DNA from: a virus
DNA: 41,866 nucleotides
Direction: 5' to 3' (one strand)
IMG/VR virus record: IMGVR_UViG_3300028388_002806
Location: 1 to 41,866 of that record
Part shown: one piece after another, positions 1-41,866 of the stretch
Numbering within the stretch: the stretch's first letter is position 1
Layout of the letters: every line of letters starts with the position of its first letter
Notes under the pieces: generated by a model
What the model was told of the DNA's origin: nothing
Seen by the model: the letters and a program-made list of their open reading frames with translations, nothing else
Database searches by the model: none
Position numbers and translations under genes: made by a program

Positions 1-1
1 T

Positions 2-439
2 GTTTATTATATCGCTGGTAACCATGATGAGTTTATACGTCCTTTTTTTCGATATGACTTCCAATTTGGTCGGTGTCAGATCTTGGATTCTTTCGACTAC
101 ATTGGCGTTTCCGGCAAGCGTTATTACGTTACTCACGGGGACTACTTTGACCTAACAATGAAGATCCCAACACCGGTGATCAACTTCTGTGCTCACATCT
201 GGGATTACATTCCACACAAAGAAGAAAACAATTCGTTTACAGATAGGATGTATAAAGTTCTTGGTACTGAACGAGTGATCGCAAAGTATCTAAAGGCTAA
301 GAAGTATGACAGTTGTATCACAGGTCATACTCACTCTCCTAAGATCAAAGACACGTATATGAACTGTGGCGACTGGGTAACAAACTGCTCAGCATTGGTA
401 GAACATGTTGATGGAACCTGGGAATTGATCTATAAATAA
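2..439 (+). CDS. Calcineurin-like metallophosphoesterase (LpxH/COG2908-like), 5' partial
   Basis: The frame is open from the window edge, so the N-terminus is missing. Visible metal-binding motifs are GNHDE (codons from about position 20), a central HGDYFD and a C-terminal GHTHSP, followed by a GDWV-NCSALVE stretch. This order is typical of calcineurin-like phosphoesterases and resembles the UDP-2,3-diacylglucosamine diphosphatase-like branch (COG2908). Such enzymes hydrolyse phosphomonoester, phosphodiester or pyrophosphate bonds using two metal ions. The substrate is not predictable here: nucleic acid ends, lipid A precursors or nucleotides are all possible. The stop codon overlaps a TATAAATA late-promoter-like octamer and the next gene begins four bases on. 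The fold call is firm; the substrate is open. Confidence 0.85.
   Translation, partial: VYYIAGNHDEFIRPFFRYDFQFGRCQILDSFDYIGVSGKRYYVTHGDYFDLTMKIPTPVINFCAHIWDYIPHKEENNSFTDRMYKVLGTERVIAKYLKAKKYDSCITGHTHSPKIKDTYMNCGDWVTNCSALVEHVDGTWELIYK
431..438 (+). promoter_or_regulatory. T4-type late promoter octamer TATAAATA
   Basis: This is an exact match to the T4 late promoter -10 octamer. It overlaps the stop codon of the phosphoesterase gene. Transcription would start about six bases downstream, almost on the ATG at 443, which makes the in-frame ATG at 458 the more comfortable start for a message made here. The octamer is seen directly; its use is inferred. Confidence 0.55.
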
Positions 440-442
440 AAC

Positions 443-1735
443 ATGGGAATTGAAAAAATGCAAGAAGCAGTATCTAAACTAGGGTATACGAAGTTTAAAC
501 AACAAACTCGTAACACTCTACTTGTTTATGTTCCAAAAAGTGAAAGAGATATTACATTGGATGAATTGGCTGAAAAAATGAATGGTGTCCGGGACAAACG
601 ACCTGAGACTATGAGAAAAATTTCTTCAGCTGGTGCAGTATTTTTCCCTGACGGTCCTTACAAGGATATGTTTCTTGGTGTAAAACCTGATGCATCTGCT
701 TCACTGACTACAGATGAGCAGGAAACATTGGCTGGCATTTTTATTGCTACAAAGCAAGCTAAGCCTGATACAAATTTTTCTTACACAGACTTAGAAAGCG
801 TTGGTGATACGAACACAAATTCGAGATTTAAAATATCTCAGCTATATGAGAAGGCTGGTAAAGGATGGATTAATAGTTCAATTGTAATTGCTGAAACTAT
901 TAGTCCTTTTTTAGAAGGAAAATATAAAGTTCAACAAAGATCTGGCAGCCCCTTTGTCACAAACATTAGCAATGCTGCTCAGAAACTTATCAGAGAATCT
1001 GGTCACACTATGGGTCTCGACAAGTGGAACCCTGCTGACATTTGGTTGGTGAAAACTAATCTGTTAACAACTAATTTTGGTCAGTTTAAAAATATAATGG
1101 AACTCAATCAATTTTTGTTAGAAAAGTTTAACAATAAAGAGATTATTGGTGTTTCACTTAAGCAGGTAGGCAAGACTGCCAAAGTACAAGTATTTAACGA
1201 TGGACCTCAAGAACAAGTTGAATTTGAAGGTTTTGATGTCGGAAAGACGGGTTTCGTAAAAGCATTAAATGGAACTCTTTACTGGGGTGGCGGATCAATG
1301 ATTATCCGTAACTTTGGTCGTCCTGAAAATGTCAGCGGTGAGATTAATGGTAAGTTTGCTCAAGGTGGTAAGGTTGGTCACGGTCCTTTGCTCAATATCA
1401 TGAAGCAAGTAGTTCCGGGATTTTCAACTACACCACACCAACAAATTTCTTCTATGTACAATAGCACTCCTGATAAACTTTACAGACATTTGTATTCTCA
1501 AATGAAATCACTTGACACCCGAGTTAGTCCATCGTATACTGTAGAGGAATTTAAAGCTGATGTAGAAGCTAAGGACAATACCTTGAATTACTTGATCTCG
1601 AAATATCAAGTATCTGATATTATGCAAGCAGTTAAAAAAATGAATAAAACACAAAAGAATAAAATGATCAGAGCTTTTATCGGATACGCATCTTCATCAA
1701 CAGAAATAAGTAGTATTTTTTACAAAGTATCATGA
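443..1735 (+). CDS. Conserved phage protein with PD-(D/E)XK-like core
   Basis: This 430-residue protein has no confident family name. About residues 195-205 read KWNPADIWLVK and about 45 residues later comes GVSLKQVGKTAK. An acidic PxD motif followed by a beta-strand ending in SxK is the spacing seen in PD-(D/E)XK nucleases, so a nuclease is possible but unproven. A glycine-rich GTLYWGGGSM stretch follows near residue 280, and the C-terminus is lysine-rich. An alternative start is the ATG at 458, which better suits the late promoter at 431-438. It shares a 4-base ATGA overlap with the ligase-like gene downstream, so the two are probably translated together. Confidence 0.7.
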   Translation: MGIEKMQEAVSKLGYTKFKQQTRNTLLVYVPKSERDITLDELAEKMNGVRDKRPETMRKISSAGAVFFPDGPYKDMFLGVKPDASASLTTDEQETLAGIFIATKQAKPDTNFSYTDLESVGDTNTNSRFKISQLYEKAGKGWINSSIVIAETISPFLEGKYKVQQRSGSPFVTNISNAAQKLIRESGHTMGLDKWNPADIWLVKTNLLTTNFGQFKNIMELNQFLLEKFNNKEIIGVSLKQVGKTAKVQVFNDGPQEQVEFEGFDVGKTGFVKALNGTLYWGGGSMIIRNFGRPENVSGEINGKFAQGGKVGHGPLLNIMKQVVPGFSTTPHQQISSMYNSTPDKLYRHLYSQMKSLDTRVSPSYTVEEFKADVEAKDNTLNYLISKYQVSDIMQAVKKMNKTQKNKMIRAFIGYASSSTEISSIFYKVS

Positions 1736-2253
1736 TCGAGCTTACAGAACAGAAAAACACACACATGGAACATATTGAAGACATGATCTTCAATGACGGA
1801 GTTGACGGAGCTCGTCTAGCTATCAACAGTCTTCGTAACTTAAGAGACATGCTTGCTGGCAAGTCTGATAGCAAAGTCAACGCAACTGTCAAATGGGATG
1901 GAGCTCCAGCGATCTTTGCTGGTATCGATCCAGCAGATGGTCAGTTCTTTGTAGCAAAGAAAGGTTTGTTTAATGTCAATCCGAAACTGTATAAAACTCA
2001 AAGTGATATTGATAAGGATCTATCTGGTGAGCTTGCTGCTAAATTTACGGTTGCGCTTAGGGAATTTGCTAAACTCGGTATCAAAAAAGGTGTATATCAA
2101 GGCGATCTTCTTTTTACCAGTGGTGATCTATCTGTTGTTACAATCGATGGTGAAAAGCATTATTCATTTCAGCCAAACACGATCGTCTACACCGTCCCCG
2201 TACGTTCAAGCCTTGGAGCGCAACTGGCAAAAGCTAAAATAGGAATTTCCTAA
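1732..2253 (+). CDS. N-terminal part of split DUF6267-like, ligase-like protein
   Basis: The product of 173 residues opens with a MEHIEDMIFNDGVDGAR region typical, as I recall it, of the phage DUF6267 family. It then has VKWDGAPAIFAG, which matches the KxDG adenylation motif I of ATP-dependent ligases, and GVYQGDLLF, which could be the motif III strand. It ends abruptly just after AKAKIGIS, where relatives would be expected to continue. The remainder of the family signature is in the next frame, starting at 2255. I read these as two halves of one gene broken by a frameshift with loss of some sequence. Either a natural split or an assembly error could explain this. Confidence 0.72.
   Translation: MIELTEQKNTHMEHIEDMIFNDGVDGARLAINSLRNLRDMLAGKSDSKVNATVKWDGAPAIFAGIDPADGQFFVAKKGLFNVNPKLYKTQSDIDKDLSGELAAKFTVALREFAKLGIKKGVYQGDLLFTSGDLSVVTIDGEKHYSFQPNTIVYTVPVRSSLGAQLAKAKIGIS
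2240..2252. repeat. Short inverted repeat at the gene break
   Basis: TAGGAA and TTCCTA flank one central T. The repeat spans the stop codon of the 1732-2253 frame and sits exactly at the junction between the two halves of the ligase-like gene. Such a short palindrome can promote slippage or deletion, but it may be coincidence. The TAGGAA arm could also serve as the ribosome binding site for the TTG start at 2255. Confidence 0.45.
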
Positions 2254-2254
2254 G

Positions 2255-2878
2255 TTGAAAAAAGCCTCCACTATCTTTATGGACGATGCAACTTACCGTG
2301 ACGTATCTGGCAATGCTAAGTTCACAGAAGCAGAAACTGATCAAGTCACTGAAATACTTTCTCAAGCTGGTAAGATCTTTAGAAGTATCAGAGGTGATTC
2401 TTTGAGAACTATTCGAGACAACAAAGATCTAAAAGAAAAGATCAAGACGTACAACAATACATACGTACGCCGTGGGGTTCCATTTCCTAATGTTCAACAG
2501 CATGTATCTGGTTTATATCGATACATTGATGAATGGTATCAAAAGGAAATTGATAAAAAGAAAACTCCAGCTGCAAAAGCTAAATGGCAAAAGCAAAGAG
2601 ATGATGTAATAAAAACTGTGTTTGCTAATTCAAGAGATCTCAAGTTTATCTTTATGCTTATGAATAAGTTGATTGAAGCCAAACAAATGATCATCAACAA
2701 AATGAACAAAGCAAATTCTATTGGTACGTTCTTACGTTATTCAAATGGCCTCAAAGCAACAACACCAGAAGGTTTCGTAGCAATTGATCGAGATGGTAAC
2801 TCAGTAAAGCTAGTTGACCGTCTTGAGTTCTCTCGTGCTAACTTTTCTCCAGATGTTCTCAAAGGCTGGCAGAAGTAA
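2255..2878 (+). CDS. C-terminal part of split DUF6267-like, ligase-like protein
   Basis: The product of 207 residues begins at a TTG and quickly enters DDATYRDVSG, a stretch I associate with the middle of DUF6267-like proteins. The central part is helical and lysine-rich. The end carries TPEGFVAIDRDG followed by SVKLVDRLEFSRANF; these resemble ligase motif IV (EGxV) and motif V (KxK-like). With motif I on the upstream frame, a complete ligase-like nucleotidyltransferase core can be assembled across both pieces. Whether this half is translated alone is unclear, because the TTG has only a modest upstream purine run. The gene ends just before a TATAAATA late promoter. Confidence 0.7.
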   Translation: MKKASTIFMDDATYRDVSGNAKFTEAETDQVTEILSQAGKIFRSIRGDSLRTIRDNKDLKEKIKTYNNTYVRRGVPFPNVQQHVSGLYRYIDEWYQKEIDKKKTPAAKAKWQKQRDDVIKTVFANSRDLKFIFMLMNKLIEAKQMIINKMNKANSIGTFLRYSNGLKATTPEGFVAIDRDGNSVKLVDRLEFSRANFSPDVLKGWQK

Positions 2879-2880
2879 TT

Positions 2881-2888
2881 TATAAATA
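2881..2888 (+). promoter_or_regulatory. T4-type late promoter octamer TATAAATA
   Basis: An exact TATAAATA lies in a 52-base gap, 43 bases ahead of the start of the 1059-residue gene at 2931. The spacing allows a leader of about 37 bases ending in a GGGAAACCTGGG purine-rich region before the ATG. This is the best placed late promoter in the window. Confidence 0.7.
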
Positions 2889-2930
2889 CTTAAAATTACA
2901 TTAACCAGTTAGCGCTACGGGAAACCTGGG

Positions 2931-5900
2931 ATGAAAGCTGTTTTCACATTCGGAAGAATGAACCCGCCTACGATTGGCCATCAAAAACTTGTCAAGAAGT
3001 TAGTATCTGTTGCAAAAGCAAATAGAGCTAAGCCATTTCTTTACCTGTCTCAAACACAGAACTCTAAGAAAGATCCTTTATCTTACAGTGATAAGATTCG
3101 GTTTGCTAAAAAATCTTTTCCAGAAGTAGAAGCGGTCAACACCTCTGCTCGTACAATCATAGAAGTCCTTAAAGAATTAGAAAAGAAAGGATTCACAGAT
3201 CTTACTTTAGTAGTTGGATCTGACCGTGTCAGAGAGTTTCAAACTCTTATCAACAAGTACAACGGCAAAGAGTATAACTTTGATTCTATTAATGTAGTTT
3301 CAGCTGGTGCTAGAGATCCTGATGCTGAAGGTGTGGAAGGCATGTCTGCATCTAAGTTAAGACAGCTTGCAGTATCAGGTTTGGAAGATCAGTTTAAGAC
3401 CGGTCTTCCTGAAAAACTATCAGATACAGATAAGAAAAAGATATACAATCTAGTCAGAAAAGGATTGAACGTGTCAGAAGAATTAGAAGAAAAAGTATTG
3501 ACTCTTCAACAGAGAATGAAGAAAGCAAGAACTATGAAACGTCTTGCTCCAAGATTTGCTCGTCTTCGTAAAATTAAAGCAAAAAGAATGGCGGATCCCA
3601 AAAGATTATTGCAAAGGGCCCGCAAACAAGCGATTAACATAATGAGAAAGAGAATGGCTGGTGAACGAGGTGGGCAATATGCTAACCTTTCTCCTGCTGC
3701 TAAAATTTCGATTGATCAACTTATAGATAAAAAGAGACCTGTCATTGACAAATTGGCTAAAAGATTGCTTCCTAAAGTTAGAAAGTCTGAAGTCGAGAGA
3801 CTTAAAAAAGCCAGAACTCCAAAGAATGAGGCTACTGAAGTTCCACAAGATCAAGATGTAAAACAAAGAGCAGGTTCACAGCCAGCAAAGTATTACAAAG
3901 GTCTTGCCAAGAGCACCAAGAAAGCTCGTGACACACACTTTGACAAGTATGAAAAGAAGCCAGACGACGATCCTTCAGCATACAAGCCAGCTCCTGGTGA
4001 TAAACGTGCTAAGACTAAGCCTTCTGTTCATACAAAGAAATACAAGCAGATGTTTGGTGAGGGGATGCCTGATCAAACAGATGACGTTCAAGATATCGTA
4101 CCAGGAATGATGACAGTGTCTAGAATCTCCAGCTCTTACAAAAAGAAGTTAAATGCAGAGTTTGAAAAGCTCGATGAAATTTCATATGCTTCTAGAACAA
4201 AAGAAAGACACGCTGCAGAAAGAGAAAGATTAAGAGATACTCATCGCAGAGAAAAAGAACAAATGAAGCAACGTCATGCTCGAGCTGTTGATAGAGCTCA
4301 AGTACGTGATGTTCGTTCTGAAGAATATTTCGAAGAAGGTGTTAATGATCCATCTATCTTCAAAGCAGTATTTCTTGCTGGTGGTCCAGGATCAGGTAAA
4401 TCGTTTATTATTGGACAGACTGCATTGATACCATTGGGTTTCAAATTGATCAATTCTGATCCAGCTTTTGAAAGAGCATTGGAAAAAGCTGGCTTGGATA
4501 AAGGAAAGCCAGAGGATATTTACTCTCCACAAGGTCAGGCTGCAAGAGGTCGTGCTAAAGCTCTTACTAGCAAGCAAATGAAGTTGGCTATTGATGGACG
4601 ATTGGGCTTAGTTATTGATGGCACAGGTAAAGATGCTTCAAAGATAAAAACTCAAGCCAATAAGTTAAAGAAACTTGGTTATGAAGTTGCGATGATATTT
4701 GTAAACACTGATCTGGAGACAGCACAGGCTCGTAACATGAAGCGCGATAGAACTTTGCCAGCAGATGAAGTTGAATCAATGTGGAACGAAGTGCAATCAA
4801 ACCTTGGTACATTCCAGAGCATGTTTGGTAAAAATATGTTCATAATTGACAACTCCGAAGATTCTGATTATGCTGGACAGTCGAGAAAAGTTTATAATAA
4901 GATCAAGACGTGGGCTGCTACTGAACCACGGATGCCACAAGCCAAGGCTTGGATCAATGCTCGTAAGAGTGTAAATGAAGAGTTTGAATCTTTAATGATT
5001 AACGAATCTTTTGAAGAGCAATTAAGACAACAAAAAGGTCGTTCTTCCATCGTACCTAGAGACAATTATACGCTAGAAGAAAAGTCTATTGCTGGTCTTA
5101 AGAAAAAGTCTGAAAAGTCTGGTGTTCCATACTCTATCTTGAAGAAAGTATATGATAGAGGGATGGCTGCTTGGAAAACTGGACACAGACCTGGTACTAC
5201 ACCACAACAATGGGCTTTTGCTAGAGTTAATAGTTTCTTAACAGGTGGCAAGACAAGAACAACAGCTGATAAGGACTTGTGGGCAAAAGCAAGTGCTGCT
5301 AAGAAATCAAAGAAAGAATCAATGAGAGTTGGACCTTACATGTCCAAGGTCTCAGAAGAAGTTCAGTCTCTTGATGAATCTTTCCAGATAGCTTTCGAAA
5401 CTGGTGCTGGGATGGGTGAAACCCATTTTGCTAAAGATCTTGGTATCCAGTTTGAAAGAGGATATCAAGACCACCCATCAATTACAGAAGACTGGTTTTC
5501 TAAGTTGATGAATAAGTATCTTCTTAAGCCAAGAACGTATCAGACTGCTAAGCAGATTCTTAGACAAGTACTTGATCGTAAAAAGAAAGAAGGTCAGTTA
5601 AAGCATTCAATTGAATACTATGCTCAACGGATTGCACAGAATTTTAAAGGTGTGGATGCTAGAGAGCTGGCAAAAATGGTTACAGAAGAACATGGTGCAG
5701 GAGAAGAGGGTACTGATGAGCTCGTCAAGAAGTACGTCAAGGACACGCCGCACATGGAGATCCAGCGTGAGGAGGAAGACTGGGAAGAGTTCGAAGCTAT
5801 TTGCGAAGACTGCATGGTCGATCTTCCCTTGGTCGAATCAGAGTACGAAGGAAAAAAAGTAACTCTCAATGATCCTATCCGTAGTTCGAAAGGACCAAAG

Positions 5901-6110
5901 AAGTTTCATGTATTTGTTAAGAACGATAAAGGCAATGTAGTCAAGGTAAACTTCGGTGATCCTAACCTGTCGATCAAGAGAGACGATCCTGATAGAAGAA
6001 GAAGTTTCAGAGCAAGACATAACTGTGACAATCCAGGTCCTAAATGGAAGCCTCGTTATTGGTCTTGTAGAATGTGGACAAAAGGTAAAAAAGTAAGCGA
6101 TTTAGATTAA
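2931..6110 (+). CDS. Multidomain protein: nucleotidyltransferase, P-loop kinase, DUF5824-like, Cys-containing tail
   Basis: A 1059-residue mosaic. Residues 1-180 form an HxGH nucleotidyltransferase domain (FGRMNPPTIGHQ near the start, SASKLRQ near 145), the NMN/cytidylyltransferase-type fold. About 190-460 is highly basic and looks disordered. A Walker A GGPGSGKS at 484-491 begins a zeta-toxin/AAA_33-type kinase with INSDPAFE just after it. About 722-785 contains VYDRGMAAWKTGHRPGTTPQ, a DUF5824-like phage domain. The last 90 residues (FGDPN, RRSFRARHNCDNPG, YWSCRMW) are a C-terminal module that I recall from other large phage proteins. The late promoter at 2881 and structural neighbours suggest a protein packaged in or needed for the virion, possibly injected. 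Bases around 5700-5850 are visibly richer in G+C than their surroundings. Confidence 0.82.
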   Translation: MKAVFTFGRMNPPTIGHQKLVKKLVSVAKANRAKPFLYLSQTQNSKKDPLSYSDKIRFAKKSFPEVEAVNTSARTIIEVLKELEKKGFTDLTLVVGSDRVREFQTLINKYNGKEYNFDSINVVSAGARDPDAEGVEGMSASKLRQLAVSGLEDQFKTGLPEKLSDTDKKKIYNLVRKGLNVSEELEEKVLTLQQRMKKARTMKRLAPRFARLRKIKAKRMADPKRLLQRARKQAINIMRKRMAGERGGQYANLSPAAKISIDQLIDKKRPVIDKLAKRLLPKVRKSEVERLKKARTPKNEATEVPQDQDVKQRAGSQPAKYYKGLAKSTKKARDTHFDKYEKKPDDDPSAYKPAPGDKRAKTKPSVHTKKYKQMFGEGMPDQTDDVQDIVPGMMTVSRISSSYKKKLNAEFEKLDEISYASRTKERHAAERERLRDTHRREKEQMKQRHARAVDRAQVRDVRSEEYFEEGVNDPSIFKAVFLAGGPGSGKSFIIGQTALIPLGFKLINSDPAFERALEKAGLDKGKPEDIYSPQGQAARGRAKALTSKQMKLAIDGRLGLVIDGTGKDASKIKTQANKLKKLGYEVAMIFVNTDLETAQARNMKRDRTLPADEVESMWNEVQSNLGTFQSMFGKNMFIIDNSEDSDYAGQSRKVYNKIKTWAATEPRMPQAKAWINARKSVNEEFESLMINESFEEQLRQQKGRSSIVPRDNYTLEEKSIAGLKKKSEKSGVPYSILKKVYDRGMAAWKTGHRPGTTPQQWAFARVNSFLTGGKTRTTADKDLWAKASAAKKSKKESMRVGPYMSKVSEEVQSLDESFQIAFETGAGMGETHFAKDLGIQFERGYQDHPSITEDWFSKLMNKYLLKPRTYQTAKQILRQVLDRKKKEGQLKHSIEYYAQRIAQNFKGVDARELAKMVTEEHGAGEEGTDELVKKYVKDTPHMEIQREEEDWEEFEAICEDCMVDLPLVESEYEGKKVTLNDPIRSSKGPKKFHVFVKNDKGNVVKVNFGDPNLSIKRDDPDRRRSFRARHNCDNPGPKWKPRYWSCRMWTKGKKVSDLD

Positions 6111-7006
6111 TGAAAATAGGTTTGATTAATAGTACAAGCAGCCAGATTTATACTGATGCTTGGAATGGTTTTGCTAGATTTGGAACTCCTCTGTATTTTG
6201 AAGACAGACAATTGGATCCTAAGTTAGCTGAATGTGATTTATATGTGTTAAATGGTAATAACTATGAAGACAGGCCTGCTAAGATGTTCGCTTACAAAAG
6301 TGGTAAGCCAATAATTCATGTAACAGGATGTTTGTTTGAAGTTAAAAATCCAACAAAATACGTAAGAGTTAACGTAAATGGATTTGTAAACAATATGGCT
6401 ACTTTACCAGATGCCAATTATGATAGATGGGATCAAATAAAAAAGTTTTTTAAGTTTAAAGATATATTTAAAAAGCGAGAAGGTGAGGGTATTGTTTTTG
6501 CGCTCAATGCAATTACTTCTCCCGCACAATTCGAAAACTTAGAGGATTGGTTGTACAACAATGTAGAGAAGGTTGCAAAGGAAACAGATCAACCAATTTA
6601 TATTAGACAACACAGAAAACAAAAAAAACCGTATGGTAAAAAATATAGACAGATGATTGATGATTTTAAAGTTCATCAGATATTAGACAGCAAGCATGCA
6701 GATGTTCCAAAAAACTTTGCTGCTACGGTTACGTATACAACAACATATAGTGTTAAAAGTTTAATGTATGGAACGCCAACAATTTGTACTCATCCTGGAA
6801 ATTTTGTGTACGATATTACAAAAAACGAACCGACTTTAGACAACTTAAGTTGGTATCCTGATGAAGATAGTTTGACATACCATTATGCTAGATTGGCAAA
6901 CATGTTATGGTCTGTAGAAGAAATTAACAGTGGAAAGTGTTGGGAAACATTGAGTAGATATCTACAAAGTAATCCTCAACAAAATTATAATTGGATAGGA
7001 GTTTAG
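6110..7006 (+). CDS. GT-B-type glycosyltransferase, capsule-biosynthesis-like (paralogue 1)
   Basis: A 298-residue protein whose start overlaps the previous stop by one base. Its C-terminal half has a donor-site-like pattern: TVTYTTTYSVKSLMYGTPTICT followed by HPGNFVYDI, then MLWSVEEINSGKCWETL at the end. The same layout recurs in the products of 24331-25275 and 26849-27748, so the three are paralogues. The pattern resembles capsule polysaccharide (KpsS/KpsC-like) transferases, which add sugars to surface glycans. The gene is very A+T-rich compared with the structural genes around it, suggesting acquisition. It is paired with a GT8-like gene, as is the 24331 copy. The acceptor is unknown; virion proteins are a possibility given its location. 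Confidence 0.7.
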   Translation: MKIGLINSTSSQIYTDAWNGFARFGTPLYFEDRQLDPKLAECDLYVLNGNNYEDRPAKMFAYKSGKPIIHVTGCLFEVKNPTKYVRVNVNGFVNNMATLPDANYDRWDQIKKFFKFKDIFKKREGEGIVFALNAITSPAQFENLEDWLYNNVEKVAKETDQPIYIRQHRKQKKPYGKKYRQMIDDFKVHQILDSKHADVPKNFAATVTYTTTYSVKSLMYGTPTICTHPGNFVYDITKNEPTLDNLSWYPDEDSLTYHYARLANMLWSVEEINSGKCWETLSRYLQSNPQQNYNWIGV

Positions 7007-7008
7007 TT

Positions 7009-7710
7009 ATGGAACCAGTAAACATTTACGTTGGATGGGATAGTAAAGAACCAGAAGCGTACGAAGTATGTAAGTACAGTATTGAAAAATATTCTTCTAT
7101 TCCAGTTAAAGTACATCCGCTTAAAATTAATGCATTGAGAAAGGATAGGTTGTATTGGAGAGAAGAGGATATTGGATCTACAGAATTTACAATTTCAAGA
7201 TTCCTAGTTCCCCATCTTAACCATTACAAAGGACCAGCGTTATTTTGTGACTGTGACTTTTTATTTTTAACTGATATCAAAGAATTGTTCGATCAATTTG
7301 ATAATAAAAAAGCTATTCAGGTGGTCAAGCATGATTACAACCCTCCTGAAAAGACGAAATTCTTAAATAATGTACAACATCAATATCCTAGAAAGAACTG
7401 GTCAAGTTTTGTATTATGGAATTGTGATCATCCTGCTAATGCAGAAATGTCACTATTCAATGTAAATAATGCATTACCAAGTACGTTGCATCAATTTAAA
7501 TTTTTGAAAGATGAAATGATTGGAGAGTTAAACCACGAGTGGAATTGGCTCGAGGGTCACTACAAGGAGCCCAAAGACGGTTCTCCAAAAGCGATCCACT
7601 ACACTCGAGGTGGTCCATGGTTTGAAGAATGCAAAGATGTAGAATACGCAGAACTTTGGAACGAACACTATAAAGAACTTACGGAGAACCAAAATGTCAA
7701 GATCGCTTGA
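7009..7710 (+). CDS. GT8-like glycosyltransferase (paralogue 1)
   Basis: The ATG at 7009 is chosen over an upstream in-frame TTG because TAGGAGT lies six bases before it. The 233-residue product begins NIYVGWDSKEPEAYEV and carries a FCDCDFLFL segment near residues 78-86, a DxD-type metal/nucleotide-sugar site of GT-A enzymes. Near the C-terminus there is IHYTRGGPWF, comparable to the conserved HxxxxxKPW-type end of GT8 proteins. The product of 25272-26015 has the same order of motifs. The final 160 bases are more G+C-rich than the rest of the gene, as if a recombination border lay near 7545. The 3' end overlaps the next gene by 17 bases. Confidence 0.75.
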   Translation: MEPVNIYVGWDSKEPEAYEVCKYSIEKYSSIPVKVHPLKINALRKDRLYWREEDIGSTEFTISRFLVPHLNHYKGPALFCDCDFLFLTDIKELFDQFDNKKAIQVVKHDYNPPEKTKFLNNVQHQYPRKNWSSFVLWNCDHPANAEMSLFNVNNALPSTLHQFKFLKDEMIGELNHEWNWLEGHYKEPKDGSPKAIHYTRGGPWFEECKDVEYAELWNEHYKELTENQNVKIA

Positions 7711-9130
7711 AAACTCAATCAGAGAAATAATGGCATCAGCCTATATCACTGAAGATGAAACTAAGGACAGAGGTGAGTTAATGATAGGAAACTATCAAAC
7801 TCGTCACTTCGATATGTGTCCATCAGCTACAAAGCTGTATAAAAATATCGAGAACAAAGTTGATGATATGGACCTAGCCGTCCGTTCAGCTAAGTTACAA
7901 GACAACCTTTTCCGTCTTGAAAAAGAAGCTATTGATGATAACGAAGCTGATCAGGAAGTGGTCAATAGTGCTCAGAATCTAGCTGATCAAATAATGAAGA
8001 TGGCTAAGATGATGGGCATGGAAAAAGAACATGACTATATCTCGATGCACGTCGACAAGATCAAAGAAATTGCTGATTCTGATGACGATGATGATATGGA
8101 TGAACAAAAAGACAAGCCCCCATTTACACCAGATCCCAAAAGATCAGGTCCTCGCAAAGACAGATTTGGAAACGTAATCAAAACAAAAAATCTTCCAAAG
8201 CATCTGGCCAAGAAAGGCATGAGAGGCGAAGCTGTTGATCCTACAGATACCGGTGGTGAAGAAGAAATGAAGATGATGATGACTCAAGTCAATCAAATTC
8301 GTCATTACGTCGACGGCATCGAGAAGATGATCAAAGCTGATGGTGATATGGAAGAATGGGTACAGAACAAGCTCACTAAAGCTACAGATTACCTCAAATC
8401 AGTATATGGTTATAAGACTGGAAAAAGTGGAATGACAGAAGAAGCTAATCCTAAACTTCTCGCAGCTCTTAAGAAGAAGCTAAAGGATGAAGGCGGTGCA
8501 GCTGGTTTTGAGCCACTGAAAGATATTGCAAAGTCTATGGATGTAGATTTGACTCCAGCAATGCTGAAAGGTATGGATGGAATTAAGCAACACAGAGATG
8601 GAGACTACATCTTAGAGAATGTTGAGCTTGAAGAGGGCTTTGATGCAAAGAAAGCAACTATGGCTGCTAAAGAGATCAGAGACTACGCAAGAAAGAGCGG
8701 TGGGATTGATAAAAAAGACTTTATGAAAGCTGCCGATAACATTGAGGCAATTGCCAAAGCTAATTTGATGACAATGAGTACTGCTTTAGATAAATTTAAC
8801 AAACACTACAGACCTTTGGATACAAGTCCCCGTGAATACATTTTTAGTGTTCTAAGAAAGCATGGTATGATTGCTGAAGGAAAGACTCAACTTACTGAAC
8901 CTGCTGATTCTGTAGCTCAACAACAAGCTGCTGGTGCTGCATTATCTGCTAAACGTGGAGAAACTGATCCTTCTAAGCTCCAAGGTGCGTCAAAGCAAAT
9001 GTATGATACAATGACAACAAAAGAACTCGATAAGATTGCAAGTACTAAACATGATGATCTTCCAAAGAGAGTTCAGAAAGAGTCATATGTACAAAGACTT
9101 ATTAAAGAGCGGTTGTCTAAAAAATCATAA
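7694..9130 (+). CDS. Virion-associated conserved phage protein
   Basis: A 478-residue, highly charged and mostly helical protein. The N-terminal part (ELMIGNYQTRHFDMCPSA near residue 28) and the middle stretch (QVNQIRHYVDGIEKMIK, then AEDYL-like ATDYLKSVYGY) are patterns I recognise from large proteins in the structural modules of marine myoviruses, but I cannot assign a function. An acidic run DSDDDDDMDE lies near residue 133. Several methionine-rich helices follow. No catalytic motif is evident. It sits between the glycosyltransferase pair and other structural-type genes. A scaffold, core or injected protein would fit; that is inference from context. Confidence 0.65.
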   Translation: MSRSLENSIREIMASAYITEDETKDRGELMIGNYQTRHFDMCPSATKLYKNIENKVDDMDLAVRSAKLQDNLFRLEKEAIDDNEADQEVVNSAQNLADQIMKMAKMMGMEKEHDYISMHVDKIKEIADSDDDDDMDEQKDKPPFTPDPKRSGPRKDRFGNVIKTKNLPKHLAKKGMRGEAVDPTDTGGEEEMKMMMTQVNQIRHYVDGIEKMIKADGDMEEWVQNKLTKATDYLKSVYGYKTGKSGMTEEANPKLLAALKKKLKDEGGAAGFEPLKDIAKSMDVDLTPAMLKGMDGIKQHRDGDYILENVELEEGFDAKKATMAAKEIRDYARKSGGIDKKDFMKAADNIEAIAKANLMTMSTALDKFNKHYRPLDTSPREYIFSVLRKHGMIAEGKTQLTEPADSVAQQQAAGAALSAKRGETDPSKLQGASKQMYDTMTTKELDKIASTKHDDLPKRVQKESYVQRLIKERLSKKS

Positions 9131-9133
9131 ATA
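9126..9133 (+). promoter_or_regulatory. Late-promoter-like CATAAATA
   Basis: One mismatch from TATAAATA. It overlaps the stop of the 478-residue gene and lies 24 bases ahead of the GTG start at 9157. Position and spacing are suitable for a late promoter, but the first base differs from consensus. Confidence 0.4.
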
Positions 9134-9156
9134 TAATAAAACTATAGGAGTTTATT

Positions 9157-9768
9157 GTGGACCTTCACAAGAGATTAGGGATTTCAGACAGCCTGCTTGA
9201 TGCTGTGAAATCTATTACAGAAAAGAAGAAGATGGATCCTGTTGATCCTAAAGCGAATCAGAAAGATTTTGATGATCGCAAGGATAAGGACATCGACAAT
9301 GATGGTGATGTAGATAAGACTGACAAGTATCTTCATAGACGCCGTAAAGCAGTGACTAAAGCTGTTAAAGGTGAAAAAAAGAATGGTAAAAAGGATCAGG
9401 TTGAAACAGAACCATCTTTGGATAACGAAGTAGGTGTAAACGAAGAGAAGAAAAAGATCTCTAAGAACTATGCCAAGATGTTGAAGTCTCAGGGTAAGTT
9501 TGATTCTTCTAAGTATGAAGTCGAATCTGCCACTGGAGTTGCTGATCAAGCTGTAGACAAGCATAACTGCGCTACTCATGTATATCACGAACAGTTTGGT
9601 GAAGGTCAGACAATCTTCTCTATGCATGCTGATCCAGACGAATACGGTTTGATTGAATGGTACGATGTGATGTTCGAACATGGTATTGAGAAGAGAGTAC
9701 CAACTTCTGAAATGAAAGTTAAAAAAGAATCATCACATATGAACCATAAAAAGAAAAAGGGAGAATAA
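9157..9768 (+). CDS. Virion-associated protein with EF-hand-like calcium loop
   Basis: The GTG start follows TAGGAG at 9145-9150. The 203-residue product has a DIDNDGDVDKTDKYLH segment near residue 46, an EF-hand or dockerin-like acidic loop, followed by a basic helix (RRRKAVTKAVKGEKK). The C-terminal half is a compact domain with HNCATHVYHEQFGEG, SMHADPDEYG and WYDVMFEHGIEK, a pattern I recall from marine phage structural proteins. Calcium binding is plausible from the loop. The gene is followed two bases later by another structural-type gene, suggesting one late operon. Exact position in the particle is unknown. Confidence 0.65.
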   Translation: MDLHKRLGISDSLLDAVKSITEKKKMDPVDPKANQKDFDDRKDKDIDNDGDVDKTDKYLHRRRKAVTKAVKGEKKNGKKDQVETEPSLDNEVGVNEEKKKISKNYAKMLKSQGKFDSSKYEVESATGVADQAVDKHNCATHVYHEQFGEGQTIFSMHADPDEYGLIEWYDVMFEHGIEKRVPTSEMKVKKESSHMNHKKKKGE

Positions 9769-9770
9769 AG

Positions 9771-10508
9771 ATGTCTGCATGGGGCAACAATGACGATGTC
9801 ACATCAGTAGGAACAGTTGACCTAAGTGGACTGACTGTTTCTAACTCTGCTGGTGTAGATACATTTTTTGCAAATAACTTGGCTGTAGGCCAGGTAATCA
9901 GAATCGTAGGGGCTGGTTCAGCTGTTATCTCTTCGATTACTGACGATACAACACTCACTCTTGTTTCAAACACAGAGATTGATGTTGGTACTATTACAGG
10001 AGCTGAGTACACAGTTTCTGAAAAACCAAAAACAGTAGTTGATACTGAAACTAACATATTAGCAAATAACGTATTTGGTGTAGATACCACAGAAGCAACT
10101 CTTGGAATCGCTAGAGTTACAGAAATTACTATTGCTGCAGCTGGAACAGGTTATGTCAATAACGAAGTAGTAGTTGTATCTGGCGGTACCTCTACTGTAG
10201 CAGCTAACGCTACTGTAACTACTAATGACCAAGGCGTTCCAGCAAGTGTTGTGTTGGGTCAGGGTGGACGTTATTCAGTACTTCCGGATACTCCTGCTGC
10301 AACAACAGGTGGAAGTGGAAGTGATCTTACATTGAACCTTACGTTCTCTGAAACTGTAACTGCTAACGTAACTCATGCTGGCTGGGTTCACAGAATTCCA
10401 ACGTATACAGATGCTGATGGAAATGTGAGAAACAAGTCAGAGGTATTGGTTGCGATGTCAACTATTACCAGTGATGCAGATGATGATGCTGAATATCCAG
10501 AAGCATAA
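9771..10508 (+). CDS. Virion structural protein, beta-rich
   Basis: A 245-residue protein rich in Thr, Val, Ser and Gly with almost no long helices. It starts MSAWGNNDD and ends with VTHAGWVHRIP, then VRNKSEVLVAMSTITSDADDD. That start and end are shared, as I know the family, with small beta-rich structural proteins of T4-like cyanophages and other marine myoviruses. A central repeat-like part (GTGYVNNEVVVVSGG) resembles short fibre or decoration domains. It follows the EF-hand gene by two bases and precedes another fibre-like gene by ten. A role on the capsid surface, neck or tail is likely. Confidence 0.7.
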   Translation: MSAWGNNDDVTSVGTVDLSGLTVSNSAGVDTFFANNLAVGQVIRIVGAGSAVISSITDDTTLTLVSNTEIDVGTITGAEYTVSEKPKTVVDTETNILANNVFGVDTTEATLGIARVTEITIAAAGTGYVNNEVVVVSGGTSTVAANATVTTNDQGVPASVVLGQGGRYSVLPDTPAATTGGSGSDLTLNLTFSETVTANVTHAGWVHRIPTYTDADGNVRNKSEVLVAMSTITSDADDDAEYPEA

Positions 10509-10518
10509 GGAATAAATT

Positions 10519-10878
10519 ATGGCTGATAGAAAAGTATCAGAGCTACCTACACTGACTACTGCAGCCGGTGATGATATTCTCTATGTTGTTGATGCAGGAG
10601 GAGGCACTCCAGTCAGCAAGCAGATCTCACTCAATGACTTTTATGCTACAGTTCCAGCTAATACTACTTTTACTGGAACTGTTACTGCTTCAAGTACAGT
10701 GGATGTGAGTAATGGAATAGTCACACTTTCCACTCCTACAACTGTTTCTTCTAACAATGCAACAACCCAACTTGGTGCTGGAAGACAGGGTAGTATTTTT
10801 TGGGACGAAGACTTCTTATATGTTGCAGTTTCAAATACAGTAATCAAGAGGGTAGCATTAAGCGTATTCTCCCCATAA
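10519..10878 (+). CDS. Small structural protein, fibre-like
   Basis: A 119-residue protein. The first 50 residues (KVSELPTLTTAAGDDILYVVD, then PVSKQISLNDFYATV) match the short adaptor module found at the start of many phage tail-fibre and decoration proteins. A Thr/Ser-rich beta stretch and a terminal FWDEDFLYVAVSNTVIKRV strand pair follow, the latter also common in phage fibre tips. Its small size suggests a decoration protein or a stand-alone fibre domain rather than a complete host-recognition fibre. Confidence 0.65.
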   Translation: MADRKVSELPTLTTAAGDDILYVVDAGGGTPVSKQISLNDFYATVPANTTFTGTVTASSTVDVSNGIVTLSTPTTVSSNNATTQLGAGRQGSIFWDEDFLYVAVSNTVIKRVALSVFSP

Positions 10879-10893
10879 GGTAAAAAAATAATA

Positions 10894-11280
10894 ATGACAC
10901 TTGATGAAGGGAACTTTTCGTTATTTGCTGCAAAATATTATGAAAATAACAATTGCACAGATATTCTTGAATTTCATGATGACTTAAATAGAATAAAATA
11001 TATAAAAAGACTACTTAAGGTTTATCGTGAAACTGGTGAGTTGAAAGAAAGATTGATCCTTAATCATTTGATTACTCTTTATAATGTTTTTTATCATGAG
11101 GCTTGCACAAAGATGATTGTGTTCAAGTTGTATGAAGATATTCACGTTATAAAGTCTTTTTTACAATACTTAAACTTTTGGCCAGAAAAAATAGAGGGGT
11201 TGGGACTAGCGAATCTTACAATACATGATGATGAAATAGAAAGTGATTCATTTGTCGATTCAATCCTAGAAAAGATATGA
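10894..11280 (+). CDS. Conserved phage protein of unknown function
   Basis: A 128-residue, mostly helical protein with Tyr/Phe- and Leu-rich segments and an acidic tail (HDDEIESDSFVDSILEKI). It has one cysteine pair separated by about 70 residues, and no metal site or membrane segment. The C-terminal motif of a short acidic helix resembles docking tails of phage assembly factors, but this is only impression. It overlaps the next gene by four bases (ATGA) and so is translated with the structural operon. I do not recognise a specific function. Confidence 0.6.
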   Translation: MTLDEGNFSLFAAKYYENNNCTDILEFHDDLNRIKYIKRLLKVYRETGELKERLILNHLITLYNVFYHEACTKMIVFKLYEDIHVIKSFLQYLNFWPEKIEGLGLANLTIHDDEIESDSFVDSILEKI

Positions 11281-11834
11281 GCCAAGCAGTAGATTTATTT
11301 GTCCTTTATAAGCTGATCAGAGCAATTAGTACTCCGTTCGATGAAACTGATGCTTATGAACTTGGTCTGATTGATGATAAAGGTAAACTTCTTAAAAAGC
11401 CCCGTACCAGTGAAGAGAAGGATGCATATGGTCCTTTTGATCGAGTTGTCTTTAACATTAAGAGAATTTTGCAGAGGGTAGGACTGGATAGAAGATATGC
11501 AACCTATGCCGGTGCTCTTGCATTGATGAAAGAAAATGCTAAGGACATGTCAATATCTGAACTCGAGAGTTTAGTTCTTCAAGAATATGCTTATGTACAA
11601 AAAAACTCGAACAAAACTTTCAAACAACTTAAAGACGAAGTTACTGCTACTGGTCCTGCTATCGCTGGCACTGGCGATGATCCTGTTCATTGGGGAAAGC
11701 CTAAAGGACAGAGAGGTCGCCCGAGAGCAATTGGAAGATCTATCAGCGGAACACAATTCCTTAGAAGAAAGAAACGTAACAGTGCCAACACAGTGAGCAG
11801 CTCATATCCTCGTAACGCAGGGAAGGTGGAATAA
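11277..11834 (+). CDS. Conserved T4-like marine phage structural-module protein
   Basis: A 185-residue protein starting SQAVDLFVLYKLIRAISTPFDETDAYELGLIDDKGK, in which a helix followed by TPF-x-TDA-x-LG-x-ID-x-G-K is a pattern I know from T4-like marine phages, always of unknown function. The next part (YGPFDRVVFNIKRILQRVG) continues it. The C-terminal 60 residues are basic and Gly/Arg/Ser-rich (GKPKGQRGRPRAIGRS), likely disordered and perhaps nucleic acid or capsid binding. It overlaps both neighbours by one to four bases, showing translational coupling. Confidence 0.62.
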   Translation: MSQAVDLFVLYKLIRAISTPFDETDAYELGLIDDKGKLLKKPRTSEEKDAYGPFDRVVFNIKRILQRVGLDRRYATYAGALALMKENAKDMSISELESLVLQEYAYVQKNSNKTFKQLKDEVTATGPAIAGTGDDPVHWGKPKGQRGRPRAIGRSISGTQFLRRKKRNSANTVSSSYPRNAGKVE

Positions 11835-12559
11835 TGTCGTATCTAAAATATGTTAATGATGAAAAGTTAAACGTTGCAAGAGGTCTTGTAAGAGATGCTG
11901 AAGTTCGTAACATATTTGGTTTTAATACTCAACTAGGTACAACATATAGACCACTGTGGGAAAGAACTTCTAGCTATACCTATCCAACCTCTAACACAGT
12001 AATGGGTATTAAGAGCACAGAGAATGAAGATAGTGTTACAGTGAGAGTAGTGGGATTAGACTCTAACTATGATATTATTTCTGAAAATGTATCAGTTAAT
12101 GGATCATCTAATACAGCACTGACAACCCCATTCTTTAGAATAAATGATATGATTACTATTGCAGGTAACAATACTGCTAATGGTACAATTACTCTGACGG
12201 GTGGATCTACAGTATATGGACAAATAAACCCAAACACTGGAAGAAATCAAGCATCTATCTTTACAGTACCTCGAGGATATAAATTTTATCTTAACAGATT
12301 ATCTGCTTTTTGTGCAACAGCTGCTATTAATAACAGAACACTATTCTTTAGAAATCGTGTAGTTACACCAGAGGGTATTGAATTTAATGTAGCTGAAACT
12401 ACATTTTTAGAACAAATGATTATCGATAGACAATATCCTTTTGTATATGATGAAAAGTATGATATTCAATTTCAAGGTAAAGCTAGTGCCGGTACTCAGG
12501 AATATGGTATATTTGGGGAAGGCGTACTCATCAACGAAAGCGGTATTGGCTTACGATGA
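11834..12559 (+). CDS. Virion structural protein, beta-rich
   Basis: A 241-residue protein beginning YLKYVNDEKLNVARGLV. It is rich in beta-strand residues, with few lysines in the middle and an array of Asn/Thr turns (SVNGSSNTALTTPFF, GNNTANGTITLTGG). The C-terminal half (FTVPRGYKFYLNRLSAFC, FEGKASAGTQ-like FQGKASAGTQEYG) looks like a jelly-roll or collar domain. Its start shares one base with the upstream stop, and its stop overlaps the next start by four. No enzyme motif is seen. A neck, tail or fibre component is likely. Confidence 0.65.
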   Translation: MSYLKYVNDEKLNVARGLVRDAEVRNIFGFNTQLGTTYRPLWERTSSYTYPTSNTVMGIKSTENEDSVTVRVVGLDSNYDIISENVSVNGSSNTALTTPFFRINDMITIAGNNTANGTITLTGGSTVYGQINPNTGRNQASIFTVPRGYKFYLNRLSAFCATAAINNRTLFFRNRVVTPEGIEFNVAETTFLEQMIIDRQYPFVYDEKYDIQFQGKASAGTQEYGIFGEGVLINESGIGLR

Positions 12560-12834
12560 AAGAAGATTTTACTCAACCTGCTAAGCCAGGTTCGAGACCA
12601 GGCTCTATTAAGAGAAAAGCTGCTTCTTACTTAGGTAAGGGTGCAGGTGATAAATTAACTAAAAGTGATGCGAATAAACTTATTGCTATTGCTAGACGAT
12701 TGAAGAGTAAGGGAGGCGCAGATAAGAAGCGGGGTATTCAGCTTCAGCGCCAGGCTAACTTTATCAAAAATATGGTGGTAGACGATGTACAAAGGGCATC
12801 ACTTCGCGCAAGTCGCAAAGGCAGCGTATCTTGA
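12556..12834 (+). CDS. Small basic phage protein (structural module)
   Basis: A 92-residue protein with a strongly basic composition. The start KPGSRPGSIKRKAASYLG and the later LIAIARRLKSKG helix are reminiscent of small conserved proteins in T4-like marine phage structural clusters. Its 3' end overlaps the lipase gene by 50 bases, which ties expression of the lysis region to the end of the structural operon. Function is unknown; nucleic acid or capsid-interior binding would suit the charge. Confidence 0.6.
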   Translation: MKEDFTQPAKPGSRPGSIKRKAASYLGKGAGDKLTKSDANKLIAIARRLKSKGGADKKRGIQLQRQANFIKNMVVDDVQRASLRASRKGSVS

Positions 12835-13489
12835 AGATACTCCTGCAAGGTTTAAAGAGTTAGGGTATACATCTTGTAAGTTTTATGACAACAATGGTGC
12901 TGAAGCATATGTTGCATGGAATAGCAAACAAATAACAATCGCATTCAGAGGCACCGAGCCAACAGAATTTAGCGATATCAAAGCAGATCTCAACGCATTA
13001 CATTTTCACGGGTATCACAAAGGGTTCTATACTGAATACCTGAAGAACGCCGATACAATCTTAGAACAAGTTATTTCACTTCTGAAAAGAAAGGAGAGAC
13101 CAATCTATGTGTGTGGACACTCGCTCGGTGGTGCTATTGCAACTGTCTTCGCTGATATTAATGATGATATTGTAGAAGAGGTATATACATTTGGAGCTCC
13201 AAGAGCACTTACTTGGAGACGTGCAAAGGAATTCAAAGCAAAGCATATTCGTTATCGTAATAATAACGACATTGTACCAACAGTACCATTCTGGTTTATG
13301 GGCTTTGGTCACACTGGAGAACTTCGTTACATTAACTTCTACGGAAATGTCAGGAAACTCACTCCTTGGCAAAAGTTAAAAGATCAGTGGAGAGGTCGTA
13401 TTGACTCATGGAAGCAAGGAAAGCCATTCGATGGTATTAGCGATCATGATATCAGTGCTTACATTGCTCACCTAGAGGATGGAAAATGA
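12785..13489 (+). CDS. Class 3 lipase / alpha-beta hydrolase
   Basis: A 234-residue cytoplasmic-type protein with a lipase class 3 (Fungal_trans/Lipase_3) core. The nucleophile elbow is GHSLGG with Ser at 113. A FGAPRALTW strand follows, then RNNNDIVPTVPF carries the likely catalytic Asp, and SDHDISAYI near the C-terminus supplies the likely His. The N-terminal IAFRGTEP forms the oxyanion loop typical of the family. The enzyme should cleave acyl esters of glycerides or phospholipids. It has no signal peptide and lies directly before a membrane protein, endolysin and spanins, so a role in breaking the outer membrane at lysis is attractive. Confidence 0.85.
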   Translation: MYKGHHFAQVAKAAYLEDTPARFKELGYTSCKFYDNNGAEAYVAWNSKQITIAFRGTEPTEFSDIKADLNALHFHGYHKGFYTEYLKNADTILEQVISLLKRKERPIYVCGHSLGGAIATVFADINDDIVEEVYTFGAPRALTWRRAKEFKAKHIRYRNNNDIVPTVPFWFMGFGHTGELRYINFYGNVRKLTPWQKLKDQWRGRIDSWKQGKPFDGISDHDISAYIAHLEDGK

Positions 13490-13767
13490 TCGAAAGACTG
13501 TTTGACGATACTTTATGGATATATACTGCTATACTAGGATCATTAGCAGGTGCAGCGTTCCTTGCTTATTTCAAGGAAACAAAAGCAGGTCTTTGGTGTT
13601 ATGCAAAGCTAGACCAAACTCTAGACTTCTTAGTAGCTAGATATGGGTGGACTTGGTTAGAACAACCTACCGATGCGTGGAGAAAAAAGTATCCTCACGT
13701 AACTAAAAAAATAGACGAACTCGAAAACAGAATTGCTATATTGGAGGCAAAGAATGCAACTAAGTAA
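13486..13767 (+). CDS. Small membrane protein with C-terminal coiled coil (lysis region)
   Basis: A 93-residue protein with one clear membrane segment at about residues 10-28 (YTAILGSLAGAAFLAYF). A Trp-rich amphipathic stretch follows, and the last 25 residues (KKIDELENRIAILEAK) form a heptad-like coiled coil. The start overlaps the lipase stop by four bases (ATGA), and the 3' end overlaps the endolysin start by 14. Position between lipase and endolysin suggests a holin, holin partner or lysis regulator. Sequence alone does not settle which. Confidence 0.65.
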   Translation: MIERLFDDTLWIYTAILGSLAGAAFLAYFKETKAGLWCYAKLDQTLDFLVARYGWTWLEQPTDAWRKKYPHVTKKIDELENRIAILEAKNATK

Positions 13768-14218
13768 AAACTTTTCAATGGCCGAATTTACAAAGTCACA
13801 GACTGCAGAGCGTAAAGGTATTGACAACACTCCACAGGGAGAGCATCTCGAAGCAGCTAAGGCTTTGTTTGAAAATGTTGTTCAACCGGTCCGTGACCAG
13901 TTTGGACCAACTGTAATCAACTCTGGTTATCGTTCACCTGAGCTTAACGAAGCAGTTGGTGGCTCTTCTCGTTCACAGCACTGTAAAGGTGAAGCGGCTG
14001 ACATCGAAGTACCAGGAACTCCTAATGCAGAGCTTGCAGAGTGGATTCGTGATAACTTAGAGTTCGATCAGTTGATCCTTGAGTTCTATACTCCTGGTAT
14101 TCCAGATTCAGGTTGGGTTCATGTATCTTACAAAGCAGATGGATCAAACCGTAGATCTATCCTCACTGCTACACGTGTAGACGGTAAGACACAATACTCT
14201 GAGGGGATCAACGCATAA
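13754..14218 (+). CDS. Endolysin, M15 family peptidase
   Basis: A 154-residue peptidase of the M15 (D-Ala-D-Ala / L-Ala-D-Glu carboxypeptidase-like) family. The ATG at 13754 is chosen because GGAGG lies about seven bases upstream. Zinc ligands are visible: His76 and Asp83 in SQHCKGEAADIE, and a later His123 in GWVHVSY. INSGYRSPELN is the typical preceding loop. It cleaves peptidoglycan cross-bridge peptides. There is no signal peptide, so it needs a holin to reach the wall. The stop shares one base with the following small membrane gene. Confidence 0.9.
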   Translation: MQLSKNFSMAEFTKSQTAERKGIDNTPQGEHLEAAKALFENVVQPVRDQFGPTVINSGYRSPELNEAVGGSSRSQHCKGEAADIEVPGTPNAELAEWIRDNLEFDQLILEFYTPGIPDSGWVHVSYKADGSNRRSILTATRVDGKTQYSEGINA

Positions 14219-14319
14219 TGTTTATGACATTAGGTTTTATTGTTGGATTTGCCGCTGGCTGGATTATTCGTTGGAAGCTAGACGGTATTATTGATTTTGC
14301 AAAAAGGTTTAAGAAGTAA
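14218..14319 (+). CDS. 33-residue membrane protein in lysis region
   Basis: ATG at 14218 overlaps the endolysin stop by one base, and the TAA shares its last base with the ATG of the i-spanin gene, so the frame is bracketed by two stop-start overlaps. The product, starting MFMTLGFIVGFAAGWIIRW, has a single hydrophobic segment followed by a basic tail (FAKRFKK). This is the look of a small pinholin-like or lysis accessory peptide. Function is inferred only from place and shape. Confidence 0.6.
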   Translation: MFMTLGFIVGFAAGWIIRWKLDGIIDFAKRFKK

Positions 14320-14822
14320 TGGGAATGAAGTTGGCGGCCATTATGGCCGTCTTGATGTTTGCTATGGGTGGTGCGTTCTATTGGTACTACAATGATACTC
14401 AAGAACGCATCGGTGTATTGAGAGAGAATAATGCTAAACTTGAAACTGCAATTGCAATCAGTGAGGAGAGTATCAAAACTCTCCAAGCTGATATGGAAAG
14501 GTTTGCTGAATTGAATAAGCAGCTGACTGGACAATTACAGAAAGCAGAAGCATATGGAGATGATTTAAGATCTAAGCTCAGAGAGCATGATTTGACATCA
14601 TTGGCGATTACAAAGCCAAAATTATTAGAAGGTAAGATGAATGGTGCGACAGCAAATTTGTGGCGTGATATCGAAAAGGACACTGGTGGTGATGGGGATG
14701 CTCCTCTTCCTCAGTGGTTGCAGCCTGTTCCCGAGTCCGGAACCGGAAGTGCAGGTAGTGACGAAAATCGAGAAGACCCAAGTACCAGTAGTGGAAAGGC
14801 CGAAGCCAGTCCAGCTAGTTGA
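14319..14822 (+). CDS. i-spanin (Rz / T4 PseT.3-like)
   Basis: A 167-residue inner-membrane spanin. The N-terminal hydrophobic segment (about residues 5-22) is an uncleaved membrane anchor. A long periplasmic coiled coil (ENNAKLETAIAISEESIKTL and onward) follows. The stretch AITKPKLLEGKMNGATANLWRDIE resembles the conserved region of T4-type Rz proteins. The last 45 residues are Gly/Pro/Ser-rich because this region is also read in another frame as the o-spanin. It joins the outer-membrane partner to fuse the two membranes at the end of lysis. Confidence 0.85.
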   Translation: MGMKLAAIMAVLMFAMGGAFYWYYNDTQERIGVLRENNAKLETAIAISEESIKTLQADMERFAELNKQLTGQLQKAEAYGDDLRSKLREHDLTSLAITKPKLLEGKMNGATANLWRDIEKDTGGDGDAPLPQWLQPVPESGTGSAGSDENREDPSTSSGKAEASPAS

Positions 14823-15066
14823 TACTAAGATATACGTAGTAAATCAAGAAAACCTTGAACAGTTTATTGTTGAGTTCAAGGAACAACACGGTGAACTAGC
14901 ATTTGTTGGTTTATCGATCAGAGACTATGAAAACTTGGCATTGAATATTGCTGATATTAGACGTTATGTCAATCAGCAAAAAGAAATTATTTTATATTAT
15001 GAACAAGCGTTAACTCCTGAGGCTAACAAGGATGATGTCACAGTTAGCGAAACCGAGTTAAAATAA
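14641..15066 (+). CDS. o-spanin lipoprotein (Rz1 / T4 PseT.2-like)
   Basis: A 141-residue lipoprotein starting inside the i-spanin gene in the +1 frame and running past its end, with 182 bases shared. The signal peptide ends in a LFLSGC lipobox, so Cys near residue 27 should be lipidated and anchored in the outer membrane. A Pro-rich PVVERPKPVQLVD linker follows, then a long charged helix. The ATG at 14641 has AAGGT about seven bases upstream; later ATGs inside the signal sequence are also possible. The overlapping Rz/Rz1 layout is the classical sign of two-component spanins. Confidence 0.87.
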   Translation: MVRQQICGVISKRTLVVMGMLLFLSGCSLFPSPEPEVQVVTKIEKTQVPVVERPKPVQLVDTKIYVVNQENLEQFIVEFKEQHGELAFVGLSIRDYENLALNIADIRRYVNQQKEIILYYEQALTPEANKDDVTVSETELK

Positions 15067-15093
15067 ATAGATGTAAATGATTGTTTTTTATTA

Positions 15094-15122
15094 TTGTACT
15101 TTGAGTTTGTTACAGATATAAT
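15094..15122 (+). promoter_or_regulatory. Sigma70-type promoter
   Basis: TTGTAC, 17 bases, then TATAAT. It lies in the only gap of the lysis region, ahead of the EF-hand membrane gene at 15138. An AAGGAT ribosome site follows at about 15126. The match to host vegetative consensus is strong, so the downstream pair may be expressed early or independently. Confidence 0.7.
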
Positions 15123-15137
15123 AATAAGGATAATCAA

Positions 15138-15527
15138 ATGGCAGATAAAGAACAGAAGGTCCTTGAAAGCGGATCTATCTTTGAATACTTAGATACAGAC
15201 GGTGATGGTATCATCACTGATGAAGAAATGGCTAGAGCAAAAGAGATTGCAGAGTTTGAACATAGAAGAGCGATGCAAGAAAATGAAGATAAGAAAGAAG
15301 ATCAAATTCGTGCGATGGCATGGTTTGCTCTGTGGGGAATGTTATTGTACCCTGTCCTTATCCTTCTGACTTCTTTGTTCGGAGTTGATAAAGCAGCGCA
15401 GATTATTGGTGACATTGCTCCAACATACTTTGTTGCTATCGCTGGTTTGGTTGCTGCATTCTTTGGTGCACAGGCTTACTCAAAAGGTAAGAGTGGTTCA
15501 TCTGGAACATCTGGACCACCAGCTTAA
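15138..15527 (+). CDS. EF-hand membrane protein, possible holin
   Basis: A 129-residue protein. Residues 17-29 hold a textbook EF-hand loop (YLDTDGDGIITDEEM), then a charged helix, then two hydrophobic segments at about 61-80 and 96-118. The tail is Gly/Ser-rich. This layout, a calcium-binding domain in front of two membrane helices, is known to me from marine phages, where it is often called a putative holin. It has its own sigma70 promoter and is three bases from a tail-anchored coiled-coil protein. Calcium sensing in lysis timing is an open possibility. Confidence 0.68.
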   Translation: MADKEQKVLESGSIFEYLDTDGDGIITDEEMARAKEIAEFEHRRAMQENEDKKEDQIRAMAWFALWGMLLYPVLILLTSLFGVDKAAQIIGDIAPTYFVAIAGLVAAFFGAQAYSKGKSGSSGTSGPPA

Positions 15528-15529
15528 CA

Positions 15530-16009
15530 ATGGCATTTGAAGAAGAACAACATGAAGTTCGAACTGAAATCGAACTTTTGAAAAGAGATGTCAGTGGCCT
15601 TACTCAGGTCATTGACAAGCTCGACGTCACTATTGATAAATTAGCTGAAGTGTCGAATGGTCTTAACAGAATGATCTCTGTTCATGAGGAACAAATCACT
15701 CGCCAAGACCAGGCGGACAAGGAACTTTTTCAGCTAATGGAAACAAGAAGATTAGAAACAACAGAGCAGTACGAGACGTTGCAGAAAAAAATGTCTGAAC
15801 AAAAATCATATCTCGAAAGTGAAGTTGAAAAAGTGTACGAAGATTGTATTGGTGAGATCAAAGGTCTTAGAAAAGATTCAGAAGAACAGCATCAACAGAT
15901 GCTAACCCGATTCAATCAAATAGAAAAGTGGAAGTGGTTCTTAGTTGGTATCGCTTCAGCAGTTGGATTCATCATTGCACAGCTTCCATTCATTAGTGAT
16001 ATTTTATAG
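15530..16009 (+). CDS. Tail-anchored coiled-coil protein (XhlA-like)
   Basis: A 159-residue protein. Almost all of it is a heptad-repeat coiled coil (residues 5-130, e.g. LTQVIDKLDVTIDKLAEV), and the last 25 residues form one membrane helix (FLVGIASAVGFIIAQLPF). This is the shape of XhlA/hemolysin-like lysis accessory proteins that sit on the inner membrane. It shares the promoter and region of the EF-hand membrane protein. Membrane-tethered lysis factor is the best guess. Confidence 0.62.
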   Translation: MAFEEEQHEVRTEIELLKRDVSGLTQVIDKLDVTIDKLAEVSNGLNRMISVHEEQITRQDQADKELFQLMETRRLETTEQYETLQKKMSEQKSYLESEVEKVYEDCIGEIKGLRKDSEEQHQQMLTRFNQIEKWKWFLVGIASAVGFIIAQLPFISDIL

Positions 16010-16038
16010 TTGACCTTTCTTTGTCTGCACTGTACAAT
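16010..16038 (+). promoter_or_regulatory. Sigma70-type early promoter upstream of primase
   Basis: TTGACC, 17 bases, then TACAAT. It occupies the 63-base gap between the lysis region and the primase gene, with an AAAGGAT ribosome site near 16056. It marks the switch from late/lysis genes to replication genes. Confidence 0.75.
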
Positions 16039-16072
16039 CCACGGTGTAGCCGATAAAGGATAAAACTATATT

Positions 16073-17068
16073 ATGAGTGAAGTGACTGATAGAATGTATC
16101 TCGGTCTTATTCAATCAAAGTTAGACCGTTTTGCCGTCAAACAAAACCAACCTTATCTAGCAAACTTCAGATGCCCATTCTGTGGCGATTCAAAGAAGAA
16201 CAAATGGAAAGCTCGAGGATACTTATTCTCTAAGCCTGGTGGTTTATTCTACAAATGTCATAACTGTAATCACAGTACTAACTTTGCTAAGCTTCTAGAA
16301 CATTTGGATCCTACTGTATACAGAGAGTATGCATTAGAGAAGTTCAAGGAAGGTAAGACCCGGTATGCAAACACGATTCCTAACTTTGAAAATTTTACTC
16401 CAAAGTTTGGTAGAAACCTTCTTGACAAGATAACTGTTCCTGCAAAAGGCAGTGTCGCTGAGTTATATCTAGAACAACGGAAGGTTCCAAAGTATTGGTG
16501 GGATCGTTTGCTTTATGTCGATGATATCCAAAAGTTGGAAGAGCTTTCTCCTAAGTATGAAGGTCGTATCATTGGGAACGAAGGACGATTAGTAATTCCG
16601 TTTTACAATAAAGAAAAACAATTGGTAGGTGTGACTTGCCGTGCGTTAGGCGACGAACGGTTACGATATATAACTGTCCGGATCAATGAAGACGACCCAA
16701 TGATCTTTAACTTAGATCAGGTCCATGATGGTAAAGTATATGTGACGGAAGGTCCCATTGATGCGATGTTTCTACCGAATAGTGTAGCGGTAGGAAACAG
16801 TGACTTGAACTCGATAAACACCGCTTTACCAAAGAAAAATGTTGTGCTAGTGTTTGATAATCAGCCGAGGAATATCCAGCTGATCGATCAAATGCTTCAA
16901 GCAGCTGATCAGGGTTTTAAGGTCGTTGTCTGGCCAGAAAGATTGCCATACAAAGATATCAATGAAATGGTGATAAATGGTATTGACAATGTTCAAAAAA
17001 TCATAGATAATAATACGTTTAATGGTTTAGAGTTGATCTTTAAGATCAGTGATTGGAGAAAAGTTTGA
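16073..17068 (+). CDS. DNA primase, T4 gp61-like
   Basis: A 331-residue primase that makes RNA primers for lagging-strand synthesis with the replicative helicase. The zinc ribbon is at the N-terminus: Cys34 and Cys37 in CPFC, Cys62 and Cys65 in CHNC. The TOPRIM core has VTEGPIDAMF near residue 224 (catalytic Glu) and VLVFDNQPRN near 262 (metal-binding Asp). Length and zinc/TOPRIM order agree with T4 gp61. It follows a sigma70-type promoter and overlaps the downstream glycosyltransferase by four bases (TTGA). Confidence 0.9.
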   Translation: MSEVTDRMYLGLIQSKLDRFAVKQNQPYLANFRCPFCGDSKKNKWKARGYLFSKPGGLFYKCHNCNHSTNFAKLLEHLDPTVYREYALEKFKEGKTRYANTIPNFENFTPKFGRNLLDKITVPAKGSVAELYLEQRKVPKYWWDRLLYVDDIQKLEELSPKYEGRIIGNEGRLVIPFYNKEKQLVGVTCRALGDERLRYITVRINEDDPMIFNLDQVHDGKVYVTEGPIDAMFLPNSVAVGNSDLNSINTALPKKNVVLVFDNQPRNIQLIDQMLQAADQGFKVVVWPERLPYKDINEMVINGIDNVQKIIDNNTFNGLELIFKISDWRKV

Positions 17069-17799
17069 ACATAGCTACTATTACATCTATGAACCGCAAG
17101 TACTACAATCGTGTAGGACAACGGATGATTGAAAGCTATCAGGAAAATTTTGACATCCCTTTGATTGTGTACTGGGAAGGTGATGATCCTCCGGCCGGAG
17201 TTGAGTGTATTGATCTTCTTAAAGAAACTAATGTTAGTCAGTTCAAAGATCGTCATAGAAATAATCCACGAATAGATGATTTTCATCTTGGTGCAATTAA
17301 GTTTGCTCCAAAGAGTTATTCTGTGATTCATCGATTGAAAAATTCAAACACTGATTATACAATATGGCTCGATGCAGACGTTTTTGTACATTCTAAGATT
17401 GATAAACACTTCTACGAACAAGTTATAGATTCATCTAAAATGGCTACTGTACTTGGCCGAGAAGACAATTATTTGGAAAGTGGTTTTGTTGTATATAATC
17501 ATCACCATCAACAAATTAAAGAATTTACAGATAAGTATGAAGCGTGTTACGAAAATGATGAAATCTTTAAAATTCCACAATGGCATGATGCGTTCGTCGT
17601 CGATTGGATTATGAGATCAATGAAAGCAGAACTCCACAATCTTACACCCCACGGAAGACGTTACGATCACGTATTCGTTGACAGTATACTTGGTGACTAC
17701 ATGGATCATATGAAAGGTCCTAGAAAAGATAGAGGGAGTTCAAAGTTGAGTGACATGAAAACCAGAAAATCTAATAACAAATATTGGCAAGGGAAGTGA
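17065..17799 (+). CDS. GT-A-type glycosyltransferase
   Basis: The TTG at 17065 is preferred over the TTG at 17053 because GGAG at 17054-17057 then gives a normal spacing and the start overlaps the primase stop. The 244-residue product begins with ATITSMNRKYYNRVGQRM, and TIWLDADVFVH near residue 100 is a DxD-type nucleotide-sugar site. FDSGFVVYN-like LESGFVVYN and WHDAFVVDWI later fit a GT-A fold. Its place between primase and nrd genes is away from the main glycan island, which suggests independent insertion. Acceptor unknown. Confidence 0.72.
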   Translation: MNIATITSMNRKYYNRVGQRMIESYQENFDIPLIVYWEGDDPPAGVECIDLLKETNVSQFKDRHRNNPRIDDFHLGAIKFAPKSYSVIHRLKNSNTDYTIWLDADVFVHSKIDKHFYEQVIDSSKMATVLGREDNYLESGFVVYNHHHQQIKEFTDKYEACYENDEIFKIPQWHDAFVVDWIMRSMKAELHNLTPHGRRYDHVFVDSILGDYMDHMKGPRKDRGSSKLSDMKTRKSNNKYWQGK

Positions 17800-17800
17800 T

Positions 17801-17986
17801 ATGAAAATCAAAGAATTTGTGAATGGTAAAACAAAAAAGAAAGCAATCATCAAACAGATTAACAATGGTTACTTTGTAGACTTGTTTAAGGAACAAGAAT
17901 TGGTTCGGACAGTTGATGTTTCAACTCATAGTTATTACTATGCTGAAGATGTAGCAGAGAATTGGTTGAGTGGTATTTTACGATGA
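17801..17986 (+). CDS. Small hypothetical protein
   Basis: A 61-residue protein starting MKIKEFVNGKTKKKAII. It has a basic N-terminal half and an acidic/aromatic C-terminal half (HSYYYAEDVAENWLSG). No motif is recognisable. It sits one base after the glycosyltransferase stop and overlaps the following small membrane gene by four bases (ATGA), which supports it as a real gene. Confidence 0.55.
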   Translation: MKIKEFVNGKTKKKAIIKQINNGYFVDLFKEQELVRTVDVSTHSYYYAEDVAENWLSGILR

Positions 17987-18078
17987 TCGATCCAGTAGAT
18001 TTTTTCATTGCTATTTCTATAGGTCTCGTAATTGGTAGCGCTGTCAGCTACGCTGCTTGGTATTACATTACAAAATAA
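17983..18078 (+). CDS. 31-residue membrane peptide
   Basis: The ATG overlaps the upstream stop by four bases (ATGA), and the stop lies 15 bases before the nrdA start. The product is a single hydrophobic helix (DFFIAISIGLVIGSAVSYAA) with a short polar tail. Small, one-helix peptides like this are common in T4-like phages, usually unassigned. Coding is inferred from the overlap and from filling an otherwise empty 107-base gap. Confidence 0.5.
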   Translation: MIDPVDFFIAISIGLVIGSAVSYAAWYYITK

Positions 18079-18093
18079 AAACGGAGAACACAA

Positions 18094-20376
18094 TTGTCAA
18101 CTATCCACGTAGTCAAGCGGGATGGTTCTAAGGAACCTCTTGATCTTGATAAGTTTCATAAAGTTGTCATGTGGGCATGTGAAGGTATAAAGGGCGTCTC
18201 TCCTTCTGAAATCGAAATCAGATCACATGTCCAGTTTTATGACAACATTAGATCAGATGATATCCAAGAGACGCTGATCAAAGCAGCTGCTGATCTTATC
18301 AGTGAAGAGACTCCTAATTATCAGTTTGTAGCAGGAAGGTTGATTAACTATCATCTTCGAAAGAAGGTGTTCAATGGATTTGATCCTATCGATCTGTACT
18401 CTCATGTTGTTGGTGTTTGCGCTAAAGGATTCTATACGACAGAATTGTTGAACTGGTATACGCCTGAAGAATTTCATCAGATGAATTTATTCATCGATCA
18501 TTCACGTGATGATTATTTTACGTATGCTGCTATGGAACAGTTTCGTGGAAAGTATCTTGTACAAAACAGAGCAACAAAAGAAATCTTTGAGACTCCTCAA
18601 ATAGCATACATGTTGATTGCTGCTACTCTATTCCATGCATATCCTAAAGAGAAAAGGATGCACTGGATTAAAGATGCATACAATGCATTCAGTAACTTCG
18701 ATATCTCTCTTCCTACACCTATCATGTCAGGGGTGAGAACACCTCAGAAACAGTTCTCATCATGTGTTCTCATTGAGACTGATGACTCACTTGATTCAAT
18801 CAATGCAACCGCTTCTTCGATTGTAAACTACGTGTCAAAGAAGGCTGGGATTGGAATTGGTGCTGGAAGGATCCGTGCTATCGGGTCTCCGATCAGAAGT
18901 GGTGATGCAACACACACTGGTGTGATCCCATTCTACAAACATTTCCAGAGTGCTGTTAAGAGTTGCAGCCAGGGTGGTGTCAGAGGTGGTGCAGCAACAT
19001 TGTACTATCCAATCTGGCACCTAGAAGTAGAAGATCTTCTTGTCCTTAAGAATAATAAAGGAACAGAAGACAATCGTGTCCGCCATCTTGATTATGGTGT
19101 TCAGTTTAACAAGGTGATGTATGAACGACTTATTAGCGGAGGCGATATCACGCTATTCTCCCCGCACGATGTACCGAGACTTTACGACTTGTTCTTTACA
19201 AGTACCGAAGATTTCAAAGTCGAATACGAGGCAGCAGAACGACGAACTGATATACGAAAGAAGTCGGTGCCGGCAATCGATCTGTTTTCAGCCTTCATGC
19301 AAGAAAGGAAGGATACTGGACGTATATACTTGATGAATGTCGATCATGCAAATGATCACAGTTCGTTTATTGTAGACAAAGCTCCTATCAAACAGTCTAA
19401 CCTCTGTTGTGAGATCGATCTTCCAACGAAGCCTTTGAAACACATCTTTGATGAAGAAGGTGAGATCTCTCTGTGCACACTTGCAGCAATTAACTGGGGT
19501 AACATTAAGCGTCCAGAAGACTTCCGAAAGCCATGTGAGATTGCAGTCCGTGCTTTGGATGCTCTGTTAGACTATCAAGAGTACCCTTTGATTGCGGCAA
19601 AAAGGTCCACAGAGTTAAGACGTCCATTGGGCATTGGCATCATTAATTTTGCGTATTGGCTAGCTAAGATTAATTCTACATATACGGAACCAGACTTACA
19701 GACGATCGATGCATTCAGTGAAGCATGGTCTTACTATCTGATCAAAGCGAGTGCCGACCTTGCAAAAGAAAAAGGACCATGCCTTGCTAACGACGAAACA
19801 AAATACAGTCTTGGAATTCTTCCCATCGATACATACAAGGAAGATGTAAAAGACCTTGTTAAACACAAGGAAAGAATGCCTTGGAACGAGTTGAGAGATC
19901 AGCTTAAAGAGACAGGAATTCGTAATAGTACTTTAATGGCTTTGATGCCAGCTGAGACATCAGCACAGATCAGTAATGCTACAAACGGAGTAGAGCCACC
20001 TAGAAGCTATGTTTCAGTTAAACAGTCCAAGCACGGTGTCCTCAAACAAGTCGTCCCAGAAATCAGACGACTTAAGAATAAGTACGAACTACTATGGGAT
20101 CAGAAATCTCCTGAAGGGTATCTGAAGATCATGGCGATCCTTCAGAAGTATATCGATCAGGGTATTTCTGTCAATACTTCATACAATCCAAGGTTCTATG
20201 AAGATGAAAAGATTCCTATGAGTGAGATGTTGAAGCATTTGATTATGTTCTACAAATATGGGGGTAAGCAGCTGTACTACTTCAATACGAATGATGGTGC
20301 AACTGACGAATACGAAGAAGAAAAACCAACAACAACTCAGGTAGACGATGAAGCCTGTGACAGTTGTGTACTTTAG
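18094..20376 (+). CDS. nrdA: Ribonucleoside-diphosphate reductase class Ia, alpha subunit
   Basis: A 760-residue large subunit, about the length of E. coli NrdA. It reduces NDPs to dNDPs with NrdB. The start is TTG, with ACGGAG about eight bases upstream. An ATP-cone occupies about residues 1-90. Catalytic residues are present: Cys224 in SSCVLIE, Cys438 and Glu440 in NLCCEI, Cys461 in SLCTLA, the radical-transfer tyrosine pair in QLYYFNTNDG, and the C-terminal cysteine pair in ACDSCVL, which is recharged by glutaredoxin (gene at 29536). Presence of an ATP-cone suggests allosteric control. It is followed by nrdB at eight bases. Confidence 0.96.
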   Translation: MSTIHVVKRDGSKEPLDLDKFHKVVMWACEGIKGVSPSEIEIRSHVQFYDNIRSDDIQETLIKAAADLISEETPNYQFVAGRLINYHLRKKVFNGFDPIDLYSHVVGVCAKGFYTTELLNWYTPEEFHQMNLFIDHSRDDYFTYAAMEQFRGKYLVQNRATKEIFETPQIAYMLIAATLFHAYPKEKRMHWIKDAYNAFSNFDISLPTPIMSGVRTPQKQFSSCVLIETDDSLDSINATASSIVNYVSKKAGIGIGAGRIRAIGSPIRSGDATHTGVIPFYKHFQSAVKSCSQGGVRGGAATLYYPIWHLEVEDLLVLKNNKGTEDNRVRHLDYGVQFNKVMYERLISGGDITLFSPHDVPRLYDLFFTSTEDFKVEYEAAERRTDIRKKSVPAIDLFSAFMQERKDTGRIYLMNVDHANDHSSFIVDKAPIKQSNLCCEIDLPTKPLKHIFDEEGEISLCTLAAINWGNIKRPEDFRKPCEIAVRALDALLDYQEYPLIAAKRSTELRRPLGIGIINFAYWLAKINSTYTEPDLQTIDAFSEAWSYYLIKASADLAKEKGPCLANDETKYSLGILPIDTYKEDVKDLVKHKERMPWNELRDQLKETGIRNSTLMALMPAETSAQISNATNGVEPPRSYVSVKQSKHGVLKQVVPEIRRLKNKYELLWDQKSPEGYLKIMAILQKYIDQGISVNTSYNPRFYEDEKIPMSEMLKHLIMFYKYGGKQLYYFNTNDGATDEYEEEKPTTTQVDDEACDSCVL

Positions 20377-20384
20377 GAGAAGAC

Positions 20385-21518
20385 ATGTATTCTGTTTTCG
20401 ATCAGACTAATAAGAAAGCTCAATATGATAACAAAATGTTTCTTGACGAGTCAGGTGGCGTTACAGTTGCTCGATATGACAAAGTCAAGTACCATCAGTT
20501 CGACAAGCTGACAGATAAGCAGCTTGGGTTCTTTTGGCGTCCTGAGGAAGTAGATATCCTCCGTGATGCAAAGGACTTTAAGGATCTGACTGAACATGAA
20601 CAACACATCTTTACGTCGAATCTCAAGCGTCAGATTCTGTTAGACAGTGTGCAAGGAAGAAGTCCAAACATGGCTTTCCTTCCTGTTGTTTCTATTCCAG
20701 AGCTTGAAACATGGGTAGAGACTTGGTCGTTCTCAGAAACTATTCATTCACGTTCATACACTCATATCATCCGTAACATCTACAGCGATCCTTCTGTTGT
20801 ATTTGACTCTATGTTAGAGATCGACGAGATTGTCAACTGTGCAGAAGATATCTCAAAGTACTACGATGATCTGATCGAGTATGCATCGTGGTATAACTTG
20901 TTAGGTGAAGGTACTCATACTGTCAATGGTAAAGAAGTTAACATTGATAAGTACGAATTGAAGAAGAAGATCTGGATGGCTATCAACTCAGTCAATGCTC
21001 TTGAAGGGATTCGTTTCTATGTCAGCTTTGCTTGCTCTTGGGCTTTTGCAGAACTTAAAAAGATGGAAGGGAATGCTAAGATCATTAAGTTCGTTGCAAG
21101 AGACGAAAACCTCCATCTTGGTTCTACACAACAACTAATTAAACTTCTTCCAAAGGATGATCCTGACTTTGCTAAGATCAGAGACGAGATGGAAGACGAT
21201 GTACTTACAATGTTTGTCAAAGCTGTAGAGCAAGAAAAGGCTTGGGCAGACTACTTGTTTAAAGATGGATCGATGATTGGCTTGAACGCTCAACTCCTCA
21301 AGGATTATGTTGAGTGGATTGCTAACAAGAGAATGATTGCAGCTGGTATCAAGTCACCATACAAAGTACCACAAGCAAATCCTTTACCATGGACACAAAA
21401 GTGGATTTCTGGTGGTGAGGTTCAAGTAGCCCCACAAGAAACAGAAATCAGTTCGTATATTGTAGGCGGTGTCAAGAAAGACATCAACGATAAAACTTTT
21501 GCAGGACTATCACTCTAA
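20385..21518 (+). CDS. nrdB: Ribonucleoside-diphosphate reductase class Ia, beta subunit
   Basis: A 377-residue diiron-tyrosyl radical subunit. The ATG at 20385 is preferred to an upstream TTG because AGGAGA lies directly ahead of it. The metal ligands and radical are visible: Asp in FWRPEEVD, Glu118 and His121 in SETIHSRSY with the radical Tyr125, and the distal Glu and His in FVARDENLHLG. Spacing matches E. coli NrdB with a three-residue offset. The C-terminus carries the short tail that docks on NrdA. The stop shares one base with the next start. Confidence 0.95.
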   Translation: MYSVFDQTNKKAQYDNKMFLDESGGVTVARYDKVKYHQFDKLTDKQLGFFWRPEEVDILRDAKDFKDLTEHEQHIFTSNLKRQILLDSVQGRSPNMAFLPVVSIPELETWVETWSFSETIHSRSYTHIIRNIYSDPSVVFDSMLEIDEIVNCAEDISKYYDDLIEYASWYNLLGEGTHTVNGKEVNIDKYELKKKIWMAINSVNALEGIRFYVSFACSWAFAELKKMEGNAKIIKFVARDENLHLGSTQQLIKLLPKDDPDFAKIRDEMEDDVLTMFVKAVEQEKAWADYLFKDGSMIGLNAQLLKDYVEWIANKRMIAAGIKSPYKVPQANPLPWTQKWISGGEVQVAPQETEISSYIVGGVKKDINDKTFAGLSL

Positions 21519-21706
21519 TGGACGAAGAAATCAAAACTCATACACTTAAAGAAGAGCGGTGCAACAATTGTGGTGCTGAATATACTTTATCTTTTGATAA
21601 TGATTTTGACCTGACGCCCAACTATTGCCCTTTTTGCGGAGAAGAGCACGACGACTACATATTAGAAGAAGATGAATTGGAAGAGCTCGACTTTGATGAG
21701 GACTAA
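21518..21706 (+). CDS. Small zinc-ribbon protein
   Basis: A 62-residue protein. Two CxxC knuckles (CNNC near residue 15 and CPFC near 37) define a zinc ribbon. The C-terminus is a run of Asp and Glu, giving a nucleic-acid-mimic or protein-docking look. It overlaps nrdB by one base and the GIY-YIG gene by one base. A transcription- or protein-interaction factor is possible; function is unknown. Confidence 0.68.
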   Translation: MDEEIKTHTLKEERCNNCGAEYTLSFDNDFDLTPNYCPFCGEEHDDYILEEDELEELDFDED

Positions 21707-22107
21707 TGTGGTACTATAATAATGAACCTTATGAAGACACCCCAGAAGAATATCAGGGGTTTGTCTATCAGATAACAGACTTGGTGACAGGAAAGAAATA
21801 TATTGGAAAAAAGTTTTTTTGGAAACCAAAAACTCTTCCAGTCACAAAAACAAGAAAAAGACGTGTCAAGACCCGCACTGAGTCGGACTGGAGATCATAT
21901 TATGGTTCCAGCAAAGAAGTTAAAGAACTTGTTGAATCTCAAGGACAAGACAAGTTCAAAAGAGAAATCTTAAGACTGTGTAAGACTAAAGGTGAATGTT
22001 CTTATTATGAAGCAAAATATCAATTTGATTTTGAAGTATTGTTTAGAGACGATTACTACAACGAGTTAATTAGTTGTAAGATTCATTCTCGCCATGTAAA
22101 AAAATGA
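21706..22107 (+). CDS. GIY-YIG-type endonuclease, Seg-like
   Basis: A 133-residue protein with GFVYQITDLVTGKKYIGKK near residue 18, matching the GIY and YIG halves of the GIY-YIG core. An ESDWRSYYGSSKE segment and YYEAKYQF near the C-terminus supply the Arg/Glu positions of the active site. Related small proteins occur in many T4-like phages and are usually listed as Seg-type homing or free-standing nucleases. It lies beside nrdB, a frequent location for homing nucleases in T4-like phages. The stop overlaps the kinase gene start by four bases. Confidence 0.75.
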   Translation: MWYYNNEPYEDTPEEYQGFVYQITDLVTGKKYIGKKFFWKPKTLPVTKTRKRRVKTRTESDWRSYYGSSKEVKELVESQGQDKFKREILRLCKTKGECSYYEAKYQFDFEVLFRDDYYNELISCKIHSRHVKK

Positions 22108-22865
22108 TTCATATAAAACATCTCAAAGGCCATTCTGGGTGTCAAGTAAGCCTTGTTCAACTCGAGGACAAGTATGCTGTGTTGAAAACTGGATCATATA
22201 AACTCCAGGATGCAGCTGCGTTACAGAACAGATTGAAAAACAATCGATTCAATATTCCTGAAATATATGAGTACTACAATGATGGGTACTTGATGGAGTA
22301 TATTGATGGCGATGACATGTATACCTTCATAGAAAAAGCGTCTTGGGATGATATTGAATCGTTGTTTACATTTTTAAAAAGTACTTTACAATACTTCAAA
22401 TCATGTACGTATCAGCATCAGTATAATTTTTATAACGATTATAATAGTAAAATAAACAACAATACATATTTTAGTTTACAACAAAAGCAAGTACTGTTGG
22501 ACAATCTCCCGCCGTGCTTAGATCGTTCAATTATTCATGGTGATTTAACTCTTGACAATATCATCCACAATGATGGACAATTCTATCTTATTGATCCCAA
22601 TCCAACTGAATTTGATAACTGGATGTTTGATGGATGTAAGTTAAGACAAGACTTAGATGGATACTGGTTTCTTAGACATAAAAACAATACAACAAGTCAT
22701 AAGATTGTATGTAATTATCTTTCCGATAAACTAAAAGCTGAGTTTCCGGAACTCGCTAACAATTATGTGTATTCGTTTATGTTATCAAGGGTCCATCCGT
22801 ATTGCAAAGACAAAGTGTCTTTAAATTTGATTGAAAGAGAGTTGGAGAGAGTATGGCAGTTGTAA
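22104..22865 (+). CDS. APH/choline-kinase-like phosphotransferase
   Basis: A 253-residue kinase-fold protein. The catalytic loop IIHGDLTLDNII near residue 142 and the metal-binding LIDPNPTEFDN after it match the aminoglycoside/choline kinase group. The N-terminal lobe has YAVLKTGSY with the ATP-site lysine and LMEYIDGDDMYTF with the hinge. In surface-glycan loci such enzymes phosphorylate a small alcohol or sugar. The gene overlaps by 13 bases with a nucleotidyltransferase, forming a kinase/nucleotidyltransferase pair of the LicA/LicC kind. It opens the glycan island. Antibiotic resistance is not implied. Confidence 0.8.
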   Translation: MIHIKHLKGHSGCQVSLVQLEDKYAVLKTGSYKLQDAAALQNRLKNNRFNIPEIYEYYNDGYLMEYIDGDDMYTFIEKASWDDIESLFTFLKSTLQYFKSCTYQHQYNFYNDYNSKINNNTYFSLQQKQVLLDNLPPCLDRSIIHGDLTLDNIIHNDGQFYLIDPNPTEFDNWMFDGCKLRQDLDGYWFLRHKNNTTSHKIVCNYLSDKLKAEFPELANNYVYSFMLSRVHPYCKDKVSLNLIERELERVWQL

Positions 22866-23554
22866 TACCGTGTGCTGGACAATCTAGTAGATTTCCAAAC
22901 ATGTTACCAAAATATTTACTGGAAATGCCTGATCAACGGTTGATGTTTGAACATGCAGTAGAAAAATGGGCTGATTGTATTGATCAAAAGATTATTTTTG
23001 TAGTATTGAAAGATCATGACATCAAGTATAACAGCAGTGAGATTATCAAGTCTAAGATATCCAATGCACAAATTGTATTAGTTGATCCAACAAAAGGACC
23101 TGCTGAAACTGTTTACAGAGCCTTAGAATTTGTTGATGAAAACGAATGTTTGTTTATTCAAGACGTAGACAGTCATTTTAACTTTGACAAGATTAACGAA
23201 GATGTTATCAACTTTGTATGTACTGTAGATTTGAGAGATCGGTTGGACACTACACGAGTAGCTGCTAAAAGTTTCGTCACTGTAAACGAGCAAGATATTG
23301 TTACGAACATAGTAGAAAAATCTGTTGTCAGTAATTTTATTATAGTAGGAGGATACTTTTTTTCGGCTGCTAAGATATTTAAATCTGCATACGAGTCTTT
23401 ACAATTACAAGAAGAATTATTTGTATCTCATGTAATCAAACAATCAATGCAAGATCATGTGTTTCACAAAGTAAATGTTACTGATTACATTGATGCGGGT
23501 ACAAAAGAAGATTGGGAAAAACTATATGAAACTAGCCGTAGTACTATCGGGTGA
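22853..23554 (+). CDS. NTP-transferase (sugar or alcohol-phosphate nucleotidyltransferase)
   Basis: A 233-residue enzyme of the nucleotidyltransferase GT-A-like fold. The N-terminal signature VVIPCAGQSSRFPNMLPKYL holds the nucleotide loop and the Lys of the PK motif. FIQDVDSHF is the DxD metal site. YIDAGTKEDWEKL near the end is the usual closing motif. It would activate a phosphorylated sugar or alcohol as an NDP or CDP derivative for transfer to glycan. The 13-base overlap with the upstream kinase suggests they act in sequence on one metabolite. Confidence 0.8.
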   Translation: MAVVIPCAGQSSRFPNMLPKYLLEMPDQRLMFEHAVEKWADCIDQKIIFVVLKDHDIKYNSSEIIKSKISNAQIVLVDPTKGPAETVYRALEFVDENECLFIQDVDSHFNFDKINEDVINFVCTVDLRDRLDTTRVAAKSFVTVNEQDIVTNIVEKSVVSNFIIVGGYFFSAAKIFKSAYESLQLQEELFVSHVIKQSMQDHVFHKVNVTDYIDAGTKEDWEKLYETSRSTIG

Positions 23555-24353
23555 AGTAAGACATCTTGACAGGTTACTCGAAACTCACAAATATTTGTCA
23601 AAAGATAATCAAGTCGATTACTATTGCACTGTGTGGGAAAGAGATCAAGATAAGTTAGATGTTGTCAATAAACTTAACCCCGTATCTATTCAAACCATTG
23701 AAGAGGACAATGAACTTCTTCTCTCAAGTATTGATGTAGAAAAGGAAATCATTAAGAAGTTTAAAAAGAATCCAATTTTTATGCTTCCGAGAATTGAATT
23801 GTTATCAAAGATAACGTACTTGAATATTCCAAAAGTCGAGGAGTATGACTTTATTCTGAGATCTAGATATGACATTGAATACTGTACAGAGATGCCTTTT
23901 CATTTAGCAAAGGAACAGCCAGTATTTCAAAAAGCATACGGTAACACGAGGTTACCTGGAAATGTACCAGATGGTTTTTTTCTGGCGACTCCTGAACATT
24001 CAAGGATTTTGTATAATTTTTATGAGTGGATTGTTGAGGATTGTGTTAAAGAACTTCCAGCAAACTTTGAATTTAATCCAGAAGCTACGTTTGGTCATTA
24101 TGTAAGGAATGTCTGTAATTTTAATCCTCAGATTGTAGATCAGTTAATTAAACCTCTTGGAAAGGGGATGGCTGCATCTAAAGTAGAGCGAAAGGTCAAT
24201 CGTGCAAAAAGATACTTATTTGATCTTGCCAAATACCACAAAGAGTTGTATGATAGTGTTGAATTCTTTGGACATCGAAAATATGGGATCGATCCTAAAG
24301 CATATAAAAATGAGTTGAGGGAATTTTTTAGTGAAAAAAATAGTATGGTTTAG
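23526..24353 (+). CDS. WavE-like / surface-glycan glycosyltransferase
   Basis: The ATG at 23526 is used because the protein then begins KLAVVLSGEVRHLDRLLE, the usual start of this family. The 275-residue product has VDYYCTVWERD early and YDFILRSRYDIEY in the middle, features of WavE-type and related lipopolysaccharide transferases. NTRLPGNVPDGFFLATPEH follows. Overlaps with both neighbours (29 and 23 bases) show coupled translation. The sequence is markedly A+T-rich. The reaction is inferred from family resemblance and neighbourhood. Confidence 0.65.
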   Translation: MKLAVVLSGEVRHLDRLLETHKYLSKDNQVDYYCTVWERDQDKLDVVNKLNPVSIQTIEEDNELLLSSIDVEKEIIKKFKKNPIFMLPRIELLSKITYLNIPKVEEYDFILRSRYDIEYCTEMPFHLAKEQPVFQKAYGNTRLPGNVPDGFFLATPEHSRILYNFYEWIVEDCVKELPANFEFNPEATFGHYVRNVCNFNPQIVDQLIKPLGKGMAASKVERKVNRAKRYLFDLAKYHKELYDSVEFFGHRKYGIDPKAYKNELREFFSEKNSMV

Positions 24354-25275
24354 TGAATGGAAGAAGATGTATAAGCATCCTTTCCCTTCACGCTATCCTT
24401 TTGTAGAACAACCGTTCGAACAAGCTGTATCTGAAAACGATGCTGATGCATATGTTCAGGTTAACCTTCGTCATCCTTATCATGTCAAGGAACCATTTCG
24501 CGAACCATTCTATAAGTTCATTGAGCAGTCTGGCAAGCCTAAAATTGTTTTCGAAACAGCAGTTTTTCGTCAAGATGATCCAAACAAAACAAAAGAAAAA
24601 TACATGAGGTTTTGTTGGAATAGCTATCTGTACAATGAAGGAGACTTTGGTCCCAGAGGTAATCCTGGTGACAGATTTCATAGACTTCAAGAAGAACAAC
24701 AAATTAAAATTGATCCATGGAAAAAGTATCGTGGTAAATACATTCTAGTATTCTTACAACATATTATTGACACTAGTTTGTTTAGGATGATTGAGAAGTA
24801 TGGATCTTTTTACAAATGGTTACATCACACAGTTAAATTAATCAGAGAGAACACTGATCTTCCTATTGTAATCAGACCTCATCCTAAACATGGAATGTAC
24901 ACACAGTTCTTTGAAGGTCATAGAATATCAGAAATCTTTAAGGAGTTTAACGATGTTAGGTGGTCAGAAAACATCGGACAAAGTAACCTTAGCGGAGGCG
25001 ACTTTCTTAAAGCTGATCTTCGCGATGCTCACGCTGCAGTTGGTTGGACTTCTAACGCTCTTACTGAGGCTGCGTGTGCAGGAGTGCCAGTCTATCCTAT
25101 GTCTGGCGGAGCTATGTGCACTCCTGTAGGATGCTTTGATTTTACTAAGATAGATAATAATGTAGAATGTGTCGATCGTAAGCAATGGTTATATGATTTA
25201 GCTTATTGTCAATGGACACGTGAAGAAGTATTGAATGGTACAGCATTTACACATATTATGAAGGACAAACAATGA
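24331..25275 (+). CDS. GT-B-type glycosyltransferase, capsule-biosynthesis-like (paralogue 2)
   Basis: A 314-residue protein starting at GTG, with its 5' end inside the upstream gene. PIVIRPHPKHG near residue 180 and AAVGWTSNALTEAACAGVPVY near 233 make up the donor-site pattern of KpsS/KpsC-like transferases. It closes with LAYCQWTREEVLNGTAFTHI. These features line up with the products of 6110-7006 and 26849-27748. It is followed with a four-base overlap by a GT8-like gene, the same order as at 6110-7710. Confidence 0.75.
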   Translation: MKKIVWFSEWKKMYKHPFPSRYPFVEQPFEQAVSENDADAYVQVNLRHPYHVKEPFREPFYKFIEQSGKPKIVFETAVFRQDDPNKTKEKYMRFCWNSYLYNEGDFGPRGNPGDRFHRLQEEQQIKIDPWKKYRGKYILVFLQHIIDTSLFRMIEKYGSFYKWLHHTVKLIRENTDLPIVIRPHPKHGMYTQFFEGHRISEIFKEFNDVRWSENIGQSNLSGGDFLKADLRDAHAAVGWTSNALTEAACAGVPVYPMSGGAMCTPVGCFDFTKIDNNVECVDRKQWLYDLAYCQWTREEVLNGTAFTHIMKDKQ

Positions 25276-26015
25276 GTGATCCCGTACGTATTTTTATTGG
25301 TTCATCAGCGAATGGCGAAGATGCTAAGATTGAGATAGCATACGAGCATTCGCTTCGGAAGAATGTATCACGTGATATTGACATCACCTGGATGCGACAG
25401 ACAAACGATCATGATAGTTTCTGGTATACGAGAGCAACACAGAGATGGTCAACTCCTTTCTCTGGTTACAGATGGTACATTCCAGAAGCATGTGAATTCA
25501 AAGGACGTGCAATCTATACAGACTGTGATATGATTAACTATCGAGACATTGCAGAGTTATTTGATACTGACATGGAAGACAAGCCTATTGCTGCTCGTAA
25601 AGGTAATCGTTTTGGCGGTCATGAGTTTTGTGTAATGTTATTTGATTGTGAGAAGATGGAAGAATATACAGTTCCTGTTGCTCGTCAAAGAAACTTAGAC
25701 ACATACCATCATAGAATGATTAACAACTTCTCTGGTAATGATAATTTGGTCAAAGAGTTGGATCCTCGTTGGAATTGTTTAGATGGTGAAAACTATCCAC
25801 TCGATGAGATTCATCAACTTCATTTCACTAAGATGAATAGTCAGCCATGGCAGCCAGCTTGGTTTGCTGGTCAATCAGAAGAGCACCGTAGACCAGATGT
25901 TAAGCAAGCATTTTATACAGCTTTTGAAGAGGCTGTGAGAGCTGGCTATGATGATAGAAAATTATTTAACGAACTCCAGGAAGATGTGGTAAACTATGAC
26001 ATCATCGGACAATAA
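25272..26015 (+). CDS. GT8-like glycosyltransferase (paralogue 2)
   Basis: A 247-residue protein with RIFIGSSANGEDAKIEIAY at the start and AIYTDCDMINYRDIAELF near residue 82 carrying the DxD site. CVMLFDCEKMEEY follows, and IHQLHFTKMNSQPWQP in the C-terminal part supplies the HxxxxxxxPW closing motif of GT8-like enzymes. It is a diverged relative of the product at 7009-7710. Together with the upstream GT-B gene it forms the second copy of a two-gene transferase module. Confidence 0.75.
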   Translation: MSDPVRIFIGSSANGEDAKIEIAYEHSLRKNVSRDIDITWMRQTNDHDSFWYTRATQRWSTPFSGYRWYIPEACEFKGRAIYTDCDMINYRDIAELFDTDMEDKPIAARKGNRFGGHEFCVMLFDCEKMEEYTVPVARQRNLDTYHHRMINNFSGNDNLVKELDPRWNCLDGENYPLDEIHQLHFTKMNSQPWQPAWFAGQSEEHRRPDVKQAFYTAFEEAVRAGYDDRKLFNELQEDVVNYDIIGQ

Positions 26016-26097
26016 TTGGTTTCTTGTAGCAATCAATCCATGGTATAGAGTGGAATACAATCCAGTCACTAGACAGACGCGACACGTTAAACGATGA
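25996..26097 (+). CDS. 33-residue small protein bridging the gap
   Basis: The frame starts at ATG 25996, overlaps the end of the GT8-like gene by 20 bases and ends in an ATGA overlap with the cytidylyltransferase start at 26094. The peptide is aromatic and basic (NWFLVAINPWYRVEYNP, then RQTRHVKR). It fills the only sizeable gap in the island. Coding is supported by the overlap at its end; function is unknown. Confidence 0.45.
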   Translation: MTSSDNNWFLVAINPWYRVEYNPVTRQTRHVKR

Positions 26098-26849
26098 AAA
26101 TAGTTTTAGTTACTGGGGGGTTTGATCCACTACATTCTGGCCACATTGAATATTTCAAAGCAGCTAGGGAATTAGGTGATTATCTAGTAGTTGGTGTGAA
26201 TAGTGACGATTGGCTTACCCGCAAAAAAGGTAGACCATTTATGCCTATGGAAGAACGAATGTCTATAATTCAACACTTAGGAATGGTGGATCATGTTATA
26301 GATTTTGATGATCAAGATAATACTGCAGTGAATGCTATTTGTAAAATAAAAAATATGTGGAAAAATATAGACATTATTTTTGCAAACGGTGGTGATAGAA
26401 CAGCAGAAAATATTCCTGAAATGGAATCATTTAAAGATGTTGAGTTTGTTTTTGGAGTGGGCGGTAACGACAAGAAAAATTCCAGTAGCTGGATTTTAAA
26501 ACAATGGAGCCAACCTACTACAGAACGTGATTGGGGCACATATACGGTATTGGATAAAAACGGCGGTTGGCAAGTTAAAGAATTAGCTTTTCATATGGGA
26601 AAAAGTTTAAGCGATCAACGTCATTTTTATAGATCTGAGCATTGGCACGTTGTTCAGGGAACTATTAAAATGGATTTAGAATTTCCAAATGGAGACAGAG
26701 AAAGCAGAACCTATCATAAAGGTGAAAACATTGACATCCCAATTGAAACTTGGCACAAAGCAACTAATGTTGGTACCAATTCAGCAAAGGTGATTGAAGT
26801 CTGGTTAGGTGACAAGTTATCAGAAGAAGATATAGAAAGAAGAGATTGA
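26094..26849 (+). CDS. Cytidylyltransferase-cupin fusion
   Basis: A 251-residue two-domain protein. Residues 1-135 are an RfaE/TagD-type nucleotidyltransferase, with GGFDPLHSGHIEYF carrying the HxGH motif and a later GGNDKKNSSSWIL closing it. Residues 140-250 are a cupin resembling type II mannose-6-phosphate isomerase: WGTYTVLDKNGGWQVKEL, then HFYRSEHWHVVQG and IPIETWHKATN hold likely metal ligands. The first domain should join a phosphorylated sugar or polyol to a nucleotide; the second may isomerise or bind the sugar. The fusion is unusual and sits among transferases. Confidence 0.8.
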   Translation: MKIVLVTGGFDPLHSGHIEYFKAARELGDYLVVGVNSDDWLTRKKGRPFMPMEERMSIIQHLGMVDHVIDFDDQDNTAVNAICKIKNMWKNIDIIFANGGDRTAENIPEMESFKDVEFVFGVGGNDKKNSSSWILKQWSQPTTERDWGTYTVLDKNGGWQVKELAFHMGKSLSDQRHFYRSEHWHVVQGTIKMDLEFPNGDRESRTYHKGENIDIPIETWHKATNVGTNSAKVIEVWLGDKLSEEDIERRD

Positions 26850-27748
26850 TGAAAGTAAACATTTACGCTAAGAGTGCTAATCATCCTCGTTTCGAAGAGA
26901 TGCTAATGAAGTTTGCTACTGGAGTTCTTGACTCTGGCGACGATGCATTCTTTTCTTACGATGAGAAGTACTACGATTGTGATTGTGCTGTAATCTTTGG
27001 TTCTTGGAAAGACAGGGATGCACCACATCATAAACTCAAAAATAATATTGTCAAAAAAGCAAAGAACTTCATTGTAGTAGAAACACCTTTGATTGGAAGA
27101 GGCCCAGTTAGTGATGTGATGGGTGACAATTGGTACCGTGTTGGCCTCAATGGGTTTCTAGCAGATACTGGTAACTTTAACAATCAACACAAAGGAATGG
27201 ATCGTTGGAACTTAATCAGAAAATATCTTGGTGTTGAGTTGTCTGGATACAATGATCTTCCTGGCGAATATATTATTGTTGCTCTTCAGCTACCAGGTGA
27301 TGCCTCATTGAGAGGTGCAAGTATTGAAGACTGGTGTCATCAAACGTGTGAGGGTATTCGCGAACTCACAGACATGCCAATTGTTATTAGGACACCCCAG
27401 TTAGAAAGAGAATATAAAGCAGGACCACTTAAGAAGGCAACAAGTTTACCAAATGTGTCGATGGTAAAGGGTACTAAAGAGAATATGGTTCCTATGTTGA
27501 AAAAGGCTCACAGTGCTGTGACATATTCTAGTGGATTTAGTATCGATGCTTTAATTCACGGATGTCCAGTTGTTGCTATGGATCCTGGATCGTTTGTTTA
27601 TTCTTTGGGTTCTAACAGTATTGAGAGTGCGGTAAATCCGAAATATTTAAACAGAGACCAACTTATGTTCAATCTATCATATGCTCAATGGCACATTAGT
27701 GAGATTGAAAATGGTTTGCCATGGAGACATTTGAGAGAACTACTATGA
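26849..27748 (+). CDS. GT-B-type glycosyltransferase, capsule-biosynthesis-like (paralogue 3)
   Basis: The ATG at 26849 shares its first base with the upstream stop and is preferred over TTG 26846. The 299-residue product has MPIVIRTPQLEREY, then AVTYSSGFSIDALIHGCPVV with MDPGSFVYSLG, and ends with LSYAQWHISEIENGLPWRHL. All three elements match the other two GT-B genes in the window. Unlike them, it has no adjacent GT8-like partner; a methyltransferase gene follows with an ATGA overlap. Confidence 0.75.
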   Translation: MKVNIYAKSANHPRFEEMLMKFATGVLDSGDDAFFSYDEKYYDCDCAVIFGSWKDRDAPHHKLKNNIVKKAKNFIVVETPLIGRGPVSDVMGDNWYRVGLNGFLADTGNFNNQHKGMDRWNLIRKYLGVELSGYNDLPGEYIIVALQLPGDASLRGASIEDWCHQTCEGIRELTDMPIVIRTPQLEREYKAGPLKKATSLPNVSMVKGTKENMVPMLKKAHSAVTYSSGFSIDALIHGCPVVAMDPGSFVYSLGSNSIESAVNPKYLNRDQLMFNLSYAQWHISEIENGLPWRHLRELL

Positions 27749-28455
27749 CATTAGACGATTGGAAAGACGTTAAACTATTTGATCCACCGTATTCAGGTAA
27801 TTCAGATAGCCACTTTAACAATACAATTAAACAGGATATTGATTATGGTTTGAGTTTGTGTGAAGTAGATGGTCTGTACATGGAGTTTGGAGTATTCAAA
27901 GGAACGACAATCAATCATTGTTCTTCAAAACTCAAAGACAAAACTTTTTATGGATTTGACAGCTTTGAAGGTCTTCCAGAGGCATGGGATCTAGTAGGCA
28001 ATACAGGTCACAATGTTTCGAAGATCCAGGTGAAAGAAAAAGGTCACTTTGCTCTTGATAAACTTCCAAAAGTAAACGATAATGTGAAGTTAGTTGAAGG
28101 GTTTTTTGATCAATCATTGCAACCTTGGATGAAAGAAAATATTACTGATCAAAGTAAGATTGCCTGGCTACATTTGGATGCTGATCTATACAGCAGTACA
28201 ATTTATGTACTTGAGCAGTTGAACAATTACATAGTTCCTGGTACAATTATTCGTTTCGATGAAATAGTTGAGTGGCGTCTTGAACTTGAAAATAATGTAA
28301 TGAAAGACATAAAAGCCAAGCCTAAAGCAAAATATGCAGACTGGCGAAATGGTGAGTGGAAGGCATTGAATGAATGGATTGACAAGTACGATCGACAAGT
28401 TCAACCAATGTGGAGAAACTGGCATCAAGGTGGTGGAATCAAGATAATTGTTTGA
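27745..28455 (+). CDS. TylF/MycF-type O-methyltransferase
   Basis: The ATG at 27745 overlaps the upstream stop (ATGA). The 236-residue product contains YMEFGVFKGTTI (SAM-binding glycine loop), FYGFDSFEGLPEAWD and WLHLDADLYSSTIYVLEQL with the metal-binding Asp residues, followed by PGTIIRFDE. These are the hallmarks of macrocin/mycinamicin sugar O-methyltransferases (TylF family). It would methylate a sugar hydroxyl using S-adenosylmethionine, probably on a glycan built by its neighbours, such as a terminating methyl cap. Confidence 0.85.
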   Translation: MTLDDWKDVKLFDPPYSGNSDSHFNNTIKQDIDYGLSLCEVDGLYMEFGVFKGTTINHCSSKLKDKTFYGFDSFEGLPEAWDLVGNTGHNVSKIQVKEKGHFALDKLPKVNDNVKLVEGFFDQSLQPWMKENITDQSKIAWLHLDADLYSSTIYVLEQLNNYIVPGTIIRFDEIVEWRLELENNVMKDIKAKPKAKYADWRNGEWKALNEWIDKYDRQVQPMWRNWHQGGGIKIIV

Positions 28456-28660
28456 ATCTAACAGAAGATCCGTAGTCAAGACATTCACGTGGCGGATGCT
28501 TGCTACGTTTACAACTTTTATTATTAGTTGGGCAATTACCGAAAACATTTACATGGGTCTAGGTATTGCATCAATAGAATTTTGGGCTAAGCTAATTTTA
28601 TACTATTTGCACGAGAGAGTTTGGAATAAAATTAAATGGGAAAAGAATGAGTCCAATTAA
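28448..28660 (+). CDS. DUF2061 membrane protein
   Basis: A 70-residue protein with two hydrophobic helices. The motifs RRSVVKTFTWRML, TFIISWAITENI and LILYYLHERVWNKI define DUF2061. The start is a TTG that overlaps the methyltransferase stop. As I know it, DUF2061 genes often sit beside sulfate-assimilation genes such as cysC in bacteria. Here the next gene, overlapping by 14 bases, is an APS-kinase-like protein, matching that association. The exact role is not established. Confidence 0.82.
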   Translation: MFESNRRSVVKTFTWRMLATFTTFIISWAITENIYMGLGIASIEFWAKLILYYLHERVWNKIKWEKNESN

Positions 28661-29438
28661 AATTTTGGTAATGGGATTACCAGGCGCAGGTAAGACTTAC
28701 TTTGCAGAGAGGTTAAAGAAACATCTCGACGCAGATTGGTTCAATGCAGATAAAGTTCGCGAAAAGTATGATGATTGGGATTTCACCGATCTTGGAAGAC
28801 TCCGTCAAGCTACACGAATGAGAAAGATGTGTGAGCTCTCTACTAAACCTTATGCAATAGCAGACTTCGTGTGTCCCACGTATGTTCTTAGGGCTGAGTT
28901 TCAACCAGATTGGATTATTTGGTTAGATACAATTGACGAAGGTCGTTTCGAAGATACAAACAAAAAGTTCAATCCTCCTTCAGATTATGACTTCCGTCTT
29001 AGTTATGAAATGACTGAAGAAAACGCAGAGAAGTATGCTGAGAAGATCGCTAACAAGATTCGTACTAATGACCGTGGAGTGAAGTTTGATCCTCGTAAAG
29101 AGACTGTACAGATGCTTGGTCGTTGGCAACCATGGCATGATGGTCACCAGGCTTTGTTTGAGAAGGCAATTGCTAAGACTGGCCAGGTTTGTATTATGAT
29201 TAGAGACTGTCAGGGCTGGAATGATAGCAATCCTTTTGACCCAGAGTTTGTAAAGGCACGGATTAGAAGAGCGCTTGACATGGACTATAAAGGAATGTAT
29301 ACTATCATTGTAGTACCGAATATCACAAACATTACATATGGACGTGATGTAGGATACAAGATAGAACAAGAATATCTTGGAGAAGAAATAGAATCGATTT
29401 CCGCCACTAAGATTAGACAAGAAATGGGAATCGAATAA
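28647..29438 (+). CDS. APS-kinase-like / nucleotidyltransferase fusion
   Basis: A 263-residue fusion. Residues 1-140 are an adenylylsulfate-kinase-like P-loop domain: GLPGAGKTYFAERL (Walker A), WFNADKVREKYDDW and RFEDTNKKFNPP. Residues 145-263 are an HxGH nucleotidyltransferase: GRWQPWHDGHQALF, a middle GYKIEQEYLGEE, and SISATKIRQEMG. The order, kinase then nucleotidyltransferase, is that of animal PAPS synthetases, although the second domain looks more like a NadM/cytidylyltransferase than true ATP sulfurylase. Production of an activated sulfate or other nucleotide donor for glycan modification is possible. Confidence 0.8.
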   Translation: MSPIKILVMGLPGAGKTYFAERLKKHLDADWFNADKVREKYDDWDFTDLGRLRQATRMRKMCELSTKPYAIADFVCPTYVLRAEFQPDWIIWLDTIDEGRFEDTNKKFNPPSDYDFRLSYEMTEENAEKYAEKIANKIRTNDRGVKFDPRKETVQMLGRWQPWHDGHQALFEKAIAKTGQVCIMIRDCQGWNDSNPFDPEFVKARIRRALDMDYKGMYTIIVVPNITNITYGRDVGYKIEQEYLGEEIESISATKIRQEMGIE

Positions 29439-29444
29439 CAGAAT

Positions 29445-29521
29445 CTCGCCTTAGCTCAGCTGGATAGAGCAACAGCCTTCTAAGCTGTGGGTCGCAGGTT
29501 CGAATCCTGCAGGCGAGGCCA
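29445..29521 (+). tRNA. tRNA-Arg (UCU anticodon)
   Basis: A 77-base tRNA. The acceptor pairs CTCGCCT with AGGCGAG, discriminator G, and CCA is encoded. The anticodon stem ACAGC/GCTGT closes a CTTCTAA loop, giving anticodon TCT, which reads AGA. The T arm GCAGG-TTCGAAT-CCTGC is perfect. AGA is a common arginine codon in this phage's genes, so the tRNA likely supplements the host. It sits between the APS-kinase fusion and glutaredoxin genes. Confidence 0.96.
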
Positions 29522-29535
29522 CTTAAGAGGAAGAT

Positions 29536-29769
29536 ATGTACTTAGTAATCAGTAAAGAAAATTGTCCGATGTGTCACAAAGCAAAGGCACTATTAGAGAC
29601 AGCAGATATAGTGTATGCGGAATATGTAATAGGTGTAACCATTACTCGCGAAGAAGCATTAGAGATGGTACCAGGTGCAAGAAGTGTTCCTCAAATTTTT
29701 GATGGGAAATTCCACATTGGTGGTTACGACGAATTAGTAAAATACTTAGGAGCAGATTATGTCAACTAA
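29536..29769 (+). CDS. Glutaredoxin
   Basis: A 77-residue glutaredoxin. CPMC at about residues 10-13 is the redox centre, SVPQIF with the cis-proline is near residue 54, and GGYDEL closes the fold. It would reduce the C-terminal cysteines of NrdA, supporting deoxynucleotide synthesis, although it is 8 kb from the nrd genes. Ribosome site GAGGAAG precedes the ATG, and the stop overlaps the next gene by 11 bases. Confidence 0.92.
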   Translation: MYLVISKENCPMCHKAKALLETADIVYAEYVIGVTITREEALEMVPGARSVPQIFDGKFHIGGYDELVKYLGADYVN

Positions 29770-30754
29770 CTTGAAGGTAGTGGATGAGAATGAAGAGTTT
29801 TCATTTGGAGGTGTAACTACAGACGAACTTTCGCAAAATGCGATGGGCGGCACAGAAATGATGAAGTATGGATTGTATGACCGTCTAGATCCATCAATCA
29901 GAGACGAAGTTCAAATTATCTGCTCGCGAGTAAGAGATGTTGATCCGGATCGTCCAAGTATTTTGTGGCTCCATGACATGTTCAATGATCCAGAAGCACA
30001 ACACCTCACTGATGAAGAAGCACGGGAACGATTTGCAAAATTAATTTACGTTTCTAACTATCAAAAGACACAGTTTGATCTGGCTTATGGTATTAAACCA
30101 AGCGAATCTGTAATCATGCCCAACTGTATTGAACCCATTGAACTCAAACCTAAAAATTACAATGATGAAATCCGTTTGATTTATCACACAACACCACATC
30201 GAGGCTTGGAGCTATTGGTACCTTGTTTCGTTGAACTTGCCAAGCATTATGACAATATTGTTTTAGATGTGTATTCGAGTTTTAAGATTTATGGATGGGA
30301 TCAACGAGATACGGATTACCAACATTTGTTTGATATCTGTGAAGAACATCCAAGAATTAACTATCATGGTTATCAGTCTAATGATGTTGTTAGAAAAGCA
30401 CTTCAAGATTCTCACATTTTTGCCTATCCATCTATCTGGCCAGAAACGTCATGCATTGCTGCAATCGAAGCAATGAGTGCAGGGTGTATTGTTGTCCATC
30501 CAGATTTTGGTGCACTTCCAGAAACTCTTGCTAAGTTTGGTATTTCGTATTCGATGCACGAAGATCCAAATACTCATGCAAATATTTTTTGTCAGGTCCT
30601 TGCTGCAGCAATCGAAAAGATTGGTACTCCCGAGATGCAGAATCGAATTGAATACCAAAAAGGATACGCTGATGCTTTTTATAGCTGGGAATCTAGAATT
30701 CCTCAGTGGGAAGGTTTGATCCGAGGAATCCTTCAGACTAAAAATAAAAGTTGA
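29759..30754 (+). CDS. GT4-family glycosyltransferase
   Basis: A 331-residue GT-B enzyme. The C-terminal donor-binding motif is clear: YPSIWPETSCIAAIEAMSAG contains the E-x7-E pattern of GT4 enzymes, followed by VVHPDFGALPE. LIYHTTPHRGLELL in the centre is the usual second-domain start. FGGVTTDE and NAMGGTEMM at the N-terminus look like the acceptor domain. Retaining transfer of a sugar from an NDP donor is expected. It closes the glycan island and abuts a strong promoter for the RNase H gene. Confidence 0.88.
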   Translation: MSTNLKVVDENEEFSFGGVTTDELSQNAMGGTEMMKYGLYDRLDPSIRDEVQIICSRVRDVDPDRPSILWLHDMFNDPEAQHLTDEEARERFAKLIYVSNYQKTQFDLAYGIKPSESVIMPNCIEPIELKPKNYNDEIRLIYHTTPHRGLELLVPCFVELAKHYDNIVLDVYSSFKIYGWDQRDTDYQHLFDICEEHPRINYHGYQSNDVVRKALQDSHIFAYPSIWPETSCIAAIEAMSAGCIVVHPDFGALPETLAKFGISYSMHEDPNTHANIFCQVLAAAIEKIGTPEMQNRIEYQKGYADAFYSWESRIPQWEGLIRGILQTKNKS

Positions 30755-30779
30755 CATATAGATAATTCTACATGATAAT
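30751..30779 (+). promoter_or_regulatory. Sigma70-type early promoter upstream of RNase H
   Basis: A perfect TTGACA, 17 bases, then GATAAT. It overlaps the stop of the GT4 gene. A leader of about 18 bases with TGGAG precedes the GTG start at 30804. It belongs to the GATAAT-type promoter set found several times from here to 38.5 kb. Confidence 0.82.
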
Positions 30780-30803
30780 GTAGTTTTACTTTGGAGAAAT
30801 TTT

Positions 30804-31649
30804 GTGATACTTGTAGATTTCAACCAGGTTTGCATTGCAAACTTTATGATGCAGGTTGGTAATCATACAAATGTAAAGATAGAAGAGGATCTTGTCAGAC
30901 ACATGGTCCTCAACTCTATACGTTTGATTCGGAGTAAGTTCTCCGAAGAGTTTGGAGAGCTTGTTATCTGTGCAGATAGTAAGAAGTATTGGAGACGTGA
31001 GATCTTTCCATACTATAAGTGCAACCGTAAGAAAGATCGTGCAAAGTCTGATGTTGATTGGACAAGTCTGTTCAACTTCCTCAACAAAGTCCGCGAAGAG
31101 CTGAAAGAACATTTTCCATACAAAGTCTTATGTGTTGAAGGTGCTGAGGCTGACGACATTATCGGTGTTCTGACAAAAGAAAATTATCAGAAAGAGAAAG
31201 TACTGATTGTCTCATCTGATAAAGACTTCTTGCAGCTTCAAAAGTATGACAATGTTAAGCAGTATAGTCCGATCATGAAGAAGTTTATTCGGACGGAAGA
31301 TCCAAACTTGTATATACAAGAGCACATTCTGAAAGGTGATCGTGGCGATGGAATTCCAAACATCTCTTCACCTGATGATACGTTTGCAACTGGTAAGAGA
31401 CAGAAACCATTCTCAAAGAAAAAGATAGAGAAAGTGATAACAGATGGAATCGAATCACTCAACGAACAAGAACGAAGAGGATATGCAAGAAATCAACAAC
31501 TTGTTGACTTGGATCATATCCCTGACAGTATTGCAAATCTTATCACTTCCGAGTATAGTGTCAGTGATGTTGGTTCTCGAAATAATCTTTTGAACTACTT
31601 TATCAAACATCGACTAAATAATTTGACAGAGGTTATAGGTGACTTCTAA
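30804..31649 (+). CDS. rnh: RNase H / 5'-3' exonuclease, T4 Rnh-like
   Basis: A 281-residue flap-endonuclease-family protein that removes RNA primers from lagging-strand fragments. The GTG start follows TGGAG. Metal-binding acidic residues are visible: MILVDFNQV at the N-terminus, VICADSKKYWRREIFPYYK, VEGAEADDIIG, and VSSDKDFLQLQ. GDRGDGIPNI is the helix-hairpin DNA-binding loop. All match T4 RNase H in order and spacing. It has its own early promoter and its 3' end overlaps a small conserved gene. Confidence 0.93.
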   Translation: MILVDFNQVCIANFMMQVGNHTNVKIEEDLVRHMVLNSIRLIRSKFSEEFGELVICADSKKYWRREIFPYYKCNRKKDRAKSDVDWTSLFNFLNKVREELKEHFPYKVLCVEGAEADDIIGVLTKENYQKEKVLIVSSDKDFLQLQKYDNVKQYSPIMKKFIRTEDPNLYIQEHILKGDRGDGIPNISSPDDTFATGKRQKPFSKKKIEKVITDGIESLNEQERRGYARNQQLVDLDHIPDSIANLITSEYSVSDVGSRNNLLNYFIKHRLNNLTEVIGDF

Positions 31650-31836
31650 TACATACCAGGTGTATATCACAGACCAATGTCCACGTATTGGATGTGGAGT
31701 GAGATTGGTCGAAGTAAAGGTTGGTAGAAAGTGGGTATATCTCACTACAGTGACTGATAAAATTAAACAAAGAATTTCAATGAAAAAGTGGAATCAAATT
31801 CTCAACTATCCTCAAACAAAACAGGTTGAATTATGA
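31639..31836 (+). CDS. Small conserved phage protein
   Basis: A 65-residue protein started by GTG, overlapping the rnh stop by 11 bases. The sequence is beta-rich (YQVYITDQCPRIGCGVRLVEV, then KVGRKWVYLTTV) and ends with a basic helix, like a small SH3/KOW-like barrel. Two cysteines lie six residues apart but no zinc site is complete. No function is recognised; its location in a replication cluster suggests a nucleic-acid role. Confidence 0.55.
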   Translation: MTSNTYQVYITDQCPRIGCGVRLVEVKVGRKWVYLTTVTDKIKQRISMKKWNQILNYPQTKQVEL

Positions 31837-32261
31837 ATGAAGGTGTAGCTGAAACATTAGCTCGTATTGATAAGATAAAGACAAAGCCAAAACGTATCGA
31901 AGAATTAGCAAAATTTAAAGATGACTTTCCTATCAAAGTAATTCTTGATATGGTATACAATCCTAATATTGAGTTTCTTCTTCCCGAAACAGATCCTCCA
32001 TACAAACCAAATGAAAAGGAATCGGATTCGCAAAATGTATTAAAGCATGATATAAGAAAGCTCAAATATGTTGTAAATACATCTGAAGGTAACAATTTAC
32101 GTCAATTGAAAAGAGAATTGTTGTTCGTTGAACTTCTCGAGTCAATCGATCCTGATGATGCTAAATTGTTACTTCACGTTAAAAACAAATCTTTACCTTA
32201 CAAAGGTATTACTAAGGATGTTGTATCGAAGGCTATGCCTGAGATCACTGGTAAATGGTGA
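31833..32261 (+). CDS. DUF6433-like phage protein
   Basis: A 142-residue helical protein. The series FLLPETDPPYKPN, then LRQLKRELLFVELLESIDPDDAKLL, then KNKSLPYKGITKDVVSKAMP is the signature, as I recall, of DUF6433 proteins from T4-like phages. No catalytic residues are evident. It overlaps the upstream gene by four bases (ATGA) and so is part of the replication-region operon. Function is unknown. Confidence 0.72.
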   Translation: MNEGVAETLARIDKIKTKPKRIEELAKFKDDFPIKVILDMVYNPNIEFLLPETDPPYKPNEKESDSQNVLKHDIRKLKYVVNTSEGNNLRQLKRELLFVELLESIDPDDAKLLLHVKNKSLPYKGITKDVVSKAMPEITGKW

Positions 32262-32281
32262 AAGGGTTACTTAACTAAACT

Positions 32282-32473
32282 ATGTCTAAAAAACATAAGA
32301 ATAATCGACACAATATTGTTGATGATTGGGATACTGGGAATAAAACCCATCAAAAGCGTAAGATTGAAGCTATTACAAAAAAGTCAAGAAGTACAGGACG
32401 TCAAAAGTTTAAGACAGATGTCATGGACTATCTAGAGGATTATGATGATGAAGAGAGCGTTTATAATTGGTAA
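32282..32473 (+). CDS. Small hydrophilic protein
   Basis: A 63-residue protein with a basic first half (KKHKNNRHN, HQKRKIEAITKKSRSTGRQ) and an acidic C-terminus (DYLEDYDDEESVYNW). It is probably largely disordered and may bind nucleic acid. No family is recognised. It overlaps the next gene by 32 bases. Coding is supported by operon position; function is unknown. Confidence 0.5.
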   Translation: MSKKHKNNRHNIVDDWDTGNKTHQKRKIEAITKKSRSTGRQKFKTDVMDYLEDYDDEESVYNW

Positions 32474-33059
32474 TGGTCCAAGCAGGGCTAATTTTGATTT
32501 AGAACTGCTTCGAGGCCACGGTACGATATTTGGATGTAATGCGTTGTACCGGGACTTCAAACCAGACTATCTTGTAGCAATTGATGATCCAATCATTAAA
32601 GAGATCAAGAAGTCCAAGTTTCCAAAGAAGAAATTTATTGAGCCACCAGAAGACGAGAAGTATGAGGATCCTGAGTATAACCGGTTCTCTCGCGTCCGTT
32701 CCAATGCAGGTGTCAATGCTATGTTTGAGGCAATTAAGCTAGGATACAACGAATTGATTTGTCTAGGTTTTGATTTCATGGTCAAAGATCCTAAACATGC
32801 ACTTGGTAACATTTACCAGGGTACAAGTTCTTACGGACCTGAGACACGATCTAATTATACTGATAATATCAATCGTGTTAAGTATATGACTTTTATTGCA
32901 AATAAGTATAGATATATTAGGTTCAAATTTGTTGTACCAACACTCCACAACAAGGATGAATTTCACAATCTCAACGCAGACAATGTCACAGGGTTGTTTT
33001 ATTCACATCTACACAATCTTCTCGAAAAAGAAAAATCAAGTGAAGCGATAAGTGCCTAG
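32442..33059 (+). CDS. DUF115/MptE-like Rossmann protein
   Basis: A 205-residue protein. FIIGNGPSRANFDLELLRG at the start and IFGCNALYRDFKPDYLVAIDD just after are characteristic of the DUF115/MAF_flag10-like group. NAGVNAMFEAIKLGYNELICLGFDF continues the fold. Members include pterin pyrophosphokinase-like and glycan-related proteins; similar copies are frequent in T4-like phages without assigned function. Three consecutive ATGs lie at 32442, 32445 and 32448; spacing from AGAGG favours the last two. A glycosyltransferase-like role is possible. Confidence 0.68.
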   Translation: MMMKRAFIIGNGPSRANFDLELLRGHGTIFGCNALYRDFKPDYLVAIDDPIIKEIKKSKFPKKKFIEPPEDEKYEDPEYNRFSRVRSNAGVNAMFEAIKLGYNELICLGFDFMVKDPKHALGNIYQGTSSYGPETRSNYTDNINRVKYMTFIANKYRYIRFKFVVPTLHNKDEFHNLNADNVTGLFYSHLHNLLEKEKSSEAISA

Positions 33060-33351
33060 ATATACATTCAAAGACAAAGATGGTGAGTACTTCGAAGCTG
33101 AACTTTCTTTATCGGAAAGAGAAGAATTTTTGAAAGACAATCCAGAAATAACTCAAGTGATCCAGGCTCCTAACATAGTAGCAGGTGTTGGAGGAATGAG
33201 AAATGATGAAGGATGGAAAGAAGTTCTTTCTAAGGTAGGTGAAGCTCATCCTGGAAGCGCTGTAGATCAAAGATACAATCGCCGGTCTGCTAAACAAGTA
33301 CAGACGGACAATGCAGTACAAAAATGGAGAAAACAGACCGGTCGTGTTTAA
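33052..33351 (+). CDS. FmdB-like conserved phage protein lacking zinc cysteines
   Basis: A 99-residue protein started by GTG, overlapping the upstream stop by eight bases. PRYTFKDKDGEYFEAELSLSEREEFLKDNP resembles the N-terminal FmdB-type zinc-ribbon proteins of T4-like phages, but the cysteines are absent. The remainder (APNIVAGVGGMRNDEGWKEVLSKV, then AHPGSAVD) matches their phage-specific extension. The C-terminus is basic. Function unknown. It overlaps the exonuclease gene by 41 bases. Confidence 0.6.
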   Translation: MPRYTFKDKDGEYFEAELSLSEREEFLKDNPEITQVIQAPNIVAGVGGMRNDEGWKEVLSKVGEAHPGSAVDQRYNRRSAKQVQTDNAVQKWRKQTGRV

Positions 33352-34009
33352 TCATTTAACTCCCCCAGACATACAAGAACTAGAGACAGAGTCGGTTGAT
33401 GGTAAAAGATATTATAAAACGCCTGATGGCAAGCTATACCCGTCTGTTACAACGGTTGTCGGATCATACACCGCTAAAGCGATTAAGGAGTGGAGGCAAC
33501 GTGTTGGCGAAGAAGAAGCACGGAAGATTACCACGCAGGCCTCAGTTCGAGGTACCAAAGTTCACCAGCTATGTGAAGATTACATCAACAACGTACCTGA
33601 CTATCGTGAAAAACACATGCCCGTCAACCTCGCTTGTTTCGACACTATTAGACCGGTCATTGAACAGAAGATCGACAATGTTGTCATGCAAGAAGTTCCA
33701 CTGTACTCTCACTACCTCGAAGTCGGCGGACGAGTTGACTGCATTGCTGACTGGGATGGCACATTATCAGTCATTGACTTTAAGACCGCTAAACGTAGAA
33801 AAGAAAAAGACAAGATTGATAACTACTTCATGCAAGCAAGTGCATACTGCGTCATGTTTGAAGAACTCACAAAAACTCCAATAAACCAGATCGTGATATT
33901 GATTGCTGTAGATAATGATGAACCTCAAATCTTTATTGAGAAAAGAGATAACTATATTCATCAATTCATCAAAGTAAGAGAATCGTATCGCGATTATCAT
34001 GGTAAATGA
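33311..34009 (+). CDS. PD-(D/E)XK exonuclease (RecB/MGME1-like)
   Basis: A 232-residue nuclease. YPSVTTVVGSYTAKAIKEW and ASVRGTKVHQLCEDYIN are the N-terminal conserved pieces. The catalytic core reads GGRVDCIADWDG then SVIDFKTAKRR near residues 139-162, giving the Asp and D-x-K residues. FMQASAYCVMFEELT is the QxxxY helix that follows in RecB-like nucleases. It is expected to degrade single-stranded or host DNA, or process replication ends. It sits in the replication region and overlaps neighbours on both sides. Confidence 0.85.
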   Translation: MQYKNGENRPVVFNHLTPPDIQELETESVDGKRYYKTPDGKLYPSVTTVVGSYTAKAIKEWRQRVGEEEARKITTQASVRGTKVHQLCEDYINNVPDYREKHMPVNLACFDTIRPVIEQKIDNVVMQEVPLYSHYLEVGGRVDCIADWDGTLSVIDFKTAKRRKEKDKIDNYFMQASAYCVMFEELTKTPINQIVILIAVDNDEPQIFIEKRDNYIHQFIKVRESYRDYHGK

Positions 34010-34592
34010 AGAAGACGTCTGGAAAACAATAGACCCAGAAGATATCTGGATGATGGACAAACTTATTATAGCCCGCAAGATGGGTTATCTGTGTGGTCCT
34101 GTTGGTCAAGAAGTTCCTAAACCTGGTTACTATATTGTAAGACCTTGTGTGAATGCACTGGGTCTTGGACTCGGTGCGTCTATTGAATATATTGAAGAAA
34201 ATACTGATCATCTGACTCCAGGTCACTTCTGGTGTGAAATCTTCGAAGGAAGACATCTTTCTGTTGACTATTATTGGGGTTGGCAAGGAATTACTGTCGA
34301 AGGATTCAAAGATAAAGACACTTTTACAAAATGGGATAGGTGGGTTAGAGTAGACGATAAGATATCACTTCCCAAAATTTTATATAAAGCTGGGATTGAC
34401 CACGAAAACATAAATTGTGAGTTTATTGGTGGTAAACTAATAGAAGTTCATCTAAGACAGAATCCAGACTTCCAATACAATAACAAAGAATTTATTCCAG
34501 TTTGGGAAGGACAAAGTACAGAACCTCCCGAAGGTTATAGGTACATAGATTATCCTGAGATTCATGGTCGTATTGGTGCATTTATAAAATAA
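33999..34592 (+). CDS. Conserved marine phage protein, ATP-grasp-like end
   Basis: A 197-residue protein with many Trp and Tyr residues. MDKLIIARKMGYLCGPVGQEVP, then GYYIVRPCVNALG, FWCEIFEGRHLSVDYY and CEFIGGKLIEVHLRQNPDF follow in order. The last stretch resembles the C-terminal strand of ATP-grasp enzymes, where an E-x-N pair binds metal, but the nucleotide loop is not obvious. I recall similar proteins from marine phages, all unassigned. It overlaps the exonuclease stop by 11 bases and is the last gene before a promoter. Confidence 0.6.
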   Translation: MVNEEDVWKTIDPEDIWMMDKLIIARKMGYLCGPVGQEVPKPGYYIVRPCVNALGLGLGASIEYIEENTDHLTPGHFWCEIFEGRHLSVDYYWGWQGITVEGFKDKDTFTKWDRWVRVDDKISLPKILYKAGIDHENINCEFIGGKLIEVHLRQNPDFQYNNKEFIPVWEGQSTEPPEGYRYIDYPEIHGRIGAFIK

Positions 34593-34615
34593 TTTAAATT
34601 TTTTCAAAAAAACTG

Positions 34616-34644
34616 TTGCCTTTGTTACAAAACTTTCGGATGAT
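34616..34644 (+). promoter_or_regulatory. Sigma70-type early promoter upstream of DUF932 gene
   Basis: TTGCCT, 17 bases, then GATGAT, preceded by an A+T-rich tract. Leader carries AAAGGAG ahead of the ATG at 34672. It fits the set of GATAAT-like promoters in this region, with one -10 mismatch. Confidence 0.6.
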
Positions 34645-34671
34645 GTCCTTACTGAAACAAAGGAGCACAAC

Positions 34672-35466
34672 ATGTCTCATAACCTTGAAATTGTAAATGG
34701 CCAAGCACAAATGGCCTATGTTGGTGAAACACCATGGCACGGTCTCGGCACTCTTGTTGATTCCGATATCTCTGTAGACGGTATGGTTAAGGCTGCTGGT
34801 CTTGATTGGACTGTTACTAAAGCACCTACGTACTACCGTGTTGGCGATAAAGAGATCGACACTGGTAAGTATGCTTTGATTCGCGAGACAGACAACAAGT
34901 TCTTGTCTAACGTATCTAAGTCTTGGGAACCATGTCAGAATGCTGATGCGTTCTCTATCTTTGAAGAGTTTGTTGAACGTAACGAACTCGAAATGAATAC
35001 AGCTGGCTCATTGAAAGGTGGTCAGATTGTATGGGGTCTTGCCAAGATGAAAGACTCTTTCGCCCTGTTTGATGATGATCTCACTGAACAGTACCTCCTC
35101 CTTGTTAACCCTCACGTCTTCGGACAGGGCATCCATGTTCGCTCTACACCAATCCGTGTAGTGTGTAACAACACTCTGAGTTTGTCTCTCGGATTCATGA
35201 TGCAAGTATTCCCAACTTACTCTAAGAAAGAGGAAGAAAAGGTATCGCGCAATGCGTTACGAGCAATGGAAGTCGTAGAGACTCAACCAGGTGCTGAGTT
35301 TGGGAAGGGTACGTTCTGGCAAGCATTCAATGCTGTCACGTACTTGTGTGATCACGAGTTAGGTCGTAACCAGGATACACGGTTGCAATCAGCTTGGTTC
35401 GGGATCAACAAAGATCGTAAGAACCAGGCTTTGGAAAAAGCTGTTGAATTTGCTGAGGCAGCATAG
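34672..35466 (+). CDS. DUF932 phage/plasmid-like protein
   Basis: A 264-residue protein beginning MSHNLEIVNGQAQM, then YVGETPWHGLGTLV near residue 16, the signature of the DUF932 (TIGR03299, phage/plasmid-like) family. YLLLVNPHVFGQGIHVRSTP and RVVCNNTLSLSLG follow. It has no catalytic motif and its role is not known; members are highly conserved among phages and plasmids. It has a private promoter in front and a strong terminator behind, so it forms a single-gene unit that could be heavily expressed. Codon choice is richer in C-ending codons than its neighbours. Confidence 0.9.
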   Translation: MSHNLEIVNGQAQMAYVGETPWHGLGTLVDSDISVDGMVKAAGLDWTVTKAPTYYRVGDKEIDTGKYALIRETDNKFLSNVSKSWEPCQNADAFSIFEEFVERNELEMNTAGSLKGGQIVWGLAKMKDSFALFDDDLTEQYLLLVNPHVFGQGIHVRSTPIRVVCNNTLSLSLGFMMQVFPTYSKKEEEKVSRNALRAMEVVETQPGAEFGKGTFWQAFNAVTYLCDHELGRNQDTRLQSAWFGINKDRKNQALEKAVEFAEAA

Positions 35467-35468
35467 TA

Positions 35469-35493
35469 GAGGGGGCGAAAGCCCCCTTTCTTT
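35469..35493 (+). terminator. Rho-independent terminator
   Basis: GGGGGC and GCCCCC pair around a GAAA tetraloop, extended by A-T and G-T pairs, followed by TTTCTTT. It starts three bases after the DUF932 stop. It is the clearest terminator in the window and separates the DUF932 unit from the late promoter at 35495. Confidence 0.92.
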
Positions 35494-35494
35494 G

Positions 35495-35502
35495 TATAAA
35501 TA
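35495..35502 (+). promoter_or_regulatory. T4-type late promoter octamer TATAAATA
   Basis: An exact octamer directly after the terminator, in a 113-base gap. The distance to the ATG at 35580 gives a leader of about 72 bases with a GGACAG site. It indicates that the 35580 gene is transcribed late although its neighbours have early-type promoters. Confidence 0.7.
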
Positions 35503-35579
35503 GTTCACTTATCTATTCTGATTGTTGAACCTCTCACTATGTTTTTATGGATGTAACCTAACATTCATAGGACAGAACA

Positions 35580-36029
35580 ATGTTAGCAGAACTTGCTGCA
35601 GCAAACGCCGCTTTCGATGTAATCAAGCAAAGCATACAAAACGGTAAAGAAATCTACGAGGCTGGAGAAGCTGTTGCTGAGTACTTTGGTCTTAAGAACG
35701 AGATTCAAAAGAAAGCTCACGAACATGGTTACAAGTCTGATCTCCAGGCTTTTATGGCTGCCGAACAGCTCAAGAAACAAGAACAAGATCTGAAAGAAAT
35801 GATGATCTACCAGGGTCGTGGTGGAATGTGGGATGACTGGCTTCAATTCCAAAAGGAAATGAAAGACAGCCGTGAGAAAGAGAAAGAAGAAAAAAGAATT
35901 GCCAAGCTGAAGAGAAAGAAAAGATTGATCAAAACTCTTCAGTACACTGGATTGATTGTAGGACTTACAGCTCTTGTTGGTGGAAGTATTTGGGGATTCG
36001 TAATGCTATTGGCAATGAAAGCAGCGTAA
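35580..36029 (+). CDS. Conserved marine phage membrane protein
   Basis: A 149-residue protein. MLAELAAANAAFDVIKQSI at the start and MMIYQGRGGMWDDWLQFQKEM in the middle are patterns I associate with a very common, unassigned protein of marine phages. A basic stretch (RIAKLKRKKRLIKTLQY) leads into one C-terminal membrane helix (IVGLTALVGGSIWGFVMLL). The late promoter at 35495 suggests a role in assembly, particle or lysis. The stop overlaps the next small frame. Confidence 0.65.
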   Translation: MLAELAAANAAFDVIKQSIQNGKEIYEAGEAVAEYFGLKNEIQKKAHEHGYKSDLQAFMAAEQLKKQEQDLKEMMIYQGRGGMWDDWLQFQKEMKDSREKEKEEKRIAKLKRKKRLIKTLQYTGLIVGLTALVGGSIWGFVMLLAMKAA

Positions 36030-36121
36030 TGTTCAAGCGACTGCTTGAATGGATTGAATACTATCGTTTACGCAGACACCAATATTTGATATGGAAAAAT
36101 CGTAGGAAGAAAACTCAATAA
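36029..36121 (+). CDS. 30-residue basic peptide
   Basis: The ATG shares one base with the stop of the membrane-protein gene (TAATG), and the frame runs to 36121. The product is aromatic and strongly basic (MFKRLLEWIEYYRLRRHQYL, then KNRRKKTQ). Coding is suggested by the overlap and filling of the gap, but no homologue is known to me. It could equally be untranslated. Confidence 0.4.
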   Translation: MFKRLLEWIEYYRLRRHQYLIWKNRRKKTQ

Positions 36122-36171
36122 CTTCCTAATATTGTTATACTTTTTAGTTTGAAAATATTTGAAAAAAATTG

Positions 36172-36220
36172 TTGTACCAAAACAAAAAGTGTTGATAATG
36201 AAAGTATAGCAATTGAGGAG
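36172..36220 (+). promoter_or_regulatory. Sigma70-type early promoter with repeated leader
   Basis: TTGTAC, 16 bases, GATAAT, then after three bases the leader AGTATAGCAATTGAGGAG ending in the ribosome site. The same leader, with one mismatch and equal spacing, recurs at 37804-37821. This indicates duplicated early promoter cassettes driving the small-gene operons. Confidence 0.72.
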
Positions 36221-36223
36221 TGA

Positions 36224-36460
36224 ATGATGACAGATATTGAGAACGATCCTAAAATGCCTTGGAACCAGCGTTCTTTCTTAGATACGTTCTGGAAGAATGG
36301 TGCTTTCGAAAAGATGGCAATGACTATGATTGTCACGATGAATGAAATCAAGTTAGAAAAGATTGCAAATGATTTCTGTGGTCCTAATCAGCCTGCTAAA
36401 ACTTACGAAGAGCAGGCTCGAGAGTACTACAACAAATACGGAACAAGTGGAGAATTTTGA
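36224..36460 (+). CDS. Small early protein
   Basis: A 78-residue protein behind GAGGAG; ATG 36224 or the next codon 36227 can start it. MPWNQRSFLDTFWKNGAFEKM is an aromatic amphipathic helix, followed by a methionine-rich helix and a tail with YNKYGTSGEF. No motif is recognised. Early promoter and operon position suggest a host-takeover or regulatory role, which is inference. Confidence 0.55.
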   Translation: MMTDIENDPKMPWNQRSFLDTFWKNGAFEKMAMTMIVTMNEIKLEKIANDFCGPNQPAKTYEEQAREYYNKYGTSGEF

Positions 36461-36461
36461 T

Positions 36462-36680
36462 ATGAAAATGATCAACAAGTTGGACCCTAAGTTGGGTGTT
36501 GAAAATCGCTACGCTATGATGAAAGTGATCCAGAAGATGCAGATCGATCTTGATCGGATGTATAGCGACCTTCAAGCTGATGGAACGAACACTGAGTTGG
36601 AAGCGCTTCGTGGAGCCATCACAAATCTCAACTACCTGAAGTTGAAGTTGAATAATGCACGTACTCCGGAGAAAGTATAA
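36462..36680 (+). CDS. Small early protein, helical
   Basis: The ATG at 36462 lies one base after the previous stop, with GGAG upstream, and is chosen over a long extension into the upstream gene. The 72-residue product is all-helical: LGVENRYAMMKVIQKMQIDL then LEALRGAITNLNYLKLKL. No family is recognised. The stop shares one base with the following start. Confidence 0.55.
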   Translation: MKMINKLDPKLGVENRYAMMKVIQKMQIDLDRMYSDLQADGTNTELEALRGAITNLNYLKLKLNNARTPEKV

Positions 36681-36874
36681 TGTTATTAGATCTATTTGTG
36701 TATGAGGAGATGGTGAACGATGCTTTGCCAGTCTCTAAGCAGTTTGGTCTTGAGCAAGATCTCGAGATGGCTGGATTTGAAGTCAAAGCAGCGATCTTTG
36801 CTTTGGAAAAAGTGTTGAACCAGATCGAAGAATGTAAGAAAATACAAGCTGAGACTGGAAACAAGGCTGCATAA
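36680..36874 (+). CDS. Small early protein
   Basis: A 64-residue helical protein starting MLLDLFVYEEMVNDALPVSK. A Leu/Val-rich core (FEVKAAIFALEKVLNQIEEC) suggests a small helical bundle. Its start and stop both share one base with the adjacent genes. No known function. Confidence 0.52.
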   Translation: MLLDLFVYEEMVNDALPVSKQFGLEQDLEMAGFEVKAAIFALEKVLNQIEECKKIQAETGNKAA

Positions 36875-37290
36875 TGTATTTGAACATTGAAGGAACTAAG
36901 AGTGATGTTTGTACGAGCTACATCGAAAGAGTAGCTCAACATGCAAAGGATTGCTTGATGCCTAATATTCGAAAGCTATTTGTCGACATTGAAGTCACAG
37001 ATGGTTTTAGAGACAAAGAAGGAATCAATGGCGAGACGATCTATGACGAAGATCGTTGTGCGACTATCGTTGTCGATCCTGATCAGAGCATCGAAGAATT
37101 CACGATCACTCTCCTTCACGAATTTGTTCATGTCAAGCAATATGTCATGAAAGAACTCAACAATGGAAAGTGGAAAGGTGAGAAGTTTGAGACTAGCTAT
37201 GCTGATTCGCCTTGGGAAATAGAAGCATACGAATTAGAGCAGACTCTGTTCGACAGTTTTCTAAATAATGAAATAGCCGCACTTACCTAA
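36874..37290 (+). CDS. Zincin-like putative metallopeptidase
   Basis: A 138-residue protein with a HExxH motif, His82-Glu83-x-x-His86 (LLHEFVHVKQ), and a downstream SPWEIEAYELEQ in which a Glu could be the third zinc ligand, the gluzincin pattern. Before it, RCATIVVDPDQSIEEF is a beta-strand edge typical of small zincins. It probably acts as a peptidase in the cytoplasm, possibly on host proteins early in infection. It sits in an operon behind the 36172 promoter. Confidence 0.72.
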   Translation: MYLNIEGTKSDVCTSYIERVAQHAKDCLMPNIRKLFVDIEVTDGFRDKEGINGETIYDEDRCATIVVDPDQSIEEFTITLLHEFVHVKQYVMKELNNGKWKGEKFETSYADSPWEIEAYELEQTLFDSFLNNEIAALT

Positions 37291-37300
37291 TAGGAGCTTT

Positions 37301-37540
37301 ATGACTGACAAAGACAAGATCAAAGTCATACTTGAGGGAATCTCTCTCAAGATGAAAGCTCAAACTAAAAGTATCGAGCAAGTCGATCGTGAGCTAGAAG
37401 TACTCGCTGCAGTAGCTGTCAATGATGATATCCTCGATGATATTCGTATCAAAGAAAATCAACTCGAAGACATGTATGCTGATCGAAATGCTCTTTGGGT
37501 CAAGTATCAGACCCTCCAAAGAAAAATGGAAATGTTGTAA
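37301..37540 (+). CDS. Small coiled-coil protein
   Basis: A 79-residue protein, nearly all heptad-like helix (KIKVILEGISLKMKAQTKSI, then QLEDMYADRNALWVKYQTLQ). TAGGAG lies about seven bases ahead of its ATG. No specific family. It may be a coiled-coil adaptor. The stop shares one base with the next start. Confidence 0.52.
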   Translation: MTDKDKIKVILEGISLKMKAQTKSIEQVDRELEVLAAVAVNDDILDDIRIKENQLEDMYADRNALWVKYQTLQRKMEML

Positions 37541-37728
37541 TGCCAAATTATGAAAGAAAGAAGAACGCTGGTGATATTCAAGTAAACGATATCATCAAGT
37601 GGGGTACATGGAAGTGTGTGTCCGGAGTATTCAATTACAGACTCCAAAACGAAAACTACACCAAGCTGTATTTCGAAGATCAAACAAGTGAAGATTTTCA
37701 TATCTTAGAAAGATTGGAAGTTTGTTAA
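37540..37728 (+). CDS. Small beta-rich early protein
   Basis: The ATG at 37540 shares a base with the upstream stop. The 62-residue product has DIQVNDIIKWGTWKCVSGVF and NYTKLYFEDQTSEDFHI, two beta-hairpin-like stretches. A small beta-barrel or nucleic-acid-binding fold is possible. It is the last gene of the operon before a new promoter. No known family. Confidence 0.52.
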   Translation: MPNYERKKNAGDIQVNDIIKWGTWKCVSGVFNYRLQNENYTKLYFEDQTSEDFHILERLEVC

Positions 37729-37772
37729 GTAACGATTTGTTTTCGTTACAAAAAATAATTCTCAAAACCGTG

Positions 37773-37821
37773 TTGTCTATTTTTGTCAGTAAAGGATAAT
37801 AATAGTATAGCAAGTGAGGAG
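37773..37821 (+). promoter_or_regulatory. Sigma70-type early promoter with repeated leader
   Basis: TTGTCT, 16 bases, GATAAT, then after three bases AGTATAGCAAGTGAGGAG. This is the same cassette as at 36172-36220, with one mismatch in the leader. It drives the metzincin-like gene at 37828. Confidence 0.72.
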
Positions 37822-37827
37822 AGAGAT

Positions 37828-38448
37828 ATGGAATTAACACCTTTTGATAAAGCACTCAAGGCCGGCCTAGGCTGGTCCGAAGCTCACGAGTATTCAAACT
37901 ACGTTGGTAAAAAGAACCGGGTCAAGAAGACTGGTCGGACTGCTAACAAAGACTCTTCACGTTCTAAAGTCTACCAGGCTGAATGGAAATTTCAAGACAC
38001 CTATGACAAAGAAGGTCCGTTGGACTTTGTTGATGCTGTCAAGTATGTTGACCGTGTGACGAAGTCTAAGCTGTGGAAAGAGCTGAACAATGGTCCTAAA
38101 GAGATCTATGTCGAGATGATGAAAGAGATGAAGTATGCTGCTACAGCTGGTCGTGCTTATGGACATATGATTAAGCTCGCTCCTAAGCATGCTACTAAGT
38201 ATACGATCCTTCACGAGCTAGCACACTGTGCTGGATTCATGCATCACGATATTGGATTCCGTCAGACAATTGTCAAGCTCGTCAGTCGGTTCATGGGTCG
38301 TGATGCTGCCAAGGCTCTTAAGAAAGAGTTCAAGGCTAACGGTCTCAAGATGACAATCAAGAACAAGATTCTTGAGCCACTCGAGTGGGTTGCTGCGAAA
38401 GAGAAGATGCAACGTCTTCGTGAGAAAAAAACGGTTGCCCTTGCTTAA
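37828..38448 (+). CDS. Metzincin-like putative metallopeptidase
   Basis: The ATG at 37828 follows GAGGAG in the leader. The 206-residue product has His129-Glu130-Leu-Ala-His133, then GFMHHD, so it fits HExxHxxGxxH, the metzincin consensus, with His139 as third ligand. The flanking ATKYTILHELAH and DIGFRQTIVKLVSRFMG form the helix pair around it. The N-terminal 50 residues are basic. Secretion signals are absent, so it acts in the host cytoplasm. It is distinct from the gluzincin-like product of 36874-37290. Early expression suggests host-protein cleavage, or removal of a phage or host regulator. Confidence 0.78.
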   Translation: MELTPFDKALKAGLGWSEAHEYSNYVGKKNRVKKTGRTANKDSSRSKVYQAEWKFQDTYDKEGPLDFVDAVKYVDRVTKSKLWKELNNGPKEIYVEMMKEMKYAATAGRAYGHMIKLAPKHATKYTILHELAHCAGFMHHDIGFRQTIVKLVSRFMGRDAAKALKKEFKANGLKMTIKNKILEPLEWVAAKEKMQRLREKKTVALA

Positions 38449-38463
38449 GTTATAGAAGATAAT
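38435..38463 (+). promoter_or_regulatory. Sigma70-type early promoter
   Basis: TTGCCC, 17 bases, then GATAAT. It overlaps the 3' end of the metzincin-like gene. A TAAGGAG ribosome site lies ahead of the ATG at 38489. It belongs to the GATAAT promoter set. Confidence 0.68.
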
Positions 38464-38488
38464 ATTTGTGTTGGTTAAGGAGAGTGAT

Positions 38489-38683
38489 ATGAGTAAGACA
38501 GGTCAAGACTTTTTCGATATGCAAGAAGCTGCGATGAACATGACTAAGGCAGACTTTGTTTCTGAGTACGGATTACAGAACGGTGACTTGTACGATCAGA
38601 TCAACAAAGACAATGTTGAACCTGATCCTGAGATCGACATAGAAGAGATCGTCAAAGACATTAACGATCAGATCCCGTTTTGA
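38489..38683 (+). CDS. Small acidic early protein
   Basis: The ATG at 38489, with AAGGAG about nine bases upstream, is chosen over TTG 38468. The 64-residue product is acidic (EPDPEIDIEEIVKDINDQ) with a helix before it (DMQEAAMNMTKADFVSEYG). Small acidic early proteins of phages often bind host enzymes, but no specific match is known. It has its own promoter. Confidence 0.52.
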   Translation: MSKTGQDFFDMQEAAMNMTKADFVSEYGLQNGDLYDQINKDNVEPDPEIDIEEIVKDINDQIPF

Positions 38684-38689
38684 GTTATT

Positions 38690-38764
38690 GCTACGGTGGC
38701 TGATAGGTTAGGCAGCTGACTGCAAATCAGTTTTAGGCAGGTTCGAATCCTGTCCGTAGCTCCA
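38690..38764 (+). tRNA. tRNA-Cys (GCA anticodon)
   Basis: A 75-base tRNA. The acceptor GCTACGG pairs with CCGTAGC, discriminator T, and CCA is encoded. The anticodon stem GCTGA/TCAGT (one G-T pair) closes CTGCAAA, giving GCA. The T arm GCAGG-TTCGAAT-CCTGT has one G-T pair. It lies seven bases after the acidic protein gene, so it may be co-transcribed from the 38435 promoter. Confidence 0.94.
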
Positions 38765-38777
38765 GTTTGAGGTAATA

Positions 38778-39356
38778 ATGAAAGATAAAGTGATATTAAC
38801 AGATTGTGATGGTGTTCTTCTTGATTGGGAACACAGCTTCTATCAGTGGATGGCAAATCATGGCTATACATTAGATGTTGATGCTGCTCACGAATACGAG
38901 ATTGCAGTAAAGTATAACATCCTTCCTGAAGAGAAAAAATTATTAGTCAGGGCTTTTAATGAAAGTGCCAATATTGGTTATCTGACTCCTCTTCGTGATT
39001 CAGTGAAGTATGTCCGTAAGCTGTACGAAGAGTGTGGTTATGTGTTTCGAGTAATCACAAGTTTAAGTCAAGATCCCTATGCTGCAAAGCTCCGAGAAGA
39101 CAACTTACGTTCAGTTTTTGGTAATGCTATTGAACAAGTGATTTGTTTAGACACTGGTGCTGACAAGGATCAAGCATTGGAGCCATACAGAGGTACAGAG
39201 TGCTTCTGGATAGAAGACAAGCCAGCAAATGCTGATGTGGGTGCAGCTTGTGATCTACAAAGTATTTTGATCGGTCACACTTTTAATGCTGACTATAGTG
39301 GTCCAGCGACTCGAGTTAATACTTGGAAAGAAATTTACGATATAGTGACAAATTAG
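38778..39356 (+). CDS. HAD-like phosphatase (5'-nucleotidase-like)
   Basis: A 192-residue haloacid dehalogenase-fold protein. The nucleophile motif is VILTDCDGVLLDWE with two Asp residues near positions 9 and 11. FRVITSLSQD is motif II, and CFWIEDKPANADVG near residue 150 is motif IV. The cap is helical. It resembles the 5'(3')-deoxyribonucleotidase / NT5C group, so it may dephosphorylate nucleotides; the substrate is not certain. It follows tRNA-Cys by 13 bases with GAGG ahead of the ATG. Confidence 0.8.
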   Translation: MKDKVILTDCDGVLLDWEHSFYQWMANHGYTLDVDAAHEYEIAVKYNILPEEKKLLVRAFNESANIGYLTPLRDSVKYVRKLYEECGYVFRVITSLSQDPYAAKLREDNLRSVFGNAIEQVICLDTGADKDQALEPYRGTECFWIEDKPANADVGAACDLQSILIGHTFNADYSGPATRVNTWKEIYDIVTN

Positions 39357-39358
39357 TT

Positions 39359-39466
39359 ATGAAAATCTTATTTGTATTTTTGTGTGGTGTTGCAGTTCAA
39401 TATTTTTATCCTGAAGTCGGTTATGAAATAATCGAGGTAATTAACAATGCCATTCGTAGTATCTAA
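39359..39466 (+). CDS. 35-residue membrane peptide
   Basis: The frame starts two bases after the HAD gene stop and overlaps the next gene by 20 bases. The product is hydrophobic at the N-terminus (MKILFVFLCGVAVQYFY) and ends with an amphipathic helix. It fills a 90-base gap and looks like a small membrane peptide or short signal-type protein. Support is moderate, with no RBS of note. Confidence 0.42.
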   Translation: MKILFVFLCGVAVQYFYPEVGYEIIEVINNAIRSI

Positions 39467-39707
39467 AGCTGTTACTGAGACTGCGGCAGCTGTTGTAACG
39501 TCTGCTGCAATGTCAATAACTCCCCAGCCCTCTAACATGACGTGCTATGATGATACATTCAGAATCCTTGGCATTCCTTTTGGTAAACCAATTGTGCAAT
39601 GTATCAAACAACCAGTGATGCACCAAGTACAAATTCACCAACCTATTGAGACAATTTATTATGAACAAAATATTACTCCTACTGTCGAGTATACTATTAT
39701 CGAGTAA
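39447..39707 (+). CDS. Small possibly exported protein
   Basis: An 86-residue protein with a CGAGGTAA site ahead of the ATG. The N-terminus is moderately hydrophobic (VSKAVTETAAAVVTSAAMS) but not a strong signal peptide. It has two cysteines (TCYDDTF, VQCIKQP) about 24 residues apart that could form a disulfide if exported, and a Gln/Ile-rich tail. It heads the exported-protein cluster and overlaps the secreted-protein gene by 47 bases. No family recognised. Confidence 0.52.
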   Translation: MPFVVSKAVTETAAAVVTSAAMSITPQPSNMTCYDDTFRILGIPFGKPIVQCIKQPVMHQVQIHQPIETIYYEQNITPTVEYTIIE

Positions 39708-40395
39708 TGCTGGAGCTGTTACTGTCTCGTATGGGATGGGTGAAGCTACTTCTAGCAATCGAATCCATGCATGCACGATCGCTGAAAACAAAGCAATTAA
39801 GGATGCTTTGATGAGTTTCTCAGACAGAGAGTTTGTGGCAACAAAACAGAATGTCTGTCATGATACTCCTGAGCACACTTATTGTAATTACATTCGAGAG
39901 ATCGATTCATCTACTGCTGGAACAATTCGTCAAGTAATAGAACGTGTAAGACGTACAGATGGAACAACATGTTTTATGGAAGTTAAAGTTGAGATTGAAC
40001 CAGCTGTCCAACTTCCAGTAGAAGTAAATTCAAAGAGATATTATCTCGAAGGTGAACAGATTGATATAGAGGTGGAAGTTGGTCAACCATTATATCTTCA
40101 CATTTTTAATCTACACGAAAAAGGTGTTGAAGTTTTATTTCCAAACAAGTATAATCGAGAAACACTGATGGATGATAGATTTACTTTTCCATCAGACGGA
40201 ATACAAGTGATTGCTAGTACAGATGGTAAACAGCAATCAAACGAAACTTTGCTGTTCTTGTTTACTAAACGAAGACAGCTGGTACAAGCACACTTTATTG
40301 AAACGAGTGTGAGTGGGCTGAGAGACCTTTTGGAATCGATCCCAGTAAATGAAAAAAGACTAGTTCAACACAATATTGTGATACGGAGTAAATGA
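39661..40395 (+). CDS. Secreted DUF4384-like protein
   Basis: The ATG at 39661 gives a clear signal peptide (MNKILLLLSSILLSSNAGA) that an upstream TTG would disrupt. The mature part has four cysteines between about residues 25 and 95, suggesting periplasmic disulfides. The C-terminal half contains GQPLYLHIFNLHEKGVEVLF then PNKYNRE, the pattern of DUF4384 domains, often found in outer-membrane assembly or secretion factors such as FlgT/LPP20-associated proteins. It is 244 residues and overlaps the lipoprotein gene by four bases. It probably acts in the host envelope. Confidence 0.7.
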   Translation: MNKILLLLSSILLSSNAGAVTVSYGMGEATSSNRIHACTIAENKAIKDALMSFSDREFVATKQNVCHDTPEHTYCNYIREIDSSTAGTIRQVIERVRRTDGTTCFMEVKVEIEPAVQLPVEVNSKRYYLEGEQIDIEVEVGQPLYLHIFNLHEKGVEVLFPNKYNRETLMDDRFTFPSDGIQVIASTDGKQQSNETLLFLFTKRRQLVQAHFIETSVSGLRDLLESIPVNEKRLVQHNIVIRSK

Positions 40396-40949
40396 TGAGA
40401 AATAACATGGTGTTAACTTTCCTGGCCGCTTGTAGTTTGGGCATTATCACTACTGGGTGCTCAACAGTCGATAAGGTTGTTAATGGTGATGATCGGATGG
40501 TTGAAGTTCCTACTTCACAGATCGAAGAGTTACAGATTCCAGCTTGGTTTGAAGCAAAAGAATCTGGTGATTCTAAGACGTTAGTAGTGACGGCAACGAA
40601 TGTATCTAAGGATATGCAGTTTGCCATTGACAAGGCTGAGCTTAGTGCAAAGGTACAGCTTGCACAAAAACTTGGTACTGATGTTGATTCGTTGGTCCGC
40701 GAGAGCACGCTAGAGTCTGGTTATGGCGTCAAAGATGTCGACACAGAAATTGATCGAGTTTCGCGAGCTAAGACATCCCAAAAGATTGGATTCTTCCGTC
40801 GAGATAATATGAAAATTATCCGTGAAGGCGAGTACTATCGTGCATACGTAATGATCAGTCTTGATGTTGAAGAAGGCCGCCGTCTGACTTTAGAACCAGC
40901 AAGTGAATCATCACGTGAAGAACGATTAAAGGAGCTAGATAATCTATGA
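40392..40949 (+). CDS. LPP20-like lipoprotein
   Basis: A 185-residue lipoprotein. The signal peptide ends in IITTGC, a lipobox, so Cys near residue 23 should be lipidated. IPAWFEAKE then LVVTATNVSKDMQFAIDKAELSA with ARA-like repeats resemble the LPP20 domain of envelope and flagellar proteins. A later MKIIREGEYYRAYVMISLD supports it. It may start at 40392 or at the next codon 40395. Coupled to a secreted protein upstream and to the subtilase-like gene downstream by ATGA overlaps, it forms an envelope-directed operon. Confidence 0.75.
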   Translation: MMRNNMVLTFLAACSLGIITTGCSTVDKVVNGDDRMVEVPTSQIEELQIPAWFEAKESGDSKTLVVTATNVSKDMQFAIDKAELSAKVQLAQKLGTDVDSLVRESTLESGYGVKDVDTEIDRVSRAKTSQKIGFFRRDNMKIIREGEYYRAYVMISLDVEEGRRLTLEPASESSREERLKELDNL

Positions 40950-41866
40950 CTATAGCAGTAAGTATTGAAGAACTTAAATTTGCTGCGTCTCATGCCAAGT
41001 CTGTTTCTGATGCATATGCAGAAACAGCACATCCGAATGCAATCTATGGTGTGATAGATCGGTCATCTGTAATAGAAGATGATAATGATGCATCTGTGGA
41101 CGAACAGTTGGCAAATGCATATGAGATCACTGCCTCACTGGCAGGCAGTGTTGATGTGATCAACTGGAGTTTTGGTGATCCACGGGATGAGAGTCAAGGC
41201 ACTGAATACACCAATGAGTCTGTGATAGAAGATGCTTTTGAGCAGGGCACAGCCGTTGTAACTGCAGCAGGAAACTCCAACCGCCGTGAAGAGACTCCTG
41301 TTTCACAAAGATCACCCTATGATTTTACCATCGGATCTATCTCAACAAATGGCCAAGATAGTCTTCAATGGGTAAAGCCTGTAGAGGCTGAGTTCGAACC
41401 TGCATGGTATAACAATACCAATCCGATGTTTGTGGACTTTTACACCTATGGCAACCATGGAACAAGTTATTCTGCACCAAGAGCTATGGGCTACATCACT
41501 CACATACTAGAGAACAATCCTGATGCCAGTCTCAGTGAAATACGAACTGTGCTAGAAAAGAACTCCCAGTATATGGAAACTGGAGACAGGAGAGAGCCTT
41601 GGACGATTCAGGTGTTGGATCCTTATGACTTCGAAAACAATCTAGTTCGTGATGGAGCAATCCCCAAAAAGGGTGAATATGCCAAGATTTTCTTAGAGGA
41701 TGCTCCGCGTGACGAATACGAGTTCAACTTTGATTTTGATGCGAGTATTGATGCTGGTGTGAGAGTTGAAGCGGCATATGAAGTATTGTTCGGAAGAAAT
41801 CCAGATCAAGCTGGTTTAGATTACTGGACTGAACAGGTTGAGAACGATGAGATTTCAGTTCACAAT
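40946..41866 (+). CDS. Subtilase-like protein with DUF4214 domain, 3' partial
   Basis: The frame is open to the window edge, with 307 codons seen; the ATG overlaps the lipoprotein stop (ATGA). Subtilase (S8) landmarks are present: DVINWSFGD near residue 73, AVVTAAGNSN near 104 with the oxyanion Asn, and HGTSYSAP with the nucleophile Ser174. The Asp and His blocks are not clear: YGVIDRSS near 35 could carry Asp, but no HGT-type His follows. About residues 281-300 read AAYEVLFGRNPDQAGLDYW, a DUF4214 unit common in surface-layer and RTX proteins. No signal peptide is evident. It may be an inactive or export-coupled protease. Confidence 0.78.
   Translation, partial: MTIAVSIEELKFAASHAKSVSDAYAETAHPNAIYGVIDRSSVIEDDNDASVDEQLANAYEITASLAGSVDVINWSFGDPRDESQGTEYTNESVIEDAFEQGTAVVTAAGNSNRREETPVSQRSPYDFTIGSISTNGQDSLQWVKPVEAEFEPAWYNNTNPMFVDFYTYGNHGTSYSAPRAMGYITHILENNPDASLSEIRTVLEKNSQYMETGDRREPWTIQVLDPYDFENNLVRDGAIPKKGEYAKIFLEDAPRDEYEFNFDFDASIDAGVRVEAAYEVLFGRNPDQAGLDYWTEQVENDEISVHN

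Follow-up and report, generated by a model that had tools for sequence, protein, structure and literature searches.

Genes of the locus and the conserved block

The window, i.e., the whole stretch of DNA analyzed, is a 41.9-kb IMG/VR fragment from a T4-like marine phage with Kyanoviridae relatives; megablast of its block region against phage records gave no match. The following features lie at its 5' end:

2..439, + strand: calcineurin-like phosphoesterase, LpxH/COG2908-like, 5'-truncated by the contig end (Metallophos, E = 7e-8)
431..438, + strand: late-promoter-like box TATAAATA before P1462, 12 nt before ATG 443 and 27 nt before ATG 458
443..1735, + strand: P1462, phrog_1462 family, 430 aa, with a PD-(D/E)XK-like pattern (phrog_1462, E = 2e-34)
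1732..2253, + strand: N-terminal part of DUF6267, with THMEHIED, motif I KWDGAP, FFVAKKG, and motif III QGD (PF19782, E = 6e-55; alignments)
1891-1908, + strand: motif I KWDGAP of DUF6267 (sequence)
2098-2106, + strand: motif III QGD of DUF6267 (alignment)
2245..2254, + strand: out-of-frame deletion junction that removes IGVVWHTxY (motif IIIa-like; alignment with relatives)
2255..2878, + strand: C-terminal part of DUF6267, with the helical insert, motif IV EGFV, and motif V VKLVDR (PF19782, E = 3e-37)
2768-2779, + strand: motif IV EGFV of DUF6267 (alignment)
2804-2821, + strand: motif V VKLVDR of DUF6267 (alignment)
2881..2888, + strand: late-promoter-like box TATAAATA before the nucleotidyltransferase (NT) gene, 50 nt before 2931
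2931..6110, + strand: 1059-aa protein joining an NMNAT-like HIGH nucleotidyltransferase to a P-loop kinase, a DUF5824 domain, and a DUF5754-like domain (profile matches)
2934..3491, + strand: HIGH nucleotidyltransferase domain, GRMNPPTIGH...GMSASKLR, NMNAT-like (phrog_3041, E = 2e-87)
4320..4979, + strand: P-loop kinase domain of the zeta toxin/T4 Pnk/PSTK group (profile matches)
5073..5288, + strand: DUF5824 domain, in relatives a separate gene or fused (profile match)
5829..6077, + strand: DUF5754-like domain, in relatives a separate gene or fused (profile match)

The conserved unit at this locus consists of P1462 (nuclease-like), DUF6267, and the NMNAT-like NT, and the block is present in most T4-like phages of ocean bacteria, located directly after gp43-uvsX-gp41. 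In the collection searched, 461 phage records, most of them from cyanophages, carry DUF6267. NT lies ≤4 kb 3' of DUF6267 at 110 of 125 loci, and the two are fused into one protein in S-PM2 (S-PM2d138). DUF6267 is not obligatory, since S-SCSM1 and S-CREM1 have the P1462-NT pair at a locus without it. Inspection of the sequence had pointed to four consecutive genes and asked for conservation of their order; in related phages this order is kept for P1462, DUF6267, and NT, but the kinase is optional (∼5 to 7% of loci, where it usually forms a gene of its own) and the phosphoesterase is found upstream of DUF6267 at 0 of 118 loci, an unbiased set found through DUF6267. The phosphoesterase is thus an unrelated neighbor outside the conserved block. 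It carries the calcineurin-like motifs GNHDE and GHTH and, in line with the earlier caution about its resemblance to LpxH-type enzymes, its best models and PDB match are UDP-2,3-diacylglucosamine hydrolases. An intact relative (L249) matches UDP-2,3-diacylglucosamine diphosphatase models below cut-off, plus PDB 5k8k, and the PRK05340 match (2.5e-13) reaches 49.8 bits versus a cut-off of 134 bits, so that the protein appears to be an LpxH-like relative and no proven LpxH.

DUF6267 is a single ORF in every full-length relative. In the window, what had been taken for the single product of 1732-2878 is divided between ORF 1732-2253 and, in another frame, ORF 2255-2878; these match DUF6267 profile positions 1 to 157 and 184 to 373, respectively. 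Compared with L001, the closest homologue, ∼68 nt are deleted between them, and ∼25 residues including VWHTxY, present in every full-length relative, are absent. A programmed frameshift was ruled out because these conserved residues are missing, besides the change of frame. Since the deletion is out of frame and crosses a motif, the window copy, judged from its sequence, is inactive as assembled. The odds that the break is an assembly or sequencing error and no mutation are about even: the window is a single metagenome contig, no other DUF6267 copy in the 384 loci is split, and the remaining genes of the block are all open.

Motifs and predicted folds of the block proteins

The ligase-like KWDGAP (1891-1908) and EGFV...VKLVDR (2768-2821) picked out by the sequence-only reading are indeed present, and they belong to a longer series. 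The order of motifs in DUF6267, KxDG/motif III/IIIa/EGxV/hK, is that of ligases and capping enzymes such as T4 gp30, Rnl1, Rnl2, REL1, and LigA (I, III, IIIa, IV, V). Among 257 unique full-length, intact DUF6267 proteins, K58, D60, G61, P63, K81, D129, H179, T180, E373, G374, K386, and R390 are 99 to 100% conserved, the KxDG residues of motif I (K58, D60, and G61) being 100% conserved, and QGD, VWHTxY, EGxV, and VKxVDR are invariant and in order. Motifs III and V are variant forms: unlike those ligases, DUF6267 has D for the usual E in motif III and K...R rather than KxK in motif V. It further differs from them in a helical insert between IIIa and IV and in having neither an OB-fold nor another C-terminal ligase domain after motif V, and no homology between the two groups is detectable.

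The predicted model of DUF6267 is confident (pLDDT 88, pTM 0.82), with KWDG, QGD, VWHT, EGYV, and VK on or beside beta strands and a helical insert of ∼130 residues (219 to 351) separating VWHT from EGYV. Foldseek with this model found nothing significant in the PDB or BFVD beyond the family itself; among its insignificant matches are two NAD+ DNA ligases, RNA ligase A, the RNA editing ligase 1 of Trypanosoma brucei, and an mRNA 5'-phosphatase from a Pithovirus. The structural comparison proposed with the original reading therefore yields no placement within the ligase superfamily and no clear exclusion from it. A PDB profile search with DUF6267 returned nothing useful, no ligase or nuclease family emerged when all aligned sequences were scanned against Pfam at E values up to 10, and profile-profile comparison with T4 gp30, Rnl1, and Rnl2 gave no signal, a test without power because these three proteins fail to find each other. 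The window gene is a member of T4-GC71/PF19782/phrog_455 with the same neighbors, from which it differs in being split and lacking the VWHTxY segment. The gene families of the block were already known, and no functional proposal for DUF6267 was found in the literature searched; the predicted covalent nucleotidyltransferase function would be new. On its motifs, DUF6267 most likely belongs, as a divergent member, to the ligase/capping enzyme superfamily of covalent nucleotidyltransferases and is probably a ligase.

A possible PD-(D/E)XK core had been noted in 443-1735, and the conserved pattern is compatible with it, but no database match confirms the fold. E94, D199, and S238-L-K240 of P1462 are 99 to 100% conserved in 121 homologues; compared with the catalytic D...(D/E)xK, D and K are present and S stands in place of D/E. 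The AlphaFold model, although confident (pLDDT 95.7), has no fold match in the PDB, a PDB profile search was of no use, and Pfam, searched with each aligned homologue at E values up to 10, yielded no nuclease or ligase family. P1462 is a probable PD-(D/E)XK-type nuclease on the strength of its conserved residues.

The 1059-aa protein unites nucleotidyltransferase and kinase motifs, as first observed (GRMNPPTIGH and the P-loop GGPGSGKS in ORF 2931-6110). Its NT domain has the (H/T)xGH and SxTxxR-like motifs of the HIGH nucleotidyltransferase superfamily: in 214 sequences, G16 and H17 of TxGH are 100% and T14 is 98% conserved, as are S139 and R144 of SASKxR (100%). Its matches to NMNAT models all fall short of the model cut-offs, and a profile search against the PDB gave no match. 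The domain and its genomic place are those of the T4-GC190 cytidylyltransferase/NMNAT-like virion protein, to which the window protein, unlike T4-GC190, adds the kinase, DUF5824, and DUF5754-like domains. The kinase, previously called zeta-type, is a P-loop kinase about equally close to zeta toxin, T4 Pnk, and L-seryl-tRNA kinase (PSTK).

Late-promoter boxes and virion proteins

Late promoters had been proposed at 431 and 2881. Both boxes are present, but the three copies of TATAAATA in the window, against 2.3 expected, are at chance level, and their count was rejected as promoter evidence; the signal comes from conservation in relatives. TATAAATA lies upstream of 26 of 93 P1462 orthologues (1.1 in shuffles), 30 of 148 NT orthologues (1.6 in shuffles), and 5 of 20 kinase orthologues (0.4 in shuffles), whereas in front of DUF6267 the enrichment is only weak, as would be expected of a middle gene transcribed together with its neighbors. 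T4-type late promoters stand a few tens of nucleotides ahead of the start codon, and the spacing at 2881 to the NT start is normal. At 431 it is tight with respect to ATG 443 (12 nt), and the internal ATG 458 would therefore fit better. Conservation of the T4-type late promoter before orthologues supports late expression of the block, which we regard as predicted.

The first reading had also described a late or packaged set, and packaging is borne out for some members in relatives. T4-GC190, the NT orthologue, was detected in S-SM1 virions (Sullivan et al. 2010, PMC3037559), and published virion proteins include NT orthologues of four phages, namely S-SM1, S-SZBM1 (SSZBM1_140), S-SCSM1, and S-CREM2. 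One P1462 homologue, SSCSM1_90 of S-SCSM1, is marked as a virion protein. In contrast, DUF6267 (SSZBM1_141) is absent from the virion proteins of S-SZBM1, although the neighboring NT was detected. S-CREM2 is uninformative on packaging of DUF6267, because its cytidylyltransferase follows gp55 without an adjoining DUF6267 gene.

Proposed function of the module

We favor, with a probability of about one-half, a late, partly virion-packaged module of Kyanoviridae-type T4-like phages, with DUF6267 as a divergent covalent nucleotidyltransferase that most likely seals strands. In 10 of 11 searched DUF6267-bearing records PF01068 is lacking, and none of the 11 has PF09414, whereas T4 has both. Its catalysis and substrate, and the joint action and delivery of the block proteins, we infer as follows. 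DUF6267 would load AMP onto the KWDG lysine (K58) and pass it to a nucleic acid 5' end, most likely for strand sealing, working with the NMNAT-like protein, its fusion partner in S-PM2. This partner is carried in virions of relatives, as is P1462 in at least one case, and would act at entry, e.g., by restoring NAD+, an idea shared with T4 Alt, a packaged enzyme injected with the DNA. In the window, NT is fused to the optional P-loop kinase and two small domains.

A possible but less probable explanation is that the NMNAT-like domain and kinase form a NadR-like pair that makes NAD+ from nicotinamide riboside or NMN at entry and so counters NAD+ depletion, with DUF6267 only loosely linked. All five NT-kinase fusions (the shortest of 426 aa) have the nucleotidyltransferase first and the kinase second, the order found in the single chain of NadR (NMNAT plus ribosylnicotinamide kinase), and TIGR01526 nadR is among the better matches of the nucleotidyltransferase (9e-7). 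NMNAT-like proteins have been found repeatedly in virions of cyanophages (PMC10665884, PMC9602691), and phage-encoded NadR is known (PMC9503650). Nevertheless, the best fusion scores 28.5 bits against TIGR01526, far below the curated cut-off of 341 bits, and the kinase belongs to the zeta/AAA_33/PSTK group, another P-loop subgroup, rather than clearly to the NadR kinase family (AAA_28, E = 0.04). In addition, most NT genes have no kinase, and the DUF6267-NT fusion would be left unexplained.

Somewhat less probable again is a DUF6267 that caps or labels a molecule (an RNA 5' end, tRNA, or protein) without joining strands. Capping enzymes belong to the superfamily, the sequence after motif V holds no C-terminal domain known for strand joining, and the Pithovirus mRNA 5'-phosphatase is among the weak fold matches; these matches, however, also hold two NAD+ DNA ligases and two RNA ligases. 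That DUF6267 lies outside the superfamily, the KWDG...EGxV...VK series being a coincidence in an unrelated fold, would accord with a confident model that finds nothing significant beyond its own family, but we consider it unlikely: every ligase-type catalytic position is invariant and in the correct order in the 257 sequences, and the large helical insert alone could defeat Foldseek.

It is doubtful that DUF6267 stands in for T4 gp30 as the replicative DNA ligase missing from cyanophages, with P1462 as a fragment-maturation nuclease. The position of the block after gp43-uvsX-gp41 would suit this role, as would the listing of gp30 as a non-cyanophage core protein (PMC5349666) and the lack of PF01068 in most DUF6267 phages. 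Against it, late promoters precede the block, P1462 was found in a virion, and DLP6 carries a gp30-like ligase as well as DUF6267.

The Pnkp-like pathway of the sequence-only reading, with the phosphoesterase clearing 3' phosphates, the kinase supplying 5' phosphates, and DUF6267 as the sealing enzyme, did not hold up and is very improbable, since the phosphoesterase is LpxH/COG2908-like and missing upstream of DUF6267 at all 118 unbiased loci, the kinase is optional and, where fused, sits behind the NMNAT-like domain, no fusion of DUF6267 with kinase or phosphoesterase occurs in 384 loci, and the ligase-like gene is broken in the window itself. Candidate domains for all three activities do lie side by side, and T4 Pnk is among the matches of the kinase profile (2e-5), as are, weakly, the chains labeled "Metallophosphoesterase," 4gp6/4gp7, which we take to be the Clostridium thermocellum Pnkp kinase domain. 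Shared with bacterial Pnkp are the broad P-loop group of the kinase, the ligase-like motifs, and an adjoining calcineurin-fold protein; yet Pnkp is one chain and the window has separate proteins, with an unlinked phosphoesterase outside the Pnkp calcineurin subfamily. The idea of end repair is likewise shared with T4 Pnk/Rnl1 tRNA repair, from which the window set differs in its late-type promoters and in that no HAD-type phosphatase of Pnk was seen in it.

In a separate and highly speculative reading, DUF6267 could be an NAD+-using ligase-type enzyme whose released NMN is recycled to NAD+ by its NMNAT-like neighbor or fusion partner. Such a self-recycling ligase, which marine phages would deploy from late genes or the virion, is suggested only by the S-PM2 fusion, the constant adjacency, and the insignificant NAD+ DNA ligase fold matches.

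The nucleotidyltransferase beside DUF6267 is a cyanophage core member found in virions. Predicting an enzyme activity for DUF6267, together with its catalytic residues and a partner in fusion, makes testable a gene of very abundant marine viruses that has long lacked an assignment, and DUF6267 as a predicted ligase may explain why most of the phages examined carry no recognizable DNA or RNA ligase.

Gene layout and the broken DUF6267 copy

The window is a complete IMG/VR virus record (41,866 bases). The annotated phages closest to it are marine and T4-like, mostly Kyanoviridae, and include Pelagibacter phage HTVC008M, the Methylophilales Melnitz phages, phage C48C1, and Synechococcus/Prochlorococcus cyanophages. 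Bases 1-8000 have no close nucleotide relative in the phage collection. The first 29 codons are identical to the end of contig IMGVR_UViG_3300028388_004155 (locus L261), which is probably an adjoining piece of the same phage.

Features of the window
2-439: calcineurin-like phosphoesterase, 3' part
443-1735: P1462, a phrog_1462 member
1732-2253 and 2255-2878: ligase-like DUF6267 gene, two ORFs in different frames
2931-6110: 1,059-aa protein with NMNAT-like HIGH nucleotidyltransferase (NT), P-loop kinase, DUF5824 (5073-5288), and DUF5754-like (5829-6077) domains
14319-14822 and 14641-15066: Rz-like spanin genes, overlapping in different frames

All motifs named in the sequence-only reading are present, but the arrangement it described is not borne out, as the ligase-like gene is split. 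Both halves are members of Pfam DUF6267 and phrog_455, and the intact gene is a single ORF of about 400 to 410 codons in every full-length relative. Compared with the nearest relative, ∼68 nt are missing out of frame at 2245-2254; the invariant iGvVWHTxY segment is lost with them, and the reading frame changes. Among 384 loci, only the window has a split copy. It is either a mutated gene or a contig assembly error; programmed frameshifting was rejected because conserved residues are missing.

Elsewhere, the lysis cassette (13733-15066) comprises an endolysin followed by the spanin genes. There are two further HIGH nucleotidyltransferase-type genes (26094-26846 and 28647-29435), one heptose-adenylyltransferase-like and the other kinase-like with a cytidyltransferase match. 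Several glycosyltransferase-like genes around nrdA/nrdB and exonuclease genes (6110-7710 and 22104-33056) may form a set for modifying the surface or the DNA.

Predicted functions of DUF6267 and P1462

The gene families of the block and their core status in cyanophages were already known; no functional prediction for DUF6267 turned up in the literature searched. In 257 unique intact proteins, K58, D60, and G61 (KWDG), K81, D129 (QGD), H179-T180 (VWHT), E373-G374 (EGxV), K386, and R390 are 99 to 100% conserved. Their order and character correspond to covalent nucleotidyltransferase motifs I, Ia, III, IIIa, IV, and V as generally described for the superfamily. AlphaFold gave a good model for an intact relative (pLDDT, 88; pTM, 0.82), with a beta-rich core that a helical insert interrupts between VWHT and EGYV. 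Foldseek searches of PDB and BFVD found nothing significant outside the family; insignificant matches included RNA editing ligase 1 (PDB) and RNA ligase A, two NAD+ DNA ligases, and a Pithovirus mRNA 5'-phosphatase (BFVD). We place DUF6267 in the covalent nucleotidyltransferase superfamily with a probability of about 0.75 to 0.8; whether it joins strands is evenly balanced.

Among 11 DUF6267-bearing virus records searched, PF01068 is absent from 10 and PF09414 from all; thus, DUF6267 could fill a ligase role in these phages. In Stenotrophomonas phage DLP6, a PF01068 ligase occurs besides DUF6267, and T4 carries both ligase families. The DLP6 authors list gp30 as a non-cyanophage core protein (PMC5349666). 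Routine sealing of Okazaki fragments by DUF6267 is made less likely by the late promoters. Ribonucleotide-reductase names on NT-type or DUF6267-type proteins in the S-B64, S-H35, and metaG-MbCM1 records are an annotation error.

The P1462 model, although very confident (pLDDT, 95.7), has no match in PDB. T90, E94, D199, S238-L239-K240, and K428 are 99 to 100% conserved in 121 homologues, and E...D...SxK is a plausible PD-(D/E)XK variant.

Conservation of the block

NT lies ≤4 kb downstream of DUF6267 in 110 of 125 loci. Upstream, P1462 was recognized in 32 of 118, which is a minimum given the rapid divergence of this family. In S-PM2d138, DUF6267 (residues 3-401) and NT (410-582) share a single 591-aa chain, and the phrog_455 profile covers both. 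In S-SCSM1 and S-CREM1 (loci L340 and L342), NT directly follows P1462 without DUF6267 at the locus. In other phages without a nearby DUF6267 (loci L185-L203, L208-L209, L241, and similar), the protein directly after P1462 often bears the DUF5754-like domain, which forms the C-terminal part of the window's 1,059-aa protein.

The phosphoesterase resembles UDP-2,3-diacylglucosamine hydrolases. None of 118 loci collected through DUF6267 has it upstream of that gene; it adjoins the block only in part of the loci retrieved with the phosphoesterase itself as the target. The kinase is optional, and fused copies (five cases) are always behind NT. Zeta toxin, T4 Pnk, and L-seryl-tRNA kinase match the kinase profile; weaker matches are adenylate kinases and the chains 4gp6/4gp7, which are labelled "Metallophosphoesterase" and which we take to be the Clostridium thermocellum Pnkp kinase domain; with several different groups matched, the substrate is therefore not readable from sequence. 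The proposal that phosphatase, kinase, and ligase form a Pnkp-like end-healing and -sealing set is unsupported, because the phosphatase is a chance neighbour and the kinase, an optional element, goes with NT and not with DUF6267.

Probable late expression and partial packaging

The late promoters proposed for the window are at chance level there (TATAAATA frequency), but the box is strongly enriched upstream of non-redundant orthologues of P1462 (26/93 versus 1.1 in shuffles), NT (30/148 versus 1.6), and the kinase (5/20 versus 0.4), mostly 28 to 53 nt from the start. Enrichment before DUF6267 is weak (12/219 versus 2.5), as expected for the middle gene of one transcript. Packaging, also proposed, is supported in part: published proteomics detected NT orthologues in virions of S-SM1 (T4-GC190; PMC3037559), S-SZBM1 (PMC9146016), S-SCSM1 (PMC9602691), and S-CREM2 (PMC10665884), although the authors of two of these studies caution that contamination is possible for such proteins. 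The S-SCSM1 record labels that phage's P1462 homologue a virion protein as well. In S-SZBM1, DUF6267 was not detected among that phage's virion proteins. DUF5824, the DUF5754-like domain, and DUF3008 (8903-9073) are small domains, fused or separate, that appear to be movable modules on proteins of late/virion-type regions and could be packaging tags.

The block is best read as late and partly packaged, with its DUF6267 member broken in the window contig. The NMNAT-like NT, at times arranged like NadR, and P1462 would enter the host with the genome, and DUF6267 would be a divergent covalent nucleotidyltransferase working together with NT.

Follow-up and report, generated by a model that had tools for sequence, protein, structure and literature searches.

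The window analysed here, 41,866 bases long, is a whole IMG/VR virus record (marine-type, metagenome-derived and single) and carries a DUF6267 gene that lies in two pieces, ORF A and ORF B, in frames one base apart. We regard it as likely that this is a single gene which has lost about 68 nt and thereby its frame, and that the intact product belongs to the nucleotidyltransferases of the ligase superfamily. The coordinates of the relevant features are listed in Table 1.

Table 1. Features of the window, with the formerly split S-PM2 locus in the last line. Invariance was counted over 104 divergent DUF6267 sequences, and residue numbers follow the family numbering.
Feature	Positions	Strand	Remarks
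Truncated calcineurin-like metallophosphoesterase	2-439		At the window edge; PF00149, E 7e-8
Upstream ORF	443-1735	+	phrog_1462, function not assigned; near DUF6267 in 47 of 204 loci
ORF A, N-terminal DUF6267 half	1732-2253	+	173 aa; stops after AKIGIS
Conserved N-terminal segment, NTHMEHIED	1756-1782	+	H15, H18 and E20 invariant
Motif I-like, KWDGAP	1891-1908	+	K58, D60 and G61 invariant; K58 is the predicted nucleophile
Motif Ia-like, FFVAKKG	1945-1965	+	K81 invariant
Motif III-like, YQGDLLF	2095-2115	+	Q127, G128 and D129 invariant; Asp versus the usual Glu
Motif IIIa-like, FQPNTIVY	2167-2190	+	F150 and Y157 invariant
Inverted repeat TAGGAA-T-TTCCTA (TAGGAATTTCCTA)	2240-2252		Across the junction
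Deletion junction	2247-2252	+	About 68 nt of relatives absent; frame shifted +1
ORF B, C-terminal DUF6267 half	2255-2878	+	207 aa; TTG start; +1 frame
Motif IV-like, EGFVAI	2768-2785	+	E373 and G374 invariant
Motif V-like, VKLVDR	2804-2821	+	K386 and R390 invariant; second lysine of KxK absent
Downstream ORF	2931-6110	+	HIGH-motif NMNAT/cytidylyltransferase-like, P-loop kinase (AAA_33/zeta-like), DUF5824, DUF5754
tRNA-Arg(TCT)	29445-29521		
tRNA-Cys(GCA)	38690-38764		
Split DUF6267 locus of S-PM2 in L230 (NC_006820.1 99614-108231)	3412-5191		Single-base errors

ORF A and ORF B are two halves of one DUF6267 gene

Both halves were aligned with the DUF6267 family, a check that an earlier note on this DNA had proposed. 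The Pfam profile (PF19782, 376 positions) matched ORF A over profile positions 1-157 (E 5.6e-55, 187.6 bits) and ORF B over positions 184-373 (E 3.2e-37, 129.2 bits), both scores being far above the curated cut-off of 27. ORF A and ORF B also matched phrog_455 (T4-like cyanophage cluster T4-GC 71), and by sequence both are members of the family. Since they match the same families over adjacent profile regions, they represent a single gene that has been divided, in agreement with the note. It had also read the frames correctly, with KWDGAP and QGDLLF in the first, which ends after AKIGIS, and EGFVAI and VKLVDR in the second. The ATG that starts ORF A shares bases with the stop codon of the upstream ORF; the terminal stop of ORF A is a product of the frame change.

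The step from profile position 157 to 184 indicates that about 26 profile positions are absent at the join. Among the relatives retrieved from IMG/VR (240 loci), 236 contain the break site and the remaining four end at a contig edge. An uninterrupted ORF crossed the site in all 236 and the gap was seen in none; the window, with its two frames, departs from the single frame of about 400 codons expected of a DUF6267 member. The bordering aligned residues are separated by 72-75 nt in the closest relatives and by 4-7 nt in the window, where the figure varies with the placement of the edge. About 68 nt, equivalent to 22 codons and two bases, are thus absent. The earlier expectation of some 20 missing residues and a deletion of non-triplet length was thus close to what was found (22-23 residues, compared with intact relatives). 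The sequence of the relatives in the missing stretch reads like VWHTTYTG......M.ASFGK.

Outside this stretch the gene is well preserved. The 104 diverse relatives have 36 invariant columns, 32 of which are kept in the window; the four that are lost, H179, T180, Y182 and G184, all fall within the missing stretch. Because a gene in long decay would have lost more than four invariant residues, the lesion is probably either very recent or absent from the virus. It is the sole frame jump in the approximately 15 kb over which relatives allowed a comparison with the window.

A second split had been suspected at 15530-17068, but this stretch consists of two distinct genes, and the primase there is intact. 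The region 16073-21518 encodes this T4-type primase (331 aa) followed by the large and small subunits of a class Ia ribonucleotide reductase, and these genes support a T4-like myovirus.

Origin of the break

The inverted repeat TAGGAA-T-TTCCTA sits at the break, where the earlier note had located it. We judge it to be a chance feature that explains nothing about the break. The window contains 83 inverted repeats with 6-bp arms and loops of 0-4, which together take up 2.4% of its bases. RNA from the surroundings of the repeat at the break folds no better than shuffled sequences (z 0.07). Both arms of this repeat consist of ordinary codons, IGI from the left flank and PK from the right, which suggests that it arose when these flanks were joined. 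A special meaning of the palindrome was rejected on these grounds.

Programmed +1 frameshifting, or the production of two cooperating proteins by restart at the TTG at 2255, is highly improbable. The sequence UCC-UAA-G could in principle slip by +1, and AGGA is found 9 nt upstream of the TTG; however, the arrangement occurs in 0 of the 236 relatives, the site has no special RNA structure, and either product would lack the strand with the invariant H179, T180, Y182 and G184. Frameshifting was rejected on the first two of these observations.

Between an artefact and a real mutation the balance is about even. An error in library preparation, sequencing or assembly, the gene of the virus itself being intact, has roughly an even chance. 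The record is single and metagenome-derived, and exact-pattern scans for a second record of the same virus that would confirm the junction found none; besides, the gene is intact in 236/236 relatives and the remainder of the window gene shows no decay. There is also a precedent in S-PM2, since its original record had the same gene falsely split at the same place and was later corrected by resequencing. In the first genome (NC_006820), DUF6267 was annotated as two genes, broken directly after AKIG, whereas in the later record LN828717 (L232) it is whole and fused to a cytidylyltransferase domain; PCR and Sanger sequencing of old lysates attributed the differences between the records to errors of the first sequence (PMC4503421). 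On the other hand, assembling a 68-nt loss without flanking repeats would normally need reads that span the junction, and the comparable parts of the window have no other frame break. A real and recent loss-of-function mutation, in the virus or in a sub-population of it, has slightly less than an even chance and draws on the same sequence evidence, with both halves open and otherwise conserved as would fit a fresh lesion; it is weakened by the lack of an independent copy and by the strong conservation elsewhere, which suggests that the gene is needed. The products encoded in the window, whether they stem from a recent null mutation or from a wrong record, are two fragments that are expected to be inactive.

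Ligase-type motifs in DUF6267

The earlier note had seen a full ligase-type motif set in the joined frames. Its order holds: motifs I, Ia, III, IIIa, IV and V follow one another with invariant residues, and the KxDG of motif I, characteristic of the covalent nucleotidyltransferase superfamily, is kept in the window. Two positions depart from the set, namely the Asp in motif III, where a Glu is usual, and motif V, which has a single lysine instead of KxK. In 104/104 sequences motif V reads K-[ILFV]-[VI], the position of the second lysine being occupied by Val or Ile; Rnl1, Rnl2 and T4 DNA ligase have both lysines, and KIK, KCK and KFK are the forms seen in the T4 enzymes.

Motif order and the spacing between motifs IV and V are as in T4 Rnl1 (gp63) and RLIG1. 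The step from E373 to K386 comprises 13 residues, equal to that from E227 to K240 in T4 Rnl1, as read from the T4 genome, and to that from E240 to K253 in YspRLIG1 (PMC11494293). The text of this region is EGYVAVMKDGSHFKIK in Rnl1 and EGFVAIDRDGNSVKLV in the window. KxDG, the EG of motif IV and the lysine of motif V do not vary among the 104 divergent sequences, a pattern which favours the view that lysine adenylation has been retained.

Predicted fold of intact relatives

Two intact relatives sharing 58% identity, L001 and L107, were modelled with AlphaFold2. The L001 model was built from 26 sequences (pLDDT 75.7) and the L107 model from 104 sequences (pLDDT 86.5, pTM 0.80). The 1000 best PDB chains given by Foldseek were realigned structurally and the best 50 rows were scored, a Z of 8 being considered safe. 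Polynucleotide ligases occupied 49 of the 50 best rows with either model, and the first 22 rows obtained with L107 were RNA ligases. Modelling against ligases, which the note had advised, thus pointed to a nucleotidyltransferase fold, although this reading calls for caution since the highest Z, 7.7, is below the safe value. Plain Foldseek searches of both models against the PDB gave no E below 0.001.

The top match of L107 was the Naegleria RNA ligase (Z 7.7, 3.9 Å over 183 residues), followed by editing ligase 1 (Z 7.4), Trl1 (Z 7.2), T4 Rnl1 (Z 6.9) and T4 Rnl2 (Z 6.8). At the end of the top match residue 400 of L107 was aligned to residue 339 of the Naegleria enzyme, which places the motif V lysines of the two proteins, 387 and 326 (K326A in the entry titles), at equal distances from that end. 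In the L107 model, motifs IIIa and IV are also separated by an insertion of about 130 residues (226-354) that forms a helical bundle.

The guess that DUF6267 is a divergent ligase has therefore gained support at the level of fold (49/50 rows twice) and motifs (invariant in 104 sequences). That the family is ligase-like by predicted fold and key residues is well supported.

Relation of DUF6267 to known ligases

Searches at the sequence level gave no such link. An HMM search of the PDB with DUF6267 did not find ligases, nor did Pfam find a ligase link for 26 DUF6267 members. In hhalign comparisons with profiles of Rnl1 and Rnl2 built here, the E values (0.5 and 0.049) were at noise level, a reversed decoy giving 0.066, and the motif registers were not aligned.

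The best structural matches, i.e., the RNA ligase of Naegleria gruberi, T4 Rnl2 and the trypanosome RNA editing ligase 1, extend over about 180-190 residues with Z of 7.7-6.7. Nevertheless, the spacing between motifs IV and V is 21 in Rnl2 and 13 in DUF6267, and the accessory domains of these three enzymes and of DUF6267 differ. T4 Rnl1, whose fold is matched with Z 6.9, has no detectable sequence-profile similarity to DUF6267, which differs from it in the Asp of motif III, the one lysine of motif V, the inserted helical bundle and the lack of a C-terminal domain; such a domain is present in both Rnl1 and Rnl2. DNA ligases and capping enzymes have an OB domain after motif V, but the DUF6267 protein ends about 20 residues past this motif, and the OB fold of ATP- and NAD+-dependent DNA ligases is missing. 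The adenylation domain of the NAD+-dependent DNA ligase LigA appeared in the Foldseek lists (1b04 and 3jsn) without being significant. The link of DUF6267 to an NMNAT-like gene bears on this comparison, yet a protein of about 400 residues has no room for the OB, zinc, HhH and BRCT domains after motif V. Given Z values below 8, the lack of a sequence-profile link, the departures in motifs III and V and the domain differences, we call DUF6267 ligase-like and place it outside Rnl1, Rnl2 and the DNA ligase families. The models and comparisons suggest a new divergent branch.

The intact protein would be a covalent nucleotidyltransferase that adenylates itself and belongs to the RNA/DNA ligase superfamily. 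AMP would be attached to the lysine of KWDG, with metal and phosphate bound by residues of motifs IV and V; transfer of this AMP to a 5'-phosphate end, most probably an RNA end, would then permit sealing. The helical bundle would be an accessory domain.

It is possible, at rather less than even chances, that a ligase-like fold serves another chemistry here, such as protein or small-molecule nucleotidylation, or non-catalytic nucleotide binding. Function does not follow from a shared fold, the departures in motifs III and V would agree with a different reaction, and the constant partner is NMNAT-like and not a kinase or phosphatase. Against this stand the KxDG, EG and motif V lysine that have remained invariant in the 104 sequences.

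Gene neighbourhood

The gene immediately downstream of DUF6267 encodes an NMNAT-like nucleotidyltransferase, and the two proteins probably act together. The window has the same NMNAT/cytidylyltransferase-like neighbour as cyanophage DUF6267. Among the 170 loci that extend far enough to include it, 157 have a HIGH-motif gene of this kind 3' of DUF6267 and on the same strand, the median gap being 66 nt. In comparison with the window, whose gene is broken, the DUF6267 of some phages is fused to the NMNAT-like domain, as in S-PM2 and L144. Positions 5986-10122 of L144 form one ORF of 1379 aa with DUF6267, the HIGH-motif nucleotidyltransferase and later domains. The product of the downstream ORF of the window, with 1059 aa, is an unusual multi-domain phage protein. 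A PDB profile search with the NMNAT-like domain gave noise and a weak match to phosphopantetheine adenylyltransferase.

The P-loop kinase domain of the same ORF showed weak matches to adenylate kinase and polynucleotide kinase. Such a kinase is found beside DUF6267 in 11/77 loci and is not a constant partner, and a metallophosphoesterase is near it in 2/119. With these counts a kinase-phosphatase-ligase cassette for RNA repair was not established. Phage HIGH-family adenylyltransferases act in NAD+ salvage and phage RNA ligases repair cleaved tRNA (PMC9503650, PMC7824862, PMC3400036), and the DUF6267 and NMNAT-like pair may serve RNA repair, NAD+ chemistry or both.

Elsewhere in the window, 26094-26849 and 28647-29438 encode a further HIGH-type nucleotidyltransferase (heptose adenylyltransferase/NMN adenylyltransferase-like) and kinase-cytidylyltransferase genes, so that one 42-kb fragment holds multiple nucleotide-transfer genes. 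A small ORF at 21706-22107 matched phrog_447, labelled NAD synthetase, as well as homing endonuclease families (E 1e-40 and 2e-19), and the NAD synthetase label is doubtful.

Distribution and significance of the family

At least 461 deposited phage records, most of them from cyanophages, contain DUF6267, as do hundreds of contigs of uncultivated viruses; a search by name in an open-access library found no paper on it. The split itself is a lesion of low interest in a single record, and serves as a warning for a gene that has been falsely split before. The better discovery is the family: with DUF6267, marine T4-like phages would have a large branch of ligase-type nucleotidyltransferases that still lacks a name. 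It is unlikely, although it can be conceived, that DUF6267 is a new RNA ligase-type branch that works with its constant NMNAT-like partner and maybe uses or exchanges NAD+ instead of ATP for lysine adenylation; if this were true, RNA end repair in these phages would be tied to the supply of NAD+. Filing DUF6267 among ligase-type nucleotidyltransferases would give a testable function to a gene common to most marine T4-like phages, together with its NMNAT-like partner.
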